Positions 1-64,000 of a DNA stretch of 64,000 nt are shown here, piece by piece. The stretch is from Rhizocola hellebori (lineage in GTDB: Bacteria; Actinomycetota; Actinomycetes; Mycobacteriales; Micromonosporaceae), in contig NZ_BONY01000019.1 in the NCBI RefSeq assembly GCF_016862955.1, positions 62,001 to 126,000 on the forward strand, written 5' to 3'. The first letter of the stretch is position 1. Each line of letters opens with the position of its first letter. The notes below the pieces were generated by a model that searched no databases, was not told where the DNA came from, and saw nothing but the letters and a program-made list of their open reading frames with translations. Both the position numbers and the translations under genes were made by a program.

Positions 1-935
1 GGCTCCTCGGCCTGCTGGCCGCGAGCCTTGCGGACCCGGTCGGTGAGGCGATGCTTCCGGTCAAAGGCCACTATTTTGTGGTACGTGTCGGAGCGTCGAT
101 AGCGCCGCGGCCAAAGCGCCCGCACGAACTTGTTCTGCACCCCGAATGCCCGCGAACACCAGAACCAGTCCGTGTCCCAGCGCCATAGATAGTCCGACAC
201 CGTCAGATAGTCGGTCTGCCTGGTCTGCAGGGAGCGGTAGTAGATGTCCATTCCGGTGTAGTCGCTGGTGGCTGGCGCCTCGTCGGTGAATTCGGCCAAG
301 GTTAAATAGATTTCATCACGGCTGAACACCGTTCCGTCGACGAAGTCGTTGGATTCGTTCGCGCATTCCTTGACCAGCGCCGCAAACGCCTGCTCCGCAT
401 CGTCGAAGCGAACATGGCGAAGCTTGACGTAAGGCTTGACCGGCAAGAGCTCGATCTTCAGCCGCAGCGCGTAGCCGAGCGTGCCGTAGGAGTTGGGAAA
501 AGCATCGAAAAGCGCGGCATGCTCGTTATCGGGACGGGCTATGACTATCCGCCCATCTCCGGTAAGAATCTCCATCTCGAGCACAGACTCGTGGGGCAGC
601 CCGTGCTTGAACGAGGTCGACTCGATGCCCAGACCCGTGACCGCACCACCGATGGTGATCGTCTTGAGCTGCGGCACCACGTAGGGCATCAGCCCATGGG
701 CGAGGGTGGCGGCGACCAGGTCTTCATAGGTGGTCATCCCCTGTACGTCGGCGGTGCGCTCACGCGCGTCGACCTTCAGTACCTTGCCGAACTCGCTAAC
801 ATCGAGCCTTGTCGCTGGGTCGCCGGCTCGAAAGCGGAACAGATTCGACGTGCGCTTGGCCAGCCGAACGGGAGAATCCGCAGGTAAAGCACTATAACTA
901 CGCTGCAGGCGCGCTGTGGCCACGGAATGGTCCAT
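1..935 (-). CDS. FAD-binding oxidoreductase, DHCR24/FAD-PCMH type (3' part missing)
   Basis: The reading frame starts at an ATG at 935 behind a GGTGAGGGA ribosome site and runs off the left edge, so about 311 residues are visible. Residues 60-170 carry the pattern of a PCMH-type FAD-binding domain: a TTYEDL stretch near 68-73, TIGGAVTGLGIESTSFKHG at 94-112 and GTLGYALRLKIE at 151-162. This pattern is characteristic of delta24-sterol-reductase-like oxidoreductases, which use FAD to oxidise or reduce C-C bonds of lipid substrates; the substrate here is unknown. It is transcribed away from the membrane protein at 999. The C-terminal part, which would show substrate-domain features, lies outside the window. 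Confidence 0.8.
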   Translation of the reverse strand, partial: MDHSVATARLQRSYSALPADSPVRLAKRTSNLFRFRAGDPATRLDVSEFGKVLKVDARERTADVQGMTTYEDLVAATLAHGLMPYVVPQLKTITIGGAVTGLGIESTSFKHGLPHESVLEMEILTGDGRIVIARPDNEHAALFDAFPNSYGTLGYALRLKIELLPVKPYVKLRHVRFDDAEQAFAALVKECANESNDFVDGTVFSRDEIYLTLAEFTDEAPATSDYTGMDIYYRSLQTRQTDYLTVSDYLWRWDTDWFWCSRAFGVQNKFVRALWPRRYRRSDTYHKIVAFDRKHRLTDRVRKARGQQAEE

Positions 936-998
936 TCCCTCACCTTAGTTCCGTCCGCGCACTGAGATCAATGTTTGCCTAGATCGCGAGGTTAGGAT

Positions 999-1469
999 GT
1001 GTGTGCGATAGTCGTGCCTGTGTTCAAGCGCTTCTTTCAGGTCGCCTGTTGCCTCGCCGCGCTGCTGGCCGCACTGGCCATCGTTCCCTCGCTGGACAGC
1101 CCCGGCAGCCCCGCGACATGGCCGATCTACCTCGCCGGATCGATCGTCCTCGGACTCGACGCCATTGCGCCCATCCTCCTGAAAGGACGCCTCGTCTGGG
1201 CCGCCATAGCGCTGGCAACCCTGACCGGCACCGGGCTAGGCCTCCTGGCACGGCAAATCGAGCAATGCTGCCCACTCGCCCTCGGCTATCCCTACTCCTG
1301 GATCCTCGATCGCGACGGCTGGTCCCTGAACATCTACCTACTCGGCCTAGACCTCCTCTTCTGGCTCTGCGCCGCAGCCGCCGCAGCGGGCCTGATCCTA
1401 GGCATCCGCCACCTACTGACCACCCGCCTCCCGCGGCCGGACACAGCGCCGACGAGGACGCGGTGCTGA
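999..1469 (+). CDS. Four-helix integral membrane protein, unknown function
   Basis: The 156-residue product has four hydrophobic segments at about residues 12-31, 42-62, 66-85 and 112-140, with little soluble sequence, so it should sit in the cytoplasmic membrane. I do not recognise a family. The start is a choice between 999 and nearby GTG codons (for example 1013); no strong ribosome site decides it. It is divergent from the FAD oxidoreductase. Its stop overlaps the GTG of the small downstream reading frame at 1463, suggesting the two were once co-translated. Confidence 0.6.
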   Translation: MCAIVVPVFKRFFQVACCLAALLAALAIVPSLDSPGSPATWPIYLAGSIVLGLDAIAPILLKGRLVWAAIALATLTGTGLGLLARQIEQCCPLALGYPYSWILDRDGWSLNIYLLGLDLLFWLCAAAAAAGLILGIRHLLTTRLPRPDTAPTRTRC

Positions 1470-1676
1470 CCTGGACCTGGGTCGTCGAAATTTTCGATCG
1501 CCAATCTGGTGACTTTGTTGATCGGCTTTCGCTCAATGGCTTCACCGACTCGACCGCTGTAGTTCTCTTGGCAGTCGAGGCACTTCGATTCTGCCGACCT
1601 GTTCGATCTCCAGGAAGACGTGCGTGTCTTCGCGGGGCCTGCATCTCTGCGTTGGCTGGCTGATGCAGAGATGTAG
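1463..1676 (+). pseudogene. Frameshifted small gene, DUF7683/immunity-like
   Basis: A GTG at 1463 overlaps the stop of the membrane-protein gene. It opens a frame beginning with residues like WTWVVEIFDRQSGDFVD, which resembles the N-terminus of DUF7683 proteins, small proteins often found beside toxin loci. Around 1560-1590 the sensible coding frame changes: the continuation reading HFDSADLFDLQEDVRVFAG is in another frame, whose upstream part has a stop. I therefore read this as one gene broken by a small indel. The end of the second frame lies inside the first hairpin repeat. The family match is from memory of the N-terminal pattern and needs a profile search. Confidence 0.4.
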
Positions 1677-1757
1677 GTGGTGGCGAGGATGTGGGGTGTC
1701 TTTGTGGGGCCTACATCTCTGTGTTGGCTGGGTGATGCAGAGATGTAGGTGGTAGTG
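1625..1757. repeat. Tandem 72-bp-period repeat, each unit holding a 12-bp hairpin
   Basis: Two copies (1625-1685 and 1697-1757) are about 89 percent identical with a 72-base offset. Each contains an inverted repeat: unit 1 has CCTGCATCTCTG at 1638-1649 pairing with 1666-1677 (one G-T wobble); unit 2 has CCTACATCTCTG at 1710-1721 pairing perfectly with 1738-1749. The loops are 16 bases. The core words CATCTCTGC and GATGCAGAG recur in a hairpin at 41471-41498. The rest of the gene-free stretch up to 1856 shows nothing else I can name. Confidence 0.75.
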
Positions 1758-1856
1758 GGGCTGTGGGTGGGCAGTGCTGGTGCTCTGGGAGGCGCCGGAT
1801 TGAGCTTGATCCGGCGCAGTTCGATGACGTCCTTGGCACGAATTGGGGCGGGCGGG

Positions 1857-3491
1857 TCAGGATTGGGCGCTGCGTTGGATTATTTCGGGGATGTTGAGCC
1901 ACCATTGCGCCGCCGTGCGCAGGTCGGGATGGAGGTCGGGGGCGGTGAGCAGGTTGGTCAGGTCGTGGCGGCGACCTGCGGTGCCTAGGCTGTAGAGGAG
2001 TGCTTTGGCGTCACAGCGAAGCGGGTTGTCGCGCTCGCGGAGCAGGCGGCTTACCGCGTGCGGCCAGGGGTGGGTGTCGGGTTCGGCGCGGAGGTGACCC
2101 ACGATCCAGGCTGCTGACTCGCTGATGGGCGCGGGCAGGTTGCGGCTGAGCAGGAGCCGCCATACCAGGGGGATTTCGGGGGCGCCGCCGAGGTGGCCCA
2201 GCGCTTGGACGAGGGGTGTGGCCAGGGTGGGGTTGGCCAGGGTCGCGCTCTTGCCGAGCTCGTGCGCGATCGCGCGGGCCAGCGCGGGGCGGTAGGGCGT
2301 GGCGGCGATGGCCTGGGCCGCTACCACGCGGCGGGTGCCCTGGGGGTGGAAGAGCATTTCGGTGATGAGCCATGTGAGGACCGGGTCGCGCCGCAGGATT
2401 CCCTGATGCATCAACGCCAGCGCGGAGTCGCCGAGCCGGTGCGCCACGGCCTGTACGGTTTCCCGCGCGCAGGTCCTTCCGGACCGGAGGACGTTGTTGG
2501 TGACCAGGTCGTCCTTGGTGGCCTTGGTCAGCATGCGGCGGGTGGCGGGGGTGGCGGCCGGTAGCACCTGGCGCACGGTCTCGGCGGCGGCGACCCGGCA
2601 TGCCAGGTGGGAGCTGTTGTCCTGCAACGTGTCTGCGGCCGCGCTGGAGAGCTGGTGGAGCTGTTCGGGGCGGAAGTGTCCCCGCCCGGCTTTCTCGGCC
2701 ACGGCCCACCAGGCCGCGCGCAACGCGTGATCGTTGCCGGGGCAATCGATCTGTCGCAGCAGCTGGCTGGCGGCGGCCGGGTGTGGGGTCATCTCCAGCA
2801 GCGCCATCGGCTCGATGAGGATCTGGCTGCGATGATCTTCGATGACGGTGGTGCAGGCCTCGATGACCGCGAACGTGCCGTCACGCACGCCGAGCAGCCG
2901 GTTGATGGCCTCGCAGCGCAGTAGCCAGGCGGTGCCTTCGGCGATCAGCATTTCGCCCAGCAGGCGGTCGGCCAGCTGATCGAACAGCCGCCGCGGGTGC
3001 AGCAGTACGGGCACGGTCCACAGGCCGGCCGAAAGCTCGTCCCAGTCGCGGCCCGACATCACCTCCGCGCCGAGTGCCCGGTCGAGGAGCTGGCTCAGGC
3101 CGTCGCGGGCGGCCCCGTCGTCGGCGTTCACGGCAGCGCGCAGCGCGGGAGGGCCGAGCCGGCCCAGCGACTCGCGGTAAAGGGTATGGGCGACAGCGCC
3201 GATGCGGCCGTCGCACAGATCCAGCACCTGTTCGTAGCGCCGGATGACGCCGGGGGTGACCCGCAATGTGGCGCGCTCCCAGCGGCTGATCTGCGATTCG
3301 GAGGCCGGTATGCCCTCCGGGCCGCCGCTGAAAGCTCGAATGAACCTGGCCGCGACGGCGAGACTTTCGTCCTTGCCATAGATCCGGTTGACCCGCAACA
3401 GCCAGGCGATCACTGTCTCGCAGCCCTGGCTCGCGGTGACCGGCGGGGCGGACGGTCCTGGATCGGGCCGTCGCCCCCGGGCATCCCTCAT
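1857..3491 (-). CDS. XRE-type HTH regulator with HEAT-like C-terminal region
   Basis: A start at 3491 (MRDARGRR) gives 544 residues and clears the divergent gene; a longer upstream frame exists but would overlap it. Residues about 42-95 contain a helix-turn-helix of the XRE kind (SESQISRWERATLRVTPGVI, residues 64-83). The remaining roughly 430 residues are helical and repeat-like (many AxAxxLG/WxVxxL stretches), as in HEAT/ARM-type scaffolds. It probably binds DNA and senses a partner through the repeat region. It is divergent from the secreted peptidase at 3589, and an inverted repeat lies between them, so it may regulate itself or that gene. Confidence 0.55.
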   Translation of the reverse strand: MRDARGRRPDPGPSAPPVTASQGCETVIAWLLRVNRIYGKDESLAVAARFIRAFSGGPEGIPASESQISRWERATLRVTPGVIRRYEQVLDLCDGRIGAVAHTLYRESLGRLGPPALRAAVNADDGAARDGLSQLLDRALGAEVMSGRDWDELSAGLWTVPVLLHPRRLFDQLADRLLGEMLIAEGTAWLLRCEAINRLLGVRDGTFAVIEACTTVIEDHRSQILIEPMALLEMTPHPAAASQLLRQIDCPGNDHALRAAWWAVAEKAGRGHFRPEQLHQLSSAAADTLQDNSSHLACRVAAAETVRQVLPAATPATRRMLTKATKDDLVTNNVLRSGRTCARETVQAVAHRLGDSALALMHQGILRRDPVLTWLITEMLFHPQGTRRVVAAQAIAATPYRPALARAIAHELGKSATLANPTLATPLVQALGHLGGAPEIPLVWRLLLSRNLPAPISESAAWIVGHLRAEPDTHPWPHAVSRLLRERDNPLRCDAKALLYSLGTAGRRHDLTNLLTAPDLHPDLRTAAQWWLNIPEIIQRSAQS

Positions 3492-3515
3492 GCCCGGAGA
3501 ATATAGACAACTACC

Positions 3516-3548
3516 TTTCTTGCAACCCCGCACAATCATCGCAAGAAA
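3516..3548. promoter_or_regulatory. Inverted repeat in a divergent promoter region
   Basis: TTTCTTGC at 3516-3523 and GCAAGAAA at 3541-3548 form a perfect 8-base inverted repeat with a 17-base spacer, in the 97-base gap between the HTH regulator and the secreted peptidase. Position and symmetry suit an operator for the adjacent regulator; binding is inference. Confidence 0.45.
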
Positions 3549-3588
3549 TCTGCGTTCATCACTATCCAGGCCGCACACTCGCCTGGTG

Positions 3589-4497
3589 ATGCGTTCAGCC
3601 AGATCAGCAGTTGCACAATTGTTGGCCGGCCTCGTAGCCGGCTCGGTCATCCTGTTGGGGGCACCGCCGGCGGCTGCGTTCGCCAAGCCCGACAAGGATG
3701 TCTGCGCAAACTTGCTTGCGCCACATGACTTGAACTTCGGCAAGGGGGAAAAGACCACCCCGCTCAGCGATGCTGTCGTGGCTGCGGTCTCCAGCTACAA
3801 GGCGGCGCACGACCTTTTCGCCGCCGACCGGCCCACCGCGGCGCAGCTCGCGGACTCAGCGGCGCACCAGGCCCGCAAGGAAGAGATGTTCCGCAAGGGT
3901 GAGATCAAACGCGCGGCAGTGCCGTGCGCGGGGTTCTCCACCAACGCGTCCGGGCAGATCAGCTGGATGTACCACTACGGCCAGGTCACCAACTACTTCT
4001 GCGGCCCCGCGGTGGTTTCCATGTTCTCCGCCACCGTGCCGGGATCCAGCCCGTACAACCTCGATCAGTGGACGGTGGCCAACTACATGGGCACGCCCGG
4101 CGCGGGCGGCACCAGCTGGTCGATGGAAACCAACGGGCTCAACAACTTCGTCGGCATCCCCGACTTCGGGTGGTCCTTCTACGGGATGGCGTGGCTGTCG
4201 GATCCGCCGACCCAGCAGCAGCGGACCACGTTCTACAACAACCTTGTCTCCGACGTGGGCGTCAGCTCGCCGATCGCGGGGCTGGCCTGGGAGGTGCCCT
4301 ACGGCCCGCATCTGGTGGGTCATCCGGTCAGCCAGGAGATCGGGCACTGGATCGAAATCGGGGGCTACAACACCAGCCCGAGCCAGGTCTGGTACGCCGA
4401 CCCGGCCACCACGGTGTGGAGTTCGGTGCCCGCCTACTCATGGTTCGACATGAATACGATGGGAGTCATTCTCGGTGGCGCGGGCTACATCTGGTAA
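3589..4497 (+). CDS. Secreted C39-like cysteine peptidase
   Basis: The ATG at 3589 gives 302 residues beginning with a clear Sec signal peptide (MRSARS, hydrophobic 8-25, AAA before residue 31). The mature part fits the papain-like peptidase C39-like fold: YFCGPAVVSM puts the nucleophile Cys at 138, GHWIEIGGY the His at 253 and YADPA the Asp at 271. There is no ABC transporter domain or bacteriocin precursor nearby, so it looks like a free extracellular peptidase or amidohydrolase rather than a leader peptidase. Longer in-frame starts back to 3388 would place the signal peptide internally and overlap the divergent gene, so I reject them. It overlaps the next gene by 23 bases. Confidence 0.75.
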   Translation: MRSARSAVAQLLAGLVAGSVILLGAPPAAAFAKPDKDVCANLLAPHDLNFGKGEKTTPLSDAVVAAVSSYKAAHDLFAADRPTAAQLADSAAHQARKEEMFRKGEIKRAAVPCAGFSTNASGQISWMYHYGQVTNYFCGPAVVSMFSATVPGSSPYNLDQWTVANYMGTPGAGGTSWSMETNGLNNFVGIPDFGWSFYGMAWLSDPPTQQQRTTFYNNLVSDVGVSSPIAGLAWEVPYGPHLVGHPVSQEIGHWIEIGGYNTSPSQVWYADPATTVWSSVPAYSWFDMNTMGVILGGAGYIW

Positions 4498-5566
4498 ATA
4501 CCTGGCCGCGCTGGCCGTCGTCGCGCTGACGGGGTGGGGCACCGGCTGCTCCGCCCCGCCGGCGCCCGACCCCGCGCCGGAAGGCCTGAGCCAGCAGGTG
4601 TGCTTCGGACCCGAGCCGGCCCAATGGGCGGCGCAAGCGGTGGCCACCACGACATCGCAAGGCCTGACCTTCGGGGTGCACGCGGTCGCGGGCGAGGTCG
4701 TGTTTGGACAGTTCCATTCCAGCGCCGGCCGCGGGGTGGGCGCGCTGGATCCCCGATCGGGCAAGCTCACCACCATCGGCGACTACGCGCCCGGCGTGTC
4801 CGGGCTGGGCGCGATGGCCGCCGAGTCGCCGTGGATCGTGTGGGAGCAGCTGAACTCGAAGACCAATCTGTCCGACTGGAGTGTGCACGCGTTCAATCAG
4901 GACACCGGGGACAGATTGGTGGTGGCCACCTCTGCGGGGCCCGATGGCGGTTACGTTGCCGGGCAGCAGCCGCTTCCGGCGCTGGCGCACGGCATCGTCG
5001 CGTGGGCGCAACCGGTGCGCGGCTCTGCCGGTACCGTGGAATCAGAACTGAAATCTTTTGATCTTGCTGCTCGGGGTGTCACGACGCTGGACACCGGGCG
5101 GCTCAGCTCGCCGGTCTTCGCGGGTCCATATCTGTTGTGGGCCAAGGTGGATTCGGCGATGAGCTACACCCTGCACGCGGTCGACGCGAAGACACTGCGC
5201 AGCGTCGAATTGCCTGAACCGCTTCGCCATCCCGCTTCCGTGGCCTATCTGAGCGGATCGCCCGACTACCTGGCGTGGAGCAGCCAGGATCTTTCCCGTC
5301 TTGACGTGTGGCACTTCGGCACGCAGCAGCGCAAGAGCTTCACTGTTGCCGACCGTCACCACGCCTTCCAGTTTCTTCACCTCGCCGGGGGATTTCTGCT
5401 GTGGTACGGCGGCACCGCCTCCTCCGTCCTCGACCTGAGCACCGGGGCCGCCTTCGATGTGGCGGGTACCGTGACCGGCTCGGCCGATTGGATCGTCACC
5501 GCACAGCAGCAGCGGGTGGCGCGGATAGCTACCCCCTCCGCACCACGCCTGCACTGCCCACCCTGA
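4475..5566 (+). CDS. Lipoprotein with beta-propeller-like repeats, unknown function
   Basis: The GTG at 4475 gives 363 residues with an N-terminal membrane segment ending in GWGTGC, a weak lipobox that would lipidate Cys25. The rest is a series of Trp/Gly-containing beta segments (WIVWEQL, IVAWAQP, LLWAKV, LAWSSQ, LLWYGG) spaced about 45 residues apart, consistent with a five- to six-bladed propeller. There are no catalytic motifs. The overlap with the C39-like peptidase gene suggests co-translation; a role as an anchored partner of that peptidase is inference. Confidence 0.6.
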   Translation: MARATSGKYLAALAVVALTGWGTGCSAPPAPDPAPEGLSQQVCFGPEPAQWAAQAVATTTSQGLTFGVHAVAGEVVFGQFHSSAGRGVGALDPRSGKLTTIGDYAPGVSGLGAMAAESPWIVWEQLNSKTNLSDWSVHAFNQDTGDRLVVATSAGPDGGYVAGQQPLPALAHGIVAWAQPVRGSAGTVESELKSFDLAARGVTTLDTGRLSSPVFAGPYLLWAKVDSAMSYTLHAVDAKTLRSVELPEPLRHPASVAYLSGSPDYLAWSSQDLSRLDVWHFGTQQRKSFTVADRHHAFQFLHLAGGFLLWYGGTASSVLDLSTGAAFDVAGTVTGSADWIVTAQQQRVARIATPSAPRLHCPP

Positions 5567-5571
5567 TCGGG

Positions 5572-5823
5572 TCAGAATCCGCCGCCCATGCGCCACACCG
5601 AGGCGGCGAGAACGGAAATCAGCATGACCACGACGACGATCCGGGTGAAGATCACAGCACCCCGGCTGCGATGGGAACTGGTCGCCGCATCGGCGAAGGC
5701 CGAGACGCCGGCCACGAAACCGCCCGGGGACAGGTAGTTGCTGTCCTCTGTCCACGGGACCAGCTTGGGCGCCTCGCTCGGAGGGACCTCTTTGTACTGA
5801 TCTGAGCTATCAGTAGCCGTCAT
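5572..5823 (-). CDS. Small single-pass membrane protein
   Basis: The ATG at 5823 follows GGAGGA directly and overlaps the stop of the CocE-like gene by four bases, which fixes the start; an upstream ATG would lengthen it by 13 residues. The 83-residue product has a polar N-terminus and one hydrophobic segment (VIFTRIVVVVMLISVLAASV) near the C-terminus. It is the last gene of the monooxygenase/MarR/hydrolase operon. Function unknown. Confidence 0.6.
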   Translation of the reverse strand: MTATDSSDQYKEVPPSEAPKLVPWTEDSNYLSPGGFVAGVSAFADAATSSHRSRGAVIFTRIVVVVMLISVLAASVWRMGGGF

Positions 5824-7532
5824 TCCTCCACTATGACTGACGCATACCCGTCCGGCACCCACACCGGCAGGTCGATTCGGGAAGGCGCGGCGGTGGCGTG
5901 CGAGATCTCCTGGTCGGCGCGGAGCAAGGTGGCCGCGGTGGCCGACGGCTCACCGCTGCCCGGGTTGCGCGCGTAACGCGGATGCGCACCCGAGCTGACC
6001 TGCACACCGATGCGGTGACCGGCGTCGAAGCGGTGGAAGGTGGGCCAGAGCCGCACCTCGATCTCACGGAAACCCTCGGCGTCGGGCTGCGGATCGGTCG
6101 CGGCCGTCGCGATGCTGCCGATGCGCCGGATTCCGTCGCAGACGGTCATCGACCGCCCGTCCGGGTGCACGTCGCAGAGCCGTACGAACAGGTCGGCGCT
6201 TGGCCGCGACGAGCGAAACCTGATGCGGGCGACCGGTTCCCCGGCGACCACCGTGGCCGCCGCGAGCGGCTCGCTCCGGAACACGGCGACGTCGTCGCGC
6301 CGCTCATGGGCGACATTGTCGACCGGACCCGAATGGGGCCGCAGGCTCGGCCCGCCCACGGCCGGGGTGGGGTCGCCGGGATCGTAGGAATAGCGGGTGA
6401 CCCCGCCTTCGGCGGCCGCGGGATCGAGCAGACCCGACGCGTGCAGGTGCCACGGCTGGGCCTGCGAGCCCGGTGGCGGCCACGCCGGAAGGTCGTGCCA
6501 TTGTTCTGCGCCGGTGAGGAAGGCGCGCACCGGCGCGACCCGGTTGCTTTTCGCGCCCACGAGATGTTCCTTGAGGAACGCCACGCTTTCGGAAACTGCG
6601 GGCGCGCCCATGCCCGCCGACACGTGACCCCACGGCCCGATCGTCAGCCGCGGCGGGCGCCCGGCGGCGGCCAGCTGGGCGTAGTCACGCAGTTGCCAGG
6701 GCAGGAAGATGTCGTACCAGCCGGAAATCATGTAGATCGGGGCGGTGACGTCGGAAACCGAGGCGGTGTGCGACTGCTGGGTCCAATACTCGTCGGTGAG
6801 CTTCTCGTGCGCCAGCCAATCCTGATACCAGCCGACCGGGTGGCCCGCCGCGGCGGTGTCCCCGCCGCGCAGCGGCAACACGCCGAAAGCCTTTTCCAGC
6901 TTGGGATCGGGCCGCAACTGAGACAGGATCAGCGGCACCATGGCCCGGCGGTGCATCCGGTCCATCATCTGGGTCCAGCCGAGCGCGTTGCGCAGCGAGA
7001 AAGCCCCATTGTCCCAAGTGATCGCGCCGAAGTCGGGCATCGTGGTGATGAGGCACAGCGCATCGGGTGCGGTGCCGGGATCCTCGCGCTGCAGCCGCCC
7101 GGCCACCGCCCATTGGGTGTAGCCGAGGTAGCTTTGCCCATAGGTGGCAAGCGATCCGGTGAACCATGGCTGGCGGCGTACCCACCGATGCGTGGCGATG
7201 CCATCGCGTTGCTCGTCGAGCTGCGGCGTGAAGACCCCGGCCGATCCCCAGGTGCCGCGGCAGCTCTGCACCAGCACCGTGAACCCCTCTCGGGCCAGCG
7301 CGGAGGCCTGGGTGGTCAGGCCGCGCCGCCCGTAGGGCGAGCGCATGACAATGGTCGGCAGCGGCGGGTTCACCTCACCCACCGGGGTGCGCAGATCGGC
7401 GAGCAGCTCGACGCCGTCGTCCATGGGCACGGCCAGGTTCTTGCGAAGGGTGAAGTCGTAAGGCCCCGGCGTCAGCCCTCGGATCATCCGGGCCTGCAGC
7501 CAACGCGACATCCGCTGCCGAAAGGTGCTCAT
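5820..7532 (-). CDS. CocE/NonD-type alpha/beta hydrolase (X-Pro dipeptidyl-peptidase S15 family)
   Basis: The 570-residue protein has the S15/CocE layout. An N-terminal alpha/beta hydrolase domain carries TYGQSYLGYTQW, with nucleophile Ser134; the His side is probably GPWGH in the middle. A C-terminal jelly-roll domain from about residue 350 ends with the typical segments RIGVQVSSGAHPRYARN and SRIDLPVW. Family members hydrolyse esters or acyl amides such as cocaine or beta-lactam side chains; the substrate here is unknown. The ATG at 7532 sits behind GGAGGAAGAG and overlaps the MarR stop by four bases. No signal peptide is evident. Confidence 0.85.
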   Translation of the reverse strand: MSTFRQRMSRWLQARMIRGLTPGPYDFTLRKNLAVPMDDGVELLADLRTPVGEVNPPLPTIVMRSPYGRRGLTTQASALAREGFTVLVQSCRGTWGSAGVFTPQLDEQRDGIATHRWVRRQPWFTGSLATYGQSYLGYTQWAVAGRLQREDPGTAPDALCLITTMPDFGAITWDNGAFSLRNALGWTQMMDRMHRRAMVPLILSQLRPDPKLEKAFGVLPLRGGDTAAAGHPVGWYQDWLAHEKLTDEYWTQQSHTASVSDVTAPIYMISGWYDIFLPWQLRDYAQLAAAGRPPRLTIGPWGHVSAGMGAPAVSESVAFLKEHLVGAKSNRVAPVRAFLTGAEQWHDLPAWPPPGSQAQPWHLHASGLLDPAAAEGGVTRYSYDPGDPTPAVGGPSLRPHSGPVDNVAHERRDDVAVFRSEPLAAATVVAGEPVARIRFRSSRPSADLFVRLCDVHPDGRSMTVCDGIRRIGSIATAATDPQPDAEGFREIEVRLWPTFHRFDAGHRIGVQVSSGAHPRYARNPGSGEPSATAATLLRADQEISHATAAPSRIDLPVWVPDGYASVIVEE

Positions 7533-8008
7533 TTCTCTTCCTCCGATTTGGTGGTACCGGCGATGAGCCGCTGCGCGTTGACAGCGTCACACAACCGTTG
7601 CAGCGCGGGAAGTGCGGCGGCGAGGGCATGATGGTCCGGTGTGGACAGTGTGGCGGCGGCGTCGGCGACGAGCCGGGCGCTGGCGCGATCGAAGCGGCCG
7701 AACAGGTCCAAGGCTCGCGCGGAGGCCAGCACGGCGACCTGCCGCCGGTCATCGCGGCGCTGCTGGCGGGCGATCAACCCGTTGGCCTCCATCGCCCGCA
7801 GCAGGTTGCTCACCGTCGAACGGCTCAAACCCAGCCGCTGCGCCAATTCGCCGGGCGCCGCGACCGTGCCCCGGGGGAGGGCCCGGATGATTTCGATCTG
7901 TGCGTCGGGGATCTCCGGAAGGTGTTCGGCCGCCCGGGCCGCGGCAAGCAGCGCACGCCTCAACGGCGAGATGACCGCCGCCAGCCCGGCCGGATCGAGC
8001 GCGCTCAC
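7529..8008 (-). CDS. MarR-family transcriptional regulator
   Basis: The GTG at 8008 overlaps the stop of the monooxygenase gene (GTGA), giving 159 residues; longer frames upstream lie inside that gene and are rejected. Residues about 45-105 form a winged helix with the MarR pattern (LAQRLGLSRSTVSNLLRAME for the HTH, then a wing with RQQRRDDRRQVAVL). Flanking helices would form the dimer interface. In this setting it most likely represses its own operon and responds to an aromatic or ester substrate of the neighbouring enzymes. Confidence 0.85.
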   Translation of the reverse strand: MSALDPAGLAAVISPLRRALLAAARAAEHLPEIPDAQIEIIRALPRGTVAAPGELAQRLGLSRSTVSNLLRAMEANGLIARQQRRDDRRQVAVLASARALDLFGRFDRASARLVADAAATLSTPDHHALAAALPALQRLCDAVNAQRLIAGTTKSEEEK

Positions 8009-9339
8009 GGGGTCAGTGAGGCGCGGGTGTTGAGTGCGTCGGGGTGAAAGCCGGCTGCCCGCTTGTAACCGGCCGCGATCTCGGCCAGCTCGCCGGGGGC
8101 GAACACCTCGTCGATGTCGCGGAAACCCCGCGGCGCGCGTTCGTGGGCCAGCACCATCACCTGCTCGGGACCCTGCCGCCGGTTGCTGAGCACCAGCGCC
8201 GTGGTGGCGGGCCGCCGGTCGGCTTCGTAGGCCTGCAACCCGGCATCGATCGTGGGCGCTGTCGCGAGGTGGTAGGCGAGGGTGCGCGCGTCGAGGATCG
8301 CTTGGGAGGCACCGTTGGAGCCGTTGGGGTACATGGGATGAGCCGCGTCGCCTAGCAGCGTGCAGCGGCCGAAGGTCCACTGCGGCAACGGATCGCGGTC
8401 CACCATGGGATATTCCAGGATCTCCGGGGCGGCGGCGATGAGGGCTGGCACGTCCAGCCAGTCGAAGCGCCAGTCGGCGAACAGGTCCACTATCGGTGCC
8501 GGGTCAACGCTGCGGTTCCAGTCGACGGTGTCGCCGTCCGCGTCCGCCTGCCGCCGTTCGGCGATAAAGTTGATCAGCGCGCGTCCGTCGCGGCCGGGCG
8601 GGCCGACCGGGTAGGCGACGAACTTCTGCCACCCATCGCCCGCCATGATCATGGTTTTGCCGTCCAGGTAGGCGGGGACAGTCGCGGTGCCCCGCCACAG
8701 GGTCAGGCCGTTCCAGATCGGCTGGCCCTCGTCCGGATAGTGCTGGCGGCGCAGCGCCGAATGGATGCCGTCGGCCCCGACCACCAGCTCGGCCTCCACC
8801 CCCACCTCACCCTCAGCCGTGGCAAACCGAGCCACCGCCCCCTCGGCCGCGCCGCTGTGGTTGGCCGAGCTGTCACTCTGGGCCGTGTCAGGCCCGGGCG
8901 CGACGGCTGTCCCGGCCGGGCTTTTGCCGGTCGCGCCGCGTTGCTCCACGGCGATGAGGCGGTGGCCTGTTTGCACGGCTTGTTCGCCCAGGCGTTCCTG
9001 GACGGCTTGGAGGAGTTCGGCCTGTAGGCGTCCGCGATACATGGACAGCTGGGGCCATCGGTAGCCGGCCGCGAGCCCGCGTGGCTCGCTCCAGATCTGC
9101 TGGCCGAAACGGTTGAAATAGGACAGTGTGCCGGGAGCTACCCCGGCCCCGGCCATCCGGTCGCCCAGGCGCAGCTCGGTCAGCTCGCGGACCGCGTGCG
9201 GCAGCAGGTTGATCCCGACCCCGAGCGGCCGCAGCTGCGCGACCCGCTCGAAGATGCGAACGTCACGGAATCCGGCTTCGTGCAGGCTCAGGGCGGCGGC
9301 GAGGCCACCTATCCCCGCGCCCACGATCACGATCGTCAT
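8005..9339 (-). CDS. FAD-dependent monooxygenase, salicylate/p-hydroxybenzoate hydroxylase type
   Basis: The 444-residue protein shows the three marks of group A flavin monooxygenases: GAGIGG near residue 7 (FAD dinucleotide fold), VVGADG at 187-191 (DG motif) and LLGDAAHPMYP at 328-338 (GD motif). These enzymes hydroxylate aromatic rings with NAD(P)H and O2. Residues about 136-170 form an Ala/Gly/Ser-rich low-complexity insertion not usual in the family. The ATG at 9339 has GGAG five bases upstream. It is the first gene of an operon with a MarR regulator and a CocE-like hydrolase, suggesting turnover of an aromatic ester or amide (inference). Confidence 0.85.
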   Translation of the reverse strand: MTIVIVGAGIGGLAAALSLHEAGFRDVRIFERVAQLRPLGVGINLLPHAVRELTELRLGDRMAGAGVAPGTLSYFNRFGQQIWSEPRGLAAGYRWPQLSMYRGRLQAELLQAVQERLGEQAVQTGHRLIAVEQRGATGKSPAGTAVAPGPDTAQSDSSANHSGAAEGAVARFATAEGEVGVEAELVVGADGIHSALRRQHYPDEGQPIWNGLTLWRGTATVPAYLDGKTMIMAGDGWQKFVAYPVGPPGRDGRALINFIAERRQADADGDTVDWNRSVDPAPIVDLFADWRFDWLDVPALIAAAPEILEYPMVDRDPLPQWTFGRCTLLGDAAHPMYPNGSNGASQAILDARTLAYHLATAPTIDAGLQAYEADRRPATTALVLSNRRQGPEQVMVLAHERAPRGFRDIDEVFAPGELAEIAAGYKRAAGFHPDALNTRASLTP

Positions 9340-9451
9340 GTCGACTCCATCAACCGGCCCGGCGAGTTATCCACATAGTTTTGAAGCAAACATAGGTTGC
9401 GTGTCAAGACCGGCAGTGAACTGTCTGGATGTCCTCGCCGTGCTGTTGGGC

Positions 9452-12274
9452 ATGGGACGTTTCTTGGGCATGGACCGAGGCCGCTTGACCATCGCCGTCG
9501 GCGCGGTCGCGGCATTGATCGGTGTCGCCGCCATGGTGCAGGTCGCCGTGGCGCCGGACGACGCGGAGTCGTTGCGGCAGCGCCAATATCGGGCAGCGGA
9601 CGCCTACGCCCGCCTGCCGCTGACCTTTGTGCAGAATCGAGGTCAGGCCGACGCCCGGGTGCGCTATCTGGCCCACGGCTCCCGTTACGGGTTCTTCTTC
9701 ACGCCCGATTCGCTGGTGATGTCGTTGCTGCAGCGCGACGGCGCGACCGGGGTCAACCTGTGCCTGGACTTCGTCGGCGCCAACCCGGACGTCGCGGTCG
9801 CGGCGGCAAACCAGGCGCCCGGCCTGGCCAGCTATCTGCGCCCGGGTTCTCCGGCCGGGCTGCCGACCTTCGGCGAGATCGTCTACCAGGACCTGTGGCC
9901 GGGCGTGGACATGGCCGTCACCGGAACTGACGGCGTATTGAAGTACGAGTTCCGGGTCGCGCCCGGCGCGGGTGTCGACGACATCAGGCTGGCCTATCGC
10001 GGCGCCGAAGGCCTGACGGTCGACGAGACCGGGGGAGGGCTCGTGGTTGACACGGCGATCGGCGCTCTGCGCGATACGCCGCCAGTGTCGTACCAGGTGA
10101 TCGAGGGCAAGCGGATCCCGGTGTCGAGCCGTTATCTGCTTGCGGGCGAACAGTCCTACGGCTTCGCGGTCGACGGCTACGACCCGGCGCGGGAGCTGGT
10201 CATCGACCCGGGTCTGGAGTACTCCACGTTCCTCGGCGGCTTCGGCAACCAGTCCGGCGCGGCGATCGAGGTCGACGCGGCGGGCAACGCCTACGTCACC
10301 GGCTTCACCCAATCCCCGACGTTCCCGACGACGCCTGGCGCGTTCGACCGCACCGGGTCGGCTTCCAATGACCTGGACGCGTTCATTTCCAAGCTCAATC
10401 CGGCGGGTACGGCGCTGGTCTACTCGACCTTCCTGGGCGGAACCAACTTCGAGTGGGGCCGCGACCTCGCGATCGACGCGGCAGGCAACGCCTACGTGGC
10501 CGGACAGACGAAGTCGTCGAACTTCCCGACCACAGGCGGCGCCTTCGACCGAACGTTCAATGTGGACACCTGCCCGCGGTGCGGCATCGACCAGTACGAC
10601 GCCTTCGTCACCAAGCTGAACCCGACCGGCTCGGCGCTGGTCTATTCGACGTTCCTCGGCGGGTTCGACATCGACGACATCCTGTCCCTGGCGATCGACG
10701 GCAGCGGCCAGGCCTACGTGGCCGGGCAGACGGTGTCGAGCAACTTCCCGATGACCGCGGGCGCGTTCGACACCACGGCCAACGGTGGCTACGACGCGTT
10801 CGTGGCCAAGTTCAACGCGACCGGCTCGGCGCTGGTCTACTCGACCCGGCTGGGCGGGGCGGACAACGAGCTGCCCGGGGGGATCGACGTCGACTCGGCC
10901 GGCAACGCGGTGATCGGCGGCGCCACCCGGTCGGCGGATTACCCGACGACGCCTGGGTCGCTGCAACCGGTACACAGTGGAGGGGATTTTCTTGATTTGT
11001 TTGAAGGGTTTGTCACCAAGCTGAACCCTGCGGGCTCGGCGCTGGTGTATTCCACCTTCCTGGGCGGGAACAAGCAGGACAGCGTCGGCGAGGTCATCCT
11101 CGATGCGGCCGGCAACACCTACCTCAGCGGTGGCACGATGTCCCCGGCATTCCCCACCACACCAGGCACCTTCGACCCGGTCTTCGACGGGACAAGCGAA
11201 TCGTTCGCCGCGAAGCTGAACCCGGCCGGCTCGGCGCTGATCTATTCGACGTTCCTGCGCGGCGCTGGCGCGGGATTGGGCGCCATCACCGCCGATGGCA
11301 GCGTTTGGCTGGGCGGTGGCGCGGGTCCGTCGGCCTTCCTCACCCCCGACGCCTGGGACAGTCAATTCAGCGGCGGGACCACGGACGCCTACCTGGCCAA
11401 GCTGAACCCCACCGGCACGGCTCTGGTCTATGCCACCTTCCTCGGCGGCACCGACAACGAGGGCATCGCCGACCTGGCGCTCGACCCGGCCGGCAACGTC
11501 TATATGACCGGGAGCACCCGCTCGGCCGACTTCCCGACCACCGCCGGGGCCTTCGACCGGGTCTACAGCGGCGACTCGTTCATCTTCGGCGCCGACGCGT
11601 GGGTGGCCAAGCTCGCCGTCGGCCCGGGTGCGCCTCCGCCGCCTCCGCCACCGCCGCCGATTCCTGCCGCGCCAACACTTCTGGCTCCGGCCGACGGTGC
11701 CACCCTCGCCCAGCCGGTGACTTTCGACTGGACCGACGTCACCGGGGCAGCGTCCTACACCATCGAGGTCGATGAGATCTCCGCCTTCGGCGCGCCGCTG
11801 ATTCTCACCGCCAGCACCACCGGCTCCGCCTTCACCACCAGCGCGCTGCCCGCGGGCACCTGGTTCTGGCGGGCACGGGCGGTGAACCCGGCCGGCACCC
11901 CGGGGCCGTGGTCCCAGGTTCGCACCATCACGGTGCAGGCCGCGCCGCCTCCCTCGCCTTCGCCGTCGCCCCCGCCGGGGGGACCGCTGCCCGCACCGGC
12001 ACTGCTCAGTCCGGCCAGTGATGCCCGCTTCGCCCCCGGCGCGGTGGTCGCCTTCGACTGGGCCGACGTCACCGGAGCGGCCAGCTACACCATCCAGATC
12101 GATGACAGCGACACTTTCGGTTCACCGCTCACCCTCGATCTCACCGTCGTCGTGTCACAGCACACGGCGAGTGGGCTTCCCACGCAGCGGATGTGGTGGC
12201 GGGTGCGCGCCAACGCCAGCGGCGGTGCGCCCGGAACCTGGTCGCAGGCAAGGCGATTCGAGCTCAAGAACTAG
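9452..12274 (+). CDS. Secreted SBBP-repeat beta-propeller protein with duplicated C-terminal domain
   Basis: The start is uncertain: ATG 9452 gives 940 residues, ATG 9470 keeps the same membrane segment (LTIAVGAVAALIGVAAMVQV). Residues about 40-250 resemble the domain that precedes SBBP repeats (FVQNRGQADARVRYLA). From about 255 to 725 there are roughly eight repeats of the type YSTFLGG...AIDAAGNAYVAG, each forming a propeller blade. A run of prolines (about 727-738) leads to a fibronectin-III-like domain with FDWTDVTGAASYTIEVD, then a second Pro/Ser linker and a second copy of that domain. It is a probable cell-surface adhesion or carbohydrate-contact protein. A perfect terminator follows. 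Confidence 0.8.
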   Translation: MGRFLGMDRGRLTIAVGAVAALIGVAAMVQVAVAPDDAESLRQRQYRAADAYARLPLTFVQNRGQADARVRYLAHGSRYGFFFTPDSLVMSLLQRDGATGVNLCLDFVGANPDVAVAAANQAPGLASYLRPGSPAGLPTFGEIVYQDLWPGVDMAVTGTDGVLKYEFRVAPGAGVDDIRLAYRGAEGLTVDETGGGLVVDTAIGALRDTPPVSYQVIEGKRIPVSSRYLLAGEQSYGFAVDGYDPARELVIDPGLEYSTFLGGFGNQSGAAIEVDAAGNAYVTGFTQSPTFPTTPGAFDRTGSASNDLDAFISKLNPAGTALVYSTFLGGTNFEWGRDLAIDAAGNAYVAGQTKSSNFPTTGGAFDRTFNVDTCPRCGIDQYDAFVTKLNPTGSALVYSTFLGGFDIDDILSLAIDGSGQAYVAGQTVSSNFPMTAGAFDTTANGGYDAFVAKFNATGSALVYSTRLGGADNELPGGIDVDSAGNAVIGGATRSADYPTTPGSLQPVHSGGDFLDLFEGFVTKLNPAGSALVYSTFLGGNKQDSVGEVILDAAGNTYLSGGTMSPAFPTTPGTFDPVFDGTSESFAAKLNPAGSALIYSTFLRGAGAGLGAITADGSVWLGGGAGPSAFLTPDAWDSQFSGGTTDAYLAKLNPTGTALVYATFLGGTDNEGIADLALDPAGNVYMTGSTRSADFPTTAGAFDRVYSGDSFIFGADAWVAKLAVGPGAPPPPPPPPPIPAAPTLLAPADGATLAQPVTFDWTDVTGAASYTIEVDEISAFGAPLILTASTTGSAFTTSALPAGTWFWRARAVNPAGTPGPWSQVRTITVQAAPPPSPSPSPPPGGPLPAPALLSPASDARFAPGAVVAFDWADVTGAASYTIQIDDSDTFGSPLTLDLTVVVSQHTASGLPTQRMWWRVRANASGGAPGTWSQARRFELKN

Positions 12275-12277
12275 CTG

Positions 12278-12314
12278 AAAGGGGGCTCCCTCCATAGTGG
12301 AGGGAGCCCCCTTT
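12278..12314. terminator. Bidirectional intrinsic terminator
   Basis: A 17-base perfect inverted repeat (12278-12294 against 12298-12314) with a 3-base loop ends in CCCCCTTTG on the plus strand and begins with AAAGGGGG, giving T-runs on both strands. It lies between the convergent SBBP and S1 protease genes. Confidence 0.9.
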
Positions 12315-12326
12315 GTTTGTGTGCGG

Positions 12327-13559
12327 CTAGGGCGAGATGAGCAGCCCCGCGTTCTGGGCCAGGAGCGCGTAGTGGATGTCGACGAATCCCACGTTGCGGA
12401 AGCAGGCCGTGGTTCTGGAGCCCGGCGGGCAGGTGACACCGAACAGACCGTTGTCGATCATTCCGGCGGCGAGCACCTTGCGGGTCGGGTCCCACCAGGC
12501 CAGCGTGTAGACCGGGCCGCCGCTGTCGCCTGTCCCCGAGGCCGCGCCACCGCTGAAGTCGAAGGCGTAGTCCATTCCCAGCACCAGGCCCGAGCCGGTG
12601 ATGGCGAAGACGCCGACGGCGTAGACGAGGTTGGTGCAGTGTTCACCGGTGGAGGCGCCCGAGGTGCAGACCACCATCCCGGGCCAGACCGGGGTCCAGC
12701 CGGCCACGGCGCGGCTGCCGGTGCTGCTCGTGCCGCCGGTGAAAGCCCTTGGCGCGGAGGAGGTTTTGATGAACTGCGTGTCGGAGAAGGGCGCCAGGAA
12801 GCTGGGGCCGGACGGGCCGGAGGTGCCCAGCGGCTTGAAGGATCCGGTGAGATAGGTCGCGTTGCCGCCCGGCGCGCAGTGCTCGGCGGTGAGCAGGCCG
12901 CGATCGATCTCCGCACCCCACCAGGTGTAGTGGGCCACCGCAAAGCCGGTGCTGCAGAACGCCGACCCGCGCCGGGCCGCGCCGCCGGTCCAGAACGGAC
13001 GGGTGTCGTCCTGCCGGCCCGCCGTCGGAACGATCTCGTCCTCCTGCACGACGGTGACTTCGAGCGGGAAGGTCTCGCTCCGCAACGCCTCCGGATCGCG
13101 CGCGCCGACCCGCAGGCCACTGCCGTCGGGCATCGGCCCCACACTGGTCAGACCCCTATAGGCGTCGCGTTTGTCCATGACCTCGGTCTGCGCCTTGGTC
13201 ATTTCGACACCGGCATAGCGAGCCTCCTCGATGGTCGCGTCGATGCCGTTGCCACGGGCTTGCTCGACCAGCCGGTAGACGTCGTCGGGAACGTCGCCCT
13301 TCCAGTAGATGTGCACGGCCCGCCGTTCCACCTCCAGCTGAATGCCGCCAAGATTCGCCCGCTCGGGGTCCACCTCGCTGACCGCCTGCGCCAGGTCGAC
13401 CAGTGGGGCTTGCGCGATGATGAGCTTCGCGCCGTCGGGAAGGTCATCGCTGATGGGGGTGGGCTTCTCGCCCGCGAGTGCCGGGGTGGTGGCCAGGCCG
13501 ACCAGGCTCATGGCCACGAGTGACGCGAGAGCGGCGCGTCGCCAATCGAAGATGGACAT
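12327..13559 (-). CDS. Secreted trypsin-like serine protease (S1 family)
   Basis: The start at 13559 gives 410 residues with a typical signal peptide (MSIFDWRRAA, hydrophobic core, ALA-GE at about 28-31); an ATG at 13580 adds seven residues. A propeptide-like region fills about 31-190. The catalytic domain contains LLTAEHC (His near 225), a candidate Asp in FSDTQFIK and the nucleophile motif GTGDSGGPVY near 345. Several Cys pairs suit an extracellular disulphide-bonded enzyme. It is convergent with the SBBP gene across a shared terminator. Confidence 0.85.
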   Translation of the reverse strand: MSIFDWRRAALASLVAMSLVGLATTPALAGEKPTPISDDLPDGAKLIIAQAPLVDLAQAVSEVDPERANLGGIQLEVERRAVHIYWKGDVPDDVYRLVEQARGNGIDATIEEARYAGVEMTKAQTEVMDKRDAYRGLTSVGPMPDGSGLRVGARDPEALRSETFPLEVTVVQEDEIVPTAGRQDDTRPFWTGGAARRGSAFCSTGFAVAHYTWWGAEIDRGLLTAEHCAPGGNATYLTGSFKPLGTSGPSGPSFLAPFSDTQFIKTSSAPRAFTGGTSSTGSRAVAGWTPVWPGMVVCTSGASTGEHCTNLVYAVGVFAITGSGLVLGMDYAFDFSGGAASGTGDSGGPVYTLAWWDPTRKVLAAGMIDNGLFGVTCPPGSRTTACFRNVGFVDIHYALLAQNAGLLISP

Positions 13560-13684
13560 AGCAGAAATGGTCGGCGGCAAGGGTACCTGCGCGCGTCCGG
13601 CAGCGATCGGACTTCGCGCCTAACCCCTGGGTCTTACGTCAGGCGCCGCAATACGACCCTGGGGGCAGGTCGGCCGCGCCACGG

Positions 13685-13703
13685 CGACGCCGCTACGGCG
13701 TCG
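13685..13703 (-). terminator. Short GC hairpin just downstream of the GH15 gene
   Basis: CGACGCC (13685-13691) and GGCGTCG (13697-13703) can pair around a 5-base loop immediately after the GH15 stop. There is no T-run, so it is a weak terminator candidate only. Confidence 0.3.
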
Positions 13704-13706
13704 GGG

Positions 13707-15557
13707 TCAGGCTGTCGAGTCGGCTTGGCTGATGGCCCAGGCGGCGTTGATCAGGCCGATGTGGCTCAGCGCCTGCGGGAAGTTGCCGAGCAGCTCGCCG
13801 GACTCGGTGTCGACCTCCTCGGCGAGCAGGCCGACATCGTTGGTGTAGGCGGCGGCCCGCTCGAACACCGCGCGGGCGCGGCTGACCTGCCCGGCCATGG
13901 CCAGTGCCTGCGCCAGCCAGAAGGTGCACAGCAGGAAGGCGCCCTCGGTGCCGGCCAGGCCGTCCACCCCGGCCTCGGTGCTGTACCGGTAGACCAGGCC
14001 GCGGTCGTCGGTAAGGCGGTCGGCGATCGCGTCGATGGTGGCCAGCATGCGGGGGTCGTCGGCGGGCAGGAATCCGACGATCGGCATCATCAGGTTCGCG
14101 GCGTCCAGATCGGACGATCCGTAGTACTGGGTGAAGGCGCCCGCCTTGTCATTCCAGCCTTCGCTGATGACGGTCTGCCAGATCTCGTCGCGGATCTGCC
14201 GCCAGGCATCGACCCGGTGGCCCGCGCGCAGCGCGCCGGCCAGTTTGATCGCGCGGTCCAGGGCCATCCAGCACATCACCTTCGAGTAGAGGAAATGGCG
14301 GGGCTCCCCGCGTACCTCCCAGATGCCCTGATCGGGCTCCCGCCACCGCTGCGCGGCGCTTTCCGCAAGCGCAGTCAGGAAAGCGAGCGTCTCGTCGTCG
14401 ACCTCGGTGATCTGATCGGCCAGCCGGTGGGCCGCGCCGAGCAGCTCTCCGTACACGTCGATCTGCTGCTGGACCCAGGCGCCGTTGCCGACCCGCACCG
14501 GGCGGCTGTCGCGCCAGCCGGCCAGGTGTGGCAGGGTCCGCTCACTGAGGTCGTGCTCGCCGCCCACCCCGAACATGATCTGCAGCGGCGTGCCGGGGCC
14601 GATCGAGCCCGCGGCCGCGGTGGTCATGAACTCGAAGAAGTCGCTCGCCTCGTCCGGGCAGGCGGCTACCCACAGCGCCTCCATGGTGAAGCTGGCATCG
14701 CGCACCCACGAGAAACGGTAGTCCCAGTTGCGTTCGCCGCCGATGGCCTCCGGCAGCGATGTCGTCGCGGCGGCGACGATCGCGCCGCTCGGCTGGAACG
14801 TCAAGCCCTGCAACACCCGGCCGCTGTGGTGGACCAGCTCCCGCCACGGGCCTTGATAGTGCTGATGCATTTCGGACCACGACTCCCAGGCCTCGACGGT
14901 CGCGTCCAGCCGGTCGGCGAGCTGGGCCTGCGACCAGATCCAGGCCGGCTCCTCCTCCAATGTGGAGCGATGCAGCGCGAAGTAGTGGGTTTGGCCGGCC
15001 GACATCGGCAGGTGTGCGGTGGCGGTGGAGCCTGCGATGTCCATCGACACCGGTGCCGAGAACACGAGCCACTCGGCACCGCCGCGGGCCGTCACCCCAC
15101 CGTCCACCGTGGACAGCAGCGGGCGGAGCAACCCGTACTCCGGGCGCGGGGCGTAGGACACCTCGACCGGCACGGTCCCCTCGGTGCAGGTCACTGAGCG
15201 GATCATCAGCCTGGGGGCACCCTTGCCGAGGGCGTGGCCGCGGTTGTCCGGGCCCATCGCCAGCGCGTCGGTGAGCACGACCGTCCCCGCCGGGCAGCTG
15301 AACGTGGTCTCCAGGACCAGGGTGCGGTCAAGGTAGCGCCGGCTGACCGTGTAGTGATCCGCCGGCCGGATCGACCAGTGCCCCGCGTCGGCATCGAGCA
15401 GCCGGCCGAAAACCGAAGGGCTGTCGAAACGGGGAAAGCACAGCCAGTCCACCGAGCCGTCGATGGTGACCAGAGCGGCGCAATGGCAGTCGGACAAAAG
15501 CGCATGATCGGCGATCGGCGCCCCCGAGAGGCGCGGGGCGAGCCGAATTTCGGTCAC
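13707..15557 (-). CDS. Glycoside hydrolase family 15 (trehalase/glucoamylase-like)
   Basis: The 616-residue cytoplasmic protein (GTG at 15557; another GTG at 15578 is possible) has the GH15 architecture. An N-terminal beta-sandwich contains ALVTIDGSVDWLCFPRFDSP, followed by an (alpha/alpha)6 barrel with GGERNWDYRFSWVRDASFT. GIWEVRGEPRHFLYSKVMCW near residue 405-425 contains the likely catalytic Glu. There is no signal peptide. Actinobacterial relatives of this length and layout include alpha,alpha-trehalases as well as glucoamylases, and the sequence alone does not separate them. It is upstream of the S1 protease but separated by about 150 bases. Confidence 0.85.
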   Translation of the reverse strand: MTEIRLAPRLSGAPIADHALLSDCHCAALVTIDGSVDWLCFPRFDSPSVFGRLLDADAGHWSIRPADHYTVSRRYLDRTLVLETTFSCPAGTVVLTDALAMGPDNRGHALGKGAPRLMIRSVTCTEGTVPVEVSYAPRPEYGLLRPLLSTVDGGVTARGGAEWLVFSAPVSMDIAGSTATAHLPMSAGQTHYFALHRSTLEEEPAWIWSQAQLADRLDATVEAWESWSEMHQHYQGPWRELVHHSGRVLQGLTFQPSGAIVAAATTSLPEAIGGERNWDYRFSWVRDASFTMEALWVAACPDEASDFFEFMTTAAAGSIGPGTPLQIMFGVGGEHDLSERTLPHLAGWRDSRPVRVGNGAWVQQQIDVYGELLGAAHRLADQITEVDDETLAFLTALAESAAQRWREPDQGIWEVRGEPRHFLYSKVMCWMALDRAIKLAGALRAGHRVDAWRQIRDEIWQTVISEGWNDKAGAFTQYYGSSDLDAANLMMPIVGFLPADDPRMLATIDAIADRLTDDRGLVYRYSTEAGVDGLAGTEGAFLLCTFWLAQALAMAGQVSRARAVFERAAAYTNDVGLLAEEVDTESGELLGNFPQALSHIGLINAAWAISQADSTA

Positions 15558-15692
15558 GCACTTCAGGCTAGGTGGCACTCGGGCGCCCCGGTGCGGGAAC
15601 GCGGCAGGTTGCGCGGCCGCACCGAGGCGATATCAGGCAGCAATCGGTCATCAATGGCCGTTGGGCGTCAATCGCCTCGATGCGGTTACCGG

Positions 15693-17690
15693 TTACCGGG
15701 TGACCGCGCAGGTTGCCGTGGCGGTCTTGGACGGGTCACTTTCCGACGTCGCGCGCAGCGTGACCGTGCCAGTCGCGGCGGCCCCAGTCGCGGCGGCCAC
15801 GTTGACCGTGACGTTGGTGGTGTTCCCGAACGAAGCGCTGGCCAACGCGTTGGGCAGCACCACTCGATAGCCGGTTCCGGTCACCGACGCGGTGAGCCGG
15901 TAGACATCGGAGTTGAGATAGGCCTGTACGTTCTCCGGGTGACCGGACCCGTTTCCGGCCGCGGTTCCCGTGTTGCGCAAGGGGAAGGTGCACGTGGCGC
16001 CGGGAGTGGCCGGGCCGCTGGGCTGGCCGGCGGTCAGCGAGACCCCGCGCGGCTGCGGGCCGCGCCCGTCGAGCGAGCGAACGCCCATCCGGTAGGACAG
16101 CACGCCATTGGCGTCGGTGGAACGCGACAGGATGTAGAAGTGCAGCCGGTTAGCGCTGTCGACGAACTCGTACTGGCTGCCCGAGTTGGTGCCGGCGTGG
16201 AAGAGCGCATCGTTGAGCTGGCGGTAGTCGGCGATGGAGCGCATGACCGGGGTGCCGTCGGGCCGCGTGAAGTCGACCCGGTTGATGTCCTGCGGGTTGG
16301 CATCGATGACCCAGGTGAAGCACAGGTACCCACAGGTGCTGGTTTCCGCGTTCTTGTTCTTGGCGAGGAGAACTCCATTGTCCGGGGTGAAGGAGTCCGC
16401 GCCGATCCTTTGCACGGTTTCGACGGAGTAGAAGTTGTAGACCGAGCTGCCCGCGCAGAGCGGATTGGTGTTGGTGCTGCAGGCCGGCGTCCGGTCCTGG
16501 CTCAGCTCGACCCGCATGCCCTGCAGATCTGTCGGGTTAGGAATGGCCGAGCGGGCCTTCACCGTGGCCACGATCATTCCGGTGGAGGCCAGCGCGTCGC
16601 GGGAGATCCGCAGCACCTGCGCCTCGGCGATGTGACCCAGCTTTGTCTTGCTGCGCAACGTTTGCCCGGCCGGCATGGCCGCGCCCATGGTGGCCGGGAC
16701 CACCCAGCGCATGTGCGGGCCGCCGGGGCCGTTGAACGAGCCGCGGTCCATCACGTCCCACGGCCCGGATCCCACGCGATGGTAGGGCTGGGCGTAGGGA
16801 TTGTTGTTGTTGTCCGCGATGCCGAAGGTGTGCACGATCTCGTGGGTGATGGTTCCCGAGCTTTCCCCCTGCCGCATGCTGGAGCTGCCCCACAGCTGGG
16901 CTCCGGCTCGCCACGAGGTCCACGGCACGTACCGGGTGGGCGCCCAGTTGGGCAGGTTCGGGTCCGGCGGGCCCCACGAGTCGGGAACGCTTTCCCTGGT
17001 CTGGAACTTCATCTCGCCGAACTCCTGCCACACCGACGTCTCGTCATAGCCGGCGTAGATGCGCAGCACCAGGTCGAACTGCGCGGCGATGTTGCTGCCC
17101 GCGGCGGCTCGCCACAGCGCGTCGGCGTCGGGCTCGAGCGACCCGTTGCAGGTGTGGCCGGCCGGGCAGTTGGCCTGCTGGCCACCGATGTCGTTGAGGC
17201 CGTATTCGTAGAGCGGGCGGGGCATCCGGTAGGGGCCGAAAGGCGTGAAGGTGACGCCGATGCGGCCGTTGGTCTGCTCCATCCAGTACTCGTTGACGGT
17301 GTGCCCGTGGTTCAGAGTGCTTGGGGTGCCCCAGAAGCTGGCGTAGAACTGGGCGACATTAGCCCGCGCGATCGGATCGATCTGGGGGTTGCCGAACGGA
17401 TCGCCCTGCTTGGGCTGGGTGATGACGAAGGCCTGGTCGCTGAAGTCCACCGCGACCAAAGCGATCTTCAGCCTGCGCTGGGTGGGCACGCGCGCGGGGT
17501 CGGCCCAGGTGGCGCCGGGAACGGGCCGGTAGTCGGCCCAGGTCATGTCCTGCTGGTCCTGCCAGCGTTGCGGGTCAAGGGGATCGTCGATCGCCAGCGC
17601 CCCAACGGCACCGCCGGAAGTGGCGGGCGGCACCACGAAAAAGGAGCTGGTCGCGAGTAGGACGGCGAGAAGCCGCACGAAAAAGGTCAC
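15693..17690 (-). CDS. Secreted M6-family (immune inhibitor A-like) metalloprotease
   Basis: The GTG at 17690 is chosen because GGAGG lies six bases upstream; it gives 665 residues with a signal peptide (VTFFVRLLAVLLATSSFF). THEIVHTFGI near residue 282 is the HExxH zinc site of gluzincin/metzincin-type M6 proteases, preceded by the family-typical segment RRLKIALVAVDFSDQAF. The C-terminal about 110 residues (from TFPLRNTGTAAG) look like an Ig-like NEW3-type domain. Predicted to be exported and to degrade proteins outside the cell. Confidence 0.85.
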   Translation of the reverse strand: MTFFVRLLAVLLATSSFFVVPPATSGGAVGALAIDDPLDPQRWQDQQDMTWADYRPVPGATWADPARVPTQRRLKIALVAVDFSDQAFVITQPKQGDPFGNPQIDPIARANVAQFYASFWGTPSTLNHGHTVNEYWMEQTNGRIGVTFTPFGPYRMPRPLYEYGLNDIGGQQANCPAGHTCNGSLEPDADALWRAAAGSNIAAQFDLVLRIYAGYDETSVWQEFGEMKFQTRESVPDSWGPPDPNLPNWAPTRYVPWTSWRAGAQLWGSSSMRQGESSGTITHEIVHTFGIADNNNNPYAQPYHRVGSGPWDVMDRGSFNGPGGPHMRWVVPATMGAAMPAGQTLRSKTKLGHIAEAQVLRISRDALASTGMIVATVKARSAIPNPTDLQGMRVELSQDRTPACSTNTNPLCAGSSVYNFYSVETVQRIGADSFTPDNGVLLAKNKNAETSTCGYLCFTWVIDANPQDINRVDFTRPDGTPVMRSIADYRQLNDALFHAGTNSGSQYEFVDSANRLHFYILSRSTDANGVLSYRMGVRSLDGRGPQPRGVSLTAGQPSGPATPGATCTFPLRNTGTAAGNGSGHPENVQAYLNSDVYRLTASVTGTGYRVVLPNALASASFGNTTNVTVNVAAATGAAATGTVTLRATSESDPSKTATATCAVTR

Positions 17691-17778
17691 GGGACACCTC
17701 CACAACAGAGTGCGAGTATGCCCGTGGCATTGAAGATAGAGGATACGCGCGCCGATCGGAAGGGGTGCGCCCGGCGGA

Positions 17779-18573
17779 TTAGCGGCGTGCGTAGTCGTCG
17801 GCGGAGAAGACCTCCTGGATGGGCCGGGTCACCTCCAGGTTCCACAACCGGTTGTAGTACTCGCGAATGTGTTGGTTGGCCAGCTTCTCGCTGCGAATGC
17901 TGAAGGCGAAGACGTGGTCGGGGCCGTCGTTGTGGGTGAAGATCACCACATCGTCGTAGATCCCCACGCTGAACGCTTCGGTGGCATGCACGGATCCGTC
18001 GAGCAACCGCACGTGGTAACTGCGCTTACGGTCGTCGGCCTCCAACGCTGTCCGCAGCTCCATGGCGTAGAAGTCGCTCATCGCGGGGGTGTCGCAGTAG
18101 AGGATGATGCGGCGAAAGCTGCGTCCAGGAAACCGCATGGCCCATTCGCGGCACGCCTGGAAGTGCTTTTCGGCCGCCGCGGAGCGAGCCGGGCCTTCCC
18201 CGCGTAGATAGGTCACCCAAACCCGCTTGCGGGCCTGACTGACCGCGCGGCGGGTGGCTTCGTACACCTCGTCGCCTTCGTAGAAGCGCACTTCGGGCGC
18301 TGTCCCGGCCTCAGCTGCCACGCGTGCCAACGTGGCCAGGTCGGCCTGCGCGGCGGCGAGCGACCGTTTGCCTGCCGCCGCGCTCGCTGCCTGTGCCAGC
18401 GCCAGGCCGACGAGCCAGAAGAGGGTGGCGGCCAGGAACTCCTTCTCGTACTTCTCGACGCCGATCTCCCGCGTGAGAAACGCGCCGCAGAGGTAAACGG
18501 CGATCAGGATCAGGATCGCACCGCCGAATCCGTATTTGAACAGCGCTACTGCGATCCTCATTGCTTTATGCAC
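17779..18573 (-). CDS. Two-helix membrane protein with PLD-like soluble domain lacking HKD
   Basis: A GTG at 18573 with GGGAG six bases upstream gives 264 residues; ATG 18561 is an alternative. Two hydrophobic segments (about residues 5-32 and 48-70) are followed by a roughly 180-residue cytoplasmic domain. Its strand/helix pattern (VYEATRRAVSQARKRVWVTY, RRIILYCD, HVFAFSIRSEKLANQHIREY) resembles the phospholipase-D-like fold used by some TrmB-type sensors, but no HKD catalytic motif is present, so it is more likely a binding domain. It is divergent from a solute-binding lipoprotein. The family assignment is tentative. Confidence 0.4.
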   Translation of the reverse strand: MHKAMRIAVALFKYGFGGAILILIAVYLCGAFLTREIGVEKYEKEFLAATLFWLVGLALAQAASAAAGKRSLAAAQADLATLARVAAEAGTAPEVRFYEGDEVYEATRRAVSQARKRVWVTYLRGEGPARSAAAEKHFQACREWAMRFPGRSFRRIILYCDTPAMSDFYAMELRTALEADDRKRSYHVRLLDGSVHATEAFSVGIYDDVVIFTHNDGPDHVFAFSIRSEKLANQHIREYYNRLWNLEVTRPIQEVFSADDYARR

Positions 18574-18712
18574 AAAGGACTCCCAGGATTCCGGGATCAA
18601 CCAGAGTAGAAGTATCCCAGGCGATCGCAAGCTGCGACATGACTCATCGGTCTACCCGGATCGAGTTAGTTCATCTGGCTAATCAGTTGATGATGTTGGT
18701 ACATTTCGTGGC

Positions 18713-19633
18713 GTGTCGAAACTTCGCGACGCTCTAACCGTGTTGTGCATTGGCGCATTTCTCATCACCGGCGCAGCGGCCGCGTGTGTGGAGAACAAGG
18801 ATCCGAAGGAGTCGGTGCAGTCGTTGCGCGCGAAGTCGCCGACCCTGCGCGACAAGGTCAGGCTCCGGATCGGAGTGCGGGAAACATTGCCGTTTCTCAG
18901 CTACCGCGACCCGAGCACGGGTATCCGCAGCGGGTTCGAGGTCGAACTCGCCCGGGGTATCGCCTCGGACCTGGGTTTCACCGAGGAAAAGATTGACTGG
19001 GTGCCGGTGACCGATGTCCAAAGCAGAATGCATGTGCTGCAGGCGAACCAGGCGGACATCGTGGTGGCCAGCCTGACCATGGCACCCGATCGCCCGGTGG
19101 ATTTCGCGGGACCTTATCTGGTTATGCCGCAGGCGATTCTGGTACACAAACAGCGGACCAAACGGGTGGAGAGCATTGCCGATCTCAAGGCGCCGGACTT
19201 CAAGACCTGTGTCGGCATTTCGAGCACCTCGGCGAAAGCGCTGGAGGCCAAGGGAATCAAGCCGGAGCTGGTCAACGACGGCCTGATGTGTATAGACGGA
19301 ATGACGTCGAACAAGTATGACGCTTACAGCAGCGACCTGCAGGTTCTGGCGAGTGTCCTGGCGCGAGACCCGGACAAGTTCGAGATCCTCAAACTGCTCG
19401 TGTCCGACGCCGAGGAGCGGATAGGCGTCGCCGTGCCGCAGGGTGACACCGCGCTACGCGACCTGGTCGCCTACTTCCTCAATCGCTGGCTCATCGGACC
19501 GCAGCCCAGTCCCTGGATGCGCGCCTATGACCGCACCATCGGACCGCACCTGGAAGCCAAGTACCGATCACAGCCGAGGGTCGACAAACCGCCGGTTCTT
19601 GTCGACTACGATTCCAAAGCGCAGCCGAGATGA
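18713..19633 (+). CDS. Solute-binding lipoprotein, family 3 (GlnH-like)
   Basis: The 306-residue protein starts at GTG 18713 with a lipoprotein signal (GAFLITGAAAAC; lipidated Cys25). The body follows the SBP_bac_3 pattern: LRIGVRETLPFLSYRDPSTG, FEVELARGIASDLGF, VQSRMHVLQANQADIVVASL and TMAPDRPVDFAGPYLV. Such proteins bind amino acids or other small polar ligands outside the membrane. No ABC permease or ATPase is encoded beside it. Instead its stop overlaps the start of a membrane protein, suggesting a sensory rather than transport role (inference). Confidence 0.8.
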   Translation: MSKLRDALTVLCIGAFLITGAAAACVENKDPKESVQSLRAKSPTLRDKVRLRIGVRETLPFLSYRDPSTGIRSGFEVELARGIASDLGFTEEKIDWVPVTDVQSRMHVLQANQADIVVASLTMAPDRPVDFAGPYLVMPQAILVHKQRTKRVESIADLKAPDFKTCVGISSTSAKALEAKGIKPELVNDGLMCIDGMTSNKYDAYSSDLQVLASVLARDPDKFEILKLLVSDAEERIGVAVPQGDTALRDLVAYFLNRWLIGPQPSPWMRAYDRTIGPHLEAKYRSQPRVDKPPVLVDYDSKAQPR

Positions 19634-20637
19634 CGCAGGAGGCTCTGCCAAGGCGCACAGATCATAAGGCGGCGTTCTGGAGTCTCGTGGTGGGCCTGCC
19701 GGCCGCGCTATCGGTGCTGCGGCTCTGGGTGGAGTCGGGCGGCGATCTCCAGATAACACTGTTGCTGGTGTCCAATGTGAGCCCGCTGAATCTCGTTGCC
19801 GCGCTGTTCGCCACCGTCACTCAGGTCGCCACCGTGGTGTTGATCGCGTTGTTCAGCGCCGGGGGCATTCTGCGGGCGGCGGTCGAGGCCGCGCCTTCAG
19901 CAAGCTCGCTGCGCCTTCGGCCGCCAGTGTTGGCAAGGGTGTTCGTGGCCACGCCGGTGTGGTTCATGGCGGCGGCCTACCTAATGGCGATCTTGACCTG
20001 GCGGATCGTTTACCTTCCCCTCCTGCTGCCGGCGGCGATGGCGGCGTTCCAGTTCTCGCCATGGCGGCTGCCGCCGCGCTGGCTGGCGGCCGGGTTCTGT
20101 TTGGCGGCCCTGGGCGGTTACGGCTGGCTGATCGGTCCGGCCGTGATGCAGGCCTGGCGCGGTAGCGAATATTTGGTGGCTTGGCTGCTTGTTCTTCCAC
20201 CTCTGATTGCGCTGGGCGTCGCCGGCCCGATCCCTGGCTGGTTCGCCCGCACCTTCTCACCGATCGCGTTGCTCGCGGTCATCGGGATCGCCACCGCGGG
20301 CTTCTTCTATGCCGTCCGGACTCCCATCCTGCCGCTGGTCGTCATCGAGCTGAAGGGGAGGCCGGTTGAGCGGCCCGAGTTCATCCGAGGGCACGTGGTG
20401 AGCGTGGACGATCTGCACCTGGTGATCCTTCAGGAGCAGGGCGGGGTGCGTTACCTGCCGCTCGATGACGTCGGGCCGACCGTGCTGTGCGCCACGCCGG
20501 AGGAGCTGCCCACCACTGCCATCCGGCTGCGTGGCTATCACGTCGAAGATTCGATCCTGACCGCGGTCGGCCGGCAGGTGCGCCCCCGGGTACAGGTAGA
20601 TCCGCTGTGCCGCATAGCAAAGTCGGCCACGACGTAG
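19630..20637 (+). CDS. Polytopic membrane protein paired with a solute-binding lipoprotein
   Basis: The ATG overlaps the previous stop by four bases (ATGA), so the two are translationally coupled. The 335 residues contain about six hydrophobic segments in the first 230 residues (for example AAFWSLVVGLPAALSVLRLW, VATVVLIALFSAGGIL, VVGxPLL-like blocks). A soluble C-terminal domain of about 100 residues follows, rich in beta strands (HVVSVDDLHLVILQEQGG, VRYLPLDDVGPTVLC). No transporter signature such as an EAA loop is seen. The family is not recognised; coupling suggests it receives the signal or ligand from the lipoprotein. Confidence 0.5.
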   Translation: MTQEALPRRTDHKAAFWSLVVGLPAALSVLRLWVESGGDLQITLLLVSNVSPLNLVAALFATVTQVATVVLIALFSAGGILRAAVEAAPSASSLRLRPPVLARVFVATPVWFMAAAYLMAILTWRIVYLPLLLPAAMAAFQFSPWRLPPRWLAAGFCLAALGGYGWLIGPAVMQAWRGSEYLVAWLLVLPPLIALGVAGPIPGWFARTFSPIALLAVIGIATAGFFYAVRTPILPLVVIELKGRPVERPEFIRGHVVSVDDLHLVILQEQGGVRYLPLDDVGPTVLCATPEELPTTAIRLRGYHVEDSILTAVGRQVRPRVQVDPLCRIAKSATT

Positions 20638-20864
20638 CAGCCTTTGGGGTTTGCAGTGATCCGGTGCCGTTCGAAGGGTCGATCGGCGCTGGCGATCTTT
20701 GAGCATCCGAGCCGTCATGAGGCGGGCTGAGGTCCGCGCCAAACTGGCTGCGCGGGAGCGGCCGAGAGCCAACCGTGACGCGACCGTGACCCCGTCGACG
20801 ACGGTGGGCGTCGGTGTTCGTCTATGAGCACCGCTGGATCATCGACAGGCGAAGGGATCCGACG

Positions 20865-23078
20865 ATGCGCAAAGGTACAAGATTCCGAACAGCTCTGGTA
20901 GTGATCGCGATGGTGGCCGCCTTGCCGATCGGGGTGCCGGCCGCCGGCGCAGCCCCGGGCGGCGCGGTCGTCGCCGCGGACAGTGGCGACGGCCTGGGCA
21001 CCCTCGCCGCGGCCACGCCGCTGGCCGGGCCGGACCGCCACGAGAAGGCGGCCGCCGACAACAACGCCGCCGATCGCGCCGCGACCAAGGACCGCAGCGT
21101 AGGCAAACCGCTGGTGCCGCAAACCCCGGCGGTGCGCGACACCAAGGCCGTGGAAACGGCCGGTGAGGGCGCTGGGCTGGCCGCGCCCGCCGCACCCGCG
21201 GGCCGGGCGGGCATCAACGTCCCGATCGCCGGTGACAACGGGGTCAGCTGCACCTACAACACCATCGAGGACGCCATCGCCTCGGCCGCGGCCGGTTCGA
21301 CGATCTTTATCGCGCCCGGCACCTACGTGGCCACGACGGCGAATGTCGACTTCAACATCTCGAAGAATTTAAATCTTGTTAAGGGTACTTCTGCCTGCGT
21401 GGCCACGGTCGGTGGAGCCTCGACCGACGTCGTCCTGCAGCGCAACGCGGGCTCGACCGTCGACGCGGTGATGGAGGTGTTCGGCACCGCCGTCGTGCGC
21501 TTCGACCGGATCACCATCGAGGGCGGCAACTCGGCCGAAGGCACCCTGTTCGTGTCGGGCAGCGCGAATGTGACCCTCGACGATGCGATCGTGCGCAACG
21601 GCAACAATCCTTCGGCCACGGTCGGCGGCGGCGGCGTCCGGGTCAGCGACGCCACGGCTTCGCTGACAACGATCAACGATGCGCAGATCGAGAACAACAC
21701 CGCGGTGTCCGGTGGCGGCATCTACGTCGACGACGGCGCCGTGACGATCGACGACCTGACCAACGTCGAGCTGAACACGGCCTCGGGCAGTGGCGGCGGC
21801 TTGTACGCCATCAACAACGCGACCGCGGTTCTGTCCAACAACGCCGATATCATCGACAACGACGCGGTTTCCCGCGGTGGTGGCGCTTTTGTCGACACCG
21901 GGTCGACGCTGTCGGTGACCGGCGGGGCGACCTATGTCGGCTTCACCGCCAAGGCAAACACCGCCAACCTCGGTGCCGGCATCTTCGCCCAGGGCGGGTC
22001 GACCGTGACGGTCGGTTCGGGCGGCACGGTCAACGCCAACAGCGGCGGCTTCGGTGCAGGCATGTACGGCCTCGGCGCCGGAACCACCCTGCGTGTCGAC
22101 AGCGGTGGCGTGGTCACGGCCAACACCACCACGAGCAACGGGGCCGGTGTCCTGGTCACGAGCGGCGCGCTGGCCGACCTCAACGCGGGCGCAGCCATCC
22201 GTGGCAACACCGCGACCGGATTCGGTGGCGGCGTGGGCGTTTTCAACACCGCCACCCTCGACGCGGACGGTAGCGGGACGGAGGCGGTCGAGATTTCGGG
22301 GAACACGGCCGGCACCTTCGGCGGCGGCATCTACACCGTCAACACCTCCACATTGGACACCGTGCACATCGTGGACAACACCTCGGGAACCGAAGGCGGC
22401 GGCCTGTACCTGGGCGCCACCGGCTCGGTCACGATCACCGAGAACCTCGCGTGCGGGCCTGCCACCTTCACCAAGGAGCACTACTGCAACGAGTTCCGCG
22501 ACAACACGGCCGGCACCACCGGCGGCGCGGTCTACACCGGCGGCGGCGACTTCACCGCGGTGCAGACCGGATTCATCGGCAACAGCGCGGCCAACGCGGC
22601 CGTCATCATCGCGTTCGGTGACGCGGTGGTCAGCGTCAAGGCGGCTTTGATCATCTTGAACACCGAGACGACCTTCGGCGGCGAGGCTCTGGTCACCGGC
22701 CACGACACGTCGTCGATCACCCTGGTCGGGGTGACCTCCGCCGATCAGACGGAGGCGCTGCTCGACACCGACGACACCGCCACCGCGACCACCAGCCGGG
22801 TGCTGACCACGACCGGCACCCTTACCCTGGTGGCGACTCCAGCGGGCAACTGCAACATCGGCGCTGTCGCCGCCGACTTCCCGGGCCTGCTGGTCGCGGT
22901 CATCACCTTCACCGCGACGACGCGCACCGACTACATGCCGGTCGCGGGTGCTTCCAGCCTTGACCGCTGCAACCTGCTCAGCGGCCACGCCACCGACATC
23001 GACGACACGGCGGTCATCGATGTGGCGCCGGCCGGTGGAAACGACTACGACGTGGGCGCTTTCGAGGCCCTCGCGTAG
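20865..23078 (+). CDS. Secreted right-handed parallel beta-helix protein
   Basis: The ATG at 20865 gives 737 residues with a signal peptide (MRKGTRFRTALVVIAMVAAL, AGA-AP near 30). An Ala-rich region to about 125 is followed by SCTYNTIEDAIASAAAGSTI, the usual entry to a pectin-lyase-like beta-helix. Many turns of the kind NNTAVSGGGIYVDDGAVT, NTATGFGGGVGVFNTATL follow up to about 600. The end, YDVGAFEALA, matches the terminus of choice-of-anchor beta-helix proteins. No lyase catalytic set is obvious, so it is probably a surface structural or carbohydrate-binding protein. The gene is isolated between a 227-base gap and a convergent decarboxylase. Confidence 0.75.
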   Translation: MRKGTRFRTALVVIAMVAALPIGVPAAGAAPGGAVVAADSGDGLGTLAAATPLAGPDRHEKAAADNNAADRAATKDRSVGKPLVPQTPAVRDTKAVETAGEGAGLAAPAAPAGRAGINVPIAGDNGVSCTYNTIEDAIASAAAGSTIFIAPGTYVATTANVDFNISKNLNLVKGTSACVATVGGASTDVVLQRNAGSTVDAVMEVFGTAVVRFDRITIEGGNSAEGTLFVSGSANVTLDDAIVRNGNNPSATVGGGGVRVSDATASLTTINDAQIENNTAVSGGGIYVDDGAVTIDDLTNVELNTASGSGGGLYAINNATAVLSNNADIIDNDAVSRGGGAFVDTGSTLSVTGGATYVGFTAKANTANLGAGIFAQGGSTVTVGSGGTVNANSGGFGAGMYGLGAGTTLRVDSGGVVTANTTTSNGAGVLVTSGALADLNAGAAIRGNTATGFGGGVGVFNTATLDADGSGTEAVEISGNTAGTFGGGIYTVNTSTLDTVHIVDNTSGTEGGGLYLGATGSVTITENLACGPATFTKEHYCNEFRDNTAGTTGGAVYTGGGDFTAVQTGFIGNSAANAAVIIAFGDAVVSVKAALIILNTETTFGGEALVTGHDTSSITLVGVTSADQTEALLDTDDTATATTSRVLTTTGTLTLVATPAGNCNIGAVAADFPGLLVAVITFTATTRTDYMPVAGASSLDRCNLLSGHATDIDDTAVIDVAPAGGNDYDVGAFEALA

Positions 23079-23087
23079 CCCTAGCCG

Positions 23088-23135
23088 CTCACCTCGGCCA
23101 CCGCTGCCAATCGCATCAGCGGTAGCCGAGGTGAG
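23088..23135. terminator. Large hairpin between convergent genes
   Basis: Arms 23088-23106 and 23117-23135 pair over 19 bases with one mismatch around a 10-base loop. It lies after the beta-helix gene and overlaps the last codons of the convergent decarboxylase. There is no T-run, so it may act by blocking transcription from both sides. Confidence 0.55.
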
Positions 23136-24591
23136 CCGCTGCCCGCCGCACATCGTGCAGCAAGACTTCCATGTCTTTGCGGGTCGTCCGGTAGTTCAGG
23201 ACACAACCGCGAAGCGCGAACCGGCCCGCGACCGTGGCGTTGCTCAGATAGGAGCTGCCGTCGCGCTGAACCTGCAGCATGATTTGCTCGTTGATCCGGT
23301 CGAGCTCAAGCTCTTGCTCCGTTGACAAATCCTTGCTGCGCATCGCTTGTGGCAGGTACCGCAGACAGAAGATGGACAGACCCACCGGCGCAACCATCTC
23401 GAGGTCTTCGCTCTGGTCGACCAGCTCCGCGAGATACCGAGCACAGTCCATATTGGAGTCAATGGCCTCGGCGAGCCCGTCGGCACCCACATGAGCGATG
23501 GTCATCCAGACCTTGAGCGCGCGGAAACGCCGCGACAGCTCCGGCCCGTACTCCCAAAAAGCAAATGCTTCCGCGGCATCGTCCTGCATGATCCTGACGT
23601 AGTCGGCGGTGCCGAGGGTGAAGGCGCCGGCCACCGCGCCGGGATCGCGATAGATCAGGCAGCCGCAATCGGCCGGAAGATAGAGCCATTTGTGGGGATC
23701 GAGCGCCACCGAGTCGGCCTGCTCGATCCCGTCGAAGAGCGGCGCGGCCGAAGGCGCCAGCCGGGCGAACCCGCCGTAGCACGCGTCCACATGCATCCAC
23801 ATCCCCTGATCGCGGGCGATCGCCGCGATCGCCGCGAGGGGGTCGACCGCGCCGGTGACGACGGTGCCGGCGGTCGCCACCACGCACAGCGGATCGGCGC
23901 CGGCGGCGCGGTCGGCGTCGATCTGGCGGGTCAGGTCGGCGACGTCCATGCGCAGCAAAGAATCCAGCGCCACCTGCCGCACGTTGGCTCTGCCGATGCC
24001 GATCAGCGCCGCCGCCTTGTGAATCGAATGATGGGCATCGGCCGAAACATAGACCGTCAGCGGCCGGGACTGGGCGGTGATTCCATGCTGGGCCACGGTG
24101 TCGCCGCACCGGCGATGCCGCGCGGCGACCAGCGCGCACAGGTTGGCCATGGATCCGCCGCTGAGCAGCAACCCGCCCGCGGCTGGATCCAGTCCGATCG
24201 CCTGTTTGATCCAATCGATGGTGACATGTTCGAGCTCGGTCGGTGCGGGCGCCGAACGCCACGCGGGCAGGTTGGCGTTGAGCGCTGACGCCAGCAGATC
24301 GGCGATCGAGGCGATGGCGGTGCCGGGCGCGGAGACGTAGCCGAAGAACCGAGGATGTCCGTTGTGGCGGCTGCCGGCGGCGATCACTTCGTCGAAGGTG
24401 GCCAGCAGAGTCGCGAAGTCGCGTCCGGCGCGCGGTAGCGGCTCGGTGAGCTGTTCGGCAAGCCTTGCGGCGCTGACCTGCGGGGCCACCGGCAGATCAC
24501 GCAGGCCGTCTTCGTGGGCCGCCATCCATTGCACCGCAGCGGCGCCCATGTCGCGAATCCTCGCCGAGCCTGGATCAAGGTTGTTGATCAT
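23116..24591 (-). CDS. PLP-dependent group II decarboxylase (aromatic-L-amino-acid decarboxylase-like)
   Basis: The 491-residue protein contains the group II decarboxylase landmarks: HPRFFGYVSAPG, LLLSGGSMANLCAL, the ring-stacking His in VSADAHHSIHKAA, HVDACYGGF (Asp269 to the pyridine nitrogen) and DPHKWLYLP with the PLP Lys301. The enzymes remove CO2 from aromatic amino acids or similar substrates; specificity cannot be read here. No amine transporter or biosynthetic partner is adjacent. The start ATG at 24591 has only a weak ribosome site. Confidence 0.85.
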   Translation of the reverse strand: MINNLDPGSARIRDMGAAAVQWMAAHEDGLRDLPVAPQVSAARLAEQLTEPLPRAGRDFATLLATFDEVIAAGSRHNGHPRFFGYVSAPGTAIASIADLLASALNANLPAWRSAPAPTELEHVTIDWIKQAIGLDPAAGGLLLSGGSMANLCALVAARHRRCGDTVAQHGITAQSRPLTVYVSADAHHSIHKAAALIGIGRANVRQVALDSLLRMDVADLTRQIDADRAAGADPLCVVATAGTVVTGAVDPLAAIAAIARDQGMWMHVDACYGGFARLAPSAAPLFDGIEQADSVALDPHKWLYLPADCGCLIYRDPGAVAGAFTLGTADYVRIMQDDAAEAFAFWEYGPELSRRFRALKVWMTIAHVGADGLAEAIDSNMDCARYLAELVDQSEDLEMVAPVGLSIFCLRYLPQAMRSKDLSTEQELELDRINEQIMLQVQRDGSSYLSNATVAGRFALRGCVLNYRTTRKDMEVLLHDVRRAAAHLGYR

Positions 24592-24645
24592 GATATGAGC
24601 TTACGCCGATCCGTTTCCGGGCGCAGGTGTCCAGCCCTGTGCGAC

Positions 24646-25230
24646 TTAGCGTCGGCTGCCCAGCATGGCATAGCCGAGGATTCCACTTACGGCGATGGCT
24701 GTAGCTGCGAGCATGGCTGTCCGGTTGTCAGTGGGCTGAACCATCCATGTGAATATCACTTTGTACGTGGGCCGCGCGGGCGGTTCCGGCACCGACCCCA
24801 GCACCAGCAGGGTCCAGAGCACCGGGATGAGCGGTGCTCTGGCCGCGCCGAGGACGACCGCCCCGAACGCCACCAATCCGGTCAGCCCGGCCACGTTGCG
24901 CAGGAGCTGACCGATGCTGGTCATCGGCTCGCCCGCGAGCGCGGCCGCGGCGAGCAGCCCGAGGACCGCGGCGCCGGCCACGATGATGTGGGCTGCGCGT
25001 CGGGGCGGCCAGGCGATGGCGGCGGTGGTGTCCAGATCGTGGTCTGGCCCGGCCAGCCCGTGGCTGATGGCGGTGGTGGCGGCCAAGGTGATCAGAATGG
25101 CGGCGAGGGCACGGGCCAGGGGATGGTCGACTGTCCGGCCGAGCGCCCACAGCGCCACCGCGCAGCCGAGCACCACCGCGACCGTGGCGGGCACCGCCCG
25201 CGAGCGAAGGTAAAGGGCCAGTGCTCTCAT
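24646..25230 (-). CDS. Integral membrane protein, last gene of ECF-ABC operon
   Basis: The ATG at 25230 overlaps the stop of the preceding permease gene, fixing the start; a longer frame upstream is out of context. The 194 residues contain about six hydrophobic segments (AVPATVAVVLGCAVALWAL, LAAILITLAATTAISHGLAG, AAHIIVAGAAVLGLLAAAAL). It has no known motif; it is probably a second membrane subunit of the ABC system encoded upstream. Confidence 0.6.
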   Translation of the reverse strand: MRALALYLRSRAVPATVAVVLGCAVALWALGRTVDHPLARALAAILITLAATTAISHGLAGPDHDLDTTAAIAWPPRRAAHIIVAGAAVLGLLAAAALAGEPMTSIGQLLRNVAGLTGLVAFGAVVLGAARAPLIPVLWTLLVLGSVPEPPARPTYKVIFTWMVQPTDNRTAMLAATAIAVSGILGYAMLGSRR

Positions 25231-26615
25231 CCGTTGGTACCAGAACCCGTGAGCAGATCCAGCCGGTCGCCCGTGAGGCAGCCGCGCTCGGCGTCGCGCA
25301 GGGCGGTCACCCGGGCGCGCTGCTGGTCGGCGGGCAAGGCTCGCAGAGCGCCGAGGGCAGCTATCGCCAGAGCCCCTTCGGGGCCACCTCTTTGCGGCGG
25401 CTCGCGGTCGAGCAGCCATCCCACGACGGCCAGGCGTGCGGCCATGTACCGCGTCGTCGTTTCCGATGTCGGCTCCCGGCCCATCAGGCTCAAACAGAGC
25501 GGAACCCCACCACCTTCGAGCATCCGGGCCAGCAGCCTGTCGCGGGTCAGCGCGGCGTCGGAGGCGTTGAGCTCCAGGCGCAGCAGCAGGGTGTCGGCCG
25601 CCGGCCGGGTGTCGTCGGCACGTTCGTCGATCTGCACCGTCACCGCGACGGGCGCCGAAGGCAGCTTTGAGTCCAGAATGGACAGTGCTTGCCCGGCCGG
25701 ATCGCGCAGTTTGTCAAGCATGTGGGACTGTGCCCGCGGAATGCAGATCCGAGGCTGGTCGGTGGTGCAGGTCAGCTCGGTGGCGTGCGGGTTGTCGACC
25801 CAGGCGGCGGCGAGGTTGGCGGGCAGGAGCGCCACCGCGACCACCGCGCCGAGCGCGATCGGCAGCAGCGCGGCAAGCCTCGTGGCGGGCCGGGCGGCGG
25901 CGTGCAGGGCCAGCCCGGCGACGGCAAGCGCCAGCAGCCACAGCGCCTGGGCCAGGTTGGCTCGGCCGGTGAGCATGTGCAACGCGGCACCGGTATCCAC
26001 CTTGCCCTCATTCAGGTCTGGTACCTGCAAATTGGGAAAGAACAGATAGCCGCCCGGACTCCCGGGTGAACCCGGGCCCGTTGGATGGATCATGTTTGGC
26101 ACCAGGGTCAGCGCCACGAACCCGGCGACCACGACCATCGGTGAGGTCAGCGGCGAGGGCAGCAGCGCGCCCACGGCCAGGCCGACCCAGACCGCGGCGA
26201 CCATGGACAGCGCTCCGATCGCGATCAGCGGGCCCGCCGAAGCCGGCAGGTAGCCATTGGCGTGTTGGAGGTGGCCGGTGGCGCCGGCGAGCGTGACCAG
26301 GTAGGTGGCGACCGCGGCGATCGCCATCGCCCCCGCGGTCGGCAGGACGCGCCGCCAGCGGGGCCGTGGCGTGGTGTGGAACAGTTCCTCCACTTTGGAG
26401 CGTCGCTCGCGGATGCCTTGCCAGGCACCGGCGCCCAGCGCCAGCGGCAGAATCAGCACGAGGAGCGTGCGCTGCCTTACCACCAGGTCCATCCATGACG
26501 CCTCCGGCAGGTTGCCGGCGTAGATGACGAACAGGCCCGCCGCCGCTATCAGCAACGCGGCCAGCGGGGCCACCGAGCGGAGCAGCTCTATGCGCAGAAT
26601 CCGGCCGCCCATCAC
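25227..26615 (-). CDS. ABC-2-like permease with large extracytoplasmic domain
   Basis: The 462-residue product starts at GTG 26615 (GTGA overlap with the ATPase stop). The N-terminal half has about six membrane segments and the cytoplasmic segment IRERRSKVEELFHTTPRPRW typical of ABC-2 permeases. Residues about 275-460 are mostly soluble: a Cys-containing stretch (LTCTTDQPRICIPRAQ), then a helical region. It pairs with the downstream membrane protein and the upstream ATPase; the substrate is unknown. Confidence 0.7.
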   Translation of the reverse strand: MMGGRILRIELLRSVAPLAALLIAAAGLFVIYAGNLPEASWMDLVVRQRTLLVLILPLALGAGAWQGIRERRSKVEELFHTTPRPRWRRVLPTAGAMAIAAVATYLVTLAGATGHLQHANGYLPASAGPLIAIGALSMVAAVWVGLAVGALLPSPLTSPMVVVAGFVALTLVPNMIHPTGPGSPGSPGGYLFFPNLQVPDLNEGKVDTGAALHMLTGRANLAQALWLLALAVAGLALHAAARPATRLAALLPIALGAVVAVALLPANLAAAWVDNPHATELTCTTDQPRICIPRAQSHMLDKLRDPAGQALSILDSKLPSAPVAVTVQIDERADDTRPAADTLLLRLELNASDAALTRDRLLARMLEGGGVPLCLSLMGREPTSETTTRYMAARLAVVGWLLDREPPQRGGPEGALAIAALGALRALPADQQRARVTALRDAERGCLTGDRLDLLTGSGTNG

Positions 26616-27418
26616 TTCACCTGCTTGTCGCGGTGGCGGCGCAGAATGGCCGAGTACCCGCGTTCGGCTGCGCTGTCCCCGTCGCCGGCCTCATCGCCCG
26701 CGGCGGCCGACAGGTCGGCGGGCACGCCTTGAAACACCAGCCGCCCGTTGTCGATGAGCACCACATCGGTGCAGGCGGCCGCGACGTCCTCCACCAGGTG
26801 GGTGGAGACCACCACGCAGGTGTCGGTGCCAAGTTCACGAAGCAGCGCCCTGAATTGCATGCGCTGCTCGGGGTCCAGGCCGGCGGTGGGTTCGTCCAGC
26901 AGCAGGATGGCCGGGTCGTTGACGATGGCCTGGGCTATCCCGACCCGGCGCACCATGCCACCGGAGAGAGTCTTCATCCGGTCCTGCGCCCGGTCGGTCA
27001 GCCCGACCCGTTCGATCGCGCGCTGCACCGCGCCGGGGATCTCGGCGGCGGGCATCTCCTTGAGCCAGGCGATGTATTCGATGAACTCCCGCACGGTGAA
27101 GCGGCGGTAGAAGCCGAACTCCTGTGGCAGATAGCCGATCTGGCGGCGTATGCCACGCAGGTCGAGGCGTCCGCTGACCTTTTCCCCCAGCAGTGTCAAT
27201 GTTCCGCCGGCCGGGCGCAGCACGGTGGCGATCGAGCGCATCAGCGTGGTCTTGCCCGCTCCATTGGGGCCGAGCAGGCCGTGCACCCCGGCATCCACCG
27301 AAAGATCGAGCCCGTCGACCGCCATCCTCCGCCCGGCACGGACCCGCAGCGCTTCGGCCTGAATAGTCCAGCCGTAGGTAGTCGGCGCGGTCTCGGCAGT
27401 GCTCACCGCACGAACCAT
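26612..27418 (-). CDS. ABC transporter ATP-binding protein
   Basis: The ATG at 27418 is preceded by GAGGAG at six bases and gives 268 residues; a GTG at 27406 would exactly overlap the anti-sigma stop. The longer frame upstream reads through the anti-sigma gene out of frame and is rejected. Motifs in order: Walker A LLGPNGAGKTTL near residue 51-62, Q-loop IGYLPQEFGFY, signature TLSGGMVRRVGIA, Walker B ILLLDEPTAGLDP and the switch His in VSTHLVED. It energises the permease encoded next in the operon, an export or cell-envelope role being typical of this arrangement. Confidence 0.9.
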   Translation of the reverse strand: MVRAVSTAETAPTTYGWTIQAEALRVRAGRRMAVDGLDLSVDAGVHGLLGPNGAGKTTLMRSIATVLRPAGGTLTLLGEKVSGRLDLRGIRRQIGYLPQEFGFYRRFTVREFIEYIAWLKEMPAAEIPGAVQRAIERVGLTDRAQDRMKTLSGGMVRRVGIAQAIVNDPAILLLDEPTAGLDPEQRMQFRALLRELGTDTCVVVSTHLVEDVAAACTDVVLIDNGRLVFQGVPADLSAAAGDEAGDGDSAAERGYSAILRRHRDKQVK

Positions 27419-28233
27419 GGGGTGCTCCTCAATCCGGTGTAGGCATCGCGGCGCACCACCAGCGCGACCGCGATCATGGCGATCAGCGCTGCCCAGTAGG
27501 GCAGGCTGACCGGTTGCAACAGCAAGGGGACGCGAAGGGTCAGCAGACTCGGGGTGATCACCGCGGCTGTCCACGCCAAGCCGAGCGCCGCTGCCGCCCA
27601 GCGCAGCCCGATCAGCTCGCCCAGGGCAAGAGCGCCAGCCGTGAACGCCAGACACGGCAACAGCCATGCCGCCGGTGACGCGCCCGTCAGCCAACCGGCC
27701 ACGGCCAGCGCCGGGACGATCACCACCAGCACCGCGAGCGTGCGGCGCAGCACCATATACAGGCCCGCCCGGGGGCTGGCCACCACCAGCTCGTGCGCCG
27801 GGTCCAGCCCGGCCGACCAGAGCGCGGCCACCCCCAGCAGCGGCGCCACCGGTGCCACCAGCAGCACCAGCGACGGCCACACGCGAGCGCCACCGGCCAG
27901 GTCCAGCCCCAGCGCGGCCGCGACCACGAGCACCGTCATCGCCAGTCGCGGCCACAGGCCCGGCGGCGCCCACCGGCCCACCCGGCGGTGCCGCCTCGCG
28001 ACGGGCATCTGCGGGCTTCGGGCCAACGAGACCGCCAGATCTGTTTCCACGCGGGCCAGCAACGACACCGTCTTCGGGCTTTGCCGGATCACGGTGTCGC
28101 CGAGGCGCGCCCTGCAGGGTGCGCAGTTTTCCAGGTGGGCCTCGATCGCCCAGAGAACATCCGCGGCGACAGCGACGTCGCCCGCCACATAGTGGTGCAA
28201 AGCTGTCGCCGAGAGGTGGTCCGAAGGGTTCAT
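27403..28233 (-). CDS. Zinc-finger anti-sigma domain fused to a multi-spanning membrane protein
   Basis: The 276-residue protein begins with a ZAS-like domain: HHYVAGDVAV, then IEAHLENCAPCRARL, giving the HxxxCxxC zinc motif at about residues 32-39. Residues 90-265 contain about six hydrophobic segments, many more than the single helix of ordinary anti-sigmas. It overlaps the ECF sigma gene by four bases (ATGA) and the ABC ATPase gene by 16. The expected role is to hold the sigma factor at the membrane until a signal arrives; the membrane part may also belong to the transporter (inference). Confidence 0.75.
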   Translation of the reverse strand: MNPSDHLSATALHHYVAGDVAVAADVLWAIEAHLENCAPCRARLGDTVIRQSPKTVSLLARVETDLAVSLARSPQMPVARRHRRVGRWAPPGLWPRLAMTVLVVAAALGLDLAGGARVWPSLVLLVAPVAPLLGVAALWSAGLDPAHELVVASPRAGLYMVLRRTLAVLVVIVPALAVAGWLTGASPAAWLLPCLAFTAGALALGELIGLRWAAAALGLAWTAAVITPSLLTLRVPLLLQPVSLPYWAALIAMIAVALVVRRDAYTGLRSTPWFVR

Positions 28234-28769
28234 GACAGCGCCTCCCGCAACGCGATCCGGGCCCGCCGCGCGCGGGTCTTCACCGTTCCTTCCGGCAGGC
28301 CCAGCAGCACGGACGTCTCCCGCACGGTGAGACCGTCGAGCACCATGGCCTGCAGCACCTGGCGCAGCTCCGGCGACAGCCTGCGCAGGGCATCACCCAT
28401 GGCGTCGCCCAGCACCGGCTCAACCACCTGCTCCTCGGCCGCGGGCGCGGCCCGCGAAACCAGGCTGGCCGGGGGCGGCTGAGCTTCCCGTGCCCGCCGG
28501 CGCAACCCGTCCACCAGCCGCCGGGCGGCGATCGTCCACATCCAGCCGACAGCGGAGCCGCCGACGGCCGCTCCCGCGAACGCGGCAGCCGCCCGCCACA
28601 CCGCCAGGTACGTCTCCTGCATCACCTCGGCGACAAGGTCGTCGTCGGCGCAGCGTCGGCGCAGCCGGGTACCCAGCCACGGCGACGTTCGCCGGTAAAG
28701 CTCATCGAAAGCACCCCGGTCGCCGCGAGCCACGCGACGCACCAGCTGCTCCTCGTCCATCGAGGTCAC
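28230..28769 (-). CDS. ECF-type RNA polymerase sigma factor
   Basis: A GTG at 28769 with AGGA upstream gives 179 residues; ATG 28760 is an alternative. Region 2 is seen in DRGAFDELYRRTSPWLGTRL and VMQETYLAVWRAAAAF, with the -10 recognition part VGWMWTIAARRLVDGLRRRA. Region 4 is LSPELRQVLQAMVLDGLTVRE followed by ETSVLLGLPEGTVKTRARRARI, the -35 reading HTH. It is the first gene of a five-gene overlapping operon with its anti-sigma factor and an ABC system, which are its likely targets. Confidence 0.88.
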   Translation of the reverse strand: MTSMDEEQLVRRVARGDRGAFDELYRRTSPWLGTRLRRRCADDDLVAEVMQETYLAVWRAAAAFAGAAVGGSAVGWMWTIAARRLVDGLRRRAREAQPPPASLVSRAAPAAEEQVVEPVLGDAMGDALRRLSPELRQVLQAMVLDGLTVRETSVLLGLPEGTVKTRARRARIALREALS

Positions 28770-28799
28770 GGCGCCTATCCTGCCTGTCACACCCAGCAA

Positions 28800-28825
28800 G
28801 ACGACAGCCCACCATGATCAGGTTC
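28800..28825 (-). promoter_or_regulatory. Candidate ECF-type autoregulated promoter
   Basis: On the minus strand GAACC (28825-28821) and CGTC (28803-28800) are separated by 17 bases, about 30 bases before the sigma gene start. This matches the general -35 GAAC / -10 CGTC form of ECF promoters and would suit autoregulation. No experimental support. Confidence 0.4.
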
Positions 28826-28852
28826 TCACCATGAGGTGACCTGGGAATATGA

Positions 28853-30433
28853 TCACTGCCGGGCGAGATTTGGAGCGTTGCCGCGCAGCACGTACTTCTG
28901 GATCTTGCCGGTGGCCGTCTTGGGCAGTTCCTTGACGAAACTCACCCCGCGCGGCGCTTTGAAGTGGGCAAGATGCTCACGGGCGAAGGCGATGATCTCC
29001 TCCTCGGTGGCGCTGGCCCCGTCGCGCAGCAGCACGAAGGCGTGCGGGGTCTCGCCCCATTTCTCATGCGGCAGACCGACAATGGCCACCTCCTGCACGG
29101 CGGGATGGCGCAGCAGCGCGCCTTCCACCTCCACCGAGGAGATGTTCTCGCCGCCGCTGATGATGACATCCTTGAGGCGATCGCGGATCTCCACGTAACC
29201 ATCCGGATGCACCACCGCCGCGTCGCCGGTGTGGAACCAGCCGTCGCCCATAACCTGTTGTGTCGCTTGCGGATCGTTGTAGTAGCCGTGCATCACCACG
29301 TTGCCCCGCACCACAATCTCGCCGAGGGTCTGACCGTCGGCGGGCACCACCGCGCCGTCGTCGCCGACCACCCGCAGCTCGCCGGAGGTCAGCAGCTCCA
29401 CCCCTTGCCGTGCCTTGACGATGGCGCGCTGCGCGAGTGACAGGTCGCGGTGCTCGGGCAGCGGCGCGCAGACGGTGATGAACGGGGCGGTCTCGGTCAG
29501 GCCGTAGACCTGGGTCACCTCCCAGCCGAATTCGCCCTCCATCCGCTCGATGGTCGCCGCGGCCGGCGGCGCTCCGGCGGTGACCACCCTTACCCCGCTC
29601 GGCACCTCGCCGCGCGCTTCGGCCGGCGCGCTGGCCAGTGAGATCAGCACCGTCGGCGCGGCGCACAACAGGCGGGCACCCTCTTCGCGCAGGAGCCGAA
29701 ACACTTGGGGCGGTTCGACTTTCGGCAGACAGACGTGGGTTCCGGCGGCGGCGGTGACTATCCAGGTATAGGTCCATCCGTTGGCGTGGAACATCGGCAG
29801 CGTCCACAGGTAGCGCTCGCCGACCGCCATCGGCAGGTGCAGCAGCGTCCCGATCATGTTCATCGCCGCGTTGCGATGTGTGATCATCACGCCTTTGGGC
29901 CGGGCGGTCGTCCCGCTGGTGTAGTTGATCGTCAGCAGGTCCCGCTCACCGATCTCGGGCGCGGCGAAGTCGGGCGTGGCCTGCTCGACCGCGGACTCGT
30001 AGTCGAGCCAGCCCGGCCGATCCGCCCCTGAGTCGAAAGCGACGAAGTGGCGCACCTGCGGCAGCTCTTCGCGCACCGCGTCGATCGCGTCGAGGTAGTC
30101 GCCGGACGCGCAGACCACCACGGCGCCAGAGTGGTTGATGATGTAGACGAAATCCTGCGGGGTGAGCCGATAGTTGATCGGCACGAGCACCGCACCCAGC
30201 TGCGGGACCGCGTAGAACGCCTCCAGCTGGGCGTGCACGTTGGGGGCGATGGTGGCCACGCGCTCGCCCTGCGCCACCGCCAAGTCCTTCTGCAGCACGG
30301 CCGACCATCGATCGCACCGGTCGAAGAACTGCGCATAAGACAATCGCAGCGCGCCGTCGACCACAGCCTCCCGGGCGCCGTGCAGCTGCCTGGTGCGGCG
30401 GGCGAACTCCAGAGGCGTCAGCGCAACTTCCAT
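28853..30433 (-). CDS. AMP-forming acyl-CoA synthetase
   Basis: The 526-residue protein shows the full ANL set: YTSGTTARPKGVMITHRN (P-loop-like A3), QVYGLTETAPF (A5), GDGWFHTGDAAV (A7), DRLKDVIISGGENISSVEVE (A8) and the catalytic Lys in PKTATGKIQKYVLR (A10). It activates a carboxylic acid to the acyl-adenylate and then the CoA thioester. Conserved text such as FHANGWTYTW suits medium- or long-chain fatty acid ligases. No beta-oxidation genes are adjacent, so the substrate is open. It is divergent from the methyltransferase. Confidence 0.88.
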   Translation of the reverse strand: MEVALTPLEFARRTRQLHGAREAVVDGALRLSYAQFFDRCDRWSAVLQKDLAVAQGERVATIAPNVHAQLEAFYAVPQLGAVLVPINYRLTPQDFVYIINHSGAVVVCASGDYLDAIDAVREELPQVRHFVAFDSGADRPGWLDYESAVEQATPDFAAPEIGERDLLTINYTSGTTARPKGVMITHRNAAMNMIGTLLHLPMAVGERYLWTLPMFHANGWTYTWIVTAAAGTHVCLPKVEPPQVFRLLREEGARLLCAAPTVLISLASAPAEARGEVPSGVRVVTAGAPPAAATIERMEGEFGWEVTQVYGLTETAPFITVCAPLPEHRDLSLAQRAIVKARQGVELLTSGELRVVGDDGAVVPADGQTLGEIVVRGNVVMHGYYNDPQATQQVMGDGWFHTGDAAVVHPDGYVEIRDRLKDVIISGGENISSVEVEGALLRHPAVQEVAIVGLPHEKWGETPHAFVLLRDGASATEEEIIAFAREHLAHFKAPRGVSFVKELPKTATGKIQKYVLRGNAPNLARQ

Positions 30434-30528
30434 TGGTAAATGCTATGCCCTGGCCCGCGCCGGATCTACCTGTCCACGCAATGGGATTTTCTTCCTGCTT
30501 TGTGAGACGCCTTCGCTAGGCTCTGGGC

Positions 30529-31320
30529 ATGTACGTGCATGGACATCACGAGTCGGTGCTGCGCTCGCACCGCTGGCGCACGGCCGAGAACTCCGCCGGT
30601 CACCTGCTGCCGCATCTGAAACCGCACCAGTCGCTTTTGGACGTGGGCTGCGGCCCCGGCACCATCACCGCCGACCTGGCCAATCTCGTCGGCCACGTCA
30701 CCGCGCTGGAGACCAGCGAGGAGGTGCTCGGGCTGGCGCGCGGCGAGGTCACCTCGCCCAACGTGACCTTCGCCGTGGGCGACGTGCACGCGCTGTCCTT
30801 TGCCGACAACACCTTTGACGTCGTGCATGCCCACCAGGTGCTGCAACACGTCGCCGACCCGGTGCGCGCGCTGCGGGAGATGGGGAGGGTCTGCCGGCCG
30901 GGTGGGCTCGTCGCGGTTCGCGACAGCGATTATGCGGGATTCATCTGGTACCCAATGCTTCCCGAACTCGACGAGTGGCTGCGCCTCTACCGCGCCATGG
31001 CCCGCCGCGCCGGCGGTGAGCCGGATGCCGGGCGGCGGCTGCTGCACTGGGCCAGGCAGGCCGGCTTCACCGATATCAGCGCCGGCTCAAGCACCTGGTG
31101 CTATGCCACGCCCCAGGAGCGGCAGTTCTGGGGTGGCATGTGGGCGCAGCGCATCAAGAACTCGTCGATCGCCACCCAGGCGCTCGAGTCCGGCCACGCC
31201 ACCCAGGCCGACCTCGACCGTCTCAGCGCAGCCTGGCTGGCCTGGGCCGACGACCCGAGCGCCTGGTTCTCGGTCGTGCATGGCGAACTCCTGTGCGTCG
31301 CCGGCCCGCTACCGACCTGA
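30529..31320 (+). CDS. Class I SAM-dependent methyltransferase
   Basis: The 263-residue protein has motif I LLDVGCGPGTITADL (near residue 36-50), the acidic loop VTALETSEEVL, VGDVHALSFADNTFDVVHAH (motifs II-III) and LREMGRVCRPGGLVAVRD (motif IV). This is the UbiE/type 11 pattern. The C-terminal part (WCYATPQERQFWGGMW) is the helical extension common in actinobacterial small-molecule methyltransferases. The acceptor substrate is unknown. Its 3' end runs into a 59-bp tandem repeat. Confidence 0.85.
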   Translation: MYVHGHHESVLRSHRWRTAENSAGHLLPHLKPHQSLLDVGCGPGTITADLANLVGHVTALETSEEVLGLARGEVTSPNVTFAVGDVHALSFADNTFDVVHAHQVLQHVADPVRALREMGRVCRPGGLVAVRDSDYAGFIWYPMLPELDEWLRLYRAMARRAGGEPDAGRRLLHWARQAGFTDISAGSSTWCYATPQERQFWGGMWAQRIKNSSIATQALESGHATQADLDRLSAAWLAWADDPSAWFSVVHGELLCVAGPLPT

Positions 31321-31427
31321 CGCCGCGGCCGGCGGCTTGCCCGAAACCCGGTGGCGTCGCCGGCTCGCTGTCGACCTGACGCCGCGGCCGGTGGCTTCGC
31401 CCGAAGTCTGGTGGCGGGCGCCGGCTA
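31313..31427. repeat. 59-bp tandem duplication spanning the methyltransferase stop codon
   Basis: Two imperfect copies starting with CGACCTGACGCCGCGGCC at 31313 and 31372. The first copy contains the methyltransferase stop, and the second reaches the stop of the convergent MmcQ-like gene. It probably arose by local duplication of the gene end. Confidence 0.65.
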
Positions 31428-31787
31428 GTCGAGGTCGGCGGCGAGCTCGGCTGGGGCGCGCATCCGCCACGCGTCGGTGATGAGCTCGCGCAGGCGGTCC
31501 ACCTTCACCCGGGCCAGGCGCAGCATGACCAGCGGCGCGCCGTCGTAGCCGGGCGCGGTGAAGAACAGCTTCGGCTCGCCCAGCAGCAGGGCCTGCTTCT
31601 CGGCCTCGTCACCGACATAGAGCACCGCGATGTCGCTGCGGATGACCCGTGGCTTTCCCGGCAAGCGCTCCGGGTAGGACCAGACGAAACCCCTGTTGCC
31701 CACCCGAAAATCGAAGCCGTCGCTTTCGATCTCGACGACGTGGGGCAGGGCCAGCGCGAGACGCCTCACGTCATCGGCGTCGGCCAT
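31425..31787 (-). CDS. MmcQ/YjbR family protein
   Basis: The ATG at 31787 lies seven bases after GGAGG and gives 120 residues; the ATG at 31793 is too close to that ribosome site. Motifs of the family are visible: DADDVRRLALALPHV, then GFVWSYPERLPGKP, EAEKQALLLGEPKLFF, TAPGYDGAPLVMLRL and a C-terminal ELITDAWRMRAP. Members have a CyaY-like fold and are described as small DNA-binding or stress-associated proteins; the role is unclear. Transcribed with a DUF1963 gene upstream. Confidence 0.8.
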   Translation of the reverse strand: MADADDVRRLALALPHVVEIESDGFDFRVGNRGFVWSYPERLPGKPRVIRSDIAVLYVGDEAEKQALLLGEPKLFFTAPGYDGAPLVMLRLARVKVDRLRELITDAWRMRAPAELAADLD

Positions 31788-31814
31788 CGCCATACCTCCG
31801 GTGAATCTCGAAAC

Positions 31815-32627
31815 TCAGGTGCCGGGTTCAAACAGGATCTCCGCGTTGTCGAGCTTTCCGGCGGCCAGCTCGGCCTCGTCGACCACCACCAGGAAATCAC
31901 CCTCGCCGAAAGCGTAGCGCTGCACCGAATAGCCGTTGACGTAGAGCAGCAGCTGCGGTGAGCCCAGGTCATCGAGCTGCTCGCGGGTCTCCTCGCGGAA
32001 CGGGTGTGGGCTGCCCAGCAGCTGCACCACGCCGCAGGGCACCCCGCCCAGCAGGGAGAGCTCCTCGTCGATGGCGCGCTCGACCTCGTAGTCGAACCGC
32101 TTGGAACTTGGCCCGTTCTCATCGCGCTCCTGCGCGACGAACGAAGGACCCAGCCGCAGCTTCCGCTCGGCGAACAGGCCGTCGTCGGCCAGCCCATCGG
32201 GGCGCTGCGCCACCGTGAGCAGGCCCGGCCGTGGCACGTGAAGCAGCTTCGCCGTGGCCGCATCTATTTCGTACCCATAGGCGCGGTCGCTGTCGTAGAT
32301 AGCGAACAGGTACATCATTCCGGCAAGCCCAGCGCTTCCCGCCACCCCGGTCTTGCGGACGTCGTCGAGGTTGATCTGGCACACCAGCGCCAGCGGCTCG
32401 TCGGTGTCGTCCTCCACCGGCCACACGAAAGCCTCGTCCACATGCGGCAACCCGCCGACCTTGGACACCCCGACCGGCAACGGCCCCTCGGACGGCTCCG
32501 CCATCGCCGCCCCCACCACCGGATGCAGGAACGGCGTGACCGCGTCACCGACCCTTTCCCCAAGCTCCCCAATCACGTAGTCGGGCCACAGCCGCTGATT
32601 GAGCGCCGCCGTCAACTCGTCGATCAT
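31815..32627 (-). CDS. DUF1963 (YwqG-like) protein
   Basis: The start MIDELTAALNQRL at 32627 gives 270 residues; an in-frame TTG at 32630 is equally near the AGGAGAGG site, and longer starts overlap the divergent gene. Segments VSKVGGLPHVDEAFVWPVED, LALVCQINLDDV, FAIYDSDRAYGYE and LLGSPHPFREETREQL fit the YwqG/DUF1963 family, cytoplasmic proteins of unclear function often found near toxin-immunity loci. Its neighbour on the same strand, 27 bases downstream, is the MmcQ-like gene. Confidence 0.75.
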   Translation of the reverse strand: MIDELTAALNQRLWPDYVIGELGERVGDAVTPFLHPVVGAAMAEPSEGPLPVGVSKVGGLPHVDEAFVWPVEDDTDEPLALVCQINLDDVRKTGVAGSAGLAGMMYLFAIYDSDRAYGYEIDAATAKLLHVPRPGLLTVAQRPDGLADDGLFAERKLRLGPSFVAQERDENGPSSKRFDYEVERAIDEELSLLGGVPCGVVQLLGSPHPFREETREQLDDLGSPQLLLYVNGYSVQRYAFGEGDFLVVVDEAELAAGKLDNAEILFEPGT

Positions 32628-32739
32628 CAATGTCGCCTCTCCTTCGCCGCGATCCGGCCAGTCTCGCAGAGTCGGAATTGTGGCAGACACCGGTGGCGAA
32701 GCCCGCGCCGTGATGCCACCGTGACAGCCGCTTCCCACT

Positions 32740-33624
32740 ATGGACGGCATGCGATTGTTGCTCACCGGTCTGATTGCCACGCTAACCGTGGCCCTGCTCC
32801 CGTCCGTTCCCGCCGCCGCCTCCGTGGCGGACCACTACCTCACCGAAACGTCGGCTTCGGACAGTTCGTCGCCCAAGACGATCACGGTGACCTGCCCTGA
32901 CGGGCAGATCGTCTACGGTTTCGGCGGCGCGACCCAGGACGGCGATGGCCAGGTCGCGCTCACCTCCATCCTTCCCAACATCGGGCTCACCGCCGTGACC
33001 GTGGTCGCGCAGGCCCGCGGCGGCTGGACCGGCAACTGGTCGGTGATGGCCGTGGCCAGCTGCTGGGCACCCGGAAACCTTGCGCTGCACCGGGTTGTCA
33101 CGACCAATGGCACGGCTTCGGCAACGGCGTCCTGCCAGGGTGAGAAGATTGTCTATTCCACCGGGTTCGTCGTGACCTCCACTTCGGGAAACCCCTTCAT
33201 CGACTCGGTGGTGCCCTCCTTCGATCTGTCGTCGGTGGAAGTTCACGGCGGCGGCGTCCTGTTCGGCCAGGTGGAGGTGAAGGCGGTCGCGCTGTGCGGC
33301 TTCCGGATGCCGGGCCCTTACCCGTTCTACAAGCAGCGCACCCAGGACACCGTGCCGGTAGCCGCCGGGACCACCACCACCGCGACCGCGGACAAGGCGC
33401 ACATCTCGATCGCTGGAGTCAACTGGATCTTCGGGGCGGGCGCGAGCTCGACCCGGCCAGGCATGTTCATTGACGCGCTCGGACCTTCACCCGCGCTCGA
33501 CGGTGGGTGGGCCCGGATGTCCCGCGGAACGGGGGTGGCCGCGAAAACCGCGAAAGCCATGGCCGGCACCGAGGACGACGACACGGTGACGGCTTACGGG
33601 GTCTGCATCGGCACGTGGTACTAG
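32740..33624 (+). CDS. Secreted protein with internal duplication, unknown function
   Basis: The 294-residue product (ATG 32740, or ATG 32749) has a signal peptide ending near PAAASVADH. Two related blocks follow: TVTCPDGQIVYGFGG...AVASC and TASCQGEKIVYSTGF...AVALC, each about 60 residues with Cys at both ends, as in small disulphide-closed beta modules. A third related block (IAGVNWIFGAGAS...YGVCIG) closes the protein. The family is not recognised. Its stop shares the palindrome CTAG with the stop of the convergent regulator. Confidence 0.55.
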   Translation: MDGMRLLLTGLIATLTVALLPSVPAAASVADHYLTETSASDSSSPKTITVTCPDGQIVYGFGGATQDGDGQVALTSILPNIGLTAVTVVAQARGGWTGNWSVMAVASCWAPGNLALHRVVTTNGTASATASCQGEKIVYSTGFVVTSTSGNPFIDSVVPSFDLSSVEVHGGGVLFGQVEVKAVALCGFRMPGPYPFYKQRTQDTVPVAAGTTTTATADKAHISIAGVNWIFGAGASSTRPGMFIDALGPSPALDGGWARMSRGTGVAAKTAKAMAGTEDDDTVTAYGVCIGTWY

Positions 33625-36482
33625 GCGGGTTTGACGCCTATGGCCCGCATGGCGTTCAGGTAGCGGTCCCGGGCCCGCTTCGCCTCGCCGTGCTGGCCGC
33701 CGGCCACCAGCGCCTCGATTAGGGCGCGGTGGCCGGCCTCGTCGTAGGGGTCGGCGCTGAGCAGGCGCAGCAGATGCCCGACGGCGACACCGGGACGCCC
33801 GCGTTTGCGGCTGATCTGGGCGAGCATGCGCAACACGCTCAGGTATCCGCCGCGGGCCTCTTCCCGAAGCGCCACAGCCCATTCCGCATAGGGCTCGTCT
33901 TCGAAGACATCGGCGCGGTAGCGGTCCAGACAGGCTGAAAGCAGGCGCTCCGCCTCGTCCAGAGCGCCCCGCTCACGCAGCCGGCGGGCGTGGACCAGGT
34001 CGGCGAGGAAGTCCTCGACGTCGACCCGCAGCCGCCCGATGTCCAGCCCGACGCTCGCCTGATCGGCCACGATGTAGTGATCCGAGGCGAGCACGCGCTC
34101 CGGATCCAGCACCCGGCGAATGATCGACAGCAGCACCGAGAGCCGGTGCCCGCTGGAATCCTCGCCCCGCCAAAGCATTTCACGCAGCTCGTCGCGGGGC
34201 ACCGGCCGGCCGCGCCGCGCCACCAGGATGCGCAGGAGGTCTCGCGCCCGGCGGGACTGCCATCGGGCGGCCGGCACCGGCTGCCCGTCGAGCCACACCT
34301 CGAACCGGCCGAAGGCCCGCACCGTCACCGCCGCGGTGTCGGCCGTCTCGGGGGCGACCCCCGCCCGGGCAAGGGTTTCGGCCGCCTCCAGCGCACCGAG
34401 CCGGTCGCCCACCCCGGCACCGACGAGATGCCCGAGGCGGTGGCCGACCCGGGCCGCTTCGACGTCCGCCTGCGCCTGGGTCCACACCGCAAACGCTTCG
34501 CGCAGCGCGTTTCTGGCCCGAGCCGGGTCGGGCTCAGCGATCGCGCGCAACTCAAGCGAGTCGGCGAGGCCGGCCGGGTCGCGCTCGGCGCTTGCCCTTT
34601 CGGCCGCCTCGGTGGCGAGCTTGGTGGCGGTCGCCCTGTCCCCGGCGTGATGGGCAACCCAGCCGCTGGCCAGCAACGCGGCCACCACCACCCGGTCCGA
34701 GGCGAGCTCGGTGGCGCGTTGGGCGAAGGTGGCGGCGTGCTGCGGATCTTCGGGGGCGAACAACCGGGCCAGGCCGCACAGCGCGGACACCTGAACATGG
34801 TGTGTGCCAGCCTCTTGCGCCAGCTCCAGGGCGCTCTCGAAGGCGGCGCGGGCCTGCTCGGCCCAGCCGCGGCGGCGATAGACCTCGCCCAGGCCCAGCT
34901 GCGCGGGTGCCGCGCGGCGCGGGCCGACCCGGCGGAATATCGCCTCGGCCCGCTGGAACTGCCGGATCGCCTGGTCGTATTTGCCAAGCATCATCAGGGC
35001 GTCGCCTGAGTTGCAGTAGGCGACAGCGCGCAGGTTGGAGTGGCCGGCGAGCGCAGCGAAGTGCGCATTTTGCTGAGCGGTCGCCAGCGCCGCAACGTAT
35101 TTCGCCTCGCACAGGTGGCGGAAGGTCTGGCTGGCCAGGATGCGCGCCCGCAGCAGAGCGCTGCCCACCTTCTCCGCCAGCTCGAGCGCCCGAAGGTTGT
35201 GCTCCTCGCTGTCGGCGTCGCGACCGGAGACGCTATCGCACAGCGCGAGCGTCACGTGGGCGGTGGCCAGGGCGAGGTCGTCGTTGACGGCGCTCGCTTG
35301 TTGGCAGGCCAGGTTTGCCAGGGCGACCGCGGTGTCGATCTCGCCGAGCTGCAGCCGGGCGCTCGCCCGCCAGGCCGACAGCATCGCCTGGTCGGTGGAC
35401 GGCTCGGCGTCGTCGCGTGCGCGTTCAAACGTCTCAAGCGCAGCCCGCGAATCGCCCCGGTGATAGTGCAGCATTCCCATCCGCCAGGCGATCGCGGCGT
35501 CCCACACCGGCTCGGCTTCGGCCACGATCCCGTAGATCTGCGCTGCGGCCAGGGATGATCCGGAGGTGCGCACCGCGTCACCGAGCAGCAGCTGCTGCTG
35601 GCGACTGCGGTTGGTGTTCTTGGTCAGGATGTCGATGATGAGTGAGCCGTGGCCTTCGGCCAGGATCTCCTGCCCGTGCCGATCCAGCAGCCGTCCACAT
35701 TGGACTAAGTCGCCCGCTCGGGCGAAGGCCTTCAGCGCGGCGCAGGGGTGCCCCGCCTCCTCGTACCAGCGCGCCGCCAGCATCGCCAGGCCGTTGCCCG
35801 GTGCGTCCTCGCGGGCGACATGCGCGACTATCGGGATCACCCGGTCGTCGCAGAGCAGGCCCATCGCGGTGAGCATGCGAAGCCACGAGGCGGCCTCCGC
35901 GTGGCCGAGCGCTTCGCCGAGGCCCGCCGAGACCGGGGTGAGGTCCGCGAGATCGACCAGCAGCGCCCGCACCTCCTGCGGGAGCGGCGCAAGCACCTCC
36001 TCGCTGACGAAGCTCCACAATGCGGAGCCGGGCTCGGGCAGCACAGGTTCCCCCGCGGCCACCGCCTCCCCGGCCAGGCGCACCAGGGCGGGCCAGCCGC
36101 CGGTCATTGTGTGTACCTGATCCGACAGATCCAGATCGCGCAGCCCGTACTCGTTTTCCAGCAGCTCGGTAGCAGCCTCGGCGGAAAGGGCCAGCTCGGC
36201 CGGGCGCACCTGGGCCAGCCCGCGCAGCCGGGCCGGCAGGACGGGCAGCGGGAACCGCGACGCGATCGCCACCCGGGCCCCGGACGGCAGCGCGTCGACG
36301 CTGGCGAACAAGGCCTGCGCCGCATCGGGCGTCAGCATCGGAAGATCATCGATGACGGTGTCGCCGCCGGTGAGCCCGGCGACGCCGCTATGCCAAGTCG
36401 CAGCGGGGTATCGCTGGCGCAGCAGGCTCGTCTTGCCATAGCCTGCGGCGGCGACCACCAACTCGATCACCGGCAGCACCAT
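33621..36482 (-). CDS. Large MalT-like ATPase/TPR regulator with C-terminal BTAD DNA-binding module
   Basis: The start MVLPVIELV at 36482 gives 953 residues. The N-terminus has a P-loop AAAGYGKTSL (residues 11-20) and DDLPML as a Walker B candidate, as in MalT/STAND ATPases. The middle (about 300-690) is TPR-like. From about 705 there is an OmpR-type winged helix (VRAFGRFEVWLDGQPVP) followed by a bacterial transcriptional activation domain ending HRALIEALVAGGQHGEAKRA. Usually the BTAD module is N-terminal in SARP proteins; here it is at the C-terminus of a STAND protein. Probably an activator; targets unknown. Confidence 0.8.
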   Translation of the reverse strand: MVLPVIELVVAAAGYGKTSLLRQRYPAATWHSGVAGLTGGDTVIDDLPMLTPDAAQALFASVDALPSGARVAIASRFPLPVLPARLRGLAQVRPAELALSAEAATELLENEYGLRDLDLSDQVHTMTGGWPALVRLAGEAVAAGEPVLPEPGSALWSFVSEEVLAPLPQEVRALLVDLADLTPVSAGLGEALGHAEAASWLRMLTAMGLLCDDRVIPIVAHVAREDAPGNGLAMLAARWYEEAGHPCAALKAFARAGDLVQCGRLLDRHGQEILAEGHGSLIIDILTKNTNRSRQQQLLLGDAVRTSGSSLAAAQIYGIVAEAEPVWDAAIAWRMGMLHYHRGDSRAALETFERARDDAEPSTDQAMLSAWRASARLQLGEIDTAVALANLACQQASAVNDDLALATAHVTLALCDSVSGRDADSEEHNLRALELAEKVGSALLRARILASQTFRHLCEAKYVAALATAQQNAHFAALAGHSNLRAVAYCNSGDALMMLGKYDQAIRQFQRAEAIFRRVGPRRAAPAQLGLGEVYRRRGWAEQARAAFESALELAQEAGTHHVQVSALCGLARLFAPEDPQHAATFAQRATELASDRVVVAALLASGWVAHHAGDRATATKLATEAAERASAERDPAGLADSLELRAIAEPDPARARNALREAFAVWTQAQADVEAARVGHRLGHLVGAGVGDRLGALEAAETLARAGVAPETADTAAVTVRAFGRFEVWLDGQPVPAARWQSRRARDLLRILVARRGRPVPRDELREMLWRGEDSSGHRLSVLLSIIRRVLDPERVLASDHYIVADQASVGLDIGRLRVDVEDFLADLVHARRLRERGALDEAERLLSACLDRYRADVFEDEPYAEWAVALREEARGGYLSVLRMLAQISRKRGRPGVAVGHLLRLLSADPYDEAGHRALIEALVAGGQHGEAKRARDRYLNAMRAIGVKPA

Positions 36483-36542
36483 GAGACCAGACTGGCGGGC
36501 CGATCGCCGCGGTGGCAAGGCATTTTCGTCACCTCGACAGGG

Positions 36543-37469
36543 TTAGGAACGGGCCGGGCCGAGCTCTAGCCCGTACCAGTCGAGAATCTTTTGTAGTGGC
36601 TCGAAGTTGGTGTAGATCTCGGCTTCATTGCAGTCGCCGTTGCCGTTGAGGGTGATCCCGACGGGCCAGGCGTAGACGGTCGGGCCGACCTGGACCGGCG
36701 TCATCAGGGGGCCGCCGGAGTCACCGGGCTCGGAGCAGATCTCGGCGCGGATGAGGCCTTCCATCACGAACCCCGGCTTGTTCTGGCTGGCATCGATGGC
36801 GGTCACCACTCCGCAGGTGTACTTCGTCGTGTTGCCCATCTTGCACAGGGTCTGGCCGACCTCCGCGGTCGCGACGCCCAACGCCAGCTGGATGATGCCG
36901 GGCTTGGGGTAGCCGATGGAAAGGTTGGTGTTCACGGCGTACTGCGGGGTGAAGGTGACCCCCTTTTCCGTGATCCGGCCGAAGTCGCCGTCCGGGCCGT
37001 AGACCCAGTCGTCCGTGCGCTGCCCGAGGTAGTTGCCCTTGCGTTCCCAGTGCGCCGAGGTGCTGACGCAATGCCCGGCGGTGAGGATGTAGGTGGTGGA
37101 CCCGATCGAGGTCATCGGGCCGGTGGTGCAGTAGTGGACGGTTTGGCGCTGGCCCTGCATGCCGTGACCGCTGTAGAGGTTCTCAAGATTCTTCGCGGGC
37201 GAGGTCTGTTTCACGTCGACCTTCGCGAGATGATCGGCGAGCATGGCCGACACCGCGGCCGGCGCTGGGGCGGTCAGCCGCAGCACCACCCGATTGGCCT
37301 TGCGATCCACCCAGGCCATGCTGTCCACCGGCGCTTCGCGGACAAGACGATCGCGCAGGGCATCGAGCTGTGTATAGGTCATCGTCGCGGCCTGCGCCGG
37401 GTTCGCCGCACCCGCGGCGACGACACTCACGACCAAGGCCAGACTGCAGCGGCGCACCCACCGGTCCAT
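36543..37469 (-). CDS. Secreted S1 serine protease, streptogrisin-like
   Basis: The 308-residue protein has a signal peptide (SLALVVSVVAAGAANPAQA-AT, cut near 28), a propeptide of about 80 residues (DALRDRLVREAP...) and a chymotrypsin-like domain. The catalytic triad candidates are LTAGHC (His near 133), GDFGRI (Asp) and EPGDSGGPL (Ser near 250). Pairs of Cys (HYC/GHC, LCK/TCG, EIC/GDC) fit disulphides. It is upstream of, and in the same direction as, the STAND/BTAD regulator, but a 60-base gap separates them. Confidence 0.85.
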   Translation of the reverse strand: MDRWVRRCSLALVVSVVAAGAANPAQAATMTYTQLDALRDRLVREAPVDSMAWVDRKANRVVLRLTAPAPAAVSAMLADHLAKVDVKQTSPAKNLENLYSGHGMQGQRQTVHYCTTGPMTSIGSTTYILTAGHCVSTSAHWERKGNYLGQRTDDWVYGPDGDFGRITEKGVTFTPQYAVNTNLSIGYPKPGIIQLALGVATAEVGQTLCKMGNTTKYTCGVVTAIDASQNKPGFVMEGLIRAEICSEPGDSGGPLMTPVQVGPTVYAWPVGITLNGNGDCNEAEIYTNFEPLQKILDWYGLELGPARS

Positions 37470-37491
37470 AACCCATCTCCTCTACTTGAAT

Positions 37492-37528
37492 ATTCGGGAG
37501 TATAGATCAATGGGCGGATATCCCGAAT
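37492..37528. promoter_or_regulatory. Inverted repeat ATTCGGGA/TCCCGAAT in divergent promoter region
   Basis: ATTCGGGA at 37492-37499 and TCCCGAAT at 37521-37528 are perfect inverted 8-mers whose centres are 29 bases apart, close to three helical turns. They lie 22 bases upstream of the S1 protease start, in the gap shared with the gene at 37695. Candidate operator. Confidence 0.45.
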
Positions 37529-37694
37529 GTGTGGGAACGACGCCCATGCTCTCGGGACTCAGCACCGTCCATCATGGCCGAGGGGGGCCGTCGCAATCAC
37601 TATCCCGACAGCCCGGACAACAGATTCCGTAGCGTCGATGGGTGAACGCCGCCCTATGCTCGGCGTGCCGGAGACGGCAGGGGGAGGACAACTA

Positions 37695-38159
37695 ATGCAA
37701 GAGGAGAGAGCGTTAGGCATCGTGGTCATCCGCAGCGATGACACCCGAGCACACCTTTTTCGGGACATGGAACAGCTCCTGAGAAGCTCCGCACCGGGCG
37801 CCACGGGCAACCCCGGCGCGGTGGAGTTCTTCAGCACCGCCGGGCACCGGCTGGCACCGGTCTTCGGCCCGAACTGGCGGCTGCTGGACCTGGTCGAGAC
37901 CAATGACAAGGCCCAGCCCGAGGTGGTGCTGCACCGGCTGCGCGCGACCGTCCGCCACATGCGAAGCGACCTGCGCGCCAACCTGGAAGCGGTCGAGAGC
38001 GCCGGGCTGAATGTCGATGACGGGCTTGCCCGGCTGCCAAGCATGCAGGGAGCATCGCTGGAAGCAGCGCTTGAGGCCTGGGCCCAGGTGCTCGGTCACT
38101 TCCTGGGATCGCATTCGGCAGATCCCTGGCACAACTTCTGGGTGCACGGCATCTTCTAA
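37695..38159 (+). CDS. Hypothetical protein upstream of two-component system
   Basis: The ATG at 37695 follows GGGGAGG by seven bases, a strong ribosome site, and gives 154 soluble residues. No family is recognised. Visible features are a central RLRATVRHMRSDLRANLEAV amphipathic helix and a C-terminal segment WAQVLGHFLGSHSADPW. It lies 35 bases before the histidine kinase gene and is probably co-transcribed, so it may modulate or be part of that signalling system. Confidence 0.55.
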   Translation: MQEERALGIVVIRSDDTRAHLFRDMEQLLRSSAPGATGNPGAVEFFSTAGHRLAPVFGPNWRLLDLVETNDKAQPEVVLHRLRATVRHMRSDLRANLEAVESAGLNVDDGLARLPSMQGASLEAALEAWAQVLGHFLGSHSADPWHNFWVHGIF

Positions 38160-38194
38160 ACGCCGACGCCCACCGACACAGCAGGAGCCCGCCG

Positions 38195-40147
38195 ATGTTC
38201 GTCATGGGGATGCGCCGGCTGGCCGTGGCCGGCATGGCAATCACAGTGCTGCTGCTTGTGCTGGTAGGAAATCTGGTCAGCGCCGGGGAGGTGTCCGGCC
38301 GGGCGACCGCGCTGACGGCTCCGATGGTGGCCTACGCCATCATGGGAGCCGTCGTGCTCACCGGGGTTCCCGGCCACCTCGTGGGCCGGATGATGGTGGC
38401 GGCGGGTGGGGCCGCGGCGGTGGCGCTGCTGGCCTACAGCTGGGCGGCGTGGCTTCCCGCGGCCTGGCTGAGTCAATGGGCCTGGTGGCCCCCGTTCGGG
38501 CTGATTACCTTGGCGCTGTTGGTGTTTCCGGACGGCCGGCTGCCCTCCCCGCGATGGCGGCCGGTGGCCGTTTCCATCGCGGTGGGCACGGCGGTGGCCA
38601 GCCTGGCTTTGGCGCTGGCCGCGCTGGATCACCCGCGTAACCTGCTCACCAGCGTCATCGACTTCACCCCGCGTGCTCAGCTGCTCATCCGGGTGGCAGC
38701 GGTCGCCGCGCTGGCCGCCGTCGGCGGGCTGCTGGCGACCCTGTGGGCGCTGTGGCTGCGCTGGCGCCGGGCCGACGGAGACACCCGGCACCAGCTGGCC
38801 TGTCTGCTGCCGGCTGCGATTCTGTTCGTTTTCGGTTTGGCTGTACTGGATCCGCTCGACATCTCGGGCGGCTACGTGGTGATCGCGGTGGCTTTGCCGC
38901 TGGGCATGTGCGTCGCCATCCTGCGATACCGGCTCTACGGATTGGACCAGGTCGTCAACAGGACCATCGTGTGGCTGTTGATGACCCTGCTGGTGATCGT
39001 GGGGTTCATCGCGATCGTTACGCTGCTTCGCGATGCGGTGCTCGGCGGCAGCGTCTCCTCCGCCTCTCTGGTCGCGACCGGGCTCATCGCGGTGACTTTC
39101 GAGCCGTTGCGCCAGCGCGTGCAACGGGTCGTGAACCGGCTTGTCTACGGCGATCGCGACGACCCCTACCGGGTCATCGCCCGGCTCGGCGAGCTGCTGG
39201 GCCGCACGGTGGAGCCGCGTGCCGTCCTTCCTCAGCTGACCGAGACCATCGCCCGTTCGCTTCAGGTGCCTTACGTTGCCGTACAGAAGGAGGAGGGCGA
39301 CGGGAATTTCGTTCTGCTGGCCGAACATGGGCATGCTACGACCACAGTGGACACCTTCGACATGGTCGCGCACGGCGCACGGCTCGGCCGCCTGATCGTC
39401 GCCAATCGCAGCCCCACCAGCCGGTTCACCCAGCGTGAGCGGCGGCTGCTGGGCGACCTGGCGGTCCAGGCCGCCGTCGCCGTCGAGGCCACGCGGTTCG
39501 TGCTGGACCTGCAGAACTCGCGTGAGCGGCTGGTGATGGCCCGCGAGGAGGAACGCCGCCGCGCCCGCCGTGACCTGCACGATGGGCTTGGCCCGACCCT
39601 GGCCGGGATGGCGATGCAGGTGCGTGCCGCACAAAAGCTTGTGACGGGCCATCCCCGGGTCAGCGACATCCTGACCGCTATCGCCGAAGACCTTCATATG
39701 TGTACCGGGGAAGTGCGCCGCCTGGTCGACCAGTTGCGCCCGCCCGCGCTGGACGCGGGTCTGGTGGCGGCGCTGCGCAACGAATGCCAGCGCTTCGCCA
39801 GCACCACCCTTGCGGTTCAGCTGCGCGCGAGCGGAAGGATGGACGGGCTCCCCGCGGCGGTGGAGGTCGCCGCCTACCGCGTGGTGGCTGAGGCACTGAC
39901 CAATGTGGCCAGACACGCCCAGGCGCGCACCTGCCGGGTCACCGTCGACCGGGAGCGATCGCTGAAGCTGGAGATCCTCGACGACGGCGTGGGCATCGCC
40001 TCACCCGCCCTGCGCGGCGTTGGCCTGGACTCGATGCGAGAACGCGCCGCGGAGCTGGGCGGCCAGTTCACCATCGGGGAAGCTTCGCCGCACGGCACCG
40101 CCATCCGGGTCCGGCTTCCCCTTCCCCTGGAACACGCCGATGGCTGA
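38195..40147 (+). CDS. Membrane histidine kinase of the NarL/DegS type
   Basis: The 650-residue protein (ATG 38195 with GGAG seven bases upstream) has about eight N-terminal membrane segments to residue 280, then a GAF-like domain (about 325-430). A HisKA_3 dimerisation helix EEERRRARRDLHDGLGPTLA follows, with phospho-acceptor His462. The HATPase domain shows ALTNVARHAQA (N box), LDDGVGI (G1) and GVGLDSMRERAAELGGQF (G2). It autophosphorylates in response to an unknown signal and passes phosphate to the regulator encoded in an eight-base overlap. Confidence 0.9.
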   Translation: MFVMGMRRLAVAGMAITVLLLVLVGNLVSAGEVSGRATALTAPMVAYAIMGAVVLTGVPGHLVGRMMVAAGGAAAVALLAYSWAAWLPAAWLSQWAWWPPFGLITLALLVFPDGRLPSPRWRPVAVSIAVGTAVASLALALAALDHPRNLLTSVIDFTPRAQLLIRVAAVAALAAVGGLLATLWALWLRWRRADGDTRHQLACLLPAAILFVFGLAVLDPLDISGGYVVIAVALPLGMCVAILRYRLYGLDQVVNRTIVWLLMTLLVIVGFIAIVTLLRDAVLGGSVSSASLVATGLIAVTFEPLRQRVQRVVNRLVYGDRDDPYRVIARLGELLGRTVEPRAVLPQLTETIARSLQVPYVAVQKEEGDGNFVLLAEHGHATTTVDTFDMVAHGARLGRLIVANRSPTSRFTQRERRLLGDLAVQAAVAVEATRFVLDLQNSRERLVMAREEERRRARRDLHDGLGPTLAGMAMQVRAAQKLVTGHPRVSDILTAIAEDLHMCTGEVRRLVDQLRPPALDAGLVAALRNECQRFASTTLAVQLRASGRMDGLPAAVEVAAYRVVAEALTNVARHAQARTCRVTVDRERSLKLEILDDGVGIASPALRGVGLDSMRERAAELGGQFTIGEASPHGTAIRVRLPLPLEHADG

Positions 40148-40805
40148 GCCCACCTCCACCTCCGGCGGCTTCCGGGTTCTGGTCGTCGACGACCATCCCG
40201 TGGTGCGGCGCGGATTGCGGACTCTCCTCGACGGCGAACCCTGGGTCAGCGAGGTACGCGAAGCCGCCACCGCCGCCGAGGCGCTGCGCGAGGTCGTCAG
40301 CCGCGGAATCCATGTCGTATCAATGGATGTCTCCCTTCCCGACGGTGACGGAGTCGAGGCCGTCGCCCGGATCCTCGCCGCCCGCCCTGAGGCTAAAGTC
40401 CTCATGCTGACAATGGCCGACGACGAGGAAATCATCGCCCGCGCGCTGCGCGCCGGCGCCCGCGGCTACCTGGTCAAGGAAACCGACCCCGACACCATCG
40501 TCGAGGCCCTGCACACCGTTGCTGTGGGCGGTGTCGTCCTAGGCCCGAGGATCGGCCCTTCCGTCCTGTCCACCCTGCGCCGGGCCCCGACGGAGGTCCC
40601 CGCCCCCTTCGACCGCCTCACCGTGCGCGAACGCGACATCGTCACCCTGCTGGCAAACGGCGAAAGCAACGCACGCATCGCACGCCAACTCGGCGTCAGC
40701 GAAAAAACCGTGCGCAATCAGCTTTCCAGCGTGTTCGCCAAACTCGAAGTCGCCGACCGGGTGCAAGCCGCGTTACTCGCCCGCGACACCGGCTTCACCG
40801 GCTGA
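40140..40805 (+). CDS. NarL/LuxR-type response regulator
   Basis: The ATG at 40140 overlaps the kinase stop, giving 221 residues. The receiver domain has the acidic pair in VLVVDDHPVVR (Asp17/18), phosphorylatable Asp63 in VVSMDVSLPDGDG and conserved Lys in GYLVKETDPDT. The C-terminal GerE HTH is LTVRERDIVTLLANGESNARIARQLGVSEKTVRN (about 155-190). A cytoplasmic DNA-binding regulator whose cognate kinase is the preceding gene. Its 3' end overlaps the convergent DoxX-like gene by 11 bases. Confidence 0.92.
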   Translation: MAEPTSTSGGFRVLVVDDHPVVRRGLRTLLDGEPWVSEVREAATAAEALREVVSRGIHVVSMDVSLPDGDGVEAVARILAARPEAKVLMLTMADDEEIIARALRAGARGYLVKETDPDTIVEALHTVAVGGVVLGPRIGPSVLSTLRRAPTEVPAPFDRLTVRERDIVTLLANGESNARIARQLGVSEKTVRNQLSSVFAKLEVADRVQAALLARDTGFTG

Positions 40806-41178
40806 CGCCTCGCGCCGCTATCGGGTACCGGGTCGTGCGGGCCCACAGAATCCCCGCCGCCGGAACCAGATACACCAGCGAAATCAGGATCGTGGCATAC
40901 TCACCGATAACGATGTTGGTGACTATCGCCCCGACCATCGTCAAAACCAGCCCGCCCGCCGCCACCGGCGTCAGACCCGGCAGAACCCTAGTCGCCGCCG
41001 GGACAATAAGCCCCACCCCGCCGAGCACCTCGGCGACCCCGGCAATCCTCAGCAGCACCACCGGAATGGCGTGATACACGGCCTCCAGCTCGGCCGTGGA
41101 GACCACCAGCTTCGACAGTCCCGTGGTCACGAAGAAGAAGGCGGCAATCGCCGACACTATCCACAACAGAATCTTCAT
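40795..41178 (-). CDS. DoxX-like small membrane protein
   Basis: The start MKILLWIVSAIAAFFFV at 41178 gives 127 residues; longer starts add a polar tail. Four hydrophobic segments (about 3-22, 44-64, 70-90, 97-115) and the segments TTGLSKLV, RIAGVAEVLGGVGLIVPA match DoxX-family proteins, membrane proteins linked to redox homeostasis in some bacteria. It overlaps the convergent response regulator. Confidence 0.75.
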   Translation of the reverse strand: MKILLWIVSAIAAFFFVTTGLSKLVVSTAELEAVYHAIPVVLLRIAGVAEVLGGVGLIVPAATRVLPGLTPVAAGGLVLTMVGAIVTNIVIGEYATILISLVYLVPAAGILWARTTRYPIAARGVSR

Positions 41179-41283
41179 ACCCCCACGTCGAACGAGCCCC
41201 CACTCCTTCGACATCACGCACCAAGATTTTTTCGTCGGAACCTCAACCGCTGATCGCCGAGGGGTGCCCCTTCATTCCCTGGG

Positions 41284-41355
41284 TGGCAACTCGTCATCGT
41301 TCAGCCGGACGGCCTCCTGGCCTCTCACACCGATGCCGCCGCCACCACCTCCTCA
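41284..41355 (+). pseudogene. Degraded fragment of the Rhs gene
   Basis: This stretch aligns closely with 42891-42965 inside the intact Rhs gene, including identical runs such as GGCCTCTCNCACCGATG and GCCGCCGCCACCACCTCC. Relative to that gene it has an insertion of three bases and a loss of seven, so the reading frame is broken. The rest of the gene-free stretch from 41179 to 41596 holds a hairpin (41471-41498) and no gene I can see. Confidence 0.7.
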
Positions 41356-41470
41356 GTGCTGCACATCCATGCGTGCTTCGCCGCGCCGGGCGGCTACGCC
41401 GTCAGCCCGCAGCCGCTAGATCATCTCCAAGCTCTCTCCCAGGCACGACTGCTCGTCGCGAGTACCTCCA

Positions 41471-41498
41471 TCTCTGCATCCGACACGTGATGCAGAGA
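41471..41498. repeat. Hairpin sharing core with the repeat at 1.7 kb
   Basis: TCTCTGCATC (41471-41480) pairs perfectly with GATGCAGAGA (41489-41498) around an 8-base loop. CATCTCTGC and GATGCAGAG are also in both tandem hairpins at 1638-1749, suggesting a dispersed element. Confidence 0.5.
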
Positions 41499-41596
41499 CG
41501 GTCGCTCTTCATTGCTCCGCGCTGGGACTGCGCGCAATGGCTCGAGTCTGTGCGATCCTTCGTCACGGGATACCTCGCACAACCGGGCCACTGCCC

Positions 41597-42022
41597 TTAG
41601 CTGTCTTGCTCCAGAGCTTTTCGCCGATGCGCATCGATCACTCTTCTGGAGGGGTCGGCCGCGGTGGGATCGTTCAGCCGGTCGGTGAGCAGGAACGCGG
41701 GTAACTCCCACCCGGTAGCCTCGGTGAGTTGGAATGTTCCGCCGATGATGCCGGGATCCCATCCTGCGGCCAGCGCGCGCTCGATAATGGCCCGTACATC
41801 AGAAGGTGTCGGGTAGGCGCTGTCCGTCGCGCATGCGCCCCACGGGGCTGGCCATGACTTTGACAACAGATCGGCTTGAGCGGCGCAGCTGGTCCTTCCC
41901 GCGCCCCAGATCCGCACCCGGATACACCGGTGACAGCCAGCCTCACCCTGCACGTGACGAATCTCAGCCCGCCAGACAAACGCGCGCCCGGCTGCATGTA
42001 GCGTGCGCAGCCTTGTCCTCAC
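41597..42022 (-). CDS. Hypothetical protein at the truncated Rhs end
   Basis: A GTG at 42022 gives 141 residues; an ATG at 42085 would add 21 residues of Trp/Arg-rich, less convincing sequence. The protein reads as coding: HVQGEAGCHRCIRVRIWG, then PTPSDVRAIIERALAAGWD, GGTFQLTEATGWELPAFLL and a basic tail. It contains a Cys pair (GCHRC). No family is recognised; size and place suggest an orphan immunity-type gene. Its start region overlaps the first codons of the Rhs frame on the other strand, marking a recombination junction. Confidence 0.5.
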   Translation of the reverse strand: MRTRLRTLHAAGRAFVWRAEIRHVQGEAGCHRCIRVRIWGAGRTSCAAQADLLSKSWPAPWGACATDSAYPTPSDVRAIIERALAAGWDPGIIGGTFQLTEATGWELPAFLLTDRLNDPTAADPSRRVIDAHRRKALEQDS

Positions 42023-45000
42023 GCCGTTACCCCAATCCCATGTGGCAGCGGAGCGAATCCTACTGCGCCATCCGGGCCAGGCCACTGAAAGCCTGACCGA
42101 GTCGTATCTCTACACCACCGGCGGATGGCTACTCAAGGCGGTCTCGCCAGACCCGTCGCGCGGCTCCACCATCAACGGCTACAACAATGTCGGCGAGGTC
42201 ATCAGCACCACCGACGCGGTCACCAACGTGACCCAATGCGCCTATGACTTCGCAGGGCGCAAGGTGCTCACCACACTTCCCGACGGCTCCAAACGCAAAA
42301 CGATCGTGGATGCTGGCACCGGTCGGCCTATTGCTCAGCAAGAACTGAGCGCGGCCAATGCGGTGCTTCGCACCAACTCGGTCACCTACGACGCGAACGG
42401 CAATGTGCTGTCGGCTACCGATGGCCGTGGCACCGTCCAGTCATTCAGCTATGACGCCCTTGGCCGGGTAACCCAAGCCGTGCAACCAATTTCGGCCACA
42501 GATTCAATCACCGCTTCTTTCGGGTATGACGCCAACGGCTCCCGCACTCGATTCACCGATGGTCGCAACAACACCTTCCGCACCACATACAACAGCTGGA
42601 ATCTGCCCGAGGCGCAAGTCGACCCCGGCAACAGCACCTTCCTCACCGCCTATGACAGCCTGGGCCGAGTCGACAACACCCTCTCCCCGGGCGGGGTCAG
42701 ACTCACCAACCACTACGACCTGATGAGTAACCTCACCAGCGTCACCGGCACCGGCGCCGAGGTGTCCACAGTGGACAAGACCTACGGCTACGACAGCCTT
42801 GGCAGGGTTACTTCGGTGTCGGGCAGCGGCGGGTCCAACAACCTGACCTACGACGACCGCGGCCTGCCGACCTCGGTGACCGGGCCGTCGGGCAACTCGT
42901 CGTTCAGCTGGACCGCGGATGGCCTTCTGGCCTCTCGCACCGATGCCGCCGCCACCACCTCCTACACCTACGATGCGGCTGGCCGCCTGGCGACCGCCGC
43001 CAACTCCTCCGCCGGACTAAATCTCGCCCTGACCTACAACAACCTCTCCCAGCCGTCCCAGATCACCTATGGCAGCAACCAAAACCGCCGAATCCTCGGC
43101 TACGACACCCTGCACCGGCTCGAAAGCGACGAACTGAAAACCGCCGCTGGAACGTCGATCGCGAAAATCACCTACGGCTGGGACGCCAACGACAACGAAA
43201 CCTCGAAGACCACCACCGGTTTCGCAGGCTCAAGCGCCAACACCTATACCTACGACTGGGCTGACCGCATCGTGTCCTGGAACGCGACCGTCTATGCCTA
43301 CGACAAGTCGGGCAACCGCACCCAGGCCGGTGGCAAGACCTTCACTTACGACGCAGCCAACCGCCTGCAGTCGGCCTCGGACGGCACCACCTACCAATAC
43401 ACGGCCCGCGGCACTCTGAGCCGCACGACAGTTGGCACGGTGTCGACGGACACTCTCTCCGACGCCTTCAATCAGGTCACCCGCCAGTATTCAACCGCCA
43501 CCCAATACAGCGACTACAGCTACGACGGTTTCGGCCGGGTCTTTCAGGCCGGCTTTGCCTATTCGGGCACGGGCAACGACCTGGCCGCAGATCCAGCCGC
43601 CACCTACATCCGCGGCCCCGGCGGTGAGCTGCTCGGTTCGAAGACCGGAGCGAACGCCACCTACGCCTGGACCGACCTGCACACCGACGTCGTCGCCCAG
43701 TTCACCGCCACCGGCACCACCCTGGCCGGGTCGACCACCTACGAACCCTTCGGCAAAGTCACCGCCACCGGGGGAACGCAGGGCAACCTGGGCTACCAGT
43801 CAGCGTGGACCGACCCGCAAACCAAGCGTGTCAACATGCACGCCCGTTGGTACAACACCGACACCGGCCAATTCGACTCGCGCGACACGACCTCACAAAG
43901 CCCGCTGCCCGCTTCCATCAACGCCAACCGCTTCGCCTACGCCAACGCCAACCCGCTGACCAGAGTCGACCCCACCGGACACGCCTCCGACGTAACCGGT
44001 GGTGGCGGCTGGAGCGTGGACCCAGCCGAGAACGAGGAAGGCCTGGACCCGTGTCGGAGGTCCGCGGACTGGTACTACCGCCACGGTGGTGGCCTAGCAC
44101 CTCCTTGCGTGACGAGCCCAACTCGCGATGTCAACACGGGCAATCCGGGTTTCCCGGGGCGCACCGGCAATACTGTCAACGGCTGTGCCCACGGCAACTA
44201 TGACTGGATCTTCGAAAACTGCACCGGCGTCGGTACTTACAACGGCGGCAATTTCAGCTGTGTCGCCGACGTCACCCACGAAGTGGAGATGTGCTTCACC
44301 AAAGAGCAAATGGGCGGAGTCAGCCCAGTGCTGTTCGGCTCTGAACTCGACCTCGCGGTCGGCAGACGAGGAGGCTACGGCGACGACCCGACCACTGCAC
44401 AAATCCTGATGGGCGTCGTCCTGCAGCAAGCGATCAACGTCGCAGCTCAACGCCAGGCCGACCTCGACCAGCGCAACACCGACGCCAAATCCGCCGCCGA
44501 TTGTCAGGCGAGCTGGGCCTGCCGCAACGCAGGCTGGGTCGGTACCGTCGTAGGCGCGGTAGCGGGAACCATCGCCGGTGCGGTGTGCCTTGCGGTCACT
44601 GCCGGAGCTGGCTCGATATTCTGCGGGGCGCTCGGCGGCTTGGTGGGCGGTTTCGTCGGCAGCCTCACCACCGGTGCCATGCAAGGCAAACATGGCGCAG
44701 AGCTGTGGGTTGGTGCCGCCATCGACGGTCTCATCGGCGCCGCGGTCGGGCTGGTCACCCTCGGCCTGGGTGCAGGTCTGGGTGTCCTCATCCGCAAGGG
44801 CTTGGGCACCGTGGCTGGGCAGGCGTTCAGCGGCGCCATCCGCTCCAGCGTCTCCAACGCCGGCGCCAAACTGGCCAACACCGCACTGGGTCGTATCACC
44901 GCCGCTGCCCGTGGCCTGGTGGCCAAGGCCGAAGAAAAGTTCGGCAAGTGCACCGTGGCCACCGCCGCTCAGGCAGTCACCGCCGGTGCCTCCGCCGCCG

Positions 45001-45872
45001 CGACAGCGCACAGTTTCAGTCCCGACACTGAAGTCCTGATGGCCGACGGCACCACCAAGGCGCTCAAGGACATCAAAGTCGGCGACGAAGTCACCGCCAC
45101 CGACCCCACCACCGAGCAGACCACCGCCCAGCTGGTCACCGCTCTGCACGTCAACCTCGACAACGACCTGATCGACGTCACAGTTAGCCTCGACCAGCCG
45201 GAGGCCTCTGAAAGGAATGGCGTCGGCAACGGCGACCGCAGCACTCGCGGCCCCACCGCGACGCTGCACACCACCGATCACCACCCGTTCTGGGACAGCA
45301 CCGCCAAGCAGTGGGTAAACGCCGCCCAACTGCGCCCCGGCAACTCCACCCTCGTCGGCCCTGACGGCCAGACCGTGCACGTCACGGCCTTGCACGAGGT
45401 CGTCGGCGTCAAACAAATGCGCGACCTCACCGTCGCCGCTCTGCACACGTACTACGTGGTCGCAGGGAATACGCCGGTCCTGGTGCACAACTGCGGTGAG
45501 AAGTATGTGACCTATACAAAGACGCACCCGGAGACAGGCCAGGTGTACACCGGACGCTCATATGGAACGGGTACACCAGAGCAGATCGTGGCGGCGCGCG
45601 ACGCTGGTCATCACATGAATGACAAGGGCTTCGGCCCCGCTGTGCTGGATCAATTCCAAGACGCGACACTCCCTCACGCCAGTCGTCACAGCGATCCTGC
45701 GTACCAAGCTATTCGAGGTCGCGAACAAGGGTTGATAGACTTCTTTGGGGGATCGCAAAGCGATGGCGGAACATCTGGAAATGCAATTCGAGGAATTGCG
45801 GCAGACAACCCATTACTTGATACATTCATGAACGCTGCTAATGTAGCGTTTGGCGGTTCAGGCCGACGGTAG
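42003..45872 (+). CDS. 5'-truncated Rhs/YD-repeat polymorphic toxin with HINT and nuclease-like C-terminus
   Basis: The open frame begins at GTG 42003 (in-frame stop at 41955); recognisable Rhs sequence begins only near 42097 (ESYLYTTGGWLLK), with no signal peptide or N-terminal domain, so the gene has lost its 5' end. YD repeats (YDANGNVLSATD, YDALGRVTQ, YDAAGRLATA) fill residues 30-590. The Rhs core NMHARWYNTDTGQFDSRD lies near 610-630 and a Gly/Ala-rich hydrophobic stretch at about 845-935. A HINT domain (about 1003-1163, ending TPVLVHNC) starts AHSFSPDTEVLMADG, with Ala where Cys1 is usual. The last 125 residues are a toxin domain (VYTGRSYGTGTPEQIV, IRGREQGLIDFFGG, GNAIRGIAADNP) resembling GIY-YIG/URI-type nucleases. 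Expression is doubtful. Confidence 0.8.
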   Translation: MRSLVLTPLPQSHVAAERILLRHPGQATESLTESYLYTTGGWLLKAVSPDPSRGSTINGYNNVGEVISTTDAVTNVTQCAYDFAGRKVLTTLPDGSKRKTIVDAGTGRPIAQQELSAANAVLRTNSVTYDANGNVLSATDGRGTVQSFSYDALGRVTQAVQPISATDSITASFGYDANGSRTRFTDGRNNTFRTTYNSWNLPEAQVDPGNSTFLTAYDSLGRVDNTLSPGGVRLTNHYDLMSNLTSVTGTGAEVSTVDKTYGYDSLGRVTSVSGSGGSNNLTYDDRGLPTSVTGPSGNSSFSWTADGLLASRTDAAATTSYTYDAAGRLATAANSSAGLNLALTYNNLSQPSQITYGSNQNRRILGYDTLHRLESDELKTAAGTSIAKITYGWDANDNETSKTTTGFAGSSANTYTYDWADRIVSWNATVYAYDKSGNRTQAGGKTFTYDAANRLQSASDGTTYQYTARGTLSRTTVGTVSTDTLSDAFNQVTRQYSTATQYSDYSYDGFGRVFQAGFAYSGTGNDLAADPAATYIRGPGGELLGSKTGANATYAWTDLHTDVVAQFTATGTTLAGSTTYEPFGKVTATGGTQGNLGYQSAWTDPQTKRVNMHARWYNTDTGQFDSRDTTSQSPLPASINANRFAYANANPLTRVDPTGHASDVTGGGGWSVDPAENEEGLDPCRRSADWYYRHGGGLAPPCVTSPTRDVNTGNPGFPGRTGNTVNGCAHGNYDWIFENCTGVGTYNGGNFSCVADVTHEVEMCFTKEQMGGVSPVLFGSELDLAVGRRGGYGDDPTTAQILMGVVLQQAINVAAQRQADLDQRNTDAKSAADCQASWACRNAGWVGTVVGAVAGTIAGAVCLAVTAGAGSIFCGALGGLVGGFVGSLTTGAMQGKHGAELWVGAAIDGLIGAAVGLVTLGLGAGLGVLIRKGLGTVAGQAFSGAIRSSVSNAGAKLANTALGRITAAARGLVAKAEEKFGKCTVATAAQAVTAGASAAATAHSFSPDTEVLMADGTTKALKDIKVGDEVTATDPTTEQTTAQLVTALHVNLDNDLIDVTVSLDQPEASERNGVGNGDRSTRGPTATLHTTDHHPFWDSTAKQWVNAAQLRPGNSTLVGPDGQTVHVTALHEVVGVKQMRDLTVAALHTYYVVAGNTPVLVHNCGEKYVTYTKTHPETGQVYTGRSYGTGTPEQIVAARDAGHHMNDKGFGPAVLDQFQDATLPHASRHSDPAYQAIRGREQGLIDFFGGSQSDGGTSGNAIRGIAADNPLLDTFMNAANVAFGGSGRR

Positions 45873-45918
45873 AATCCGGTGAGGCCGCAGGGATTGAGCG
45901 AGGACGGAAGGCAACGAG

Positions 45919-46371
45919 ATGGCAGTGCGTTTCGTGTCAGGTGGTGTTCTGAGAGTGCCGCTACCAGGCGAAGAGGTCGCCTACGCTGTCATGCTTGCTA
46001 CATTCCCGTATGTGGCATTCTACGGCGAGGATGACGGTTTGGTTGATCACAAGCCGCCAAGCGGGCGACCTCTGTTTGTGGTTGCCGTGCAGAAGAATGC
46101 CTATTCCGGCGGCGGCTGGGGACCAGTCCTATTCCGTTTGGGGGAACGGGATCTGCCGCAGATCCCGTCCTTCTATCGCCAGAATGTGATGCGCGCAGAC
46201 GACTGTGAAATCGTCGAGGCATCTGGAGTGACACGAAAGGCTAGTCCGGCGGAATGTATTGGGCTGGAGCGGAGTGCAGTCTGGGCGGCGGTTCATATCG
46301 AACGCCGCATCCAAGACCACTACGCCAATCGACCCAACGCATTCCTTGAGTCGATGCGATTGAAGCTTTGA
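45919..46371 (+). CDS. Candidate immunity protein, Imm26-like
   Basis: The gene starts 46 bases after the Rhs toxin stop, with GGAAGG before ATG 45919, and encodes 150 residues. Segments LRVPLPGEEVAYAVMLATFP and YVAFYGEDDG fit the Imm26 pattern (gDvv.vPL...yaYa.vl...vaFY). It has no signal peptide. Position and type make it the cognate antidote of the C-terminal nuclease-like toxin. Base composition is lower in GC than the flanks, as usual for toxin/immunity cassettes. Confidence 0.65.
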   Translation: MAVRFVSGGVLRVPLPGEEVAYAVMLATFPYVAFYGEDDGLVDHKPPSGRPLFVVAVQKNAYSGGGWGPVLFRLGERDLPQIPSFYRQNVMRADDCEIVEASGVTRKASPAECIGLERSAVWAAVHIERRIQDHYANRPNAFLESMRLKL

Positions 46372-46729
46372 TCAGCCTCCGATCGGCGCTGTGCATAACC
46401 CAACTCGGGGGAAGGGCGTGTCCGCTTGCGCGCTACGCTGCGTACCGAGAGTATTGCGCAATGTGGTGAAGGTCGTGGCGGTGGCCTGGGTTGCCGTCAA
46501 GTACCTTCCATAAAGGGCACACAATGATCGACTTGGATTGCCCAGTCGCCCTGATTTTTCATCACAGAAAACAAAAGCTGCCCACCTGCGCCCCGGCCAC
46601 TCCGCGCGGCAGGCGAACCCAACTGGCGCAGCGGCGTAAGGCAAAGCCATCTGACTGGACCCCGGATCTTGGTCACCAGGGGACCAGATCAGATGGACCT
46701 GATCACCGGGATCCAGTCACATCGATTGA
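46372..46729. other. Gene-free stretch in toxin locus
   Basis: No convincing gene in either strand. It contains only a short inverted repeat near 46690-46720 (GATCAG...CTGATC), which could end transcription of the minus-strand gene that stops at 46730. Confidence 0.4.
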
Positions 46730-47242
46730 TCAACCGGCTGGTTGGAAGTCAACGACCGCCACTTTCTCTTCCCGGTAGACGTCAAGATTCTCATAAACCC
46801 CAGACTGACCATCGCGGATCTTGTGGAATCGGAACGTGCCGTTCGTTCGGTTCGTGGACACTATGCACCGCACCGGAATCGGGTCTTCCATGTCAGCTAC
46901 CAACCGGCAGATCTCCAACGCGAACGCCACACCGTGTCGCAAGAGCACAACCTGGTCCACCTCACCGATCGACGGTTCTCCCTCCTCAGAGAGCGCCACA
47001 TCCACCGGGACCAGATCCTCAAGGTGGAAGCTGTTGACGAAGCACTCCCAGCCTGTGAGGTCGCCAAAGTTGCCCGGAGGAGGTGCCGCCCACAGCGCAC
47101 CGCCGTTCCACACCACCACTTGCTCACGGAGTTCGATGCCGTCCACGACCATCGCCCGCAGTCCCGCTGAGAGCCCGCCCGAGGGCATCGCGAAGCCGGC
47201 GCCCGCTAGCACTCCCAGACCAGCCGCGGCACCATCATTCAT
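46730..47242 (-). CDS. Hypothetical protein, orphan immunity-like
   Basis: The ATG at 47242 gives 170 residues. The first 25 residues are Gly/Ala-rich (MNDGAAAGLGVLAGAGF); the body is a mixed alpha/beta soluble protein with many acidic residues (LVPVDVALSEEGEPSIGEVD, RHGVAFALEICRLVADMEDP). No family is recognised. It is the only minus-strand gene inside the run of immunity-type genes. An inverted repeat lies 28 bases upstream. Confidence 0.5.
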   Translation of the reverse strand: MNDGAAAGLGVLAGAGFAMPSGGLSAGLRAMVVDGIELREQVVVWNGGALWAAPPPGNFGDLTGWECFVNSFHLEDLVPVDVALSEEGEPSIGEVDQVVLLRHGVAFALEICRLVADMEDPIPVRCIVSTNRTNGTFRFHKIRDGQSGVYENLDVYREEKVAVVDFQPAG

Positions 47243-47269
47243 TCGTATCACCAGCACAAACCCATGATC

Positions 47270-47305
47270 CCGATACCTGATTGGCCGCCGTCAGGGGGGT
47301 ATCGG
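47270..47305. promoter_or_regulatory. Inverted repeat upstream of the 46730-47242 gene
   Basis: CCGATACCTGA (47270-47280) and TCAGGGGGGTATCGG (47291-47305) pair except for four extra G bases in the right arm. It could be an operator or a hairpin. The rest of 47243-47578 shows no gene. Confidence 0.35.
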
Positions 47306-47578
47306 TACAGGGGCTTCGGCCACAACCCCCAGGCTGCCACGCGGCTCGACGCTCCCGGCCCGATGTCGTCTAGCCGGGACGTGTCACCCACGTCTCGATA
47401 ACGATCCGTCACCGGATCATGAGACCTGACACTGGGCGGCAGGTGTCTATTTCGCAGTCTTCTGGTCGCGGCTGGCCCGCTTGGCGGGTGCCGAACGATG
47501 TGGACAACTTAGTTATGGCAGCCCCGTTGTATCATTCGCAGATTCTCAAGCTCAGTTACCAGTATGGAACGGCTGATC

Positions 47579-47797
47579 ATGGCTCCAGATAGCGCAGCGA
47601 ACGAGAGGGCTCGCCTGCTGATTCGACAGTTACGTGACCCGACCTTGCCCGATGAGTCGGCTGACGCCTTACTCACCGAACTCGAACGTCTGCTGGGATA
47701 CCCGAGGGTTTCCGACCTGCTGTTCAACTCGGATCCGGAGTTGTCCGACGATGAGATGGTGGAAAAGGCTTTAGAGTACAAGCCGTTTGCGCTGTGA
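47579..47797 (+). CDS. Bacteriocin-immunity-like (colicin E immunity type) small protein
   Basis: The ATG at 47579 gives 72 residues (ATG 47564 adds five). The sequence LLTELERLLGYPRVSDLLFN followed by DPELSDDEMVEKALEYKPFAL matches the pattern of small colicin/pyocin-type nuclease immunity proteins, which bind and block a nuclease toxin. No matching toxin gene is next to it, so it is probably an orphan antidote. Confidence 0.6.
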   Translation: MAPDSAANERARLLIRQLRDPTLPDESADALLTELERLLGYPRVSDLLFNSDPELSDDEMVEKALEYKPFAL

Positions 47798-47912
47798 TCG
47801 ATGGAGTCCGAAGCGCTGGCCGAGGTTGAGTCATTTCCTGCGCAAAGGGCAAGTAAGTGGCATTCTCCGGTTAGCCAGCGGCGCGCTGCCAGGAAGGAAG
47901 AGGTCCTTTCTT

Positions 47913-48350
47913 GTGCACTTCGATGACCTTAGCGAATATACCTACGGGGAGCGGCCGAAGAGCTGCACAGGAGCATTAGCTGTCGGCTGGCTTGCCCTCT
48001 CGGCACCATTTGTAATGGGCGCGATCTCGCGCGCAGTGATGTCAAGAGTCAAAGTACTGGTGGAGAACCCGATTAATCTCACGCGCGGATATCATGCGTG
48101 CGAATTTTGCGTGGATCACCTCAGGAATCATAAGGTCGATTCGCGTGCACTTGTGCGCCAACTTCGCGACTTAGGCGCTCTCGGCAATGGCGAGATTTTG
48201 GTGACGGGGCTCGATGGAGTTTGCTATTTCTCGCCCGTACTTGTAGCGCATTACATGGAGGTGCACGAATACTGCCCTCCTCTTGAGTACTGCGAGGCGG
48301 TTGTCTCGATGCACTTGGACGCTGCCGTTCGACCCGATGAACGGCGCTGA
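47913..48350 (+). CDS. DUF7919-like protein, immunity-associated
   Basis: A GTG at 47913 preceded by GAAGAGG gives 145 residues beginning VHFDDLSEYTYG; an earlier in-frame ATG at 47787 would add 42 residues of poor coding character. Signature-like segments are DLSEYTYG, AVGWLAL, LTRGYHACEFCVDHL (Cys pair), GNGEILVTGLDGVCYFSP, AHYMEVHEYCPPLEYCEAV. I match these from memory to the DUF7919 family, small proteins common near polymorphic toxin loci. Function unknown. Confidence 0.6.
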   Translation: MHFDDLSEYTYGERPKSCTGALAVGWLALSAPFVMGAISRAVMSRVKVLVENPINLTRGYHACEFCVDHLRNHKVDSRALVRQLRDLGALGNGEILVTGLDGVCYFSPVLVAHYMEVHEYCPPLEYCEAVVSMHLDAAVRPDERR

Positions 48351-48454
48351 TATTTCAGACAAATGAGCAGGTGATGGTACCGAGTTGGGAAGGCTCACTG
48401 CTGGCCGGAACGGTGGCGTGGCGTATCTTGCGAGCGTCACAGGAAGGACAACGT

Positions 48455-48799
48455 ATGCCGCGAATGCATGACACCCAACCGCTGTACCTGCTGACGGTCG
48501 AATGCTACGAGTTCGTCGACGACGGGTGGCCGCCATGGGTGAAGGCTCGCTTGGTTGATGCTGATGGGAACACGTGGCATTTTGCCGAGAAGACGCCGAT
48601 GTTCTTCGACCAAGACGAGCCAACGGGTTCCACGCCATTGCCAGTGATGGGCAATGGTAGATGCGAAATTCTGCAATCTGGGCTAGATAGTCAGGGCAAT
48701 GAAATTCTGGTGGTGCGGGCCGAAGTCGAGGCGATCGAGGACGACATCTGCGAGTTTCGCGTAAGGCCGGAACAGATCGCGGGCCGCTGGAATGCCTAG
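48455..48799 (+). CDS. Small conserved hypothetical protein, immunity-associated
   Basis: The ATG at 48455 follows AGGAAGGA by six bases and gives 114 acidic, soluble residues. Aromatic-rich motifs YLLTVECYEFVDDGWPPWVK and WHFAEKTPMFFDQDE stand out; I recall similar small actinobacterial proteins in toxin-immunity arrays but cannot name a family. Two 5' in-frame starts back to 48371 lack ribosome sites. Confidence 0.55.
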   Translation: MPRMHDTQPLYLLTVECYEFVDDGWPPWVKARLVDADGNTWHFAEKTPMFFDQDEPTGSTPLPVMGNGRCEILQSGLDSQGNEILVVRAEVEAIEDDICEFRVRPEQIAGRWNA

Positions 48800-48930
48800 C
48801 GAACCGCGGCGGGTCCGCGAAATGTATTGAAGGAAGGCCTTCTTGTGGGGCTGGGGCGAAACCGTAGTCTCGTCGCGGTTTATGGTGACGGGTGGTCCGC
48901 ATCAGGGCGAGCGACGGGGAGTGTGGCGCG

Positions 48931-49440
48931 ATGGCGACGGTTGAGCAGTATGTCGAGGCGGTGCGGGGGGCGTTGGTGGGGGACGGGTGTGAGGTGTCGC
49001 AGGAGCTGTTGGCCGGCGACGCCGTGACGGTCGGGTATAGGGGGAATGCCAAGGCGGCCACCAGGATGCACACGTTCACGGTGGTGGCGGTGCGGGAGAA
49101 GGTGGACGAGGCTGCGGTTCTGGAGTTTACGAGCAGCGTCGTGGATCTGGCCAAAGTGCGTAAGGGGACCTGGCGCGGGGCGCAGTCGGGAGTGCTGGCG
49201 ATGCCGGTGCTTGTGTCGGAGAGTGTTGATGCGGGCGCGGTGGCGTTGATGGCGAAGGCGTTCCGGCTGAACATGGGCGGGTTCGCGGCTATGGCGCATC
49301 CGGCGATCGTGGATGTCGCGCAGGGGGCGGTGCACACGTTCCGGGGGACCCGGTGGTGGGGATATGCCTACAACGGGCTCATTCGCAAGAAGCTGGCGCT
49401 TTACCTGCCGGATCCGGGCAAGGTCGGCGTGGCGCGCTGA
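48931..49440 (+). CDS. Hypothetical protein, alpha/beta, 169 residues
   Basis: Start MATVEQYVEAVRGAL at ATG 48931. Helix-strand alternation (VEQYVEAVRGALVGDGCEV, HTFTVVAVREKVD, AAVLEFTSSVVDLAKVRKG, VLAMPVLVSE) is compatible with a small Rossmann- or nuclease-like fold, but no catalytic motif is clear. It closes the accessory region before the M36 protease gene. Function unknown. Confidence 0.55.
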   Translation: MATVEQYVEAVRGALVGDGCEVSQELLAGDAVTVGYRGNAKAATRMHTFTVVAVREKVDEAAVLEFTSSVVDLAKVRKGTWRGAQSGVLAMPVLVSESVDAGAVALMAKAFRLNMGGFAAMAHPAIVDVAQGAVHTFRGTRWWGYAYNGLIRKKLALYLPDPGKVGVAR

Positions 49441-49530
49441 GGGTGACGCGCATCGTGAAGGTGGTCGCGTAGCCGGGGTGTGAAAGTGGCCGCCGGCAAG
49501 CGAATCAGCCGGCGGCCACTGATATGGCGG

Positions 49531-52449
49531 TTAGTGTTCGAAGGCCTGGAATTCGGCGATGCGCACGTTGAGCGCTTGCGGGCTCGTGGTGGCGCAGTCG
49601 GTGTTGGCGCGGGTGTCGTTGTCCTGCTCACCGGCGTAGCCAGGGCCGCCGGTGCACTGGTTGGTCAGCACTTCGAGGCGCAGATGCGTGGCCTTCGTCC
49701 GTGGAATATCGAACGATTCGATGATTAGCTCCGGCGCCCTGGGGCGTGGGGCCACCGACGGGAACGCGTCGGGTTTGCTGGTGTAGACGGCGTGGAAGTC
49801 GGCCGGGTCGGCGCAGGTGACCGTGCCCTTGGCCTCACACGCCCACAACCGAAATTGGCGCAGGGCCGAGAAACGGCTCTGCGGGCCGCTGTCCGGGTCG
49901 GTGGTGATCTGCGGGCGCAGCATTGCGCTGACCTGGATGCGCCGCACGTGTTGGGCGGTGTCACCGGCGAGGTCGACGGTGATCTGCCTTCCGGCGACGG
50001 GGGCGCCCAGGGAGGCCCAGTTGGTGACCTCGTCGCCGTCGATGAGTTTGTCGAGGTTGATGCCGTCGCCGGTGGCGGTGGCGCCAGCGGCGGCGGAGGC
50101 GAAGTTGGCCCGCAGCTTGACCGGTAGGTCGCGCAGCTGGCCCGCCTTGACCTCGATCGGGCCGACCCGGGTGTGGCCGTAGCCGGGGGCGCGTACGACG
50201 AACTCGTAGACGCCGGGGACAAGGCTTACCGTGTCGGTGAGCGGGGTGGCCGCGTCGGTGTCGGCCACCGGGACGGCGCGGGCCTGGTACCGGCCGACAA
50301 ACAGCTCGGCATTGGCGATCGGGCCTCCGTCACCGGCCGGCCGCAAGGTGATCGTGGCCTCGGTGGCGTGCGGTGACGTGAAGCCTGGCACAGGATTGGC
50401 GTCCCCGGCGCCGTTGCTGGAAGCGGTCTCGCCCAAGCCGCGCTTGGCGAAGGCGTTCCACAGCAGGTCCTGGTTCGCGCCCCCGAAGCGGATCATGTCG
50501 GCGGCGAGCAGGGCGTCGCGGGCGTCCACCTGGCTGTTCTGGCTGTTGGCCATGAGCAGGAAGGAGTCGAACACCAGCTGCACCCAGCGGCGGTTGCCCG
50601 GGCACGAAGTGACCGGCGTTTCGCCTGCGGCACAGGACTTCTGCAGCCGCGGGTTGCCGTCGCCGTACCGCTTAATCATGGCTTGGCGGATGTCGAAGTT
50701 GGTCGCCGACCACACCTCGCCGGAGGAGTGGACCTGCAGCCCGACGAAGTCGTAGTCGACGCTGCTGTAGTTGAGGTCGCTGTCGCTCATGTTGTAGTTG
50801 CGGATCCCGGTGACCTGATCGCCGGTGACGTAGGGGCCGATGGCGAAGGCCTGTTTGCCGCGCGGCGCATAGCCGTTCTCGTTGAGGTATTCCATCGCCA
50901 GCAGGTCCGACCAGCTTTCGCTCATGCCCTGGGGCGAGCTGAGGCCCGCGTTCGGTCCGGCGATCATCCGGTTGGTGATGGCATGGGTGTACTCGTGCGC
51001 GATCACGGTCATGTCGAAGTCGCCATCGACGCACGGGGCGTAGAAGGAGCCCGCGATCGGCTGCCACAGGTACATGTTGGAGATGCCCGGCAGGCCGTCC
51101 GGCGGGGTGAACTGATTGGCGTTGTCCCGGGCGGCGAAGGTGGGCGGGCCGCCGCTGACGCCTCCGGCCTGGGCGTTGCCCTGCTCGAAGTCGCCGCCGA
51201 GACCGCCGCGGCCGAAGTTGTCCTGCTGCATGTTGAAGGTCGCCTCGGTGAAACCGAGGTGGTAGGACCAGTCGTGCATGCGGTTGTGCATGGCGAAAAG
51301 GTTGGCGCGGGCGGCGTCGATGTCGGCCGCCTGCGGCGAGGTGAACGTCGCCGGGTCGCAGCGCTGGGTCTGCCACTGGTTGGTCCACGGGTAGCTGTAG
51401 TCGCGGTCCGGGCGAGCGGTGGCGGTCTCCGTGCCGACGGTGCCACCGTTGTTGCTGAACCAGTTGTGCACCGCGATGGCGTTGTTGCCCTTGGTGGTCT
51501 GGGTCGTCGTGCCGGTGGCCGGGTCAATATCCCAAGCGGAGCCGATCGTCTCGTCGCAGCCGCGGGCCCGGGTCAGGCACCAGCGATCGCGGGTGTCGCG
51601 GGAGGAGTAGTCCAGCTTCGGGGTGTTCGGGAAGACTTCCCACTCGGGGTTGTCGCTGTCGGAGTCGACCAGGTTCTCCCGCACCAGCACGGTGCCGTCG
51701 CGTGCGTCGACATAGGTCGAGTAGGCGATGGGTTCCGCGCCGGTGAGGTCCGCGGCGAGCACCACCTCGTAGGCGGCGCGCGCGCCGCGGTCTGAGGTCG
51801 GGACGGCGACCAGCTTGGTGGAGGCGATCGTGGCGTCGGGCGCCTGCGCGTCGGTCTTGGCGAGGCGTTCGGCGTCGGCGGCGGTCAGCGTCGCCGGCTC
51901 GGGTGCTTTTCCGTCGGGGGCAAGCGATGAGGTGAGGTACCAGACGGAGCCGTCGCGGACGCCGATCGACATCATGCCGTCGACGGCGGCGGCCAGCTCG
52001 CCGAAACGCTGGCGCAGCAGGACGGCCGAGCCGAGCCCCATGGGCGCGACGGTCAGCACCTCCAGAGCGGCAGCCCCGCTTTCGGTCAGCCCAAGAACAT
52101 CGCGGTTGGCGGCCACATAGGCCAGGGCGGCCTGAGCCGGATCGGCGGGCAGGCCGGTGGCCAGCGGTGCGCCGGTCGACGCCAGGACTGCCGGTGTGCC
52201 AAGCGCATTCCAGCGCACTCGGGCGCTGAGCTGGCCCGCGCGCTGGCGCTGGCTCGCCGAGGGCTCGATCTTGCTGGGACGGTTGTCTTTGATCTTTGTG
52301 GTGACGTGGTCCCCGGGTGCCGTATCGGTCTGGACCCGGACCCCAGCCTGTGGCGGCGCCGCCTGGCCTCCGGATCCGAAGGCGAGCACGACGATGCCGG
52401 CGACCAGGAATGCAGTTGTCCGCGTGAACGCACGGGGTGAGGTGCGCAC
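49531..52449 (-). CDS. Secreted M36 (fungalysin) metalloprotease with C-terminal accessory domains
   Basis: The GTG at 52449 has AGGAGG five bases upstream and gives 972 residues with a signal peptide (FLVAGIVVLAFGSGGQA). An FTP-type propeptide spans about 35-280. The catalytic domain contains MTVIAHEYTHAITNRM (HExxH near 483) and GMSESWSDLLAMEYL with the third zinc ligand Glu. After about residue 720 come a carboxypeptidase-regulatory-like beta domain (LVPGVYEFVVRAPGYG) and an F5/8-type discoidin-like domain (DKLIDGDEVTNWASLG) to the end. Exported protein-degrading enzyme. Confidence 0.88.
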   Translation of the reverse strand: MRTSPRAFTRTTAFLVAGIVVLAFGSGGQAAPPQAGVRVQTDTAPGDHVTTKIKDNRPSKIEPSASQRQRAGQLSARVRWNALGTPAVLASTGAPLATGLPADPAQAALAYVAANRDVLGLTESGAAALEVLTVAPMGLGSAVLLRQRFGELAAAVDGMMSIGVRDGSVWYLTSSLAPDGKAPEPATLTAADAERLAKTDAQAPDATIASTKLVAVPTSDRGARAAYEVVLAADLTGAEPIAYSTYVDARDGTVLVRENLVDSDSDNPEWEVFPNTPKLDYSSRDTRDRWCLTRARGCDETIGSAWDIDPATGTTTQTTKGNNAIAVHNWFSNNGGTVGTETATARPDRDYSYPWTNQWQTQRCDPATFTSPQAADIDAARANLFAMHNRMHDWSYHLGFTEATFNMQQDNFGRGGLGGDFEQGNAQAGGVSGGPPTFAARDNANQFTPPDGLPGISNMYLWQPIAGSFYAPCVDGDFDMTVIAHEYTHAITNRMIAGPNAGLSSPQGMSESWSDLLAMEYLNENGYAPRGKQAFAIGPYVTGDQVTGIRNYNMSDSDLNYSSVDYDFVGLQVHSSGEVWSATNFDIRQAMIKRYGDGNPRLQKSCAAGETPVTSCPGNRRWVQLVFDSFLLMANSQNSQVDARDALLAADMIRFGGANQDLLWNAFAKRGLGETASSNGAGDANPVPGFTSPHATEATITLRPAGDGGPIANAELFVGRYQARAVPVADTDAATPLTDTVSLVPGVYEFVVRAPGYGHTRVGPIEVKAGQLRDLPVKLRANFASAAAGATATGDGINLDKLIDGDEVTNWASLGAPVAGRQITVDLAGDTAQHVRRIQVSAMLRPQITTDPDSGPQSRFSALRQFRLWACEAKGTVTCADPADFHAVYTSKPDAFPSVAPRPRAPELIIESFDIPRTKATHLRLEVLTNQCTGGPGYAGEQDNDTRANTDCATTSPQALNVRIAEFQAFEH

Positions 52450-52506
52450 GGGTGCCTCCTTGGTGTGGAATGGCGAGTGTGGTCGTAGGCCATTCAACCG
52501 AAGGAT

Positions 52507-54261
52507 TCAAATATTTGCCAGTGACGTTGGATCGAGGGCGGGTTCGGGGCGGTGCACGCCGCGCGGGCGGTAACCCAGCGCCCCGCTTTCGCCGAGCACG
52601 TCGGCCAGCAGCCAGATGATCGCCAGCCACATCTCTGTGCCCATCAGGCTGGGCTCGTGCTCGCGGCCGGTGGTGGGCATCGGGCTGAAGGCGAAGCCAG
52701 CCTCGGTGTGCCATCTGGTCAGCGCGTCGGCAAGCCTTTCCCGCGCCCACGATTGCACCTCGCCGCGGCGGTAGCCGGTCTGCTTTCCGCACAACCACAA
52801 CGGGTGGATCACGTCAAGAACGTCGCACGCGGTGCCCCGGCCGTCGGCGAACCAGCGGGGGTCGCGGGTGTGCGCCAGGACGCTGTCGATGACCGCCTCC
52901 GGCCGCGGAACCGGAACTCCGAATTGGGCGAAAGTGCCACGGGTCAGCCGGTAGTAGCCGTTGACCGGCTGCCGGCGGCCCTCCTGCGGGGTGGGGCCGC
53001 CCCACAGGCCCGACCATTTGTCCTGCCTTGTCAACAGCCAGCCCAGCAGTGTTTCCAGCGGGCCGTCCACGGCGAACAGGCGGCGGTTCCAGTACAGGCC
53101 GGTGGCGTACATGTCCACCCAGGCCCCGGCGCTCCACGCGTGGCTGTGCCACGGGAGATCGCCGAGGATTTTCTGCAGCTGACCGGCGTCGATCTGCTGG
53201 ATCGCGGCGATCGGATGGGGCAGGGCCGCGCCGAGCACATCGAGCGCGTAGCCGACGGCCAGGAGATGGTAGGCCGATCCACTGTGGACAGTGGCGCCGG
53301 TTTCGCCAAGCTCGGGACTGAGCCCGGTGGTGCGATCCTGCAGACCGGCGAGCCGCTCGATCAGCTCGTGCGCCGGGATCTGTGGCGGTGCCGTGCCCAG
53401 CAACAGGTCGGCCACCTCCACCGCGTCGCAGGTGGGCCTGACCGTCGCCGCCAGGCCGGGCAGGTTGCGGAACCAGCCGTCACCGCTCCAATAGCGCTGC
53501 AACAGAGATGGCGCCTGATCGCGAGCCTGCCGCGCAAAGCCTTCCAGCCGCCCGTCCAGGTCGCCGCCGGACGCGCCACCGGTCAAGCCGCCGGAGACGC
53601 TGCCCCCCAAGCCGCTGGGCGCGCTGCCGCCCAAGCCGCTGGGCGCGCTGCCACCCAAGCCGCTGGGCGCGCCGCCGCCCAAGCCGTCGGTCGAGCCGCT
53701 GGACGGGCGGGGCTTTCGGCGGTCGCGTAGGAGGCGGGCTGGGTTGCCGCCCATTACCGACCACGGCTGCACATCCTTGGTCACCACCGCGCCCGCGCCG
53801 ATGATGCTATGCGCGCCGACGGTGACGCCGTCGAGGATTATCGCGTTCGAGCCGATCCACACGTCGTCGCCGACGACAATGCCTTTGCTGACAACGGGTT
53901 GGCGGTGGATCGGCAGCGCCGGGTCGGCTGAGTGGTTGAAGCCCAGCAGCGACGCGTGCGCGCCGATGCGGACCCCGTCGCCGATCGTGACATTTCCCCG
54001 CACCACTGTGTACGGATTCAGCGTGGTGTGATCGCCGAGCCGCACCTGTCCGGTGACATACGCGTGCCCGGCGATGTAGGAATCACTGCCGATGCTCAGG
54101 TGGAAGTCGAAGATGGCGGCCAGCGGGGAGAGGAAGGTGCGCTCGCCCGCTTCGCGCAACCCGTGGCCGCGCAACTTTTCCTGCCAAGCGGCCTGCTGCG
54201 CGCGGTCGTCGTCGGTGGCCCTTTCCCAATAGAGCCAAGGACAGTAGTCGAACTCGGACAC
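52507..54261 (-). CDS. Hexapeptide acetyltransferase fused to an alpha/alpha-toroid-like domain
   Basis: The GTG at 54261 lies two bases after the regulator stop and gives 584 residues. Residues 50-185 are a left-handed beta-helix of the hexapeptide family (YIAGHAYVTGQVRLGDHTTL, IGDGVRIGAHASLLGFNHS, IIGAGAVVTKDVQPWSVMGG), with the active-site His in GFNHS, like maltose/galactoside O-acetyltransferases. A repetitive linker GLGGSAPS x4 (about 194-226) leads to a 350-residue helical domain (GSAYHLLAVGYALDVLG, GAWVDMYATGLYWNRRL) resembling toroid folds of uronyl-hydrolase or lyase enzymes. It probably acetylates, and perhaps binds or cleaves, the sugar handled by the cluster. Confidence 0.7.
   Translation of the reverse strand: MSEFDYCPWLYWERATDDDRAQQAAWQEKLRGHGLREAGERTFLSPLAAIFDFHLSIGSDSYIAGHAYVTGQVRLGDHTTLNPYTVVRGNVTIGDGVRIGAHASLLGFNHSADPALPIHRQPVVSKGIVVGDDVWIGSNAIILDGVTVGAHSIIGAGAVVTKDVQPWSVMGGNPARLLRDRRKPRPSSGSTDGLGGGAPSGLGGSAPSGLGGSAPSGLGGSVSGGLTGGASGGDLDGRLEGFARQARDQAPSLLQRYWSGDGWFRNLPGLAATVRPTCDAVEVADLLLGTAPPQIPAHELIERLAGLQDRTTGLSPELGETGATVHSGSAYHLLAVGYALDVLGAALPHPIAAIQQIDAGQLQKILGDLPWHSHAWSAGAWVDMYATGLYWNRRLFAVDGPLETLLGWLLTRQDKWSGLWGGPTPQEGRRQPVNGYYRLTRGTFAQFGVPVPRPEAVIDSVLAHTRDPRWFADGRGTACDVLDVIHPLWLCGKQTGYRRGEVQSWARERLADALTRWHTEAGFAFSPMPTTGREHEPSLMGTEMWLAIIWLLADVLGESGALGYRPRGVHRPEPALDPTSLANI
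53585..53680. repeat. Four 24-bp tandem repeats in the linker of the fusion protein
   Basis: Units AAGCCGCTGGGCGCGCTG-type of 24 bases at 53585, 53609, 53633 and 53657, the last three nearly identical. They encode GLGG-S/G-APS peptides on the minus strand, a flexible linker between domains. Copy number may vary by slippage. Confidence 0.85.
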
Positions 54262-54263
54262 CG

Positions 54264-55424
54264 CTATCGACGCCGGTCGTCGCTTTGGCGGGGGAGGGTG
54301 GCCAGCCTCGGCGGTGCGGTCGACTCGCGTACCCGCAACGACGGGCTGATGACCACGCGATGGGCGGGCCGGTTCGGCTCGAGCAGGCGGTCGGCGAGCA
54401 TCCGCACGGCGGCCCGCCCGATCGAGCGCCGCGGTGGCCGCACCGCCGTCAGCGGCGGGCTGAACAGGCCGGCGATCTCGTCGTCATAGGCCACAATGGA
54501 CAGATCACCCGGTACCGAGAGATGGCGTTCTTCACAATGTTGCACCAGGGCGACCGCTTCGGCGTCGGCGTGCACCAGCAAAGCCGTGGTGCCGGTGGCT
54601 AGGCATCGGTCGAGCACCTCGTCTAGAGCCTTGTCCCGCAACGGGGAACGGGCACCCGGGATGACGACATCCACCGTGTCTGAGCCGTCGATACCGTGAT
54701 CGGTCACCGCCTCGAGCCACCCCCGGCGCACGTGCGGCCGGGTCGGGCTGTGCTCGTCGAGCACCAGGCCCACCTTGCGGTGCCCCAACGAGAGCAGGTG
54801 CCGCACGGCCATCTCCGCGCCCAGTGCGTGATCGGTCACCACCGACTCGACGACGGCGTGGTGCGGCCCGGCCGTCGCGGTGCGTTCGAGCAACACCACC
54901 GGAATCCCGGTGGAAGCCAGCCATTCCAGGGTGCGCCGGGCGGTAGGGGCGTCCATTCGCGGCGCGATGGCCAGACCGTCGACGCCCATCTGCTCGACCA
55001 GGCGGGTCAGCTGCGGCCGGTCGTCCTCGGTCTCGTAGGAGGAGCCGCGCAGCACGACCCGCATCTCCAGCTCGCGGGCCAGCTCCTCGGCGCCGCGCGC
55101 CACGTCGGGCCAGTAGTAGTCCAGCGAGGGCACCAGCATGCCGATGGTGCAGCCGCGCAACGTTTCCAGCGGGCTGGGCGCAATGTCGTCAGCGGCCGCG
55201 GCATCTGCGGTCTCGCCGGGCCCGATCAGCGCCACTCCACCGTGGACCCGGCGCACCAGCCCTTCCGCGGCAAGCTGGGCGATGTCGCGGCGGATGGTCA
55301 CCGCGGCCGCGCCCAGGGCTTCGGTCAGATCCGAGACCCGAAGCGAGCCATCGCGCTGGAGCGCTTCCAGGAGCTGTTGCTGGCGGGCGACCTGAAGCGG
55401 CCCGCGCGCGTTCGGCGTGGTCAT
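54264..55424 (-). CDS. DeoR-HTH / LacI-type sugar-binding regulator
   Basis: The 386-residue protein has a DeoR-type winged helix at residues 10-65 (RQQQLLEALQRDGSLRVSDL followed by EALGAAAVTIRRDIAQLAAEG) fused to a LacI/periplasmic-binding-like domain (GCTIGMLVPSLDYYWPDVAR, VDGLAIAPRMDAP, GHRKVGLVLDEHS, LSIVAYDDEIAGLFSPPLTA). It probably represses the carbohydrate cluster and is released by a sugar. It is co-transcribed: its ATG overlaps the stop of the lyase gene, and the acetyltransferase gene follows two bases later. Confidence 0.88.
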   Translation of the reverse strand: MTTPNARGPLQVARQQQLLEALQRDGSLRVSDLTEALGAAAVTIRRDIAQLAAEGLVRRVHGGVALIGPGETADAAAADDIAPSPLETLRGCTIGMLVPSLDYYWPDVARGAEELARELEMRVVLRGSSYETEDDRPQLTRLVEQMGVDGLAIAPRMDAPTARRTLEWLASTGIPVVLLERTATAGPHHAVVESVVTDHALGAEMAVRHLLSLGHRKVGLVLDEHSPTRPHVRRGWLEAVTDHGIDGSDTVDVVIPGARSPLRDKALDEVLDRCLATGTTALLVHADAEAVALVQHCEERHLSVPGDLSIVAYDDEIAGLFSPPLTAVRPPRRSIGRAAVRMLADRLLEPNRPAHRVVISPSLRVRESTAPPRLATLPRQSDDRRR

Positions 55425-57331
55425 CGCCCCTCCCGAACCGTCAGGACGAACGTGCCGGCCGGGCCCAGCGCGGTCACGTCAAACTCAAGGCGTGTCAATC
55501 GGTTGCCCCACACATTGCTGAGCATAGGGTCATCCAGCTCGCGCACGGTTGCCGCACACGGCACGTGCGCGGGTTCCCAGGTCAAGGCGATGTCTCCGGC
55601 GTCGTCGAGGGCGGAGATCACGACCCGGCCGGAGTCGATGCTCACCTGCCCGGCCGCCACGAACTGCACCCGGGTCGGCCCATCGGCCGCCGCCAGCTGC
55701 CAGGAGTCGGTGACGACGATCCGTTCGGCTTCGCGGTCAAGACAGGCGACGCGCTTCCAGCCGTGAATGTCCTTACGTGGATACGCTTGCGCTATATCGA
55801 GGGTGATTGTCGTCTGTGTACCGATGACCGCCGCCACGCCCCGCGCCGCGTAACCCGGGCCCGGCTCCTGGGCGCTGCCAAGGATCTGCGGCACGTTGTG
55901 CCAGGCGCTCTGCATGGTCCAGATGTCATACCGGTCCGGCCCGAAGGTCTGCGCGGTATAGGTGGGGCGTCCGGCGTCGACGAGCACCGGCACCCCGCCC
56001 AGGGCCACGACGACGCTGCCCACATCGTTGTGGTTGTGGTGTTCGCCGTTGTGTCCGCCCTTGGCGGCCAGGGTCAGCCCGGCGGCGCTGCCCTCGTGTG
56101 ACCGGGCGAGCAGGACCTGGGTCGATTCGAACCAGACGTCGCGTGGCAGCGGTGGCGGGCAAGAGGCGGCCGCGGCCCAGTCTGGATCGGTCAGCGCGCG
56201 CAGCAGCCGGCCCAGACCAAGGTCCGGGTAGGACAGCGGCTCGCCCGGCAACCGGTGCATGGCGGCGTGCGCCCGCGCCGCCGGGTCACCCACCTGTCCC
56301 GCCGCCCGGTAGAGCGCGTCCCATGGCTGGCGCTCGGAGGGCCGCGCCGGGCCGTCGGCGTGGTTGAGATACCACGGCCCGCCCAGATAGGTCCGGTGTG
56401 GAAAGGCAACTGTTTCCCGTAGCGCCACCACATGCGCGGCGGTCAGCGCGCCCCCGGTCGCGTGGGCAAGCACGTCAAGGGCTTCCAGGGCGCGGCAAGC
56501 CCCGTTCCACCAATAGGAGTAGCCCTCGTCGATGGCGCCGTCGGCCGGCAGCGACGCCACGTAGCGATCGAGTCCCTCGATGACCAGATCCACCAGCTCC
56601 GCCCGGCGGCTCAGGTCGTCCTCCAGGCGCAGCGCCGCGACGAGAACGTTGCCGTGGATCCATGGGTTCCAGTTGTGCACATCGCCGTCAAGGCCGAGCC
56701 AATGCCAGTCCCGGCGGGCTGTGAACGGGGCGAGCACGCGCCGCCGCACCTCGTGGCGGATGCGGGCGCGCAACCCTGGCACCTGCTCGTCGAGCTGCTC
56801 GGCGAGCAGGTAGTCGAGCCAGGCCAGCTGCGAGGCCACCTCGCCCGCGCCGAGGTCGAGATAGGGGTCGGTGACGGTGGGGACCACCGCGCCGTGAACC
56901 CGTTTGGTGTCGTCGTGGGCGGGCCAGCACCAGCTGCTCTGCTCGCACAGCAAGGTGACGCCGTCGGTCACCTCGTCTATCCACATTGGATCCAAGGTGA
57001 CCGCGGCGAGAACGGTGGCGCGGCTGAGCCGTTGCTGGCGGGCGAAAACGGCTTGCTCGTAGGTATTGCGGTCGCCGTCGCGGAAGTAGCGGGCGTAGTC
57101 GTGTGCCAGCGGCTGCGGCCAGGGCGAGGCGAGGTCGGCTTCGGCTCGCTCACGCAAAGCTTGCAGCGTCTCGGCGTGCACGTGCTGGGCCGCCCACACC
57201 TGGCGCTGCGAAGCGGGGGAGACCGGCAACGCCTGCGCGGGGGCGAGGAGCAACTCCTGCAGGGTGCTCACGCCGATCGCCGGCCAGGCGGCGGCCAGCG
57301 GGCCGGCGAAGCGCTGCTCTTGGGTACCCAT
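55421..57331 (-). CDS. Heparinase II/III-like polysaccharide lyase
   Basis: The 636-residue cytoplasmic protein has an N-terminal alpha/alpha toroid (to about 370; GYSYWWNGACRALEALDVL) and a C-terminal beta-sandwich of the heparinase II/III family with GGHNGEHHNHNDVGSVVV near residue 425-445. The toroid also contains WLGLDGDVHNWNPW, typical of this family. Lyases of this type cut uronate-containing polysaccharides by beta-elimination and leave a 4,5-unsaturated uronic acid, the substrate of the GH88 enzyme encoded at 63353. First gene of the minus-strand arm. Confidence 0.8.
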   Translation of the reverse strand: MGTQEQRFAGPLAAAWPAIGVSTLQELLLAPAQALPVSPASQRQVWAAQHVHAETLQALRERAEADLASPWPQPLAHDYARYFRDGDRNTYEQAVFARQQRLSRATVLAAVTLDPMWIDEVTDGVTLLCEQSSWCWPAHDDTKRVHGAVVPTVTDPYLDLGAGEVASQLAWLDYLLAEQLDEQVPGLRARIRHEVRRRVLAPFTARRDWHWLGLDGDVHNWNPWIHGNVLVAALRLEDDLSRRAELVDLVIEGLDRYVASLPADGAIDEGYSYWWNGACRALEALDVLAHATGGALTAAHVVALRETVAFPHRTYLGGPWYLNHADGPARPSERQPWDALYRAAGQVGDPAARAHAAMHRLPGEPLSYPDLGLGRLLRALTDPDWAAAASCPPPLPRDVWFESTQVLLARSHEGSAAGLTLAAKGGHNGEHHNHNDVGSVVVALGGVPVLVDAGRPTYTAQTFGPDRYDIWTMQSAWHNVPQILGSAQEPGPGYAARGVAAVIGTQTTITLDIAQAYPRKDIHGWKRVACLDREAERIVVTDSWQLAAADGPTRVQFVAAGQVSIDSGRVVISALDDAGDIALTWEPAHVPCAATVRELDDPMLSNVWGNRLTRLEFDVTALGPAGTFVLTVREGR

Positions 57332-57349
57332 GACTCCCTCGCGGTATTC

Positions 57350-57486
57350 GATCGTGAACGTTTGTGAACGTATCAGATCGTTTAGAGTCCGAATAGTCCC
57401 AGCAGTGGGTTGTTTCGAGCGCGCGTCAGGATCGGATGTGATCGTATCGGTTTCGCAACAGTCTTGACATGAGCGCTTTTGATCGT
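57350..57486. promoter_or_regulatory. Repeated GATCGT operator words in divergent control region
   Basis: GATCGT occurs at 57350, 57376, 57440 and 57481; GTGAACGT occurs at 57354 and 57364 as a direct repeat with a 10-base period. These lie between the two arms of the carbohydrate cluster, whose DeoR/LacI-type regulator is encoded in the minus arm, and are the best operator candidates. Confidence 0.55.
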
Positions 57487-57492
57487 TTTAAC
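57464..57492 (+). promoter_or_regulatory. Near-consensus sigma-70 promoter for the plus arm
   Basis: TTGACA at 57464-57469, a 17-base spacer, and TTTAAC at 57487-57492 (4 of 6 match to TATAAT), 39 bases before the DUF2264 start. A GATCGT word at 57481-57486 sits in the spacer directly next to the -10 box, where a bound repressor would block polymerase. Confidence 0.65.
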
Positions 57493-57530
57493 TTTCGGGA
57501 CCACCCCACCCCGGATGAAGAAGGCCCCTC

Positions 57531-59504
57531 ATGACTACCCGGCAGCACTGGGTCGATCTCGCGGACCGCATGCTGGCCGCGGCCGCGCCCTTCGCGTCGC
57601 CGGGGCACGCTCGGATCGCGTTCCCCGGCCCGCAAGGTGGCTATGGGCATGACGTGGACGGGCTCGAGGGATTCGCCCGCACCTTCCTGCTGGCCGGTTT
57701 CCGCATCGCGGGCGAACGAGGCGCAGGCCTCGACGAGCTTGCCGACCGGTACATGGCGGGCATCGCCGCCGGCACCGACCCGGCATCGCCCGAGCGCTGG
57801 GTGCGCCTCGACGAACATCCCCAGGCGAAGGTGGAGGCCGCCTCCATCGCCCTGATTCTGGACCTGACCCGTCCCTGGATCTGGGACAGGCTCAAGCCCG
57901 AGGTGCAGGAGCGGGTGGTCGAGTACCTGTCCCCGGCCGTCGGCGATCCGACCTACCCGCGGATCAACTGGGTGTGGTTCCGCCTCGTCGTGCAGACCTT
58001 CCTGCGCTCGGTGGGCGGCCCCTGGTCGGCCGGGGAGATGGCCGAGGATCTGGCCACCCATGACACCTTCCAGCGCGCCGACGGCTGGATGTCGGACGGA
58101 CCGGAACGCTCCTACGACCATTACGTCGGCTGGGCGCTTCACCTCTATCCAGCGCTGTGGGCACGGATGGCGGGCGCGGCCGACTTCGCCGCCCCGCGCC
58201 GCGAGCGCGATGTCGCGATGCTCGACCGCTTCCTGCTCGATGCCGTGGCGCTGGTGGGCGCCGACGGCTCCCCGCTGATCCAGGGCCGCAGCCTCATCTA
58301 CCGGTTCGCCGCCGCGGCGCCGTTCTGGGTGGGCGCCCTTGCCGAGGTGCCATCGCTGAGCCCGGGTCTGCTGCGGCGGGCCGCCACCGGCGTGCTGAGC
58401 CACTTCACCGCACACAGCGTGCCCGACGAGCGCGGGCTGCTCACCCTCGGCTGGCACGGGGCGTGGCCACGGCTGGCCCAGTCCTACTCCGGGCCGGGTT
58501 CGCCTTACTGGGCAAGCAAAGGACTGCTCGGCCTGGCGCTGCCGGCCGACCATCCGGTGTGGACCTCCGCCGAGCTGCCGTTGCCGGTCGAGGAGGGCGA
58601 CACCCTGCGCACGGTGGGCGCACCGGGCTGGCTGATCAGCGCCACCCGCGCCGACGGCATCGTCCGGGTGCTCAATCACGGCACCGACCACGCCGTCGAA
58701 GGCTCCACCGGGGGCGACTCGCCCCTTTATGCACGGCTTGGCTACTCGACCGCGACCAGCCCGATCCTGGACGAAAGCGGCTGGGTGACGCCGCTGGACC
58801 AATCGGTGACCCTGGTCGACGACGCGGGCCGGGCGACCCATCGGGCGGGCATGAGCACTGTGCCGCCGCGCCTGCAAGACGGTCTGGGCATCGTCGGCTC
58901 GACCACGCAGGCGCATTGGGTCGACCCGCATCCGGGTCAGCCCGACCACGGCAGCGGCCGCAAGGGCGACGTCCAAGCGGCCGGATGCCTCACCGTCTTC
59001 TCCCTCGCCCGTGGGGCATGGGAGCTGCGACTGTCGCGAGTGGACACACTCGCTGCGGGCGTCGAAGCCAAAACGCTGCGCCTGCGAGTGGGCGGCTGGC
59101 CGGTCGCGGGCCGCGGTGAGGTGCGGATCGCGACCGGCAGCGTCACCGCGACCGGCGACGGCCTCACCTCGCGAGCCCACTGCGCCACGGGAGAAGGCGT
59201 CGCCGGAATCACCCGGCGCGCGGACGGCGGGCCGCTCGGCGGACGCGTATCGGTTCCCTGGCTTGAGTATCCGGTGCGCCTTGGCGCCTGGATCGCTTGC
59301 CTGATCGAGTTATCCGGCGGCGATCAGCCTCCGGACCGGCAGGGCTGCCGAGTCGTGCTCACGCAACGCGAGCACGACCTGGACGTCCGCATCGACTGGC
59401 CGGACGGCGTCCAGACGCTGACCTGCCTTGAAAACACGAATAACCCAGGGCACGCCATCGGCGCGGCCCACCAACATACGGGCCCGGCCTCGGGCCCCGA
59501 TTGA
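57531..59504 (+). CDS. DUF2264 family protein
   Basis: The 657-residue cytoplasmic protein opens the plus-strand arm. An N-terminal helical toroid-like region contains GHDVDGLEGFARTFLLAGFR and DGWMSDGPERSYDHYVGWAL, segments typical of DUF2264. The C-terminal half is beta-rich (RVLNHGTDHAVEGSTGGDSP). DUF2264 members occur in clusters for uronate or rhamnose-containing polysaccharides and are suspected to be lyases or hydrolases, but the reaction is not settled. It is 15 bases before the binding-protein gene. Confidence 0.8.
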   Translation: MTTRQHWVDLADRMLAAAAPFASPGHARIAFPGPQGGYGHDVDGLEGFARTFLLAGFRIAGERGAGLDELADRYMAGIAAGTDPASPERWVRLDEHPQAKVEAASIALILDLTRPWIWDRLKPEVQERVVEYLSPAVGDPTYPRINWVWFRLVVQTFLRSVGGPWSAGEMAEDLATHDTFQRADGWMSDGPERSYDHYVGWALHLYPALWARMAGAADFAAPRRERDVAMLDRFLLDAVALVGADGSPLIQGRSLIYRFAAAAPFWVGALAEVPSLSPGLLRRAATGVLSHFTAHSVPDERGLLTLGWHGAWPRLAQSYSGPGSPYWASKGLLGLALPADHPVWTSAELPLPVEEGDTLRTVGAPGWLISATRADGIVRVLNHGTDHAVEGSTGGDSPLYARLGYSTATSPILDESGWVTPLDQSVTLVDDAGRATHRAGMSTVPPRLQDGLGIVGSTTQAHWVDPHPGQPDHGSGRKGDVQAAGCLTVFSLARGAWELRLSRVDTLAAGVEAKTLRLRVGGWPVAGRGEVRIATGSVTATGDGLTSRAHCATGEGVAGITRRADGGPLGGRVSVPWLEYPVRLGAWIACLIELSGGDQPPDRQGCRVVLTQREHDLDVRIDWPDGVQTLTCLENTNNPGHAIGAAHQHTGPASGPD

Positions 59505-59519
59505 AGAGAAGGAGCAAGG

Positions 59520-60839
59520 ATGAAGCGCACGTTCGCGGCCGCCCTGGGCGTCGCAACGGCAATCACGCTGGTCCTCGCCGGTTGCAGCAGCGAGGAGGAT
59601 CTCCCGGAGGCGAAGCCCTTCCCGACCGGGCCGGTGACCATCTCGCTGGCCGGCTGGAGCCTGTCGACGACTCCGGAGTTCAAGACCCTGGCCGACGGCT
59701 TCAAAGCGCTGCACCCGAATGTGACGGTGGAGCTCAAGGAGTACGACGCGGCCAACTATGACACGCAGATGACCGCCGACCTTGCCGCCGGAACAGCCCC
59801 CGATGTCTACGTGCTGAAGAACCTGAAGAACTTCACCACCTACCAGGACGGCGGTCAGCTGGCCGACGTCTCCGACGTGGCGAGCAAGCTCGGCAACACC
59901 GTCGGTGGCCTGTCGGGCTATCAGGTCAACGGAAAGTCCTATGCGGTTCCCTACCGCCAGGACTCGTGGGTGCTGTACTACGACAAGGACCTGTTCGACC
60001 AGGCCAAGGTCGCCTACCCAGACGGCAGCTGGACCTGGGACGACTATGCGAAGAAGGCCAAGGAGCTGACCACCGGGCTCAAGGCGGCCGGATCCACCGC
60101 CGTCGGCACCTACCAGCACTCGTGGCAGTCCACGGTGCAGGGCTTCGCGCTTGCCCAGACCGCGGGCGCCAGCCTGGAGAGTGGCAACTTCTCCTACGTC
60201 AAGCCCTACTACAACCGGGTGACCGACCTTCAGGCCTCGGGCGCGCAGCCGAACTTCGGCACCGTGACCACGAACAAGCTCACCTACCAGGCGCAGTTCG
60301 GCAAGCAGTCGGCGGCGATGCTGCCGATGGGCACGTGGTACATCGCCACGCTGATCAAGCAGCGCAGCACCGGCGACGCCAACAAGTTCAACTGGGGCAT
60401 CGCCCCGGCGCCGCAGTTCGACTCCAGCACCACCGGCACCTCCAAGACTCCGGTGACCTTCGGCGACCCGACCGGCCTGGGCATCAACCCGGCCATCAGC
60501 GACGGCGGCAAGGTGACCGTGGCCAAGGAGTTCCTCGCCTACGCCGCCGGTGAAGCGGCCGCCAAGGCGCTCGCGGGCATCGGCATCACCCCCGCCAACA
60601 CCTCCGACGCGGTGGCGGCGACGTTCTTCGCGCTGGACGGGGTACCGGGAGACGCGCTGTCGAAGTTCGCGTGGAGCAAGCACGACACCAAGCCGGAGAA
60701 CCCGGTGTCCAAGCACACGGCCGGACTGCAGAACGTCTTGAACACCCTGCACTCGGCGGTGCTCTCCAACAGCAAGGGCATCGACGACGCGATCACCGCG
60801 GCGCAGACCCAGGCCAAGAACGAGGTCCTCAACCAGTGA
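59520..60839 (+). CDS. Sugar ABC transporter substrate-binding lipoprotein (family 1)
   Basis: The 439-residue protein starts after AAGGAG and has a clean lipoprotein signal (TAITLVLAGCSSEE; lipidated Cys near residue 22). The body is SBP family 1: TTPEFKTLADGFKALHPNVT, MTADLAAGTAPDVYVLKN, GKSYAVPYRQDSWVLYYDKD, AAMLPMGTWYIATLIKQ. It binds an oligosaccharide outside the cell and delivers it to the two permeases encoded next. Presumably the ligand is an unsaturated oligosaccharide or its precursor. Confidence 0.9.
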   Translation: MKRTFAAALGVATAITLVLAGCSSEEDLPEAKPFPTGPVTISLAGWSLSTTPEFKTLADGFKALHPNVTVELKEYDAANYDTQMTADLAAGTAPDVYVLKNLKNFTTYQDGGQLADVSDVASKLGNTVGGLSGYQVNGKSYAVPYRQDSWVLYYDKDLFDQAKVAYPDGSWTWDDYAKKAKELTTGLKAAGSTAVGTYQHSWQSTVQGFALAQTAGASLESGNFSYVKPYYNRVTDLQASGAQPNFGTVTTNKLTYQAQFGKQSAAMLPMGTWYIATLIKQRSTGDANKFNWGIAPAPQFDSSTTGTSKTPVTFGDPTGLGINPAISDGGKVTVAKEFLAYAAGEAAAKALAGIGITPANTSDAVAATFFALDGVPGDALSKFAWSKHDTKPENPVSKHTAGLQNVLNTLHSAVLSNSKGIDDAITAAQTQAKNEVLNQ

Positions 60840-60915
60840 CCCGTACGGTGGTTCCGGCCTCCGGCTTCGGCCGCGCCGGAACCACCGGCGGGCTCGCCCA
60901 GCTCGGGAGGCCGTT

Positions 60916-61797
60916 ATGGCAACGACACCGCTGAAGCGGCGCAACGCGTTGGTGGGATGGAGTTTCATCCTGCCCAACTTCGCCGGCTTCGCCGCTCTCA
61001 CCCTGGCACCGGTCATCGTGCTCTTCTACGTCGCCTTCACCAGCTGGAACGTCTTCGGCAAGGCGCGCTGGACCGGGACAGCCAACTTCATCCGGATGTG
61101 GCACGACGCCAGCTTCTGGACCGCGCTGACCAATACGCTCTACTACACGTCTTTGCACATCCCGCTCACGCTCAGCGCCTCGCTGGGATTGGCGCTGCTG
61201 CTCAACCGTTCGCTGCGCGGAGTGGCCTTCTTCCGCACCGCCGCCTTCTTCCCCTACATCACGTCGATGGTCGCGCTGACCTACGTGTGGAACATGCTCT
61301 TCAGCCCCGATTACGGGCCCATCAACAGCTTCCTGCGCTTCATCGGGATCGCCAACCCGCCGGGGTGGACGACGTCGGCCGACTGGTCGATGCCCGCGGT
61401 CATCTTCGTCGGTACCTGGCGCGAGATGGGCTACTACATGTTGCTCTTCCTCGCCGGCCTGCAGACCATCCCCGCGCAGCTCTACGAAGCCGCCCGGGTG
61501 GACGGCGCGAACCCTTGGCAGCGCTTCCTTTTCGTCACACTCCCCGGGCTGCGCCACACGACGTTCTTCGTTGTCGTGATCATGACTATCGGCAGTTTCA
61601 AGGTCTTCGATCTGATCCTGCTGATGACCGAAGGCGGTCCGGGCCAGTCGACCCTGGTGCTGTCGCAGTACATCTATCAGAAGGGCTTCGTGGAGAACCA
61701 GTTCGGCTACGCGTCGGCCGTCTCCATCGTGCTGTTCGCGATCTGCTGCCTGGTCACCATCTTCCAGTACTTCGTCAACAGGCGGTGGAACGACTGA
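60916..61797 (+). CDS. Sugar ABC transporter permease (MalF/UgpA type)
   Basis: The 293-residue protein has six membrane segments and the EAA loop QLYEAARVDGANPWQRFLFV near residue 190. The ATG has GGGAGG six bases upstream. It overlaps the second permease gene by one base (TGATG). Transports the sugar bound by the preceding lipoprotein; no ATPase gene is present in the window, so a shared MsiK-type ATPase is likely (inference). Confidence 0.9.
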   Translation: MATTPLKRRNALVGWSFILPNFAGFAALTLAPVIVLFYVAFTSWNVFGKARWTGTANFIRMWHDASFWTALTNTLYYTSLHIPLTLSASLGLALLLNRSLRGVAFFRTAAFFPYITSMVALTYVWNMLFSPDYGPINSFLRFIGIANPPGWTTSADWSMPAVIFVGTWREMGYYMLLFLAGLQTIPAQLYEAARVDGANPWQRFLFVTLPGLRHTTFFVVVIMTIGSFKVFDLILLMTEGGPGQSTLVLSQYIYQKGFVENQFGYASAVSIVLFAICCLVTIFQYFVNRRWND

Positions 61798-62621
61798 TGA
61801 AACGCAATACTGCCGGCCGCGTGCTGCTGTATGCGGGGCTGATCATCGCCGCCGCCGCCCTGCTGCTGCCGTTCTACTGGATGGTCTCCTCGTCGCTGAA
61901 GGCGAACAACGACGTCTTCACCATCCCGCTCAAGTGGGTGCCCGACACCTTCATGTGGCGCAACTACGGCGACATCTTCGCCAAGTCGGGGATGACGACG
62001 TGGCTGACGAACACGCTCACCCTCTCGGTCACGGTCACCCTGCTGCAGGTGCTCACCGGAAGCTTTGCCGCGTATGGCTTTTCCAAGGTGCGCTTCCGCG
62101 GGCGCAATGTGCTGTTCCTGGCCTACATCGCGACGATCGCGGTGCCGTGGCAGTCCTACATGATCCCGCAGTTCATCCTGATGTCGAAGCTGCACCTGTC
62201 GAACACCCTGTTCTCGATCATCGCGCTGCAGGCCTTCGGCGCGTTCGGGGTGTTCCTCATGAAACAGTTCTACGAAACGATTCCCGAGGAGCTCAGCGAA
62301 GCGGCCCGCCTCGACGGCCTCAGCGAGTACGGCATCTACTGGCGCATCATCCTGCCGCTGTCCAAGCCCGCGATCGCCAGCCTTTCCCTGCTCACGTTCG
62401 TCAGCACCTGGAACGACTACCTAGGCCCGCTGATCTACCTGCGCAAGCCCGACCTGTGGACAGTGCAGCTCGGCCTGCGCACGTTCATCTCCCAGTACAA
62501 CGCCGAATACGCGCTGATCATGGCGGGATCGGTGCTGTCGGTGCTGCCGATCGCCATCGTGTTCCTGTTCGGCCAGCGCTACTTCGTCGAGGGCATCACG
62601 TCCACCGGTCTGAAGGGGTGA
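61797..62621 (+). CDS. Sugar ABC transporter permease (MalG/UgpE type)
   Basis: The ATG at 61797 overlaps the previous stop; a longer frame from 60957 is only a shadow of the first permease. The 274 residues have six membrane segments, starting LLYAGLIIAAAALLLPFYWM, and the EAA loop ELSEAARLDGLSEYGIYWRI. It pairs with the upstream permease as a heterodimer. Confidence 0.9.
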   Translation: MKRNTAGRVLLYAGLIIAAAALLLPFYWMVSSSLKANNDVFTIPLKWVPDTFMWRNYGDIFAKSGMTTWLTNTLTLSVTVTLLQVLTGSFAAYGFSKVRFRGRNVLFLAYIATIAVPWQSYMIPQFILMSKLHLSNTLFSIIALQAFGAFGVFLMKQFYETIPEELSEAARLDGLSEYGIYWRIILPLSKPAIASLSLLTFVSTWNDYLGPLIYLRKPDLWTVQLGLRTFISQYNAEYALIMAGSVLSVLPIAIVFLFGQRYFVEGITSTGLKG

Positions 62622-62627
62622 CCTGAG

Positions 62628-63305
62628 ATGCGCTTTCGCCACAACACTTTCGCCACCATCTTCGACACCGTCTACGTGGGACTGGCGGCGAACCTTCTGT
62701 TCATCGCCGGATTCCTGCCGTTGCTGGCGGGGTTGGCGCTGACCGACCCGGCGCGGTCCTGGCCGCTGCTCGCCGCGATCGCGCCGCTGTGCGCGCCGGG
62801 GCTGTGCGGCGTGTTCGCCGTGCTGAGCGAGTTTTCCGGCGGCCGGTCCACCGCGGTGCTGTCCACCTTCGGCCGGGTTTGGCGTGCGTCGTGGCGGCGC
62901 GCGACAGCCCTGGCCGCGTTGAGCTCCGCCGCCGTGGTGGTGCTGGCGGTGGACATTCGCTTCGCGTGGGGGCGCACCGCCGGGGCGCTGGCCATTCCGG
63001 TGCTCGCCACCCTGATCGCGCTGACGGTGGCGACCACACTGCTCGGCCTGGTCGCGCTTTCCGAGGCCCCGGCGGCACGGCTGCGCGACGTGGCGCGGGC
63101 GGGCGCCTATCTCGCGGTGCGGCGCTGGTACCTCACGGCTGTCTCGCTAGCCGTGCTAGCCCTGCTCGCCCAGCTCATCGTCACCCGGCCCGCGATCGCC
63201 CTCGGGCTCGCCGCGGCCCCGCTGCTGTACGTGGTGTGGGCCAACAGCCGGTTCACCCTGCGCACGGCCCTGCCCGACTCACGCCCGCTGGCGCACCACG
63301 CTTAG
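62628..63305 (+). CDS. DUF624 (YesL-like) membrane protein
   Basis: The 225-residue protein has about five hydrophobic segments and the family-like N-terminus FATIFDTVYVGLAANLLFIAG. YesL/DUF624 proteins accompany sugar ABC importers and uronyl hydrolases in several bacteria; their function is not established. It lies six bases after the permease gene and 47 before the GH88 gene. Confidence 0.75.
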   Translation: MRFRHNTFATIFDTVYVGLAANLLFIAGFLPLLAGLALTDPARSWPLLAAIAPLCAPGLCGVFAVLSEFSGGRSTAVLSTFGRVWRASWRRATALAALSSAAVVVLAVDIRFAWGRTAGALAIPVLATLIALTVATTLLGLVALSEAPAARLRDVARAGAYLAVRRWYLTAVSLAVLALLAQLIVTRPAIALGLAAAPLLYVVWANSRFTLRTALPDSRPLAHHA

Positions 63306-63352
63306 CCGCACCCCCGTGGCACCACCAAAGCTCATAAGGGAGAAGCACATCC

Positions 63353-64000
63353 ATGACAGCGATCGACGGCCTTGGAGCCCGCGCTTGGCAGATCCGCGAT
63401 GTTGGCGGGCCGCCGGGTGAACTCCTGGGCCGCGTCGGCCCAAGCTCCGAAGCCGAGGCGAAGGCGGCTGCCCGCGCGTTGCGCACGGTCGACGCGAACA
63501 TCTCGGCGTTCGGCCGCCTCTACCCGGACGACACGACCGCGGGCAACATCTATCCGCTGCGCCCGGCTGCGGGTGATCTCCCCGAGGGCTCCAACGTGGG
63601 ATGGACCACCGGTTTCTGGCCGGGCGTGCTCTGGCTGGCCCACGATCTGACCGGCGAGGAACGATATCTGGCCGCGGCATCGTCGCATGTGGACAGCTTC
63701 GCTCGGCGGGTCGAGAACCGGATCGGCCTCGACACCCATGACCTCGGTTTCCTTTACACTCTGTCCTGCGTGGCCGCCTGGCAGCGCACAGGCGACGAGA
63801 CCGCGAAACAGGCCGCCCTCGCCGCCGCCGATCACCTGATGACCCGGGTGCTGGAGCCGGCCGGGATCATCCAGGCCTGGGGCGACCTTCAGGACCCCAG
63901 CCAGCGCGGGCGCACCATCATCGATAGCCTGATGAACACGCCCCTGCTGTTCTGGGCGAGCAGGATCAGCGGTGATCCCCGCTACGCGCAGGTGGCCCGG
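63353..64000 (+). CDS. GH88 unsaturated glucuronyl hydrolase (3' part missing)
   Basis: The ATG at 63353 (AAGGGAGAAG upstream) opens a frame that runs off the right edge; 216 residues are visible. Family marks are GWTTGFWPGVLWLAHDLTG (84-101), THDLGFLY with Asp130 and IIDSLMNTPLLFWA with Asp191; these correspond to the two catalytic Asp residues of GH88 enzymes. The enzyme hydrates and releases the unsaturated uronic acid from lyase products, linking it to the heparinase-like lyase. No signal peptide, so it is cytoplasmic. Confidence 0.88.
   Translation, partial: MTAIDGLGARAWQIRDVGGPPGELLGRVGPSSEAEAKAAARALRTVDANISAFGRLYPDDTTAGNIYPLRPAAGDLPEGSNVGWTTGFWPGVLWLAHDLTGEERYLAAASSHVDSFARRVENRIGLDTHDLGFLYTLSCVAAWQRTGDETAKQAALAAADHLMTRVLEPAGIIQAWGDLQDPSQRGRTIIDSLMNTPLLFWASRISGDPRYAQVAR

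Follow-up and report, generated by a model that had tools for sequence, protein, structure and literature searches.

Which polysaccharide does the uronate gene cluster of Rhizocola hellebori serve? The cluster lies at the right end of a 64,000-nucleotide stretch of the genome (the window), and the original prediction described it as a uronate polysaccharide cluster in which a lyase, a GH88 enzyme, a DUF2264 protein, an acetyltransferase and an importer form two divergent arms under one regulator. Every one of these genes is present where it had been placed (Table 1), and the enzyme families together with the operon layout bear out a uronate cluster. Both arms start from a shared intergenic region of 199 bp, with lyase, regulator and acetyltransferase on the reverse strand and DUF2264, importer and GH88 on the forward strand. 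The packing is operon-like: lyase and regulator genes overlap by 4 bp, regulator and acetyltransferase genes are separated by 2 bp, and the two permease genes of the forward arm overlap by 4 bp. Past the right end of the window, where the original prediction had advised looking, the forward arm goes on in the same direction with a KduI/IolB-family isomerase, KduD and a GH42 beta-galactosidase. The component parts are already known; what differs from known clusters is the way they are combined.

Table 1. Features of the cluster, in window coordinates (the window ends at 64000)
Feature	Position	Strand	Evidence
Two-domain hexapeptide acetyltransferase	52507..54261	-	Pfam Hexapep 72 bits
Regulator, DeoR-type HTH and LacI/periplasmic-binding-like sensor domain	54264..55424	-	HTH_DeoR 61 bits, Peripla_BP_3 125 bits
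PL33-like lyase	55421..57331	-	Pfam Hepar_II_III_C 27.6 bits (cut-off 24); phmmer to PL33 structures
Divergent control region, GATC-centred 10-bp tandem-repeat operator (predicted)	57332..57530	.	Motif scoring
DUF2264 = GH154-type uronate (glucuronate) dehydratase, C-terminal beta-sandwich domain	57531..59504	+	Pfam DUF2264 367 bits (cut-off 25)
ABC importer solute-binding lipoprotein	59520..60839	+	SBP_bac_1 99 bits
ABC importer permease 1	60916..61797	+	BPD_transp_1 59 bits; best NCBIfam relative UgpA, below cut-off
ABC importer permease 2	61794..62621	+	BPD_transp_1 74 bits; best NCBIfam relative UgpE, below cut-off
Small membrane-type protein, 225 aa, tentatively DUF624 (YesL-like)	62628..63305	+	DUF624 17.0 bits, below cut-off 24.2
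GH88 unsaturated glucuronyl hydrolase	63353..64000 in window, gene to 64597	+	Glyco_hydro_88 70 bits (cut-off 26.6)
KduI/IolB-family isomerase	64612-65436, beyond window	+	KduI profile 245 bits
KduD	65439-66203, beyond window	+	Above NCBIfam cut-off
GH42 beta-galactosidase	66200-68218, beyond window	+	

The grouping of these genes is non-random. Among 80 loci of lyase relatives, matches above set scores were found anywhere in the locus for the regulator in 78, DUF2264 in 77, the solute-binding protein in 75, both permeases in 73, GH88 in 52, KduD in 48 and the acetyltransferase in 22, with 14 of the loci being shorter than 18 kb; the DUF624-like protein has a relative in 73. The intergenic region carries its best operator sites at 57348-57387, 57422-57451 and 57463-57492, and a TTGACA sequence lies ahead of a GATC site on the DUF2264 side. 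The best operator score reaches at least 18 in 61 of 62 lyase/DUF2264 intergenic regions, a count that includes the window, itself also in the training set. When both the Micromonosporaceae and the window were left out of training, the model gave the window a score of 28.2; the highest score in any of 40 control windows of 20 kb was 15.3. Control of both arms by one regulator is thus backed by a conserved operator in the region they share, and we infer that the DeoR/LacI-type protein would bind the 10-bp tandem-repeat sites in this promoter region and repress both arms.

The DUF2264 protein had been put forward as a possibly uncharacterised step, which does not apply at the family level: DUF2264 corresponds to GH154, shown in 2025 to contain glucuronate dehydratases (PMC12269599). 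The Pfam profile is covered from 1 to 352 of 353 positions, and phmmer matches 9o4u and 9nwf at E about 1e-24. The predicted model resembles 8oi4 (Z 32.2), 9o4u (Z 31.5) and 9nwf (Z 31.1), the next fold following at Z 17.4, and aligns with 9o4u/9nwf over 356 residues at rmsd 3.4 and 22% identity. The activity of the dehydratase BcGDH is reported as undetectable after change of E74, R78, N176, N177, W178, F181, Y229, R285, Y289 or Y354 (PMC12269599). Nine of these ten residues are kept, two of them placed by spacing alone: N177, W178, F181, Y229, R285, Y289 and Y354 by alignment, E74 and R78 as E46 and R50 by spacing outside the alignment, while N176 is I145. The proposed catalytic Y229, R285 and Y289 correspond to Y198, R253 and Y257. 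Removal of glucuronate through unsaturated intermediates is the likely chemistry of the cluster.

The lyase matches PL33 structures 8r73, 8r75, 8r6z and 8r70 at E 6e-82 to 1e-80 over query residues 26-616 or 22-628. Mapped by hand, BtPL33 residues R103, H154, L174, N238, W239, W242, Y291, H444, Y470 and F475 correspond to R88, H139, L160, N220, W221, W224, Y273, H432, Y458 and F463, all ten invariant in 15 aligned lyases and including the catalytic N220, Y273 and H432. The platform tryptophan of the +2 subsite, W224 in BtPL33, is H210 here. At the position of BtPL33 W242 the lyase has W, as do PL33_1 enzymes (hyaluronan, heparosan), against V in PL33_2, in a comparison of this single position. 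The kept active site leaves the identity of the O4 substituent removed by the lyase unspecified. No signal peptide was evident when the sequence was judged by eye, so the lyase is probably cytoplasmic. According to PMC11848413, the PL33 enzymes characterised so far act on hyaluronan, heparosan, chondroitin or gellan; the gellan-cutting enzyme belongs to PL33_2, one PL33_2 enzyme has some glucuronan activity, and for no characterised PL33 does that account report arabinogalactan activity. In the same study a PL33 from Curtobacterium showed no action on any member of the uronate panel (PMC11848413).

The GH88 protein matches the unsaturated glucuronyl hydrolase 2zzr at E 2.5e-100 (phmmer) and keeps two aspartates that align, by hand count, with D115 and D175 of 3anj; in the PDB it matches glucuronyl and chondroitin-disaccharide unsaturated hydrolases best. 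The isomerase exceeds the NCBIfam IolB cut-off (217.9 versus 205) with no KduI model listed, yet gives 245 bits with the KduI profile. Other loci carry a true KduI (3 of 28 tested, each above the NF002091 cut-off), and the KduI and IolB-like types never occur together in one of the 80 loci. The cluster isomerase is the sole KduI/IolB-family protein found in its genome, and Eda is present there as well. GH42 occurs in just two of the 80 loci. The solute-binding protein begins with a hydrophobic stretch that has LAGC at its end.

The original prediction took the lack of a visible sulfatase and the presence of an acetyltransferase to argue against plain heparin use. The first part of that argument stands: a profile built from 12 sulfatases found none among 1692 ORFs in 100 loci of relatives (the 80 loci and 20 more, several being the same locus twice), and a cluster for heparin or heparan sulfate is not indicated. 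Two sulfatases are encoded in the genome itself, one on contig C30 and one on C106, with none on the contig of the cluster; of 49 genomes searched, 32 have a sulfatase somewhere. The acetyltransferase is a poor guide to the substrate, because it was not seen in 58 of the 80 loci (some of which end early) and its relatives also occur in other contexts. It combines an N-terminal left-handed beta-helix (Hexapep), a repetitive Gly/Ser/Pro/Leu linker and a C-terminal (alpha/alpha) toroid, modelled with pLDDT mostly above 90 in the C-terminal part and lower in the N-terminal part. The toroid resembles protein prenyltransferase beta subunits (3dss_B, Z 20.3, rmsd 3.4, 274 residues, 14% identity), with the PL27 structure 5noa at Foldseek rank 24. 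Our guess is a LacA-like side enzyme.

The neighbourhoods of some relatives point to galactans. Five of the 80 loci have a GH30 protein no farther than 10 kb away, the one tested having a 'secreted endo-beta-1,6-galactanase' as its best PDB match (E 2.8e-32). Exo-beta-1,3-galactanase-type GH43 proteins lie within 10 kb in 6 of 80; the one tested matches 3vsf (E 1.5e-142), 7bys, a 'galactan 1,3-beta-galactosidase' (E 7.8e-63), and 5flw, an 'exo-beta-1,3-galactanase'. We take these beta-1,6-endo- and beta-1,3-exo-galactanases to be of the AGP type and not of the type acting on rhamnogalacturonan I (RG-I). In neighbour statistics for which the reference genes were picked after the loci had been seen, the loci are mutually related and the controls come from 10 genomes, such a galactanase (GH30 or GH43) occurs within 10 kb in 11 of 80 loci and in 0 of 40 control windows (p 0.015); leaving out self-matches, the count is 9 of 80 (p 0.028). 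A wider galactose/arabinose set, adding GH59 (7), GalT/GalK (6), GH35 (3), GH42 (2), GH5-ricin (7), GH2, GH51 and other GH43, is represented in 37 of 80 loci (33 when self-matches are left out), compared with 2 of 40 controls (p 1.4e-5), and in 19 of 80 once the GH5, GH59 and GalT/GalK loci are removed (p 0.011). Within 10 kb, 43 of 80 loci lack any neighbour of the wider set and 69 lack both specific galactanases. The GH5-ricin neighbours are putative glycosidases, counted without an assigned activity. Of 53 genes of the galactose/arabinose set, 5 have the operator upstream: two GH59, two GH43 and one GH5. Among 616 other non-core genes it precedes 8 (p 0.002), three of these eight being cluster-type. 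In a table of PMC11475409, GH30_5, GH43_24 and GH154 are all assigned to arabinogalactan; GH59, which is among the commoner neighbours and among those with the operator, is listed there under animal glycans. The window's own cluster contains no arabinogalactan-specific galactanase, and GH42 alone speaks for galactose there. Another contig of the genome encodes a protein 73% identical to the exo-galactanase of relative locus L148, in a region without the operator, and the genome gave no match to the GH30 endo-galactanase at E 1e-20. The substrate, originally called unknown, can be narrowed by the genes right of position 64000 and by those relatives whose neighbours point to type II arabinogalactan.

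Building on enzyme families, kept active-site residues, operon layout and operator, which sequence and structure comparison establish, we give a probability of about 0.5 to an import-and-scavenging operon for short galactan oligosaccharides that carry glucuronic acid at the end and whose most likely origin is type II arabinogalactan (AGP, gum-arabic-like glycans). Secreted enzymes encoded elsewhere would release the glucuronate-ended oligosaccharides, and the ABC importer would take them into the cell. The PL33-like lyase may then beta-eliminate the O4 substituent of glucuronate, in AGP usually alpha-L-rhamnose, to leave 4,5-unsaturated glucuronate; at bare glucuronate ends the dehydratase would produce the unsaturated sugar by eliminating water across C4-C5. 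From either source it would be cleaved off by GH88 and converted by the isomerase and KduD to 2-keto-3-deoxygluconate, and GH42 would take off the beta-galactose thereby exposed. From these assignments we infer that rhamnose is the leaving group, that AGP is the source and that the location is cytoplasmic. A broader proposal, that an actinobacterial PL33 branch consists of intracellular exo-lyases for plant arabinogalactan, removing L-rhamnose (or, with the dehydratase, 4-O-methyl as methanol) from the O4 position of glucuronate ends on beta-1,6-galactan, is possible but tentative.

Use of unsulfated glycosaminoglycan-type chains (heparosan, hyaluronan or chondroitin fragments, including capsules of other bacteria) is rather unlikely. 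The lyase would cut chains of glucuronate and hexosamine, and dehydratase and GH88 would clear the ends as in the chondroitin locus of B. caccae. Known PL33 members are active on hyaluronan, heparosan and chondroitin sulfate (PMC11848413), the published trio of lyase, dehydratase and GH88 is a chondroitin pathway (PMC12269599), and GH59 and PL33_2 stand under animal glycans in the table of PMC11475409; the PL33_1-like tryptophan and the best PDB matches of GH88 agree with such use. The 100 loci are nevertheless free of sulfatases, and hexosaminidase is absent among 22 Pfam-annotated neighbour proteins (10 + 9 + 3), most neighbours having been judged by eye; galactan and galactose enzymes are found instead. 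The lack of an evident signal peptide on the lyase and the inactive Curtobacterium enzyme (PMC11848413) likewise speak against it. A bacterial exopolysaccharide containing 4-linked glucuronate, whether gellan-like or galactose-bearing, is improbable: one PL33 cuts gellan (PMC11848413) and GH42 suits a galactose-containing polymer, but the lyase has W where PL33_2, the subfamily of the gellan enzyme, has V. We know of no single exopolysaccharide of this kind that would account for the GH30, GH43 and GH59 neighbours.

Less probable again is a pectin target in place of AGP, namely glucuronate carried by the galactan side chains of RG-I. Such side chains are known to bear terminal glucuronate, some neighbours (GH42, GH35, GH51 and GH43 with arabinofuranosidase-type domains) suit arabinan/galactan side chains, and a Nonomuraea locus (L163) has at its edge a putative GH28-like protein, identified by eye; the beta-1,6-endo- and beta-1,3-exo-galactanase neighbours, by the family assignment we presume, fit AGP better. 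Complete degradation of polyglucuronate (glucuronan) by lyase, dehydratase and GH88, with other glycosidases unneeded, would suit the part of the cluster inside the window, which holds no further glycosidase, and the partial activity of one PL33_2 enzyme on glucuronan (PMC11848413). It is made very improbable by GH42 next in the same operon and by the galactan enzymes of some relatives, a few with the same operator.

If the broader arabinogalactan proposal is true, lyase, dehydratase and GH88 would make up one dedicated system for capped and bare glucuronate ends, with an operator that in some relatives also serves secreted galactan enzymes. For the substrate of actinobacterial PL33 enzymes, operon and relatives together suggest a short answer, AGP-type glucuronate. 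The dehydratase logic described in 2025 is here found next to a second lyase family; the phylum is a different one, and the substrate may lie outside the glycosaminoglycans. Family-based substrate calls as tabulated in PMC11475409 (PL33_2 under animal glycans, GH154 under arabinogalactan) could split one operon over two substrates.

Among known systems, the PL33 lyases (BT4410 = BtPL33-HA and relatives) match the window lyase over its full length and share its catalytic apparatus, but cut glycosaminoglycans or gellan and have platform tryptophan W224 in place of H210. The beta-elimination proposed for the window lyase is that by which the rhamnosyl-glucuronate lyases PL27 (BACCELL_00875) and PL42 (FoRham1) remove the rhamnose cap from arabinogalactan glucuronate (PMC8377490); these are other families, neither of them among the sequence matches of the window lyase. 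In Bacteroides, as described in PMC8377490, GH145 and PL27 take off this cap. B. caccae PUL25 (BcPL35, BcGDH, BcGH88, BcGH109) likewise combines a lyase and a GH154-type dehydratase feeding GH88, and a chondroitin-specific sulfatase is absent from its locus as described (PMC12269599). It differs in having PL35 in place of a PL33-like lyase and the hexosaminidase GH109 in place of a GH42 beta-galactosidase, and in being a Bacteroidota polysaccharide utilisation locus, whereas the window cluster has an ABC importer. BcGDH is without a second domain, unlike the window DUF2264 protein. By description, that protein is likened to BT3677 of the B. thetaiotaomicron arabinogalactan loci, the founding member of GH154, which is reported to act on beta-1,6-linked glucuronate and has a second domain (PMC12269599); both are two-domain proteins.

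The cluster is real and almost completely readable. As the original prediction had it, two divergent arms lie between 52507 and 64000, the lyase arm on the minus strand and the DUF2264 arm on the plus strand; following the genes to the right of 64000, as it had proposed, shows the plus arm continuing with a KduI/IolB-family protein, KduD and GH42. Beyond GH42 lies a LuxR-type regulator on the opposite strand. The window (G000:C19:62001-126000) is part of a contig of 150,513 bp in a genome of 10.77 Mb, which holds a single DUF2264 match and a single match to the window's lyase. Immediately after the acetyltransferase, in the same orientation, comes an M36 (fungalysin) peptidase; no such peptidase scored above the set threshold in the best 80 of at least 577 relatives' loci, and it is therefore probably outside the cluster.

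Genes of the cluster and its surroundings (window coordinates; positions above 64000 lie right of the window)
Feature	Coordinates	Strand	Remarks
M36 (fungalysin) peptidase	49531-52497	-	probably outside the cluster
Acetyltransferase	52507-54261	-	2-bp gap to regulator
Regulator	54264-55424	-	
Lyase	55421-57331	-	4-bp overlap with regulator
DUF2264 protein	57531-59504	+	
Solute-binding protein	59520-60839	+	
Permease 1	60916-61797	+	
Permease 2	61794-62621	+	
225-aa protein (DUF624-like)	62628-63305	+	
GH88	63353-64597	+	3' part beyond window end
KduI/IolB-family protein	64612-65436	+	same as 14613-15437 of locus L002
KduD	65439-66203	+	passes TIGR01832 (353.7 vs 338.85)
GH42	66200-68218	+	

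A scan of public genomes with the lyase alignment returned at least 593 matching stretches, at least 577 of them encoding a relative, and the best 80 were kept as named loci (14 of them shorter than 18 kb). These come from Actinoplanes, Micromonospora, Phytohabitans, Dactylosporangium, Microbacterium, Rathayibacter, Cellulomonas, Nonomuraea and others. The core is widely shared among the best 80: regulator in 78, DUF2264 in 77, solute-binding protein in 75, permeases and DUF624-like protein in 73, GH88 in 52, KduD in 48 and GH42 in 2, with genes called by our own codon-usage script, so that start positions and small genes may be inexact. Neighbouring proteins were mostly sorted by eye, 22 of them through Pfam.

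We read the cluster as serving the intracellular use of glucuronate-capped galactan oligosaccharides. Import would be followed by the lyase, the dehydratase, GH88, the Kdu steps and finally GH42. The DUF2264 protein, once considered a possible uncharacterised step, proved instead to resemble glucuronate dehydratases in both sequence and predicted fold. It matches PDB 9o4u and 9nwf ('beta-D-glucuronic acid dehydratase' and 'glucuronate dehydratase', E about 1e-24), and its predicted model (mean pLDDT 77.5) retrieves 8oi4, 9o4u and 9nwf at Z 32.2, 31.5 and 31.1, the next fold scoring 17.4. According to PMC12269599, two GH154 members eliminate water from terminal beta-glucuronate, the elimination by BcGDH yields the substrate of GH88, and changing each of ten BcGDH residues left no detectable activity. 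In a hand mapping, seven of these ten are kept by alignment (N146, W147, F150, Y198, R253, Y257 and Y319), two further essential residues, E46 and R50, are placed by spacing outside the aligned stretch, and BcGDH N176 becomes I145. The window's protein also differs from BcGDH in having a C-terminal beta-sandwich domain; a second domain is likewise present in BT3677, originally reported as an exo-beta-1,6-glucuronidase (same paper). GH88 aligns with 2zzr, an unsaturated glucuronyl hydrolase, at E 2.5e-100, and it is very likely that the dehydratase and GH88 carry out the chemistry assigned to them here.

The cluster isomerase passes the NCBIfam cut-off for IolB, a 5-deoxy-glucuronate isomerase (217.9 vs 205 bits). 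Since it is the only PF04962 (KduI/IolB) protein found in its genome, and Eda is encoded on a different contig, the route from unsaturated uronate to 2-keto-3-deoxygluconate, as read from the gene content, would be complete if this isomerase does the work of KduI. Among the best 80 loci, IolB-type proteins occur in 14 and KduI-type in 28 (three were tested, and all three pass the KduI cut-off); the two never occur together and both are confined to loci with GH88, which speaks for one type replacing the other. In clusters of the Micromonosporaceae type, an IolB-family protein stands in for KduI. A D-2-hydroxyacid dehydrogenase occupies the place of GH88-KduI-KduD in 24 of the best 80 loci (L122, L145, L161 and L172, for example), in none of the 80 alongside GH88 or KduD; one is also found in the relative's locus L082 (13815-14828). 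A gene of the fumarylacetoacetate-hydrolase family, one copy of which was tested by Pfam, appears in 30 of the best 80 (for example L139, 1641-2555), lying between GH88 and KduD in all but one of them (29), with KduI present in 27. Its product may replace KDG kinase and aldolase by splitting a diketo acid directly.

Pfam gives the lyase a weak match to Hepar_II_III_C and no other. Over its full length it matches the PL33 structures of PMC11848413 (phmmer, E 6e-82 to 1e-80) and keeps the catalytic residues N238, Y291 and H444, the +1 binding residues R103 and H154, the platform residues L174, W239 and W242, and Y470 and F475, all invariant in 15 aligned lyases. The +2 platform W224 of the PL33 enzyme, in contrast, is a histidine in the window's lyase. 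That paper also describes a PL33 enzyme of Curtobacterium, an actinobacterium, as inactive on the substrate panel. A Microbacterium glycosaminoglycan lyase in the literature turned out to be PL8 (PMC12666371).

The neighbours of the lyase in related genomes bear on which polymer supplies the oligosaccharides. Plain heparin or heparan sulfate use, doubted from the outset, is rejected: the absence of sulfatases noted in the window holds for related loci as well, with none among 1692 ORFs in 100 relatives' loci, and the lyase is PL33-like, its seven PDB matches including no chain that we would assign to PL12 or PL21. Degradation of glucuronan only, the first idea from the window alone, is weakened by GH42 and by the genes found beside the lyase in relatives. 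Within 10 kb of the lyase, a GH30 protein occurs in 5 of the best 80 loci and a GH43 of the exo-beta-1,3-galactanase type in 6. The one GH30 protein tested has a secreted endo-beta-1,6-galactanase as its best PDB match (E 2.8e-32), and the one GH43 tested matches 3vsf (E 1.5e-142), listed as 'Ricin B lectin' and presumably an exo-1,3-galactanase, and 7bys, a galactan 1,3-beta-galactosidase (E 7.8e-63). Pfam gives GH30 and GH43, for which we assume the subfamilies GH30_5 and GH43_24. Endo-beta-1,6- and exo-beta-1,3-galactanases together are a mark of type II arabinogalactan.

One or other of these GH30 and GH43 proteins occurs in 11 of the best 80 of at least 577 loci, compared with 0 of 40 control windows (20 kb each, from 10 genomes; p 0.015), or in 9 with self-matches removed (p 0.028). 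Widened by GH59 (7), GH5 with a ricin lectin domain (7), GalT/GalK (6), GH35 (3), GH42 (2) and single or few GH2, GH51 and other GH43 proteins, the set reaches 37 of the best 80, 33 without self-matches, against 2 of the 40 controls (p 1.4e-5). The count falls to 28 without GalT/GalK loci (p 2.4e-4), to 24 without GH5 and GH59 (p 0.002) and to 19 without all three (p 0.011); these p-values serve as guides, because the reference genes were picked after viewing the loci and the loci are interrelated. The seven GH5-type proteins include L106 13280-14725, which carries a ricin-B lectin domain, and L171 14751-16181. The window's own genome encodes, on another contig, a protein 73% identical to the exo-galactanase of locus L148; at E 1e-20 the GH30 protein finds no match in this genome, while 22 of 49 searched genomes had one. 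Side chains of type II arabinogalactan bear GlcA, 4-O-methyl-GlcA and Rha-GlcA (PMC8377490 and PMC8406133). A table in PMC11475409 files GH30_5, GH43_24 and GH154 under arabinogalactan; it also files GH59 and PL33_2 under animal glycans, which counts against that substrate. We give an arabinogalactan-type substrate a probability of roughly one half, an estimate lowered on account of the strict neighbour counts and the filing of GH59.

The predicted operator also lies upstream of some galactan-type genes in relatives. In 62 lyase/DUF2264 intergenic regions, GATC pairs occur 72 times at a spacing of 10 bp and 19 times at 20 bp, against 0-9 times at each other spacing from 4 to 30 bp; control windows hold no excess at 10 bp. 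The operator consensus is TTATGATCGTTTATGATCGCTT-like, and one of the 62 regions is without a site. When a weight matrix is trained on the 44 regions that we assigned by genus to other groups than Micromonosporaceae, the 17 held-out Micromonosporaceae regions score 17.4-32.6 and the window 28.2, against a maximum of 15.3 in 40 control windows. Sites scoring at least 14 lie upstream of 5 of 53 non-core genes of galactan type (two GH59, two GH43 and a single GH5) and of 8 of 616 other non-core genes, three of them cluster-type (two hydroxyacid dehydrogenases and one KduI); 4 of 40 control windows likewise contain a site of that score. The GH5-type gene with an upstream operator is that of L123. 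In the window's own genome the 20-base operator string is found at the window's site only. We infer that the cluster's regulator binds these predicted sites. With the operator conserved in the shared intergenic region, the proposal of one regulator for both arms is well founded. Given the sites upstream of galactan-type genes, that regulator probably controls galactan enzymes as well in some relatives.

In the acetyltransferase, a linker of near-identical SGLGGSAP repeats connects a hexapeptide acetyltransferase domain with a helical toroid at the C-terminus (predicted model, pLDDT of the toroid mostly above 90). The toroid resembles prenyltransferase beta subunits (Z 20.3), a fold so common that no function follows. 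Conservation of the protein is good, with a mean column identity of 54% across 24 sequences. Taking it as a sign of biosynthesis was set aside; it passes no cut-off among 25 of the 47 NCBIfam families listed. Its apparent absence from relatives' clusters in a 150-genome sample was overturned, as 22 of the best 80 of at least 577 loci carry it. It recurs after the regulator in many Microbacterium-type loci, stands beside another importer and a protein resembling a hydroxyacid dehydrogenase (judged by appearance) in locus L098, and beside such a protein alone in L100. These varied contexts suggest that it accompanies such pathways in places and is dispensable for them; at a guess, it has a LacA-like role on unused galactosides.

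No title listed from the open-licence PMC literature describes the cluster, and a search under the name DUF2264 found no papers; PMC13260240, on haloarchaea and glycosaminoglycans, mentions glucuronate dehydratase and GH154. The cluster is a variation on the published lyase-dehydratase-GH88 logic rather than a new kind of system.
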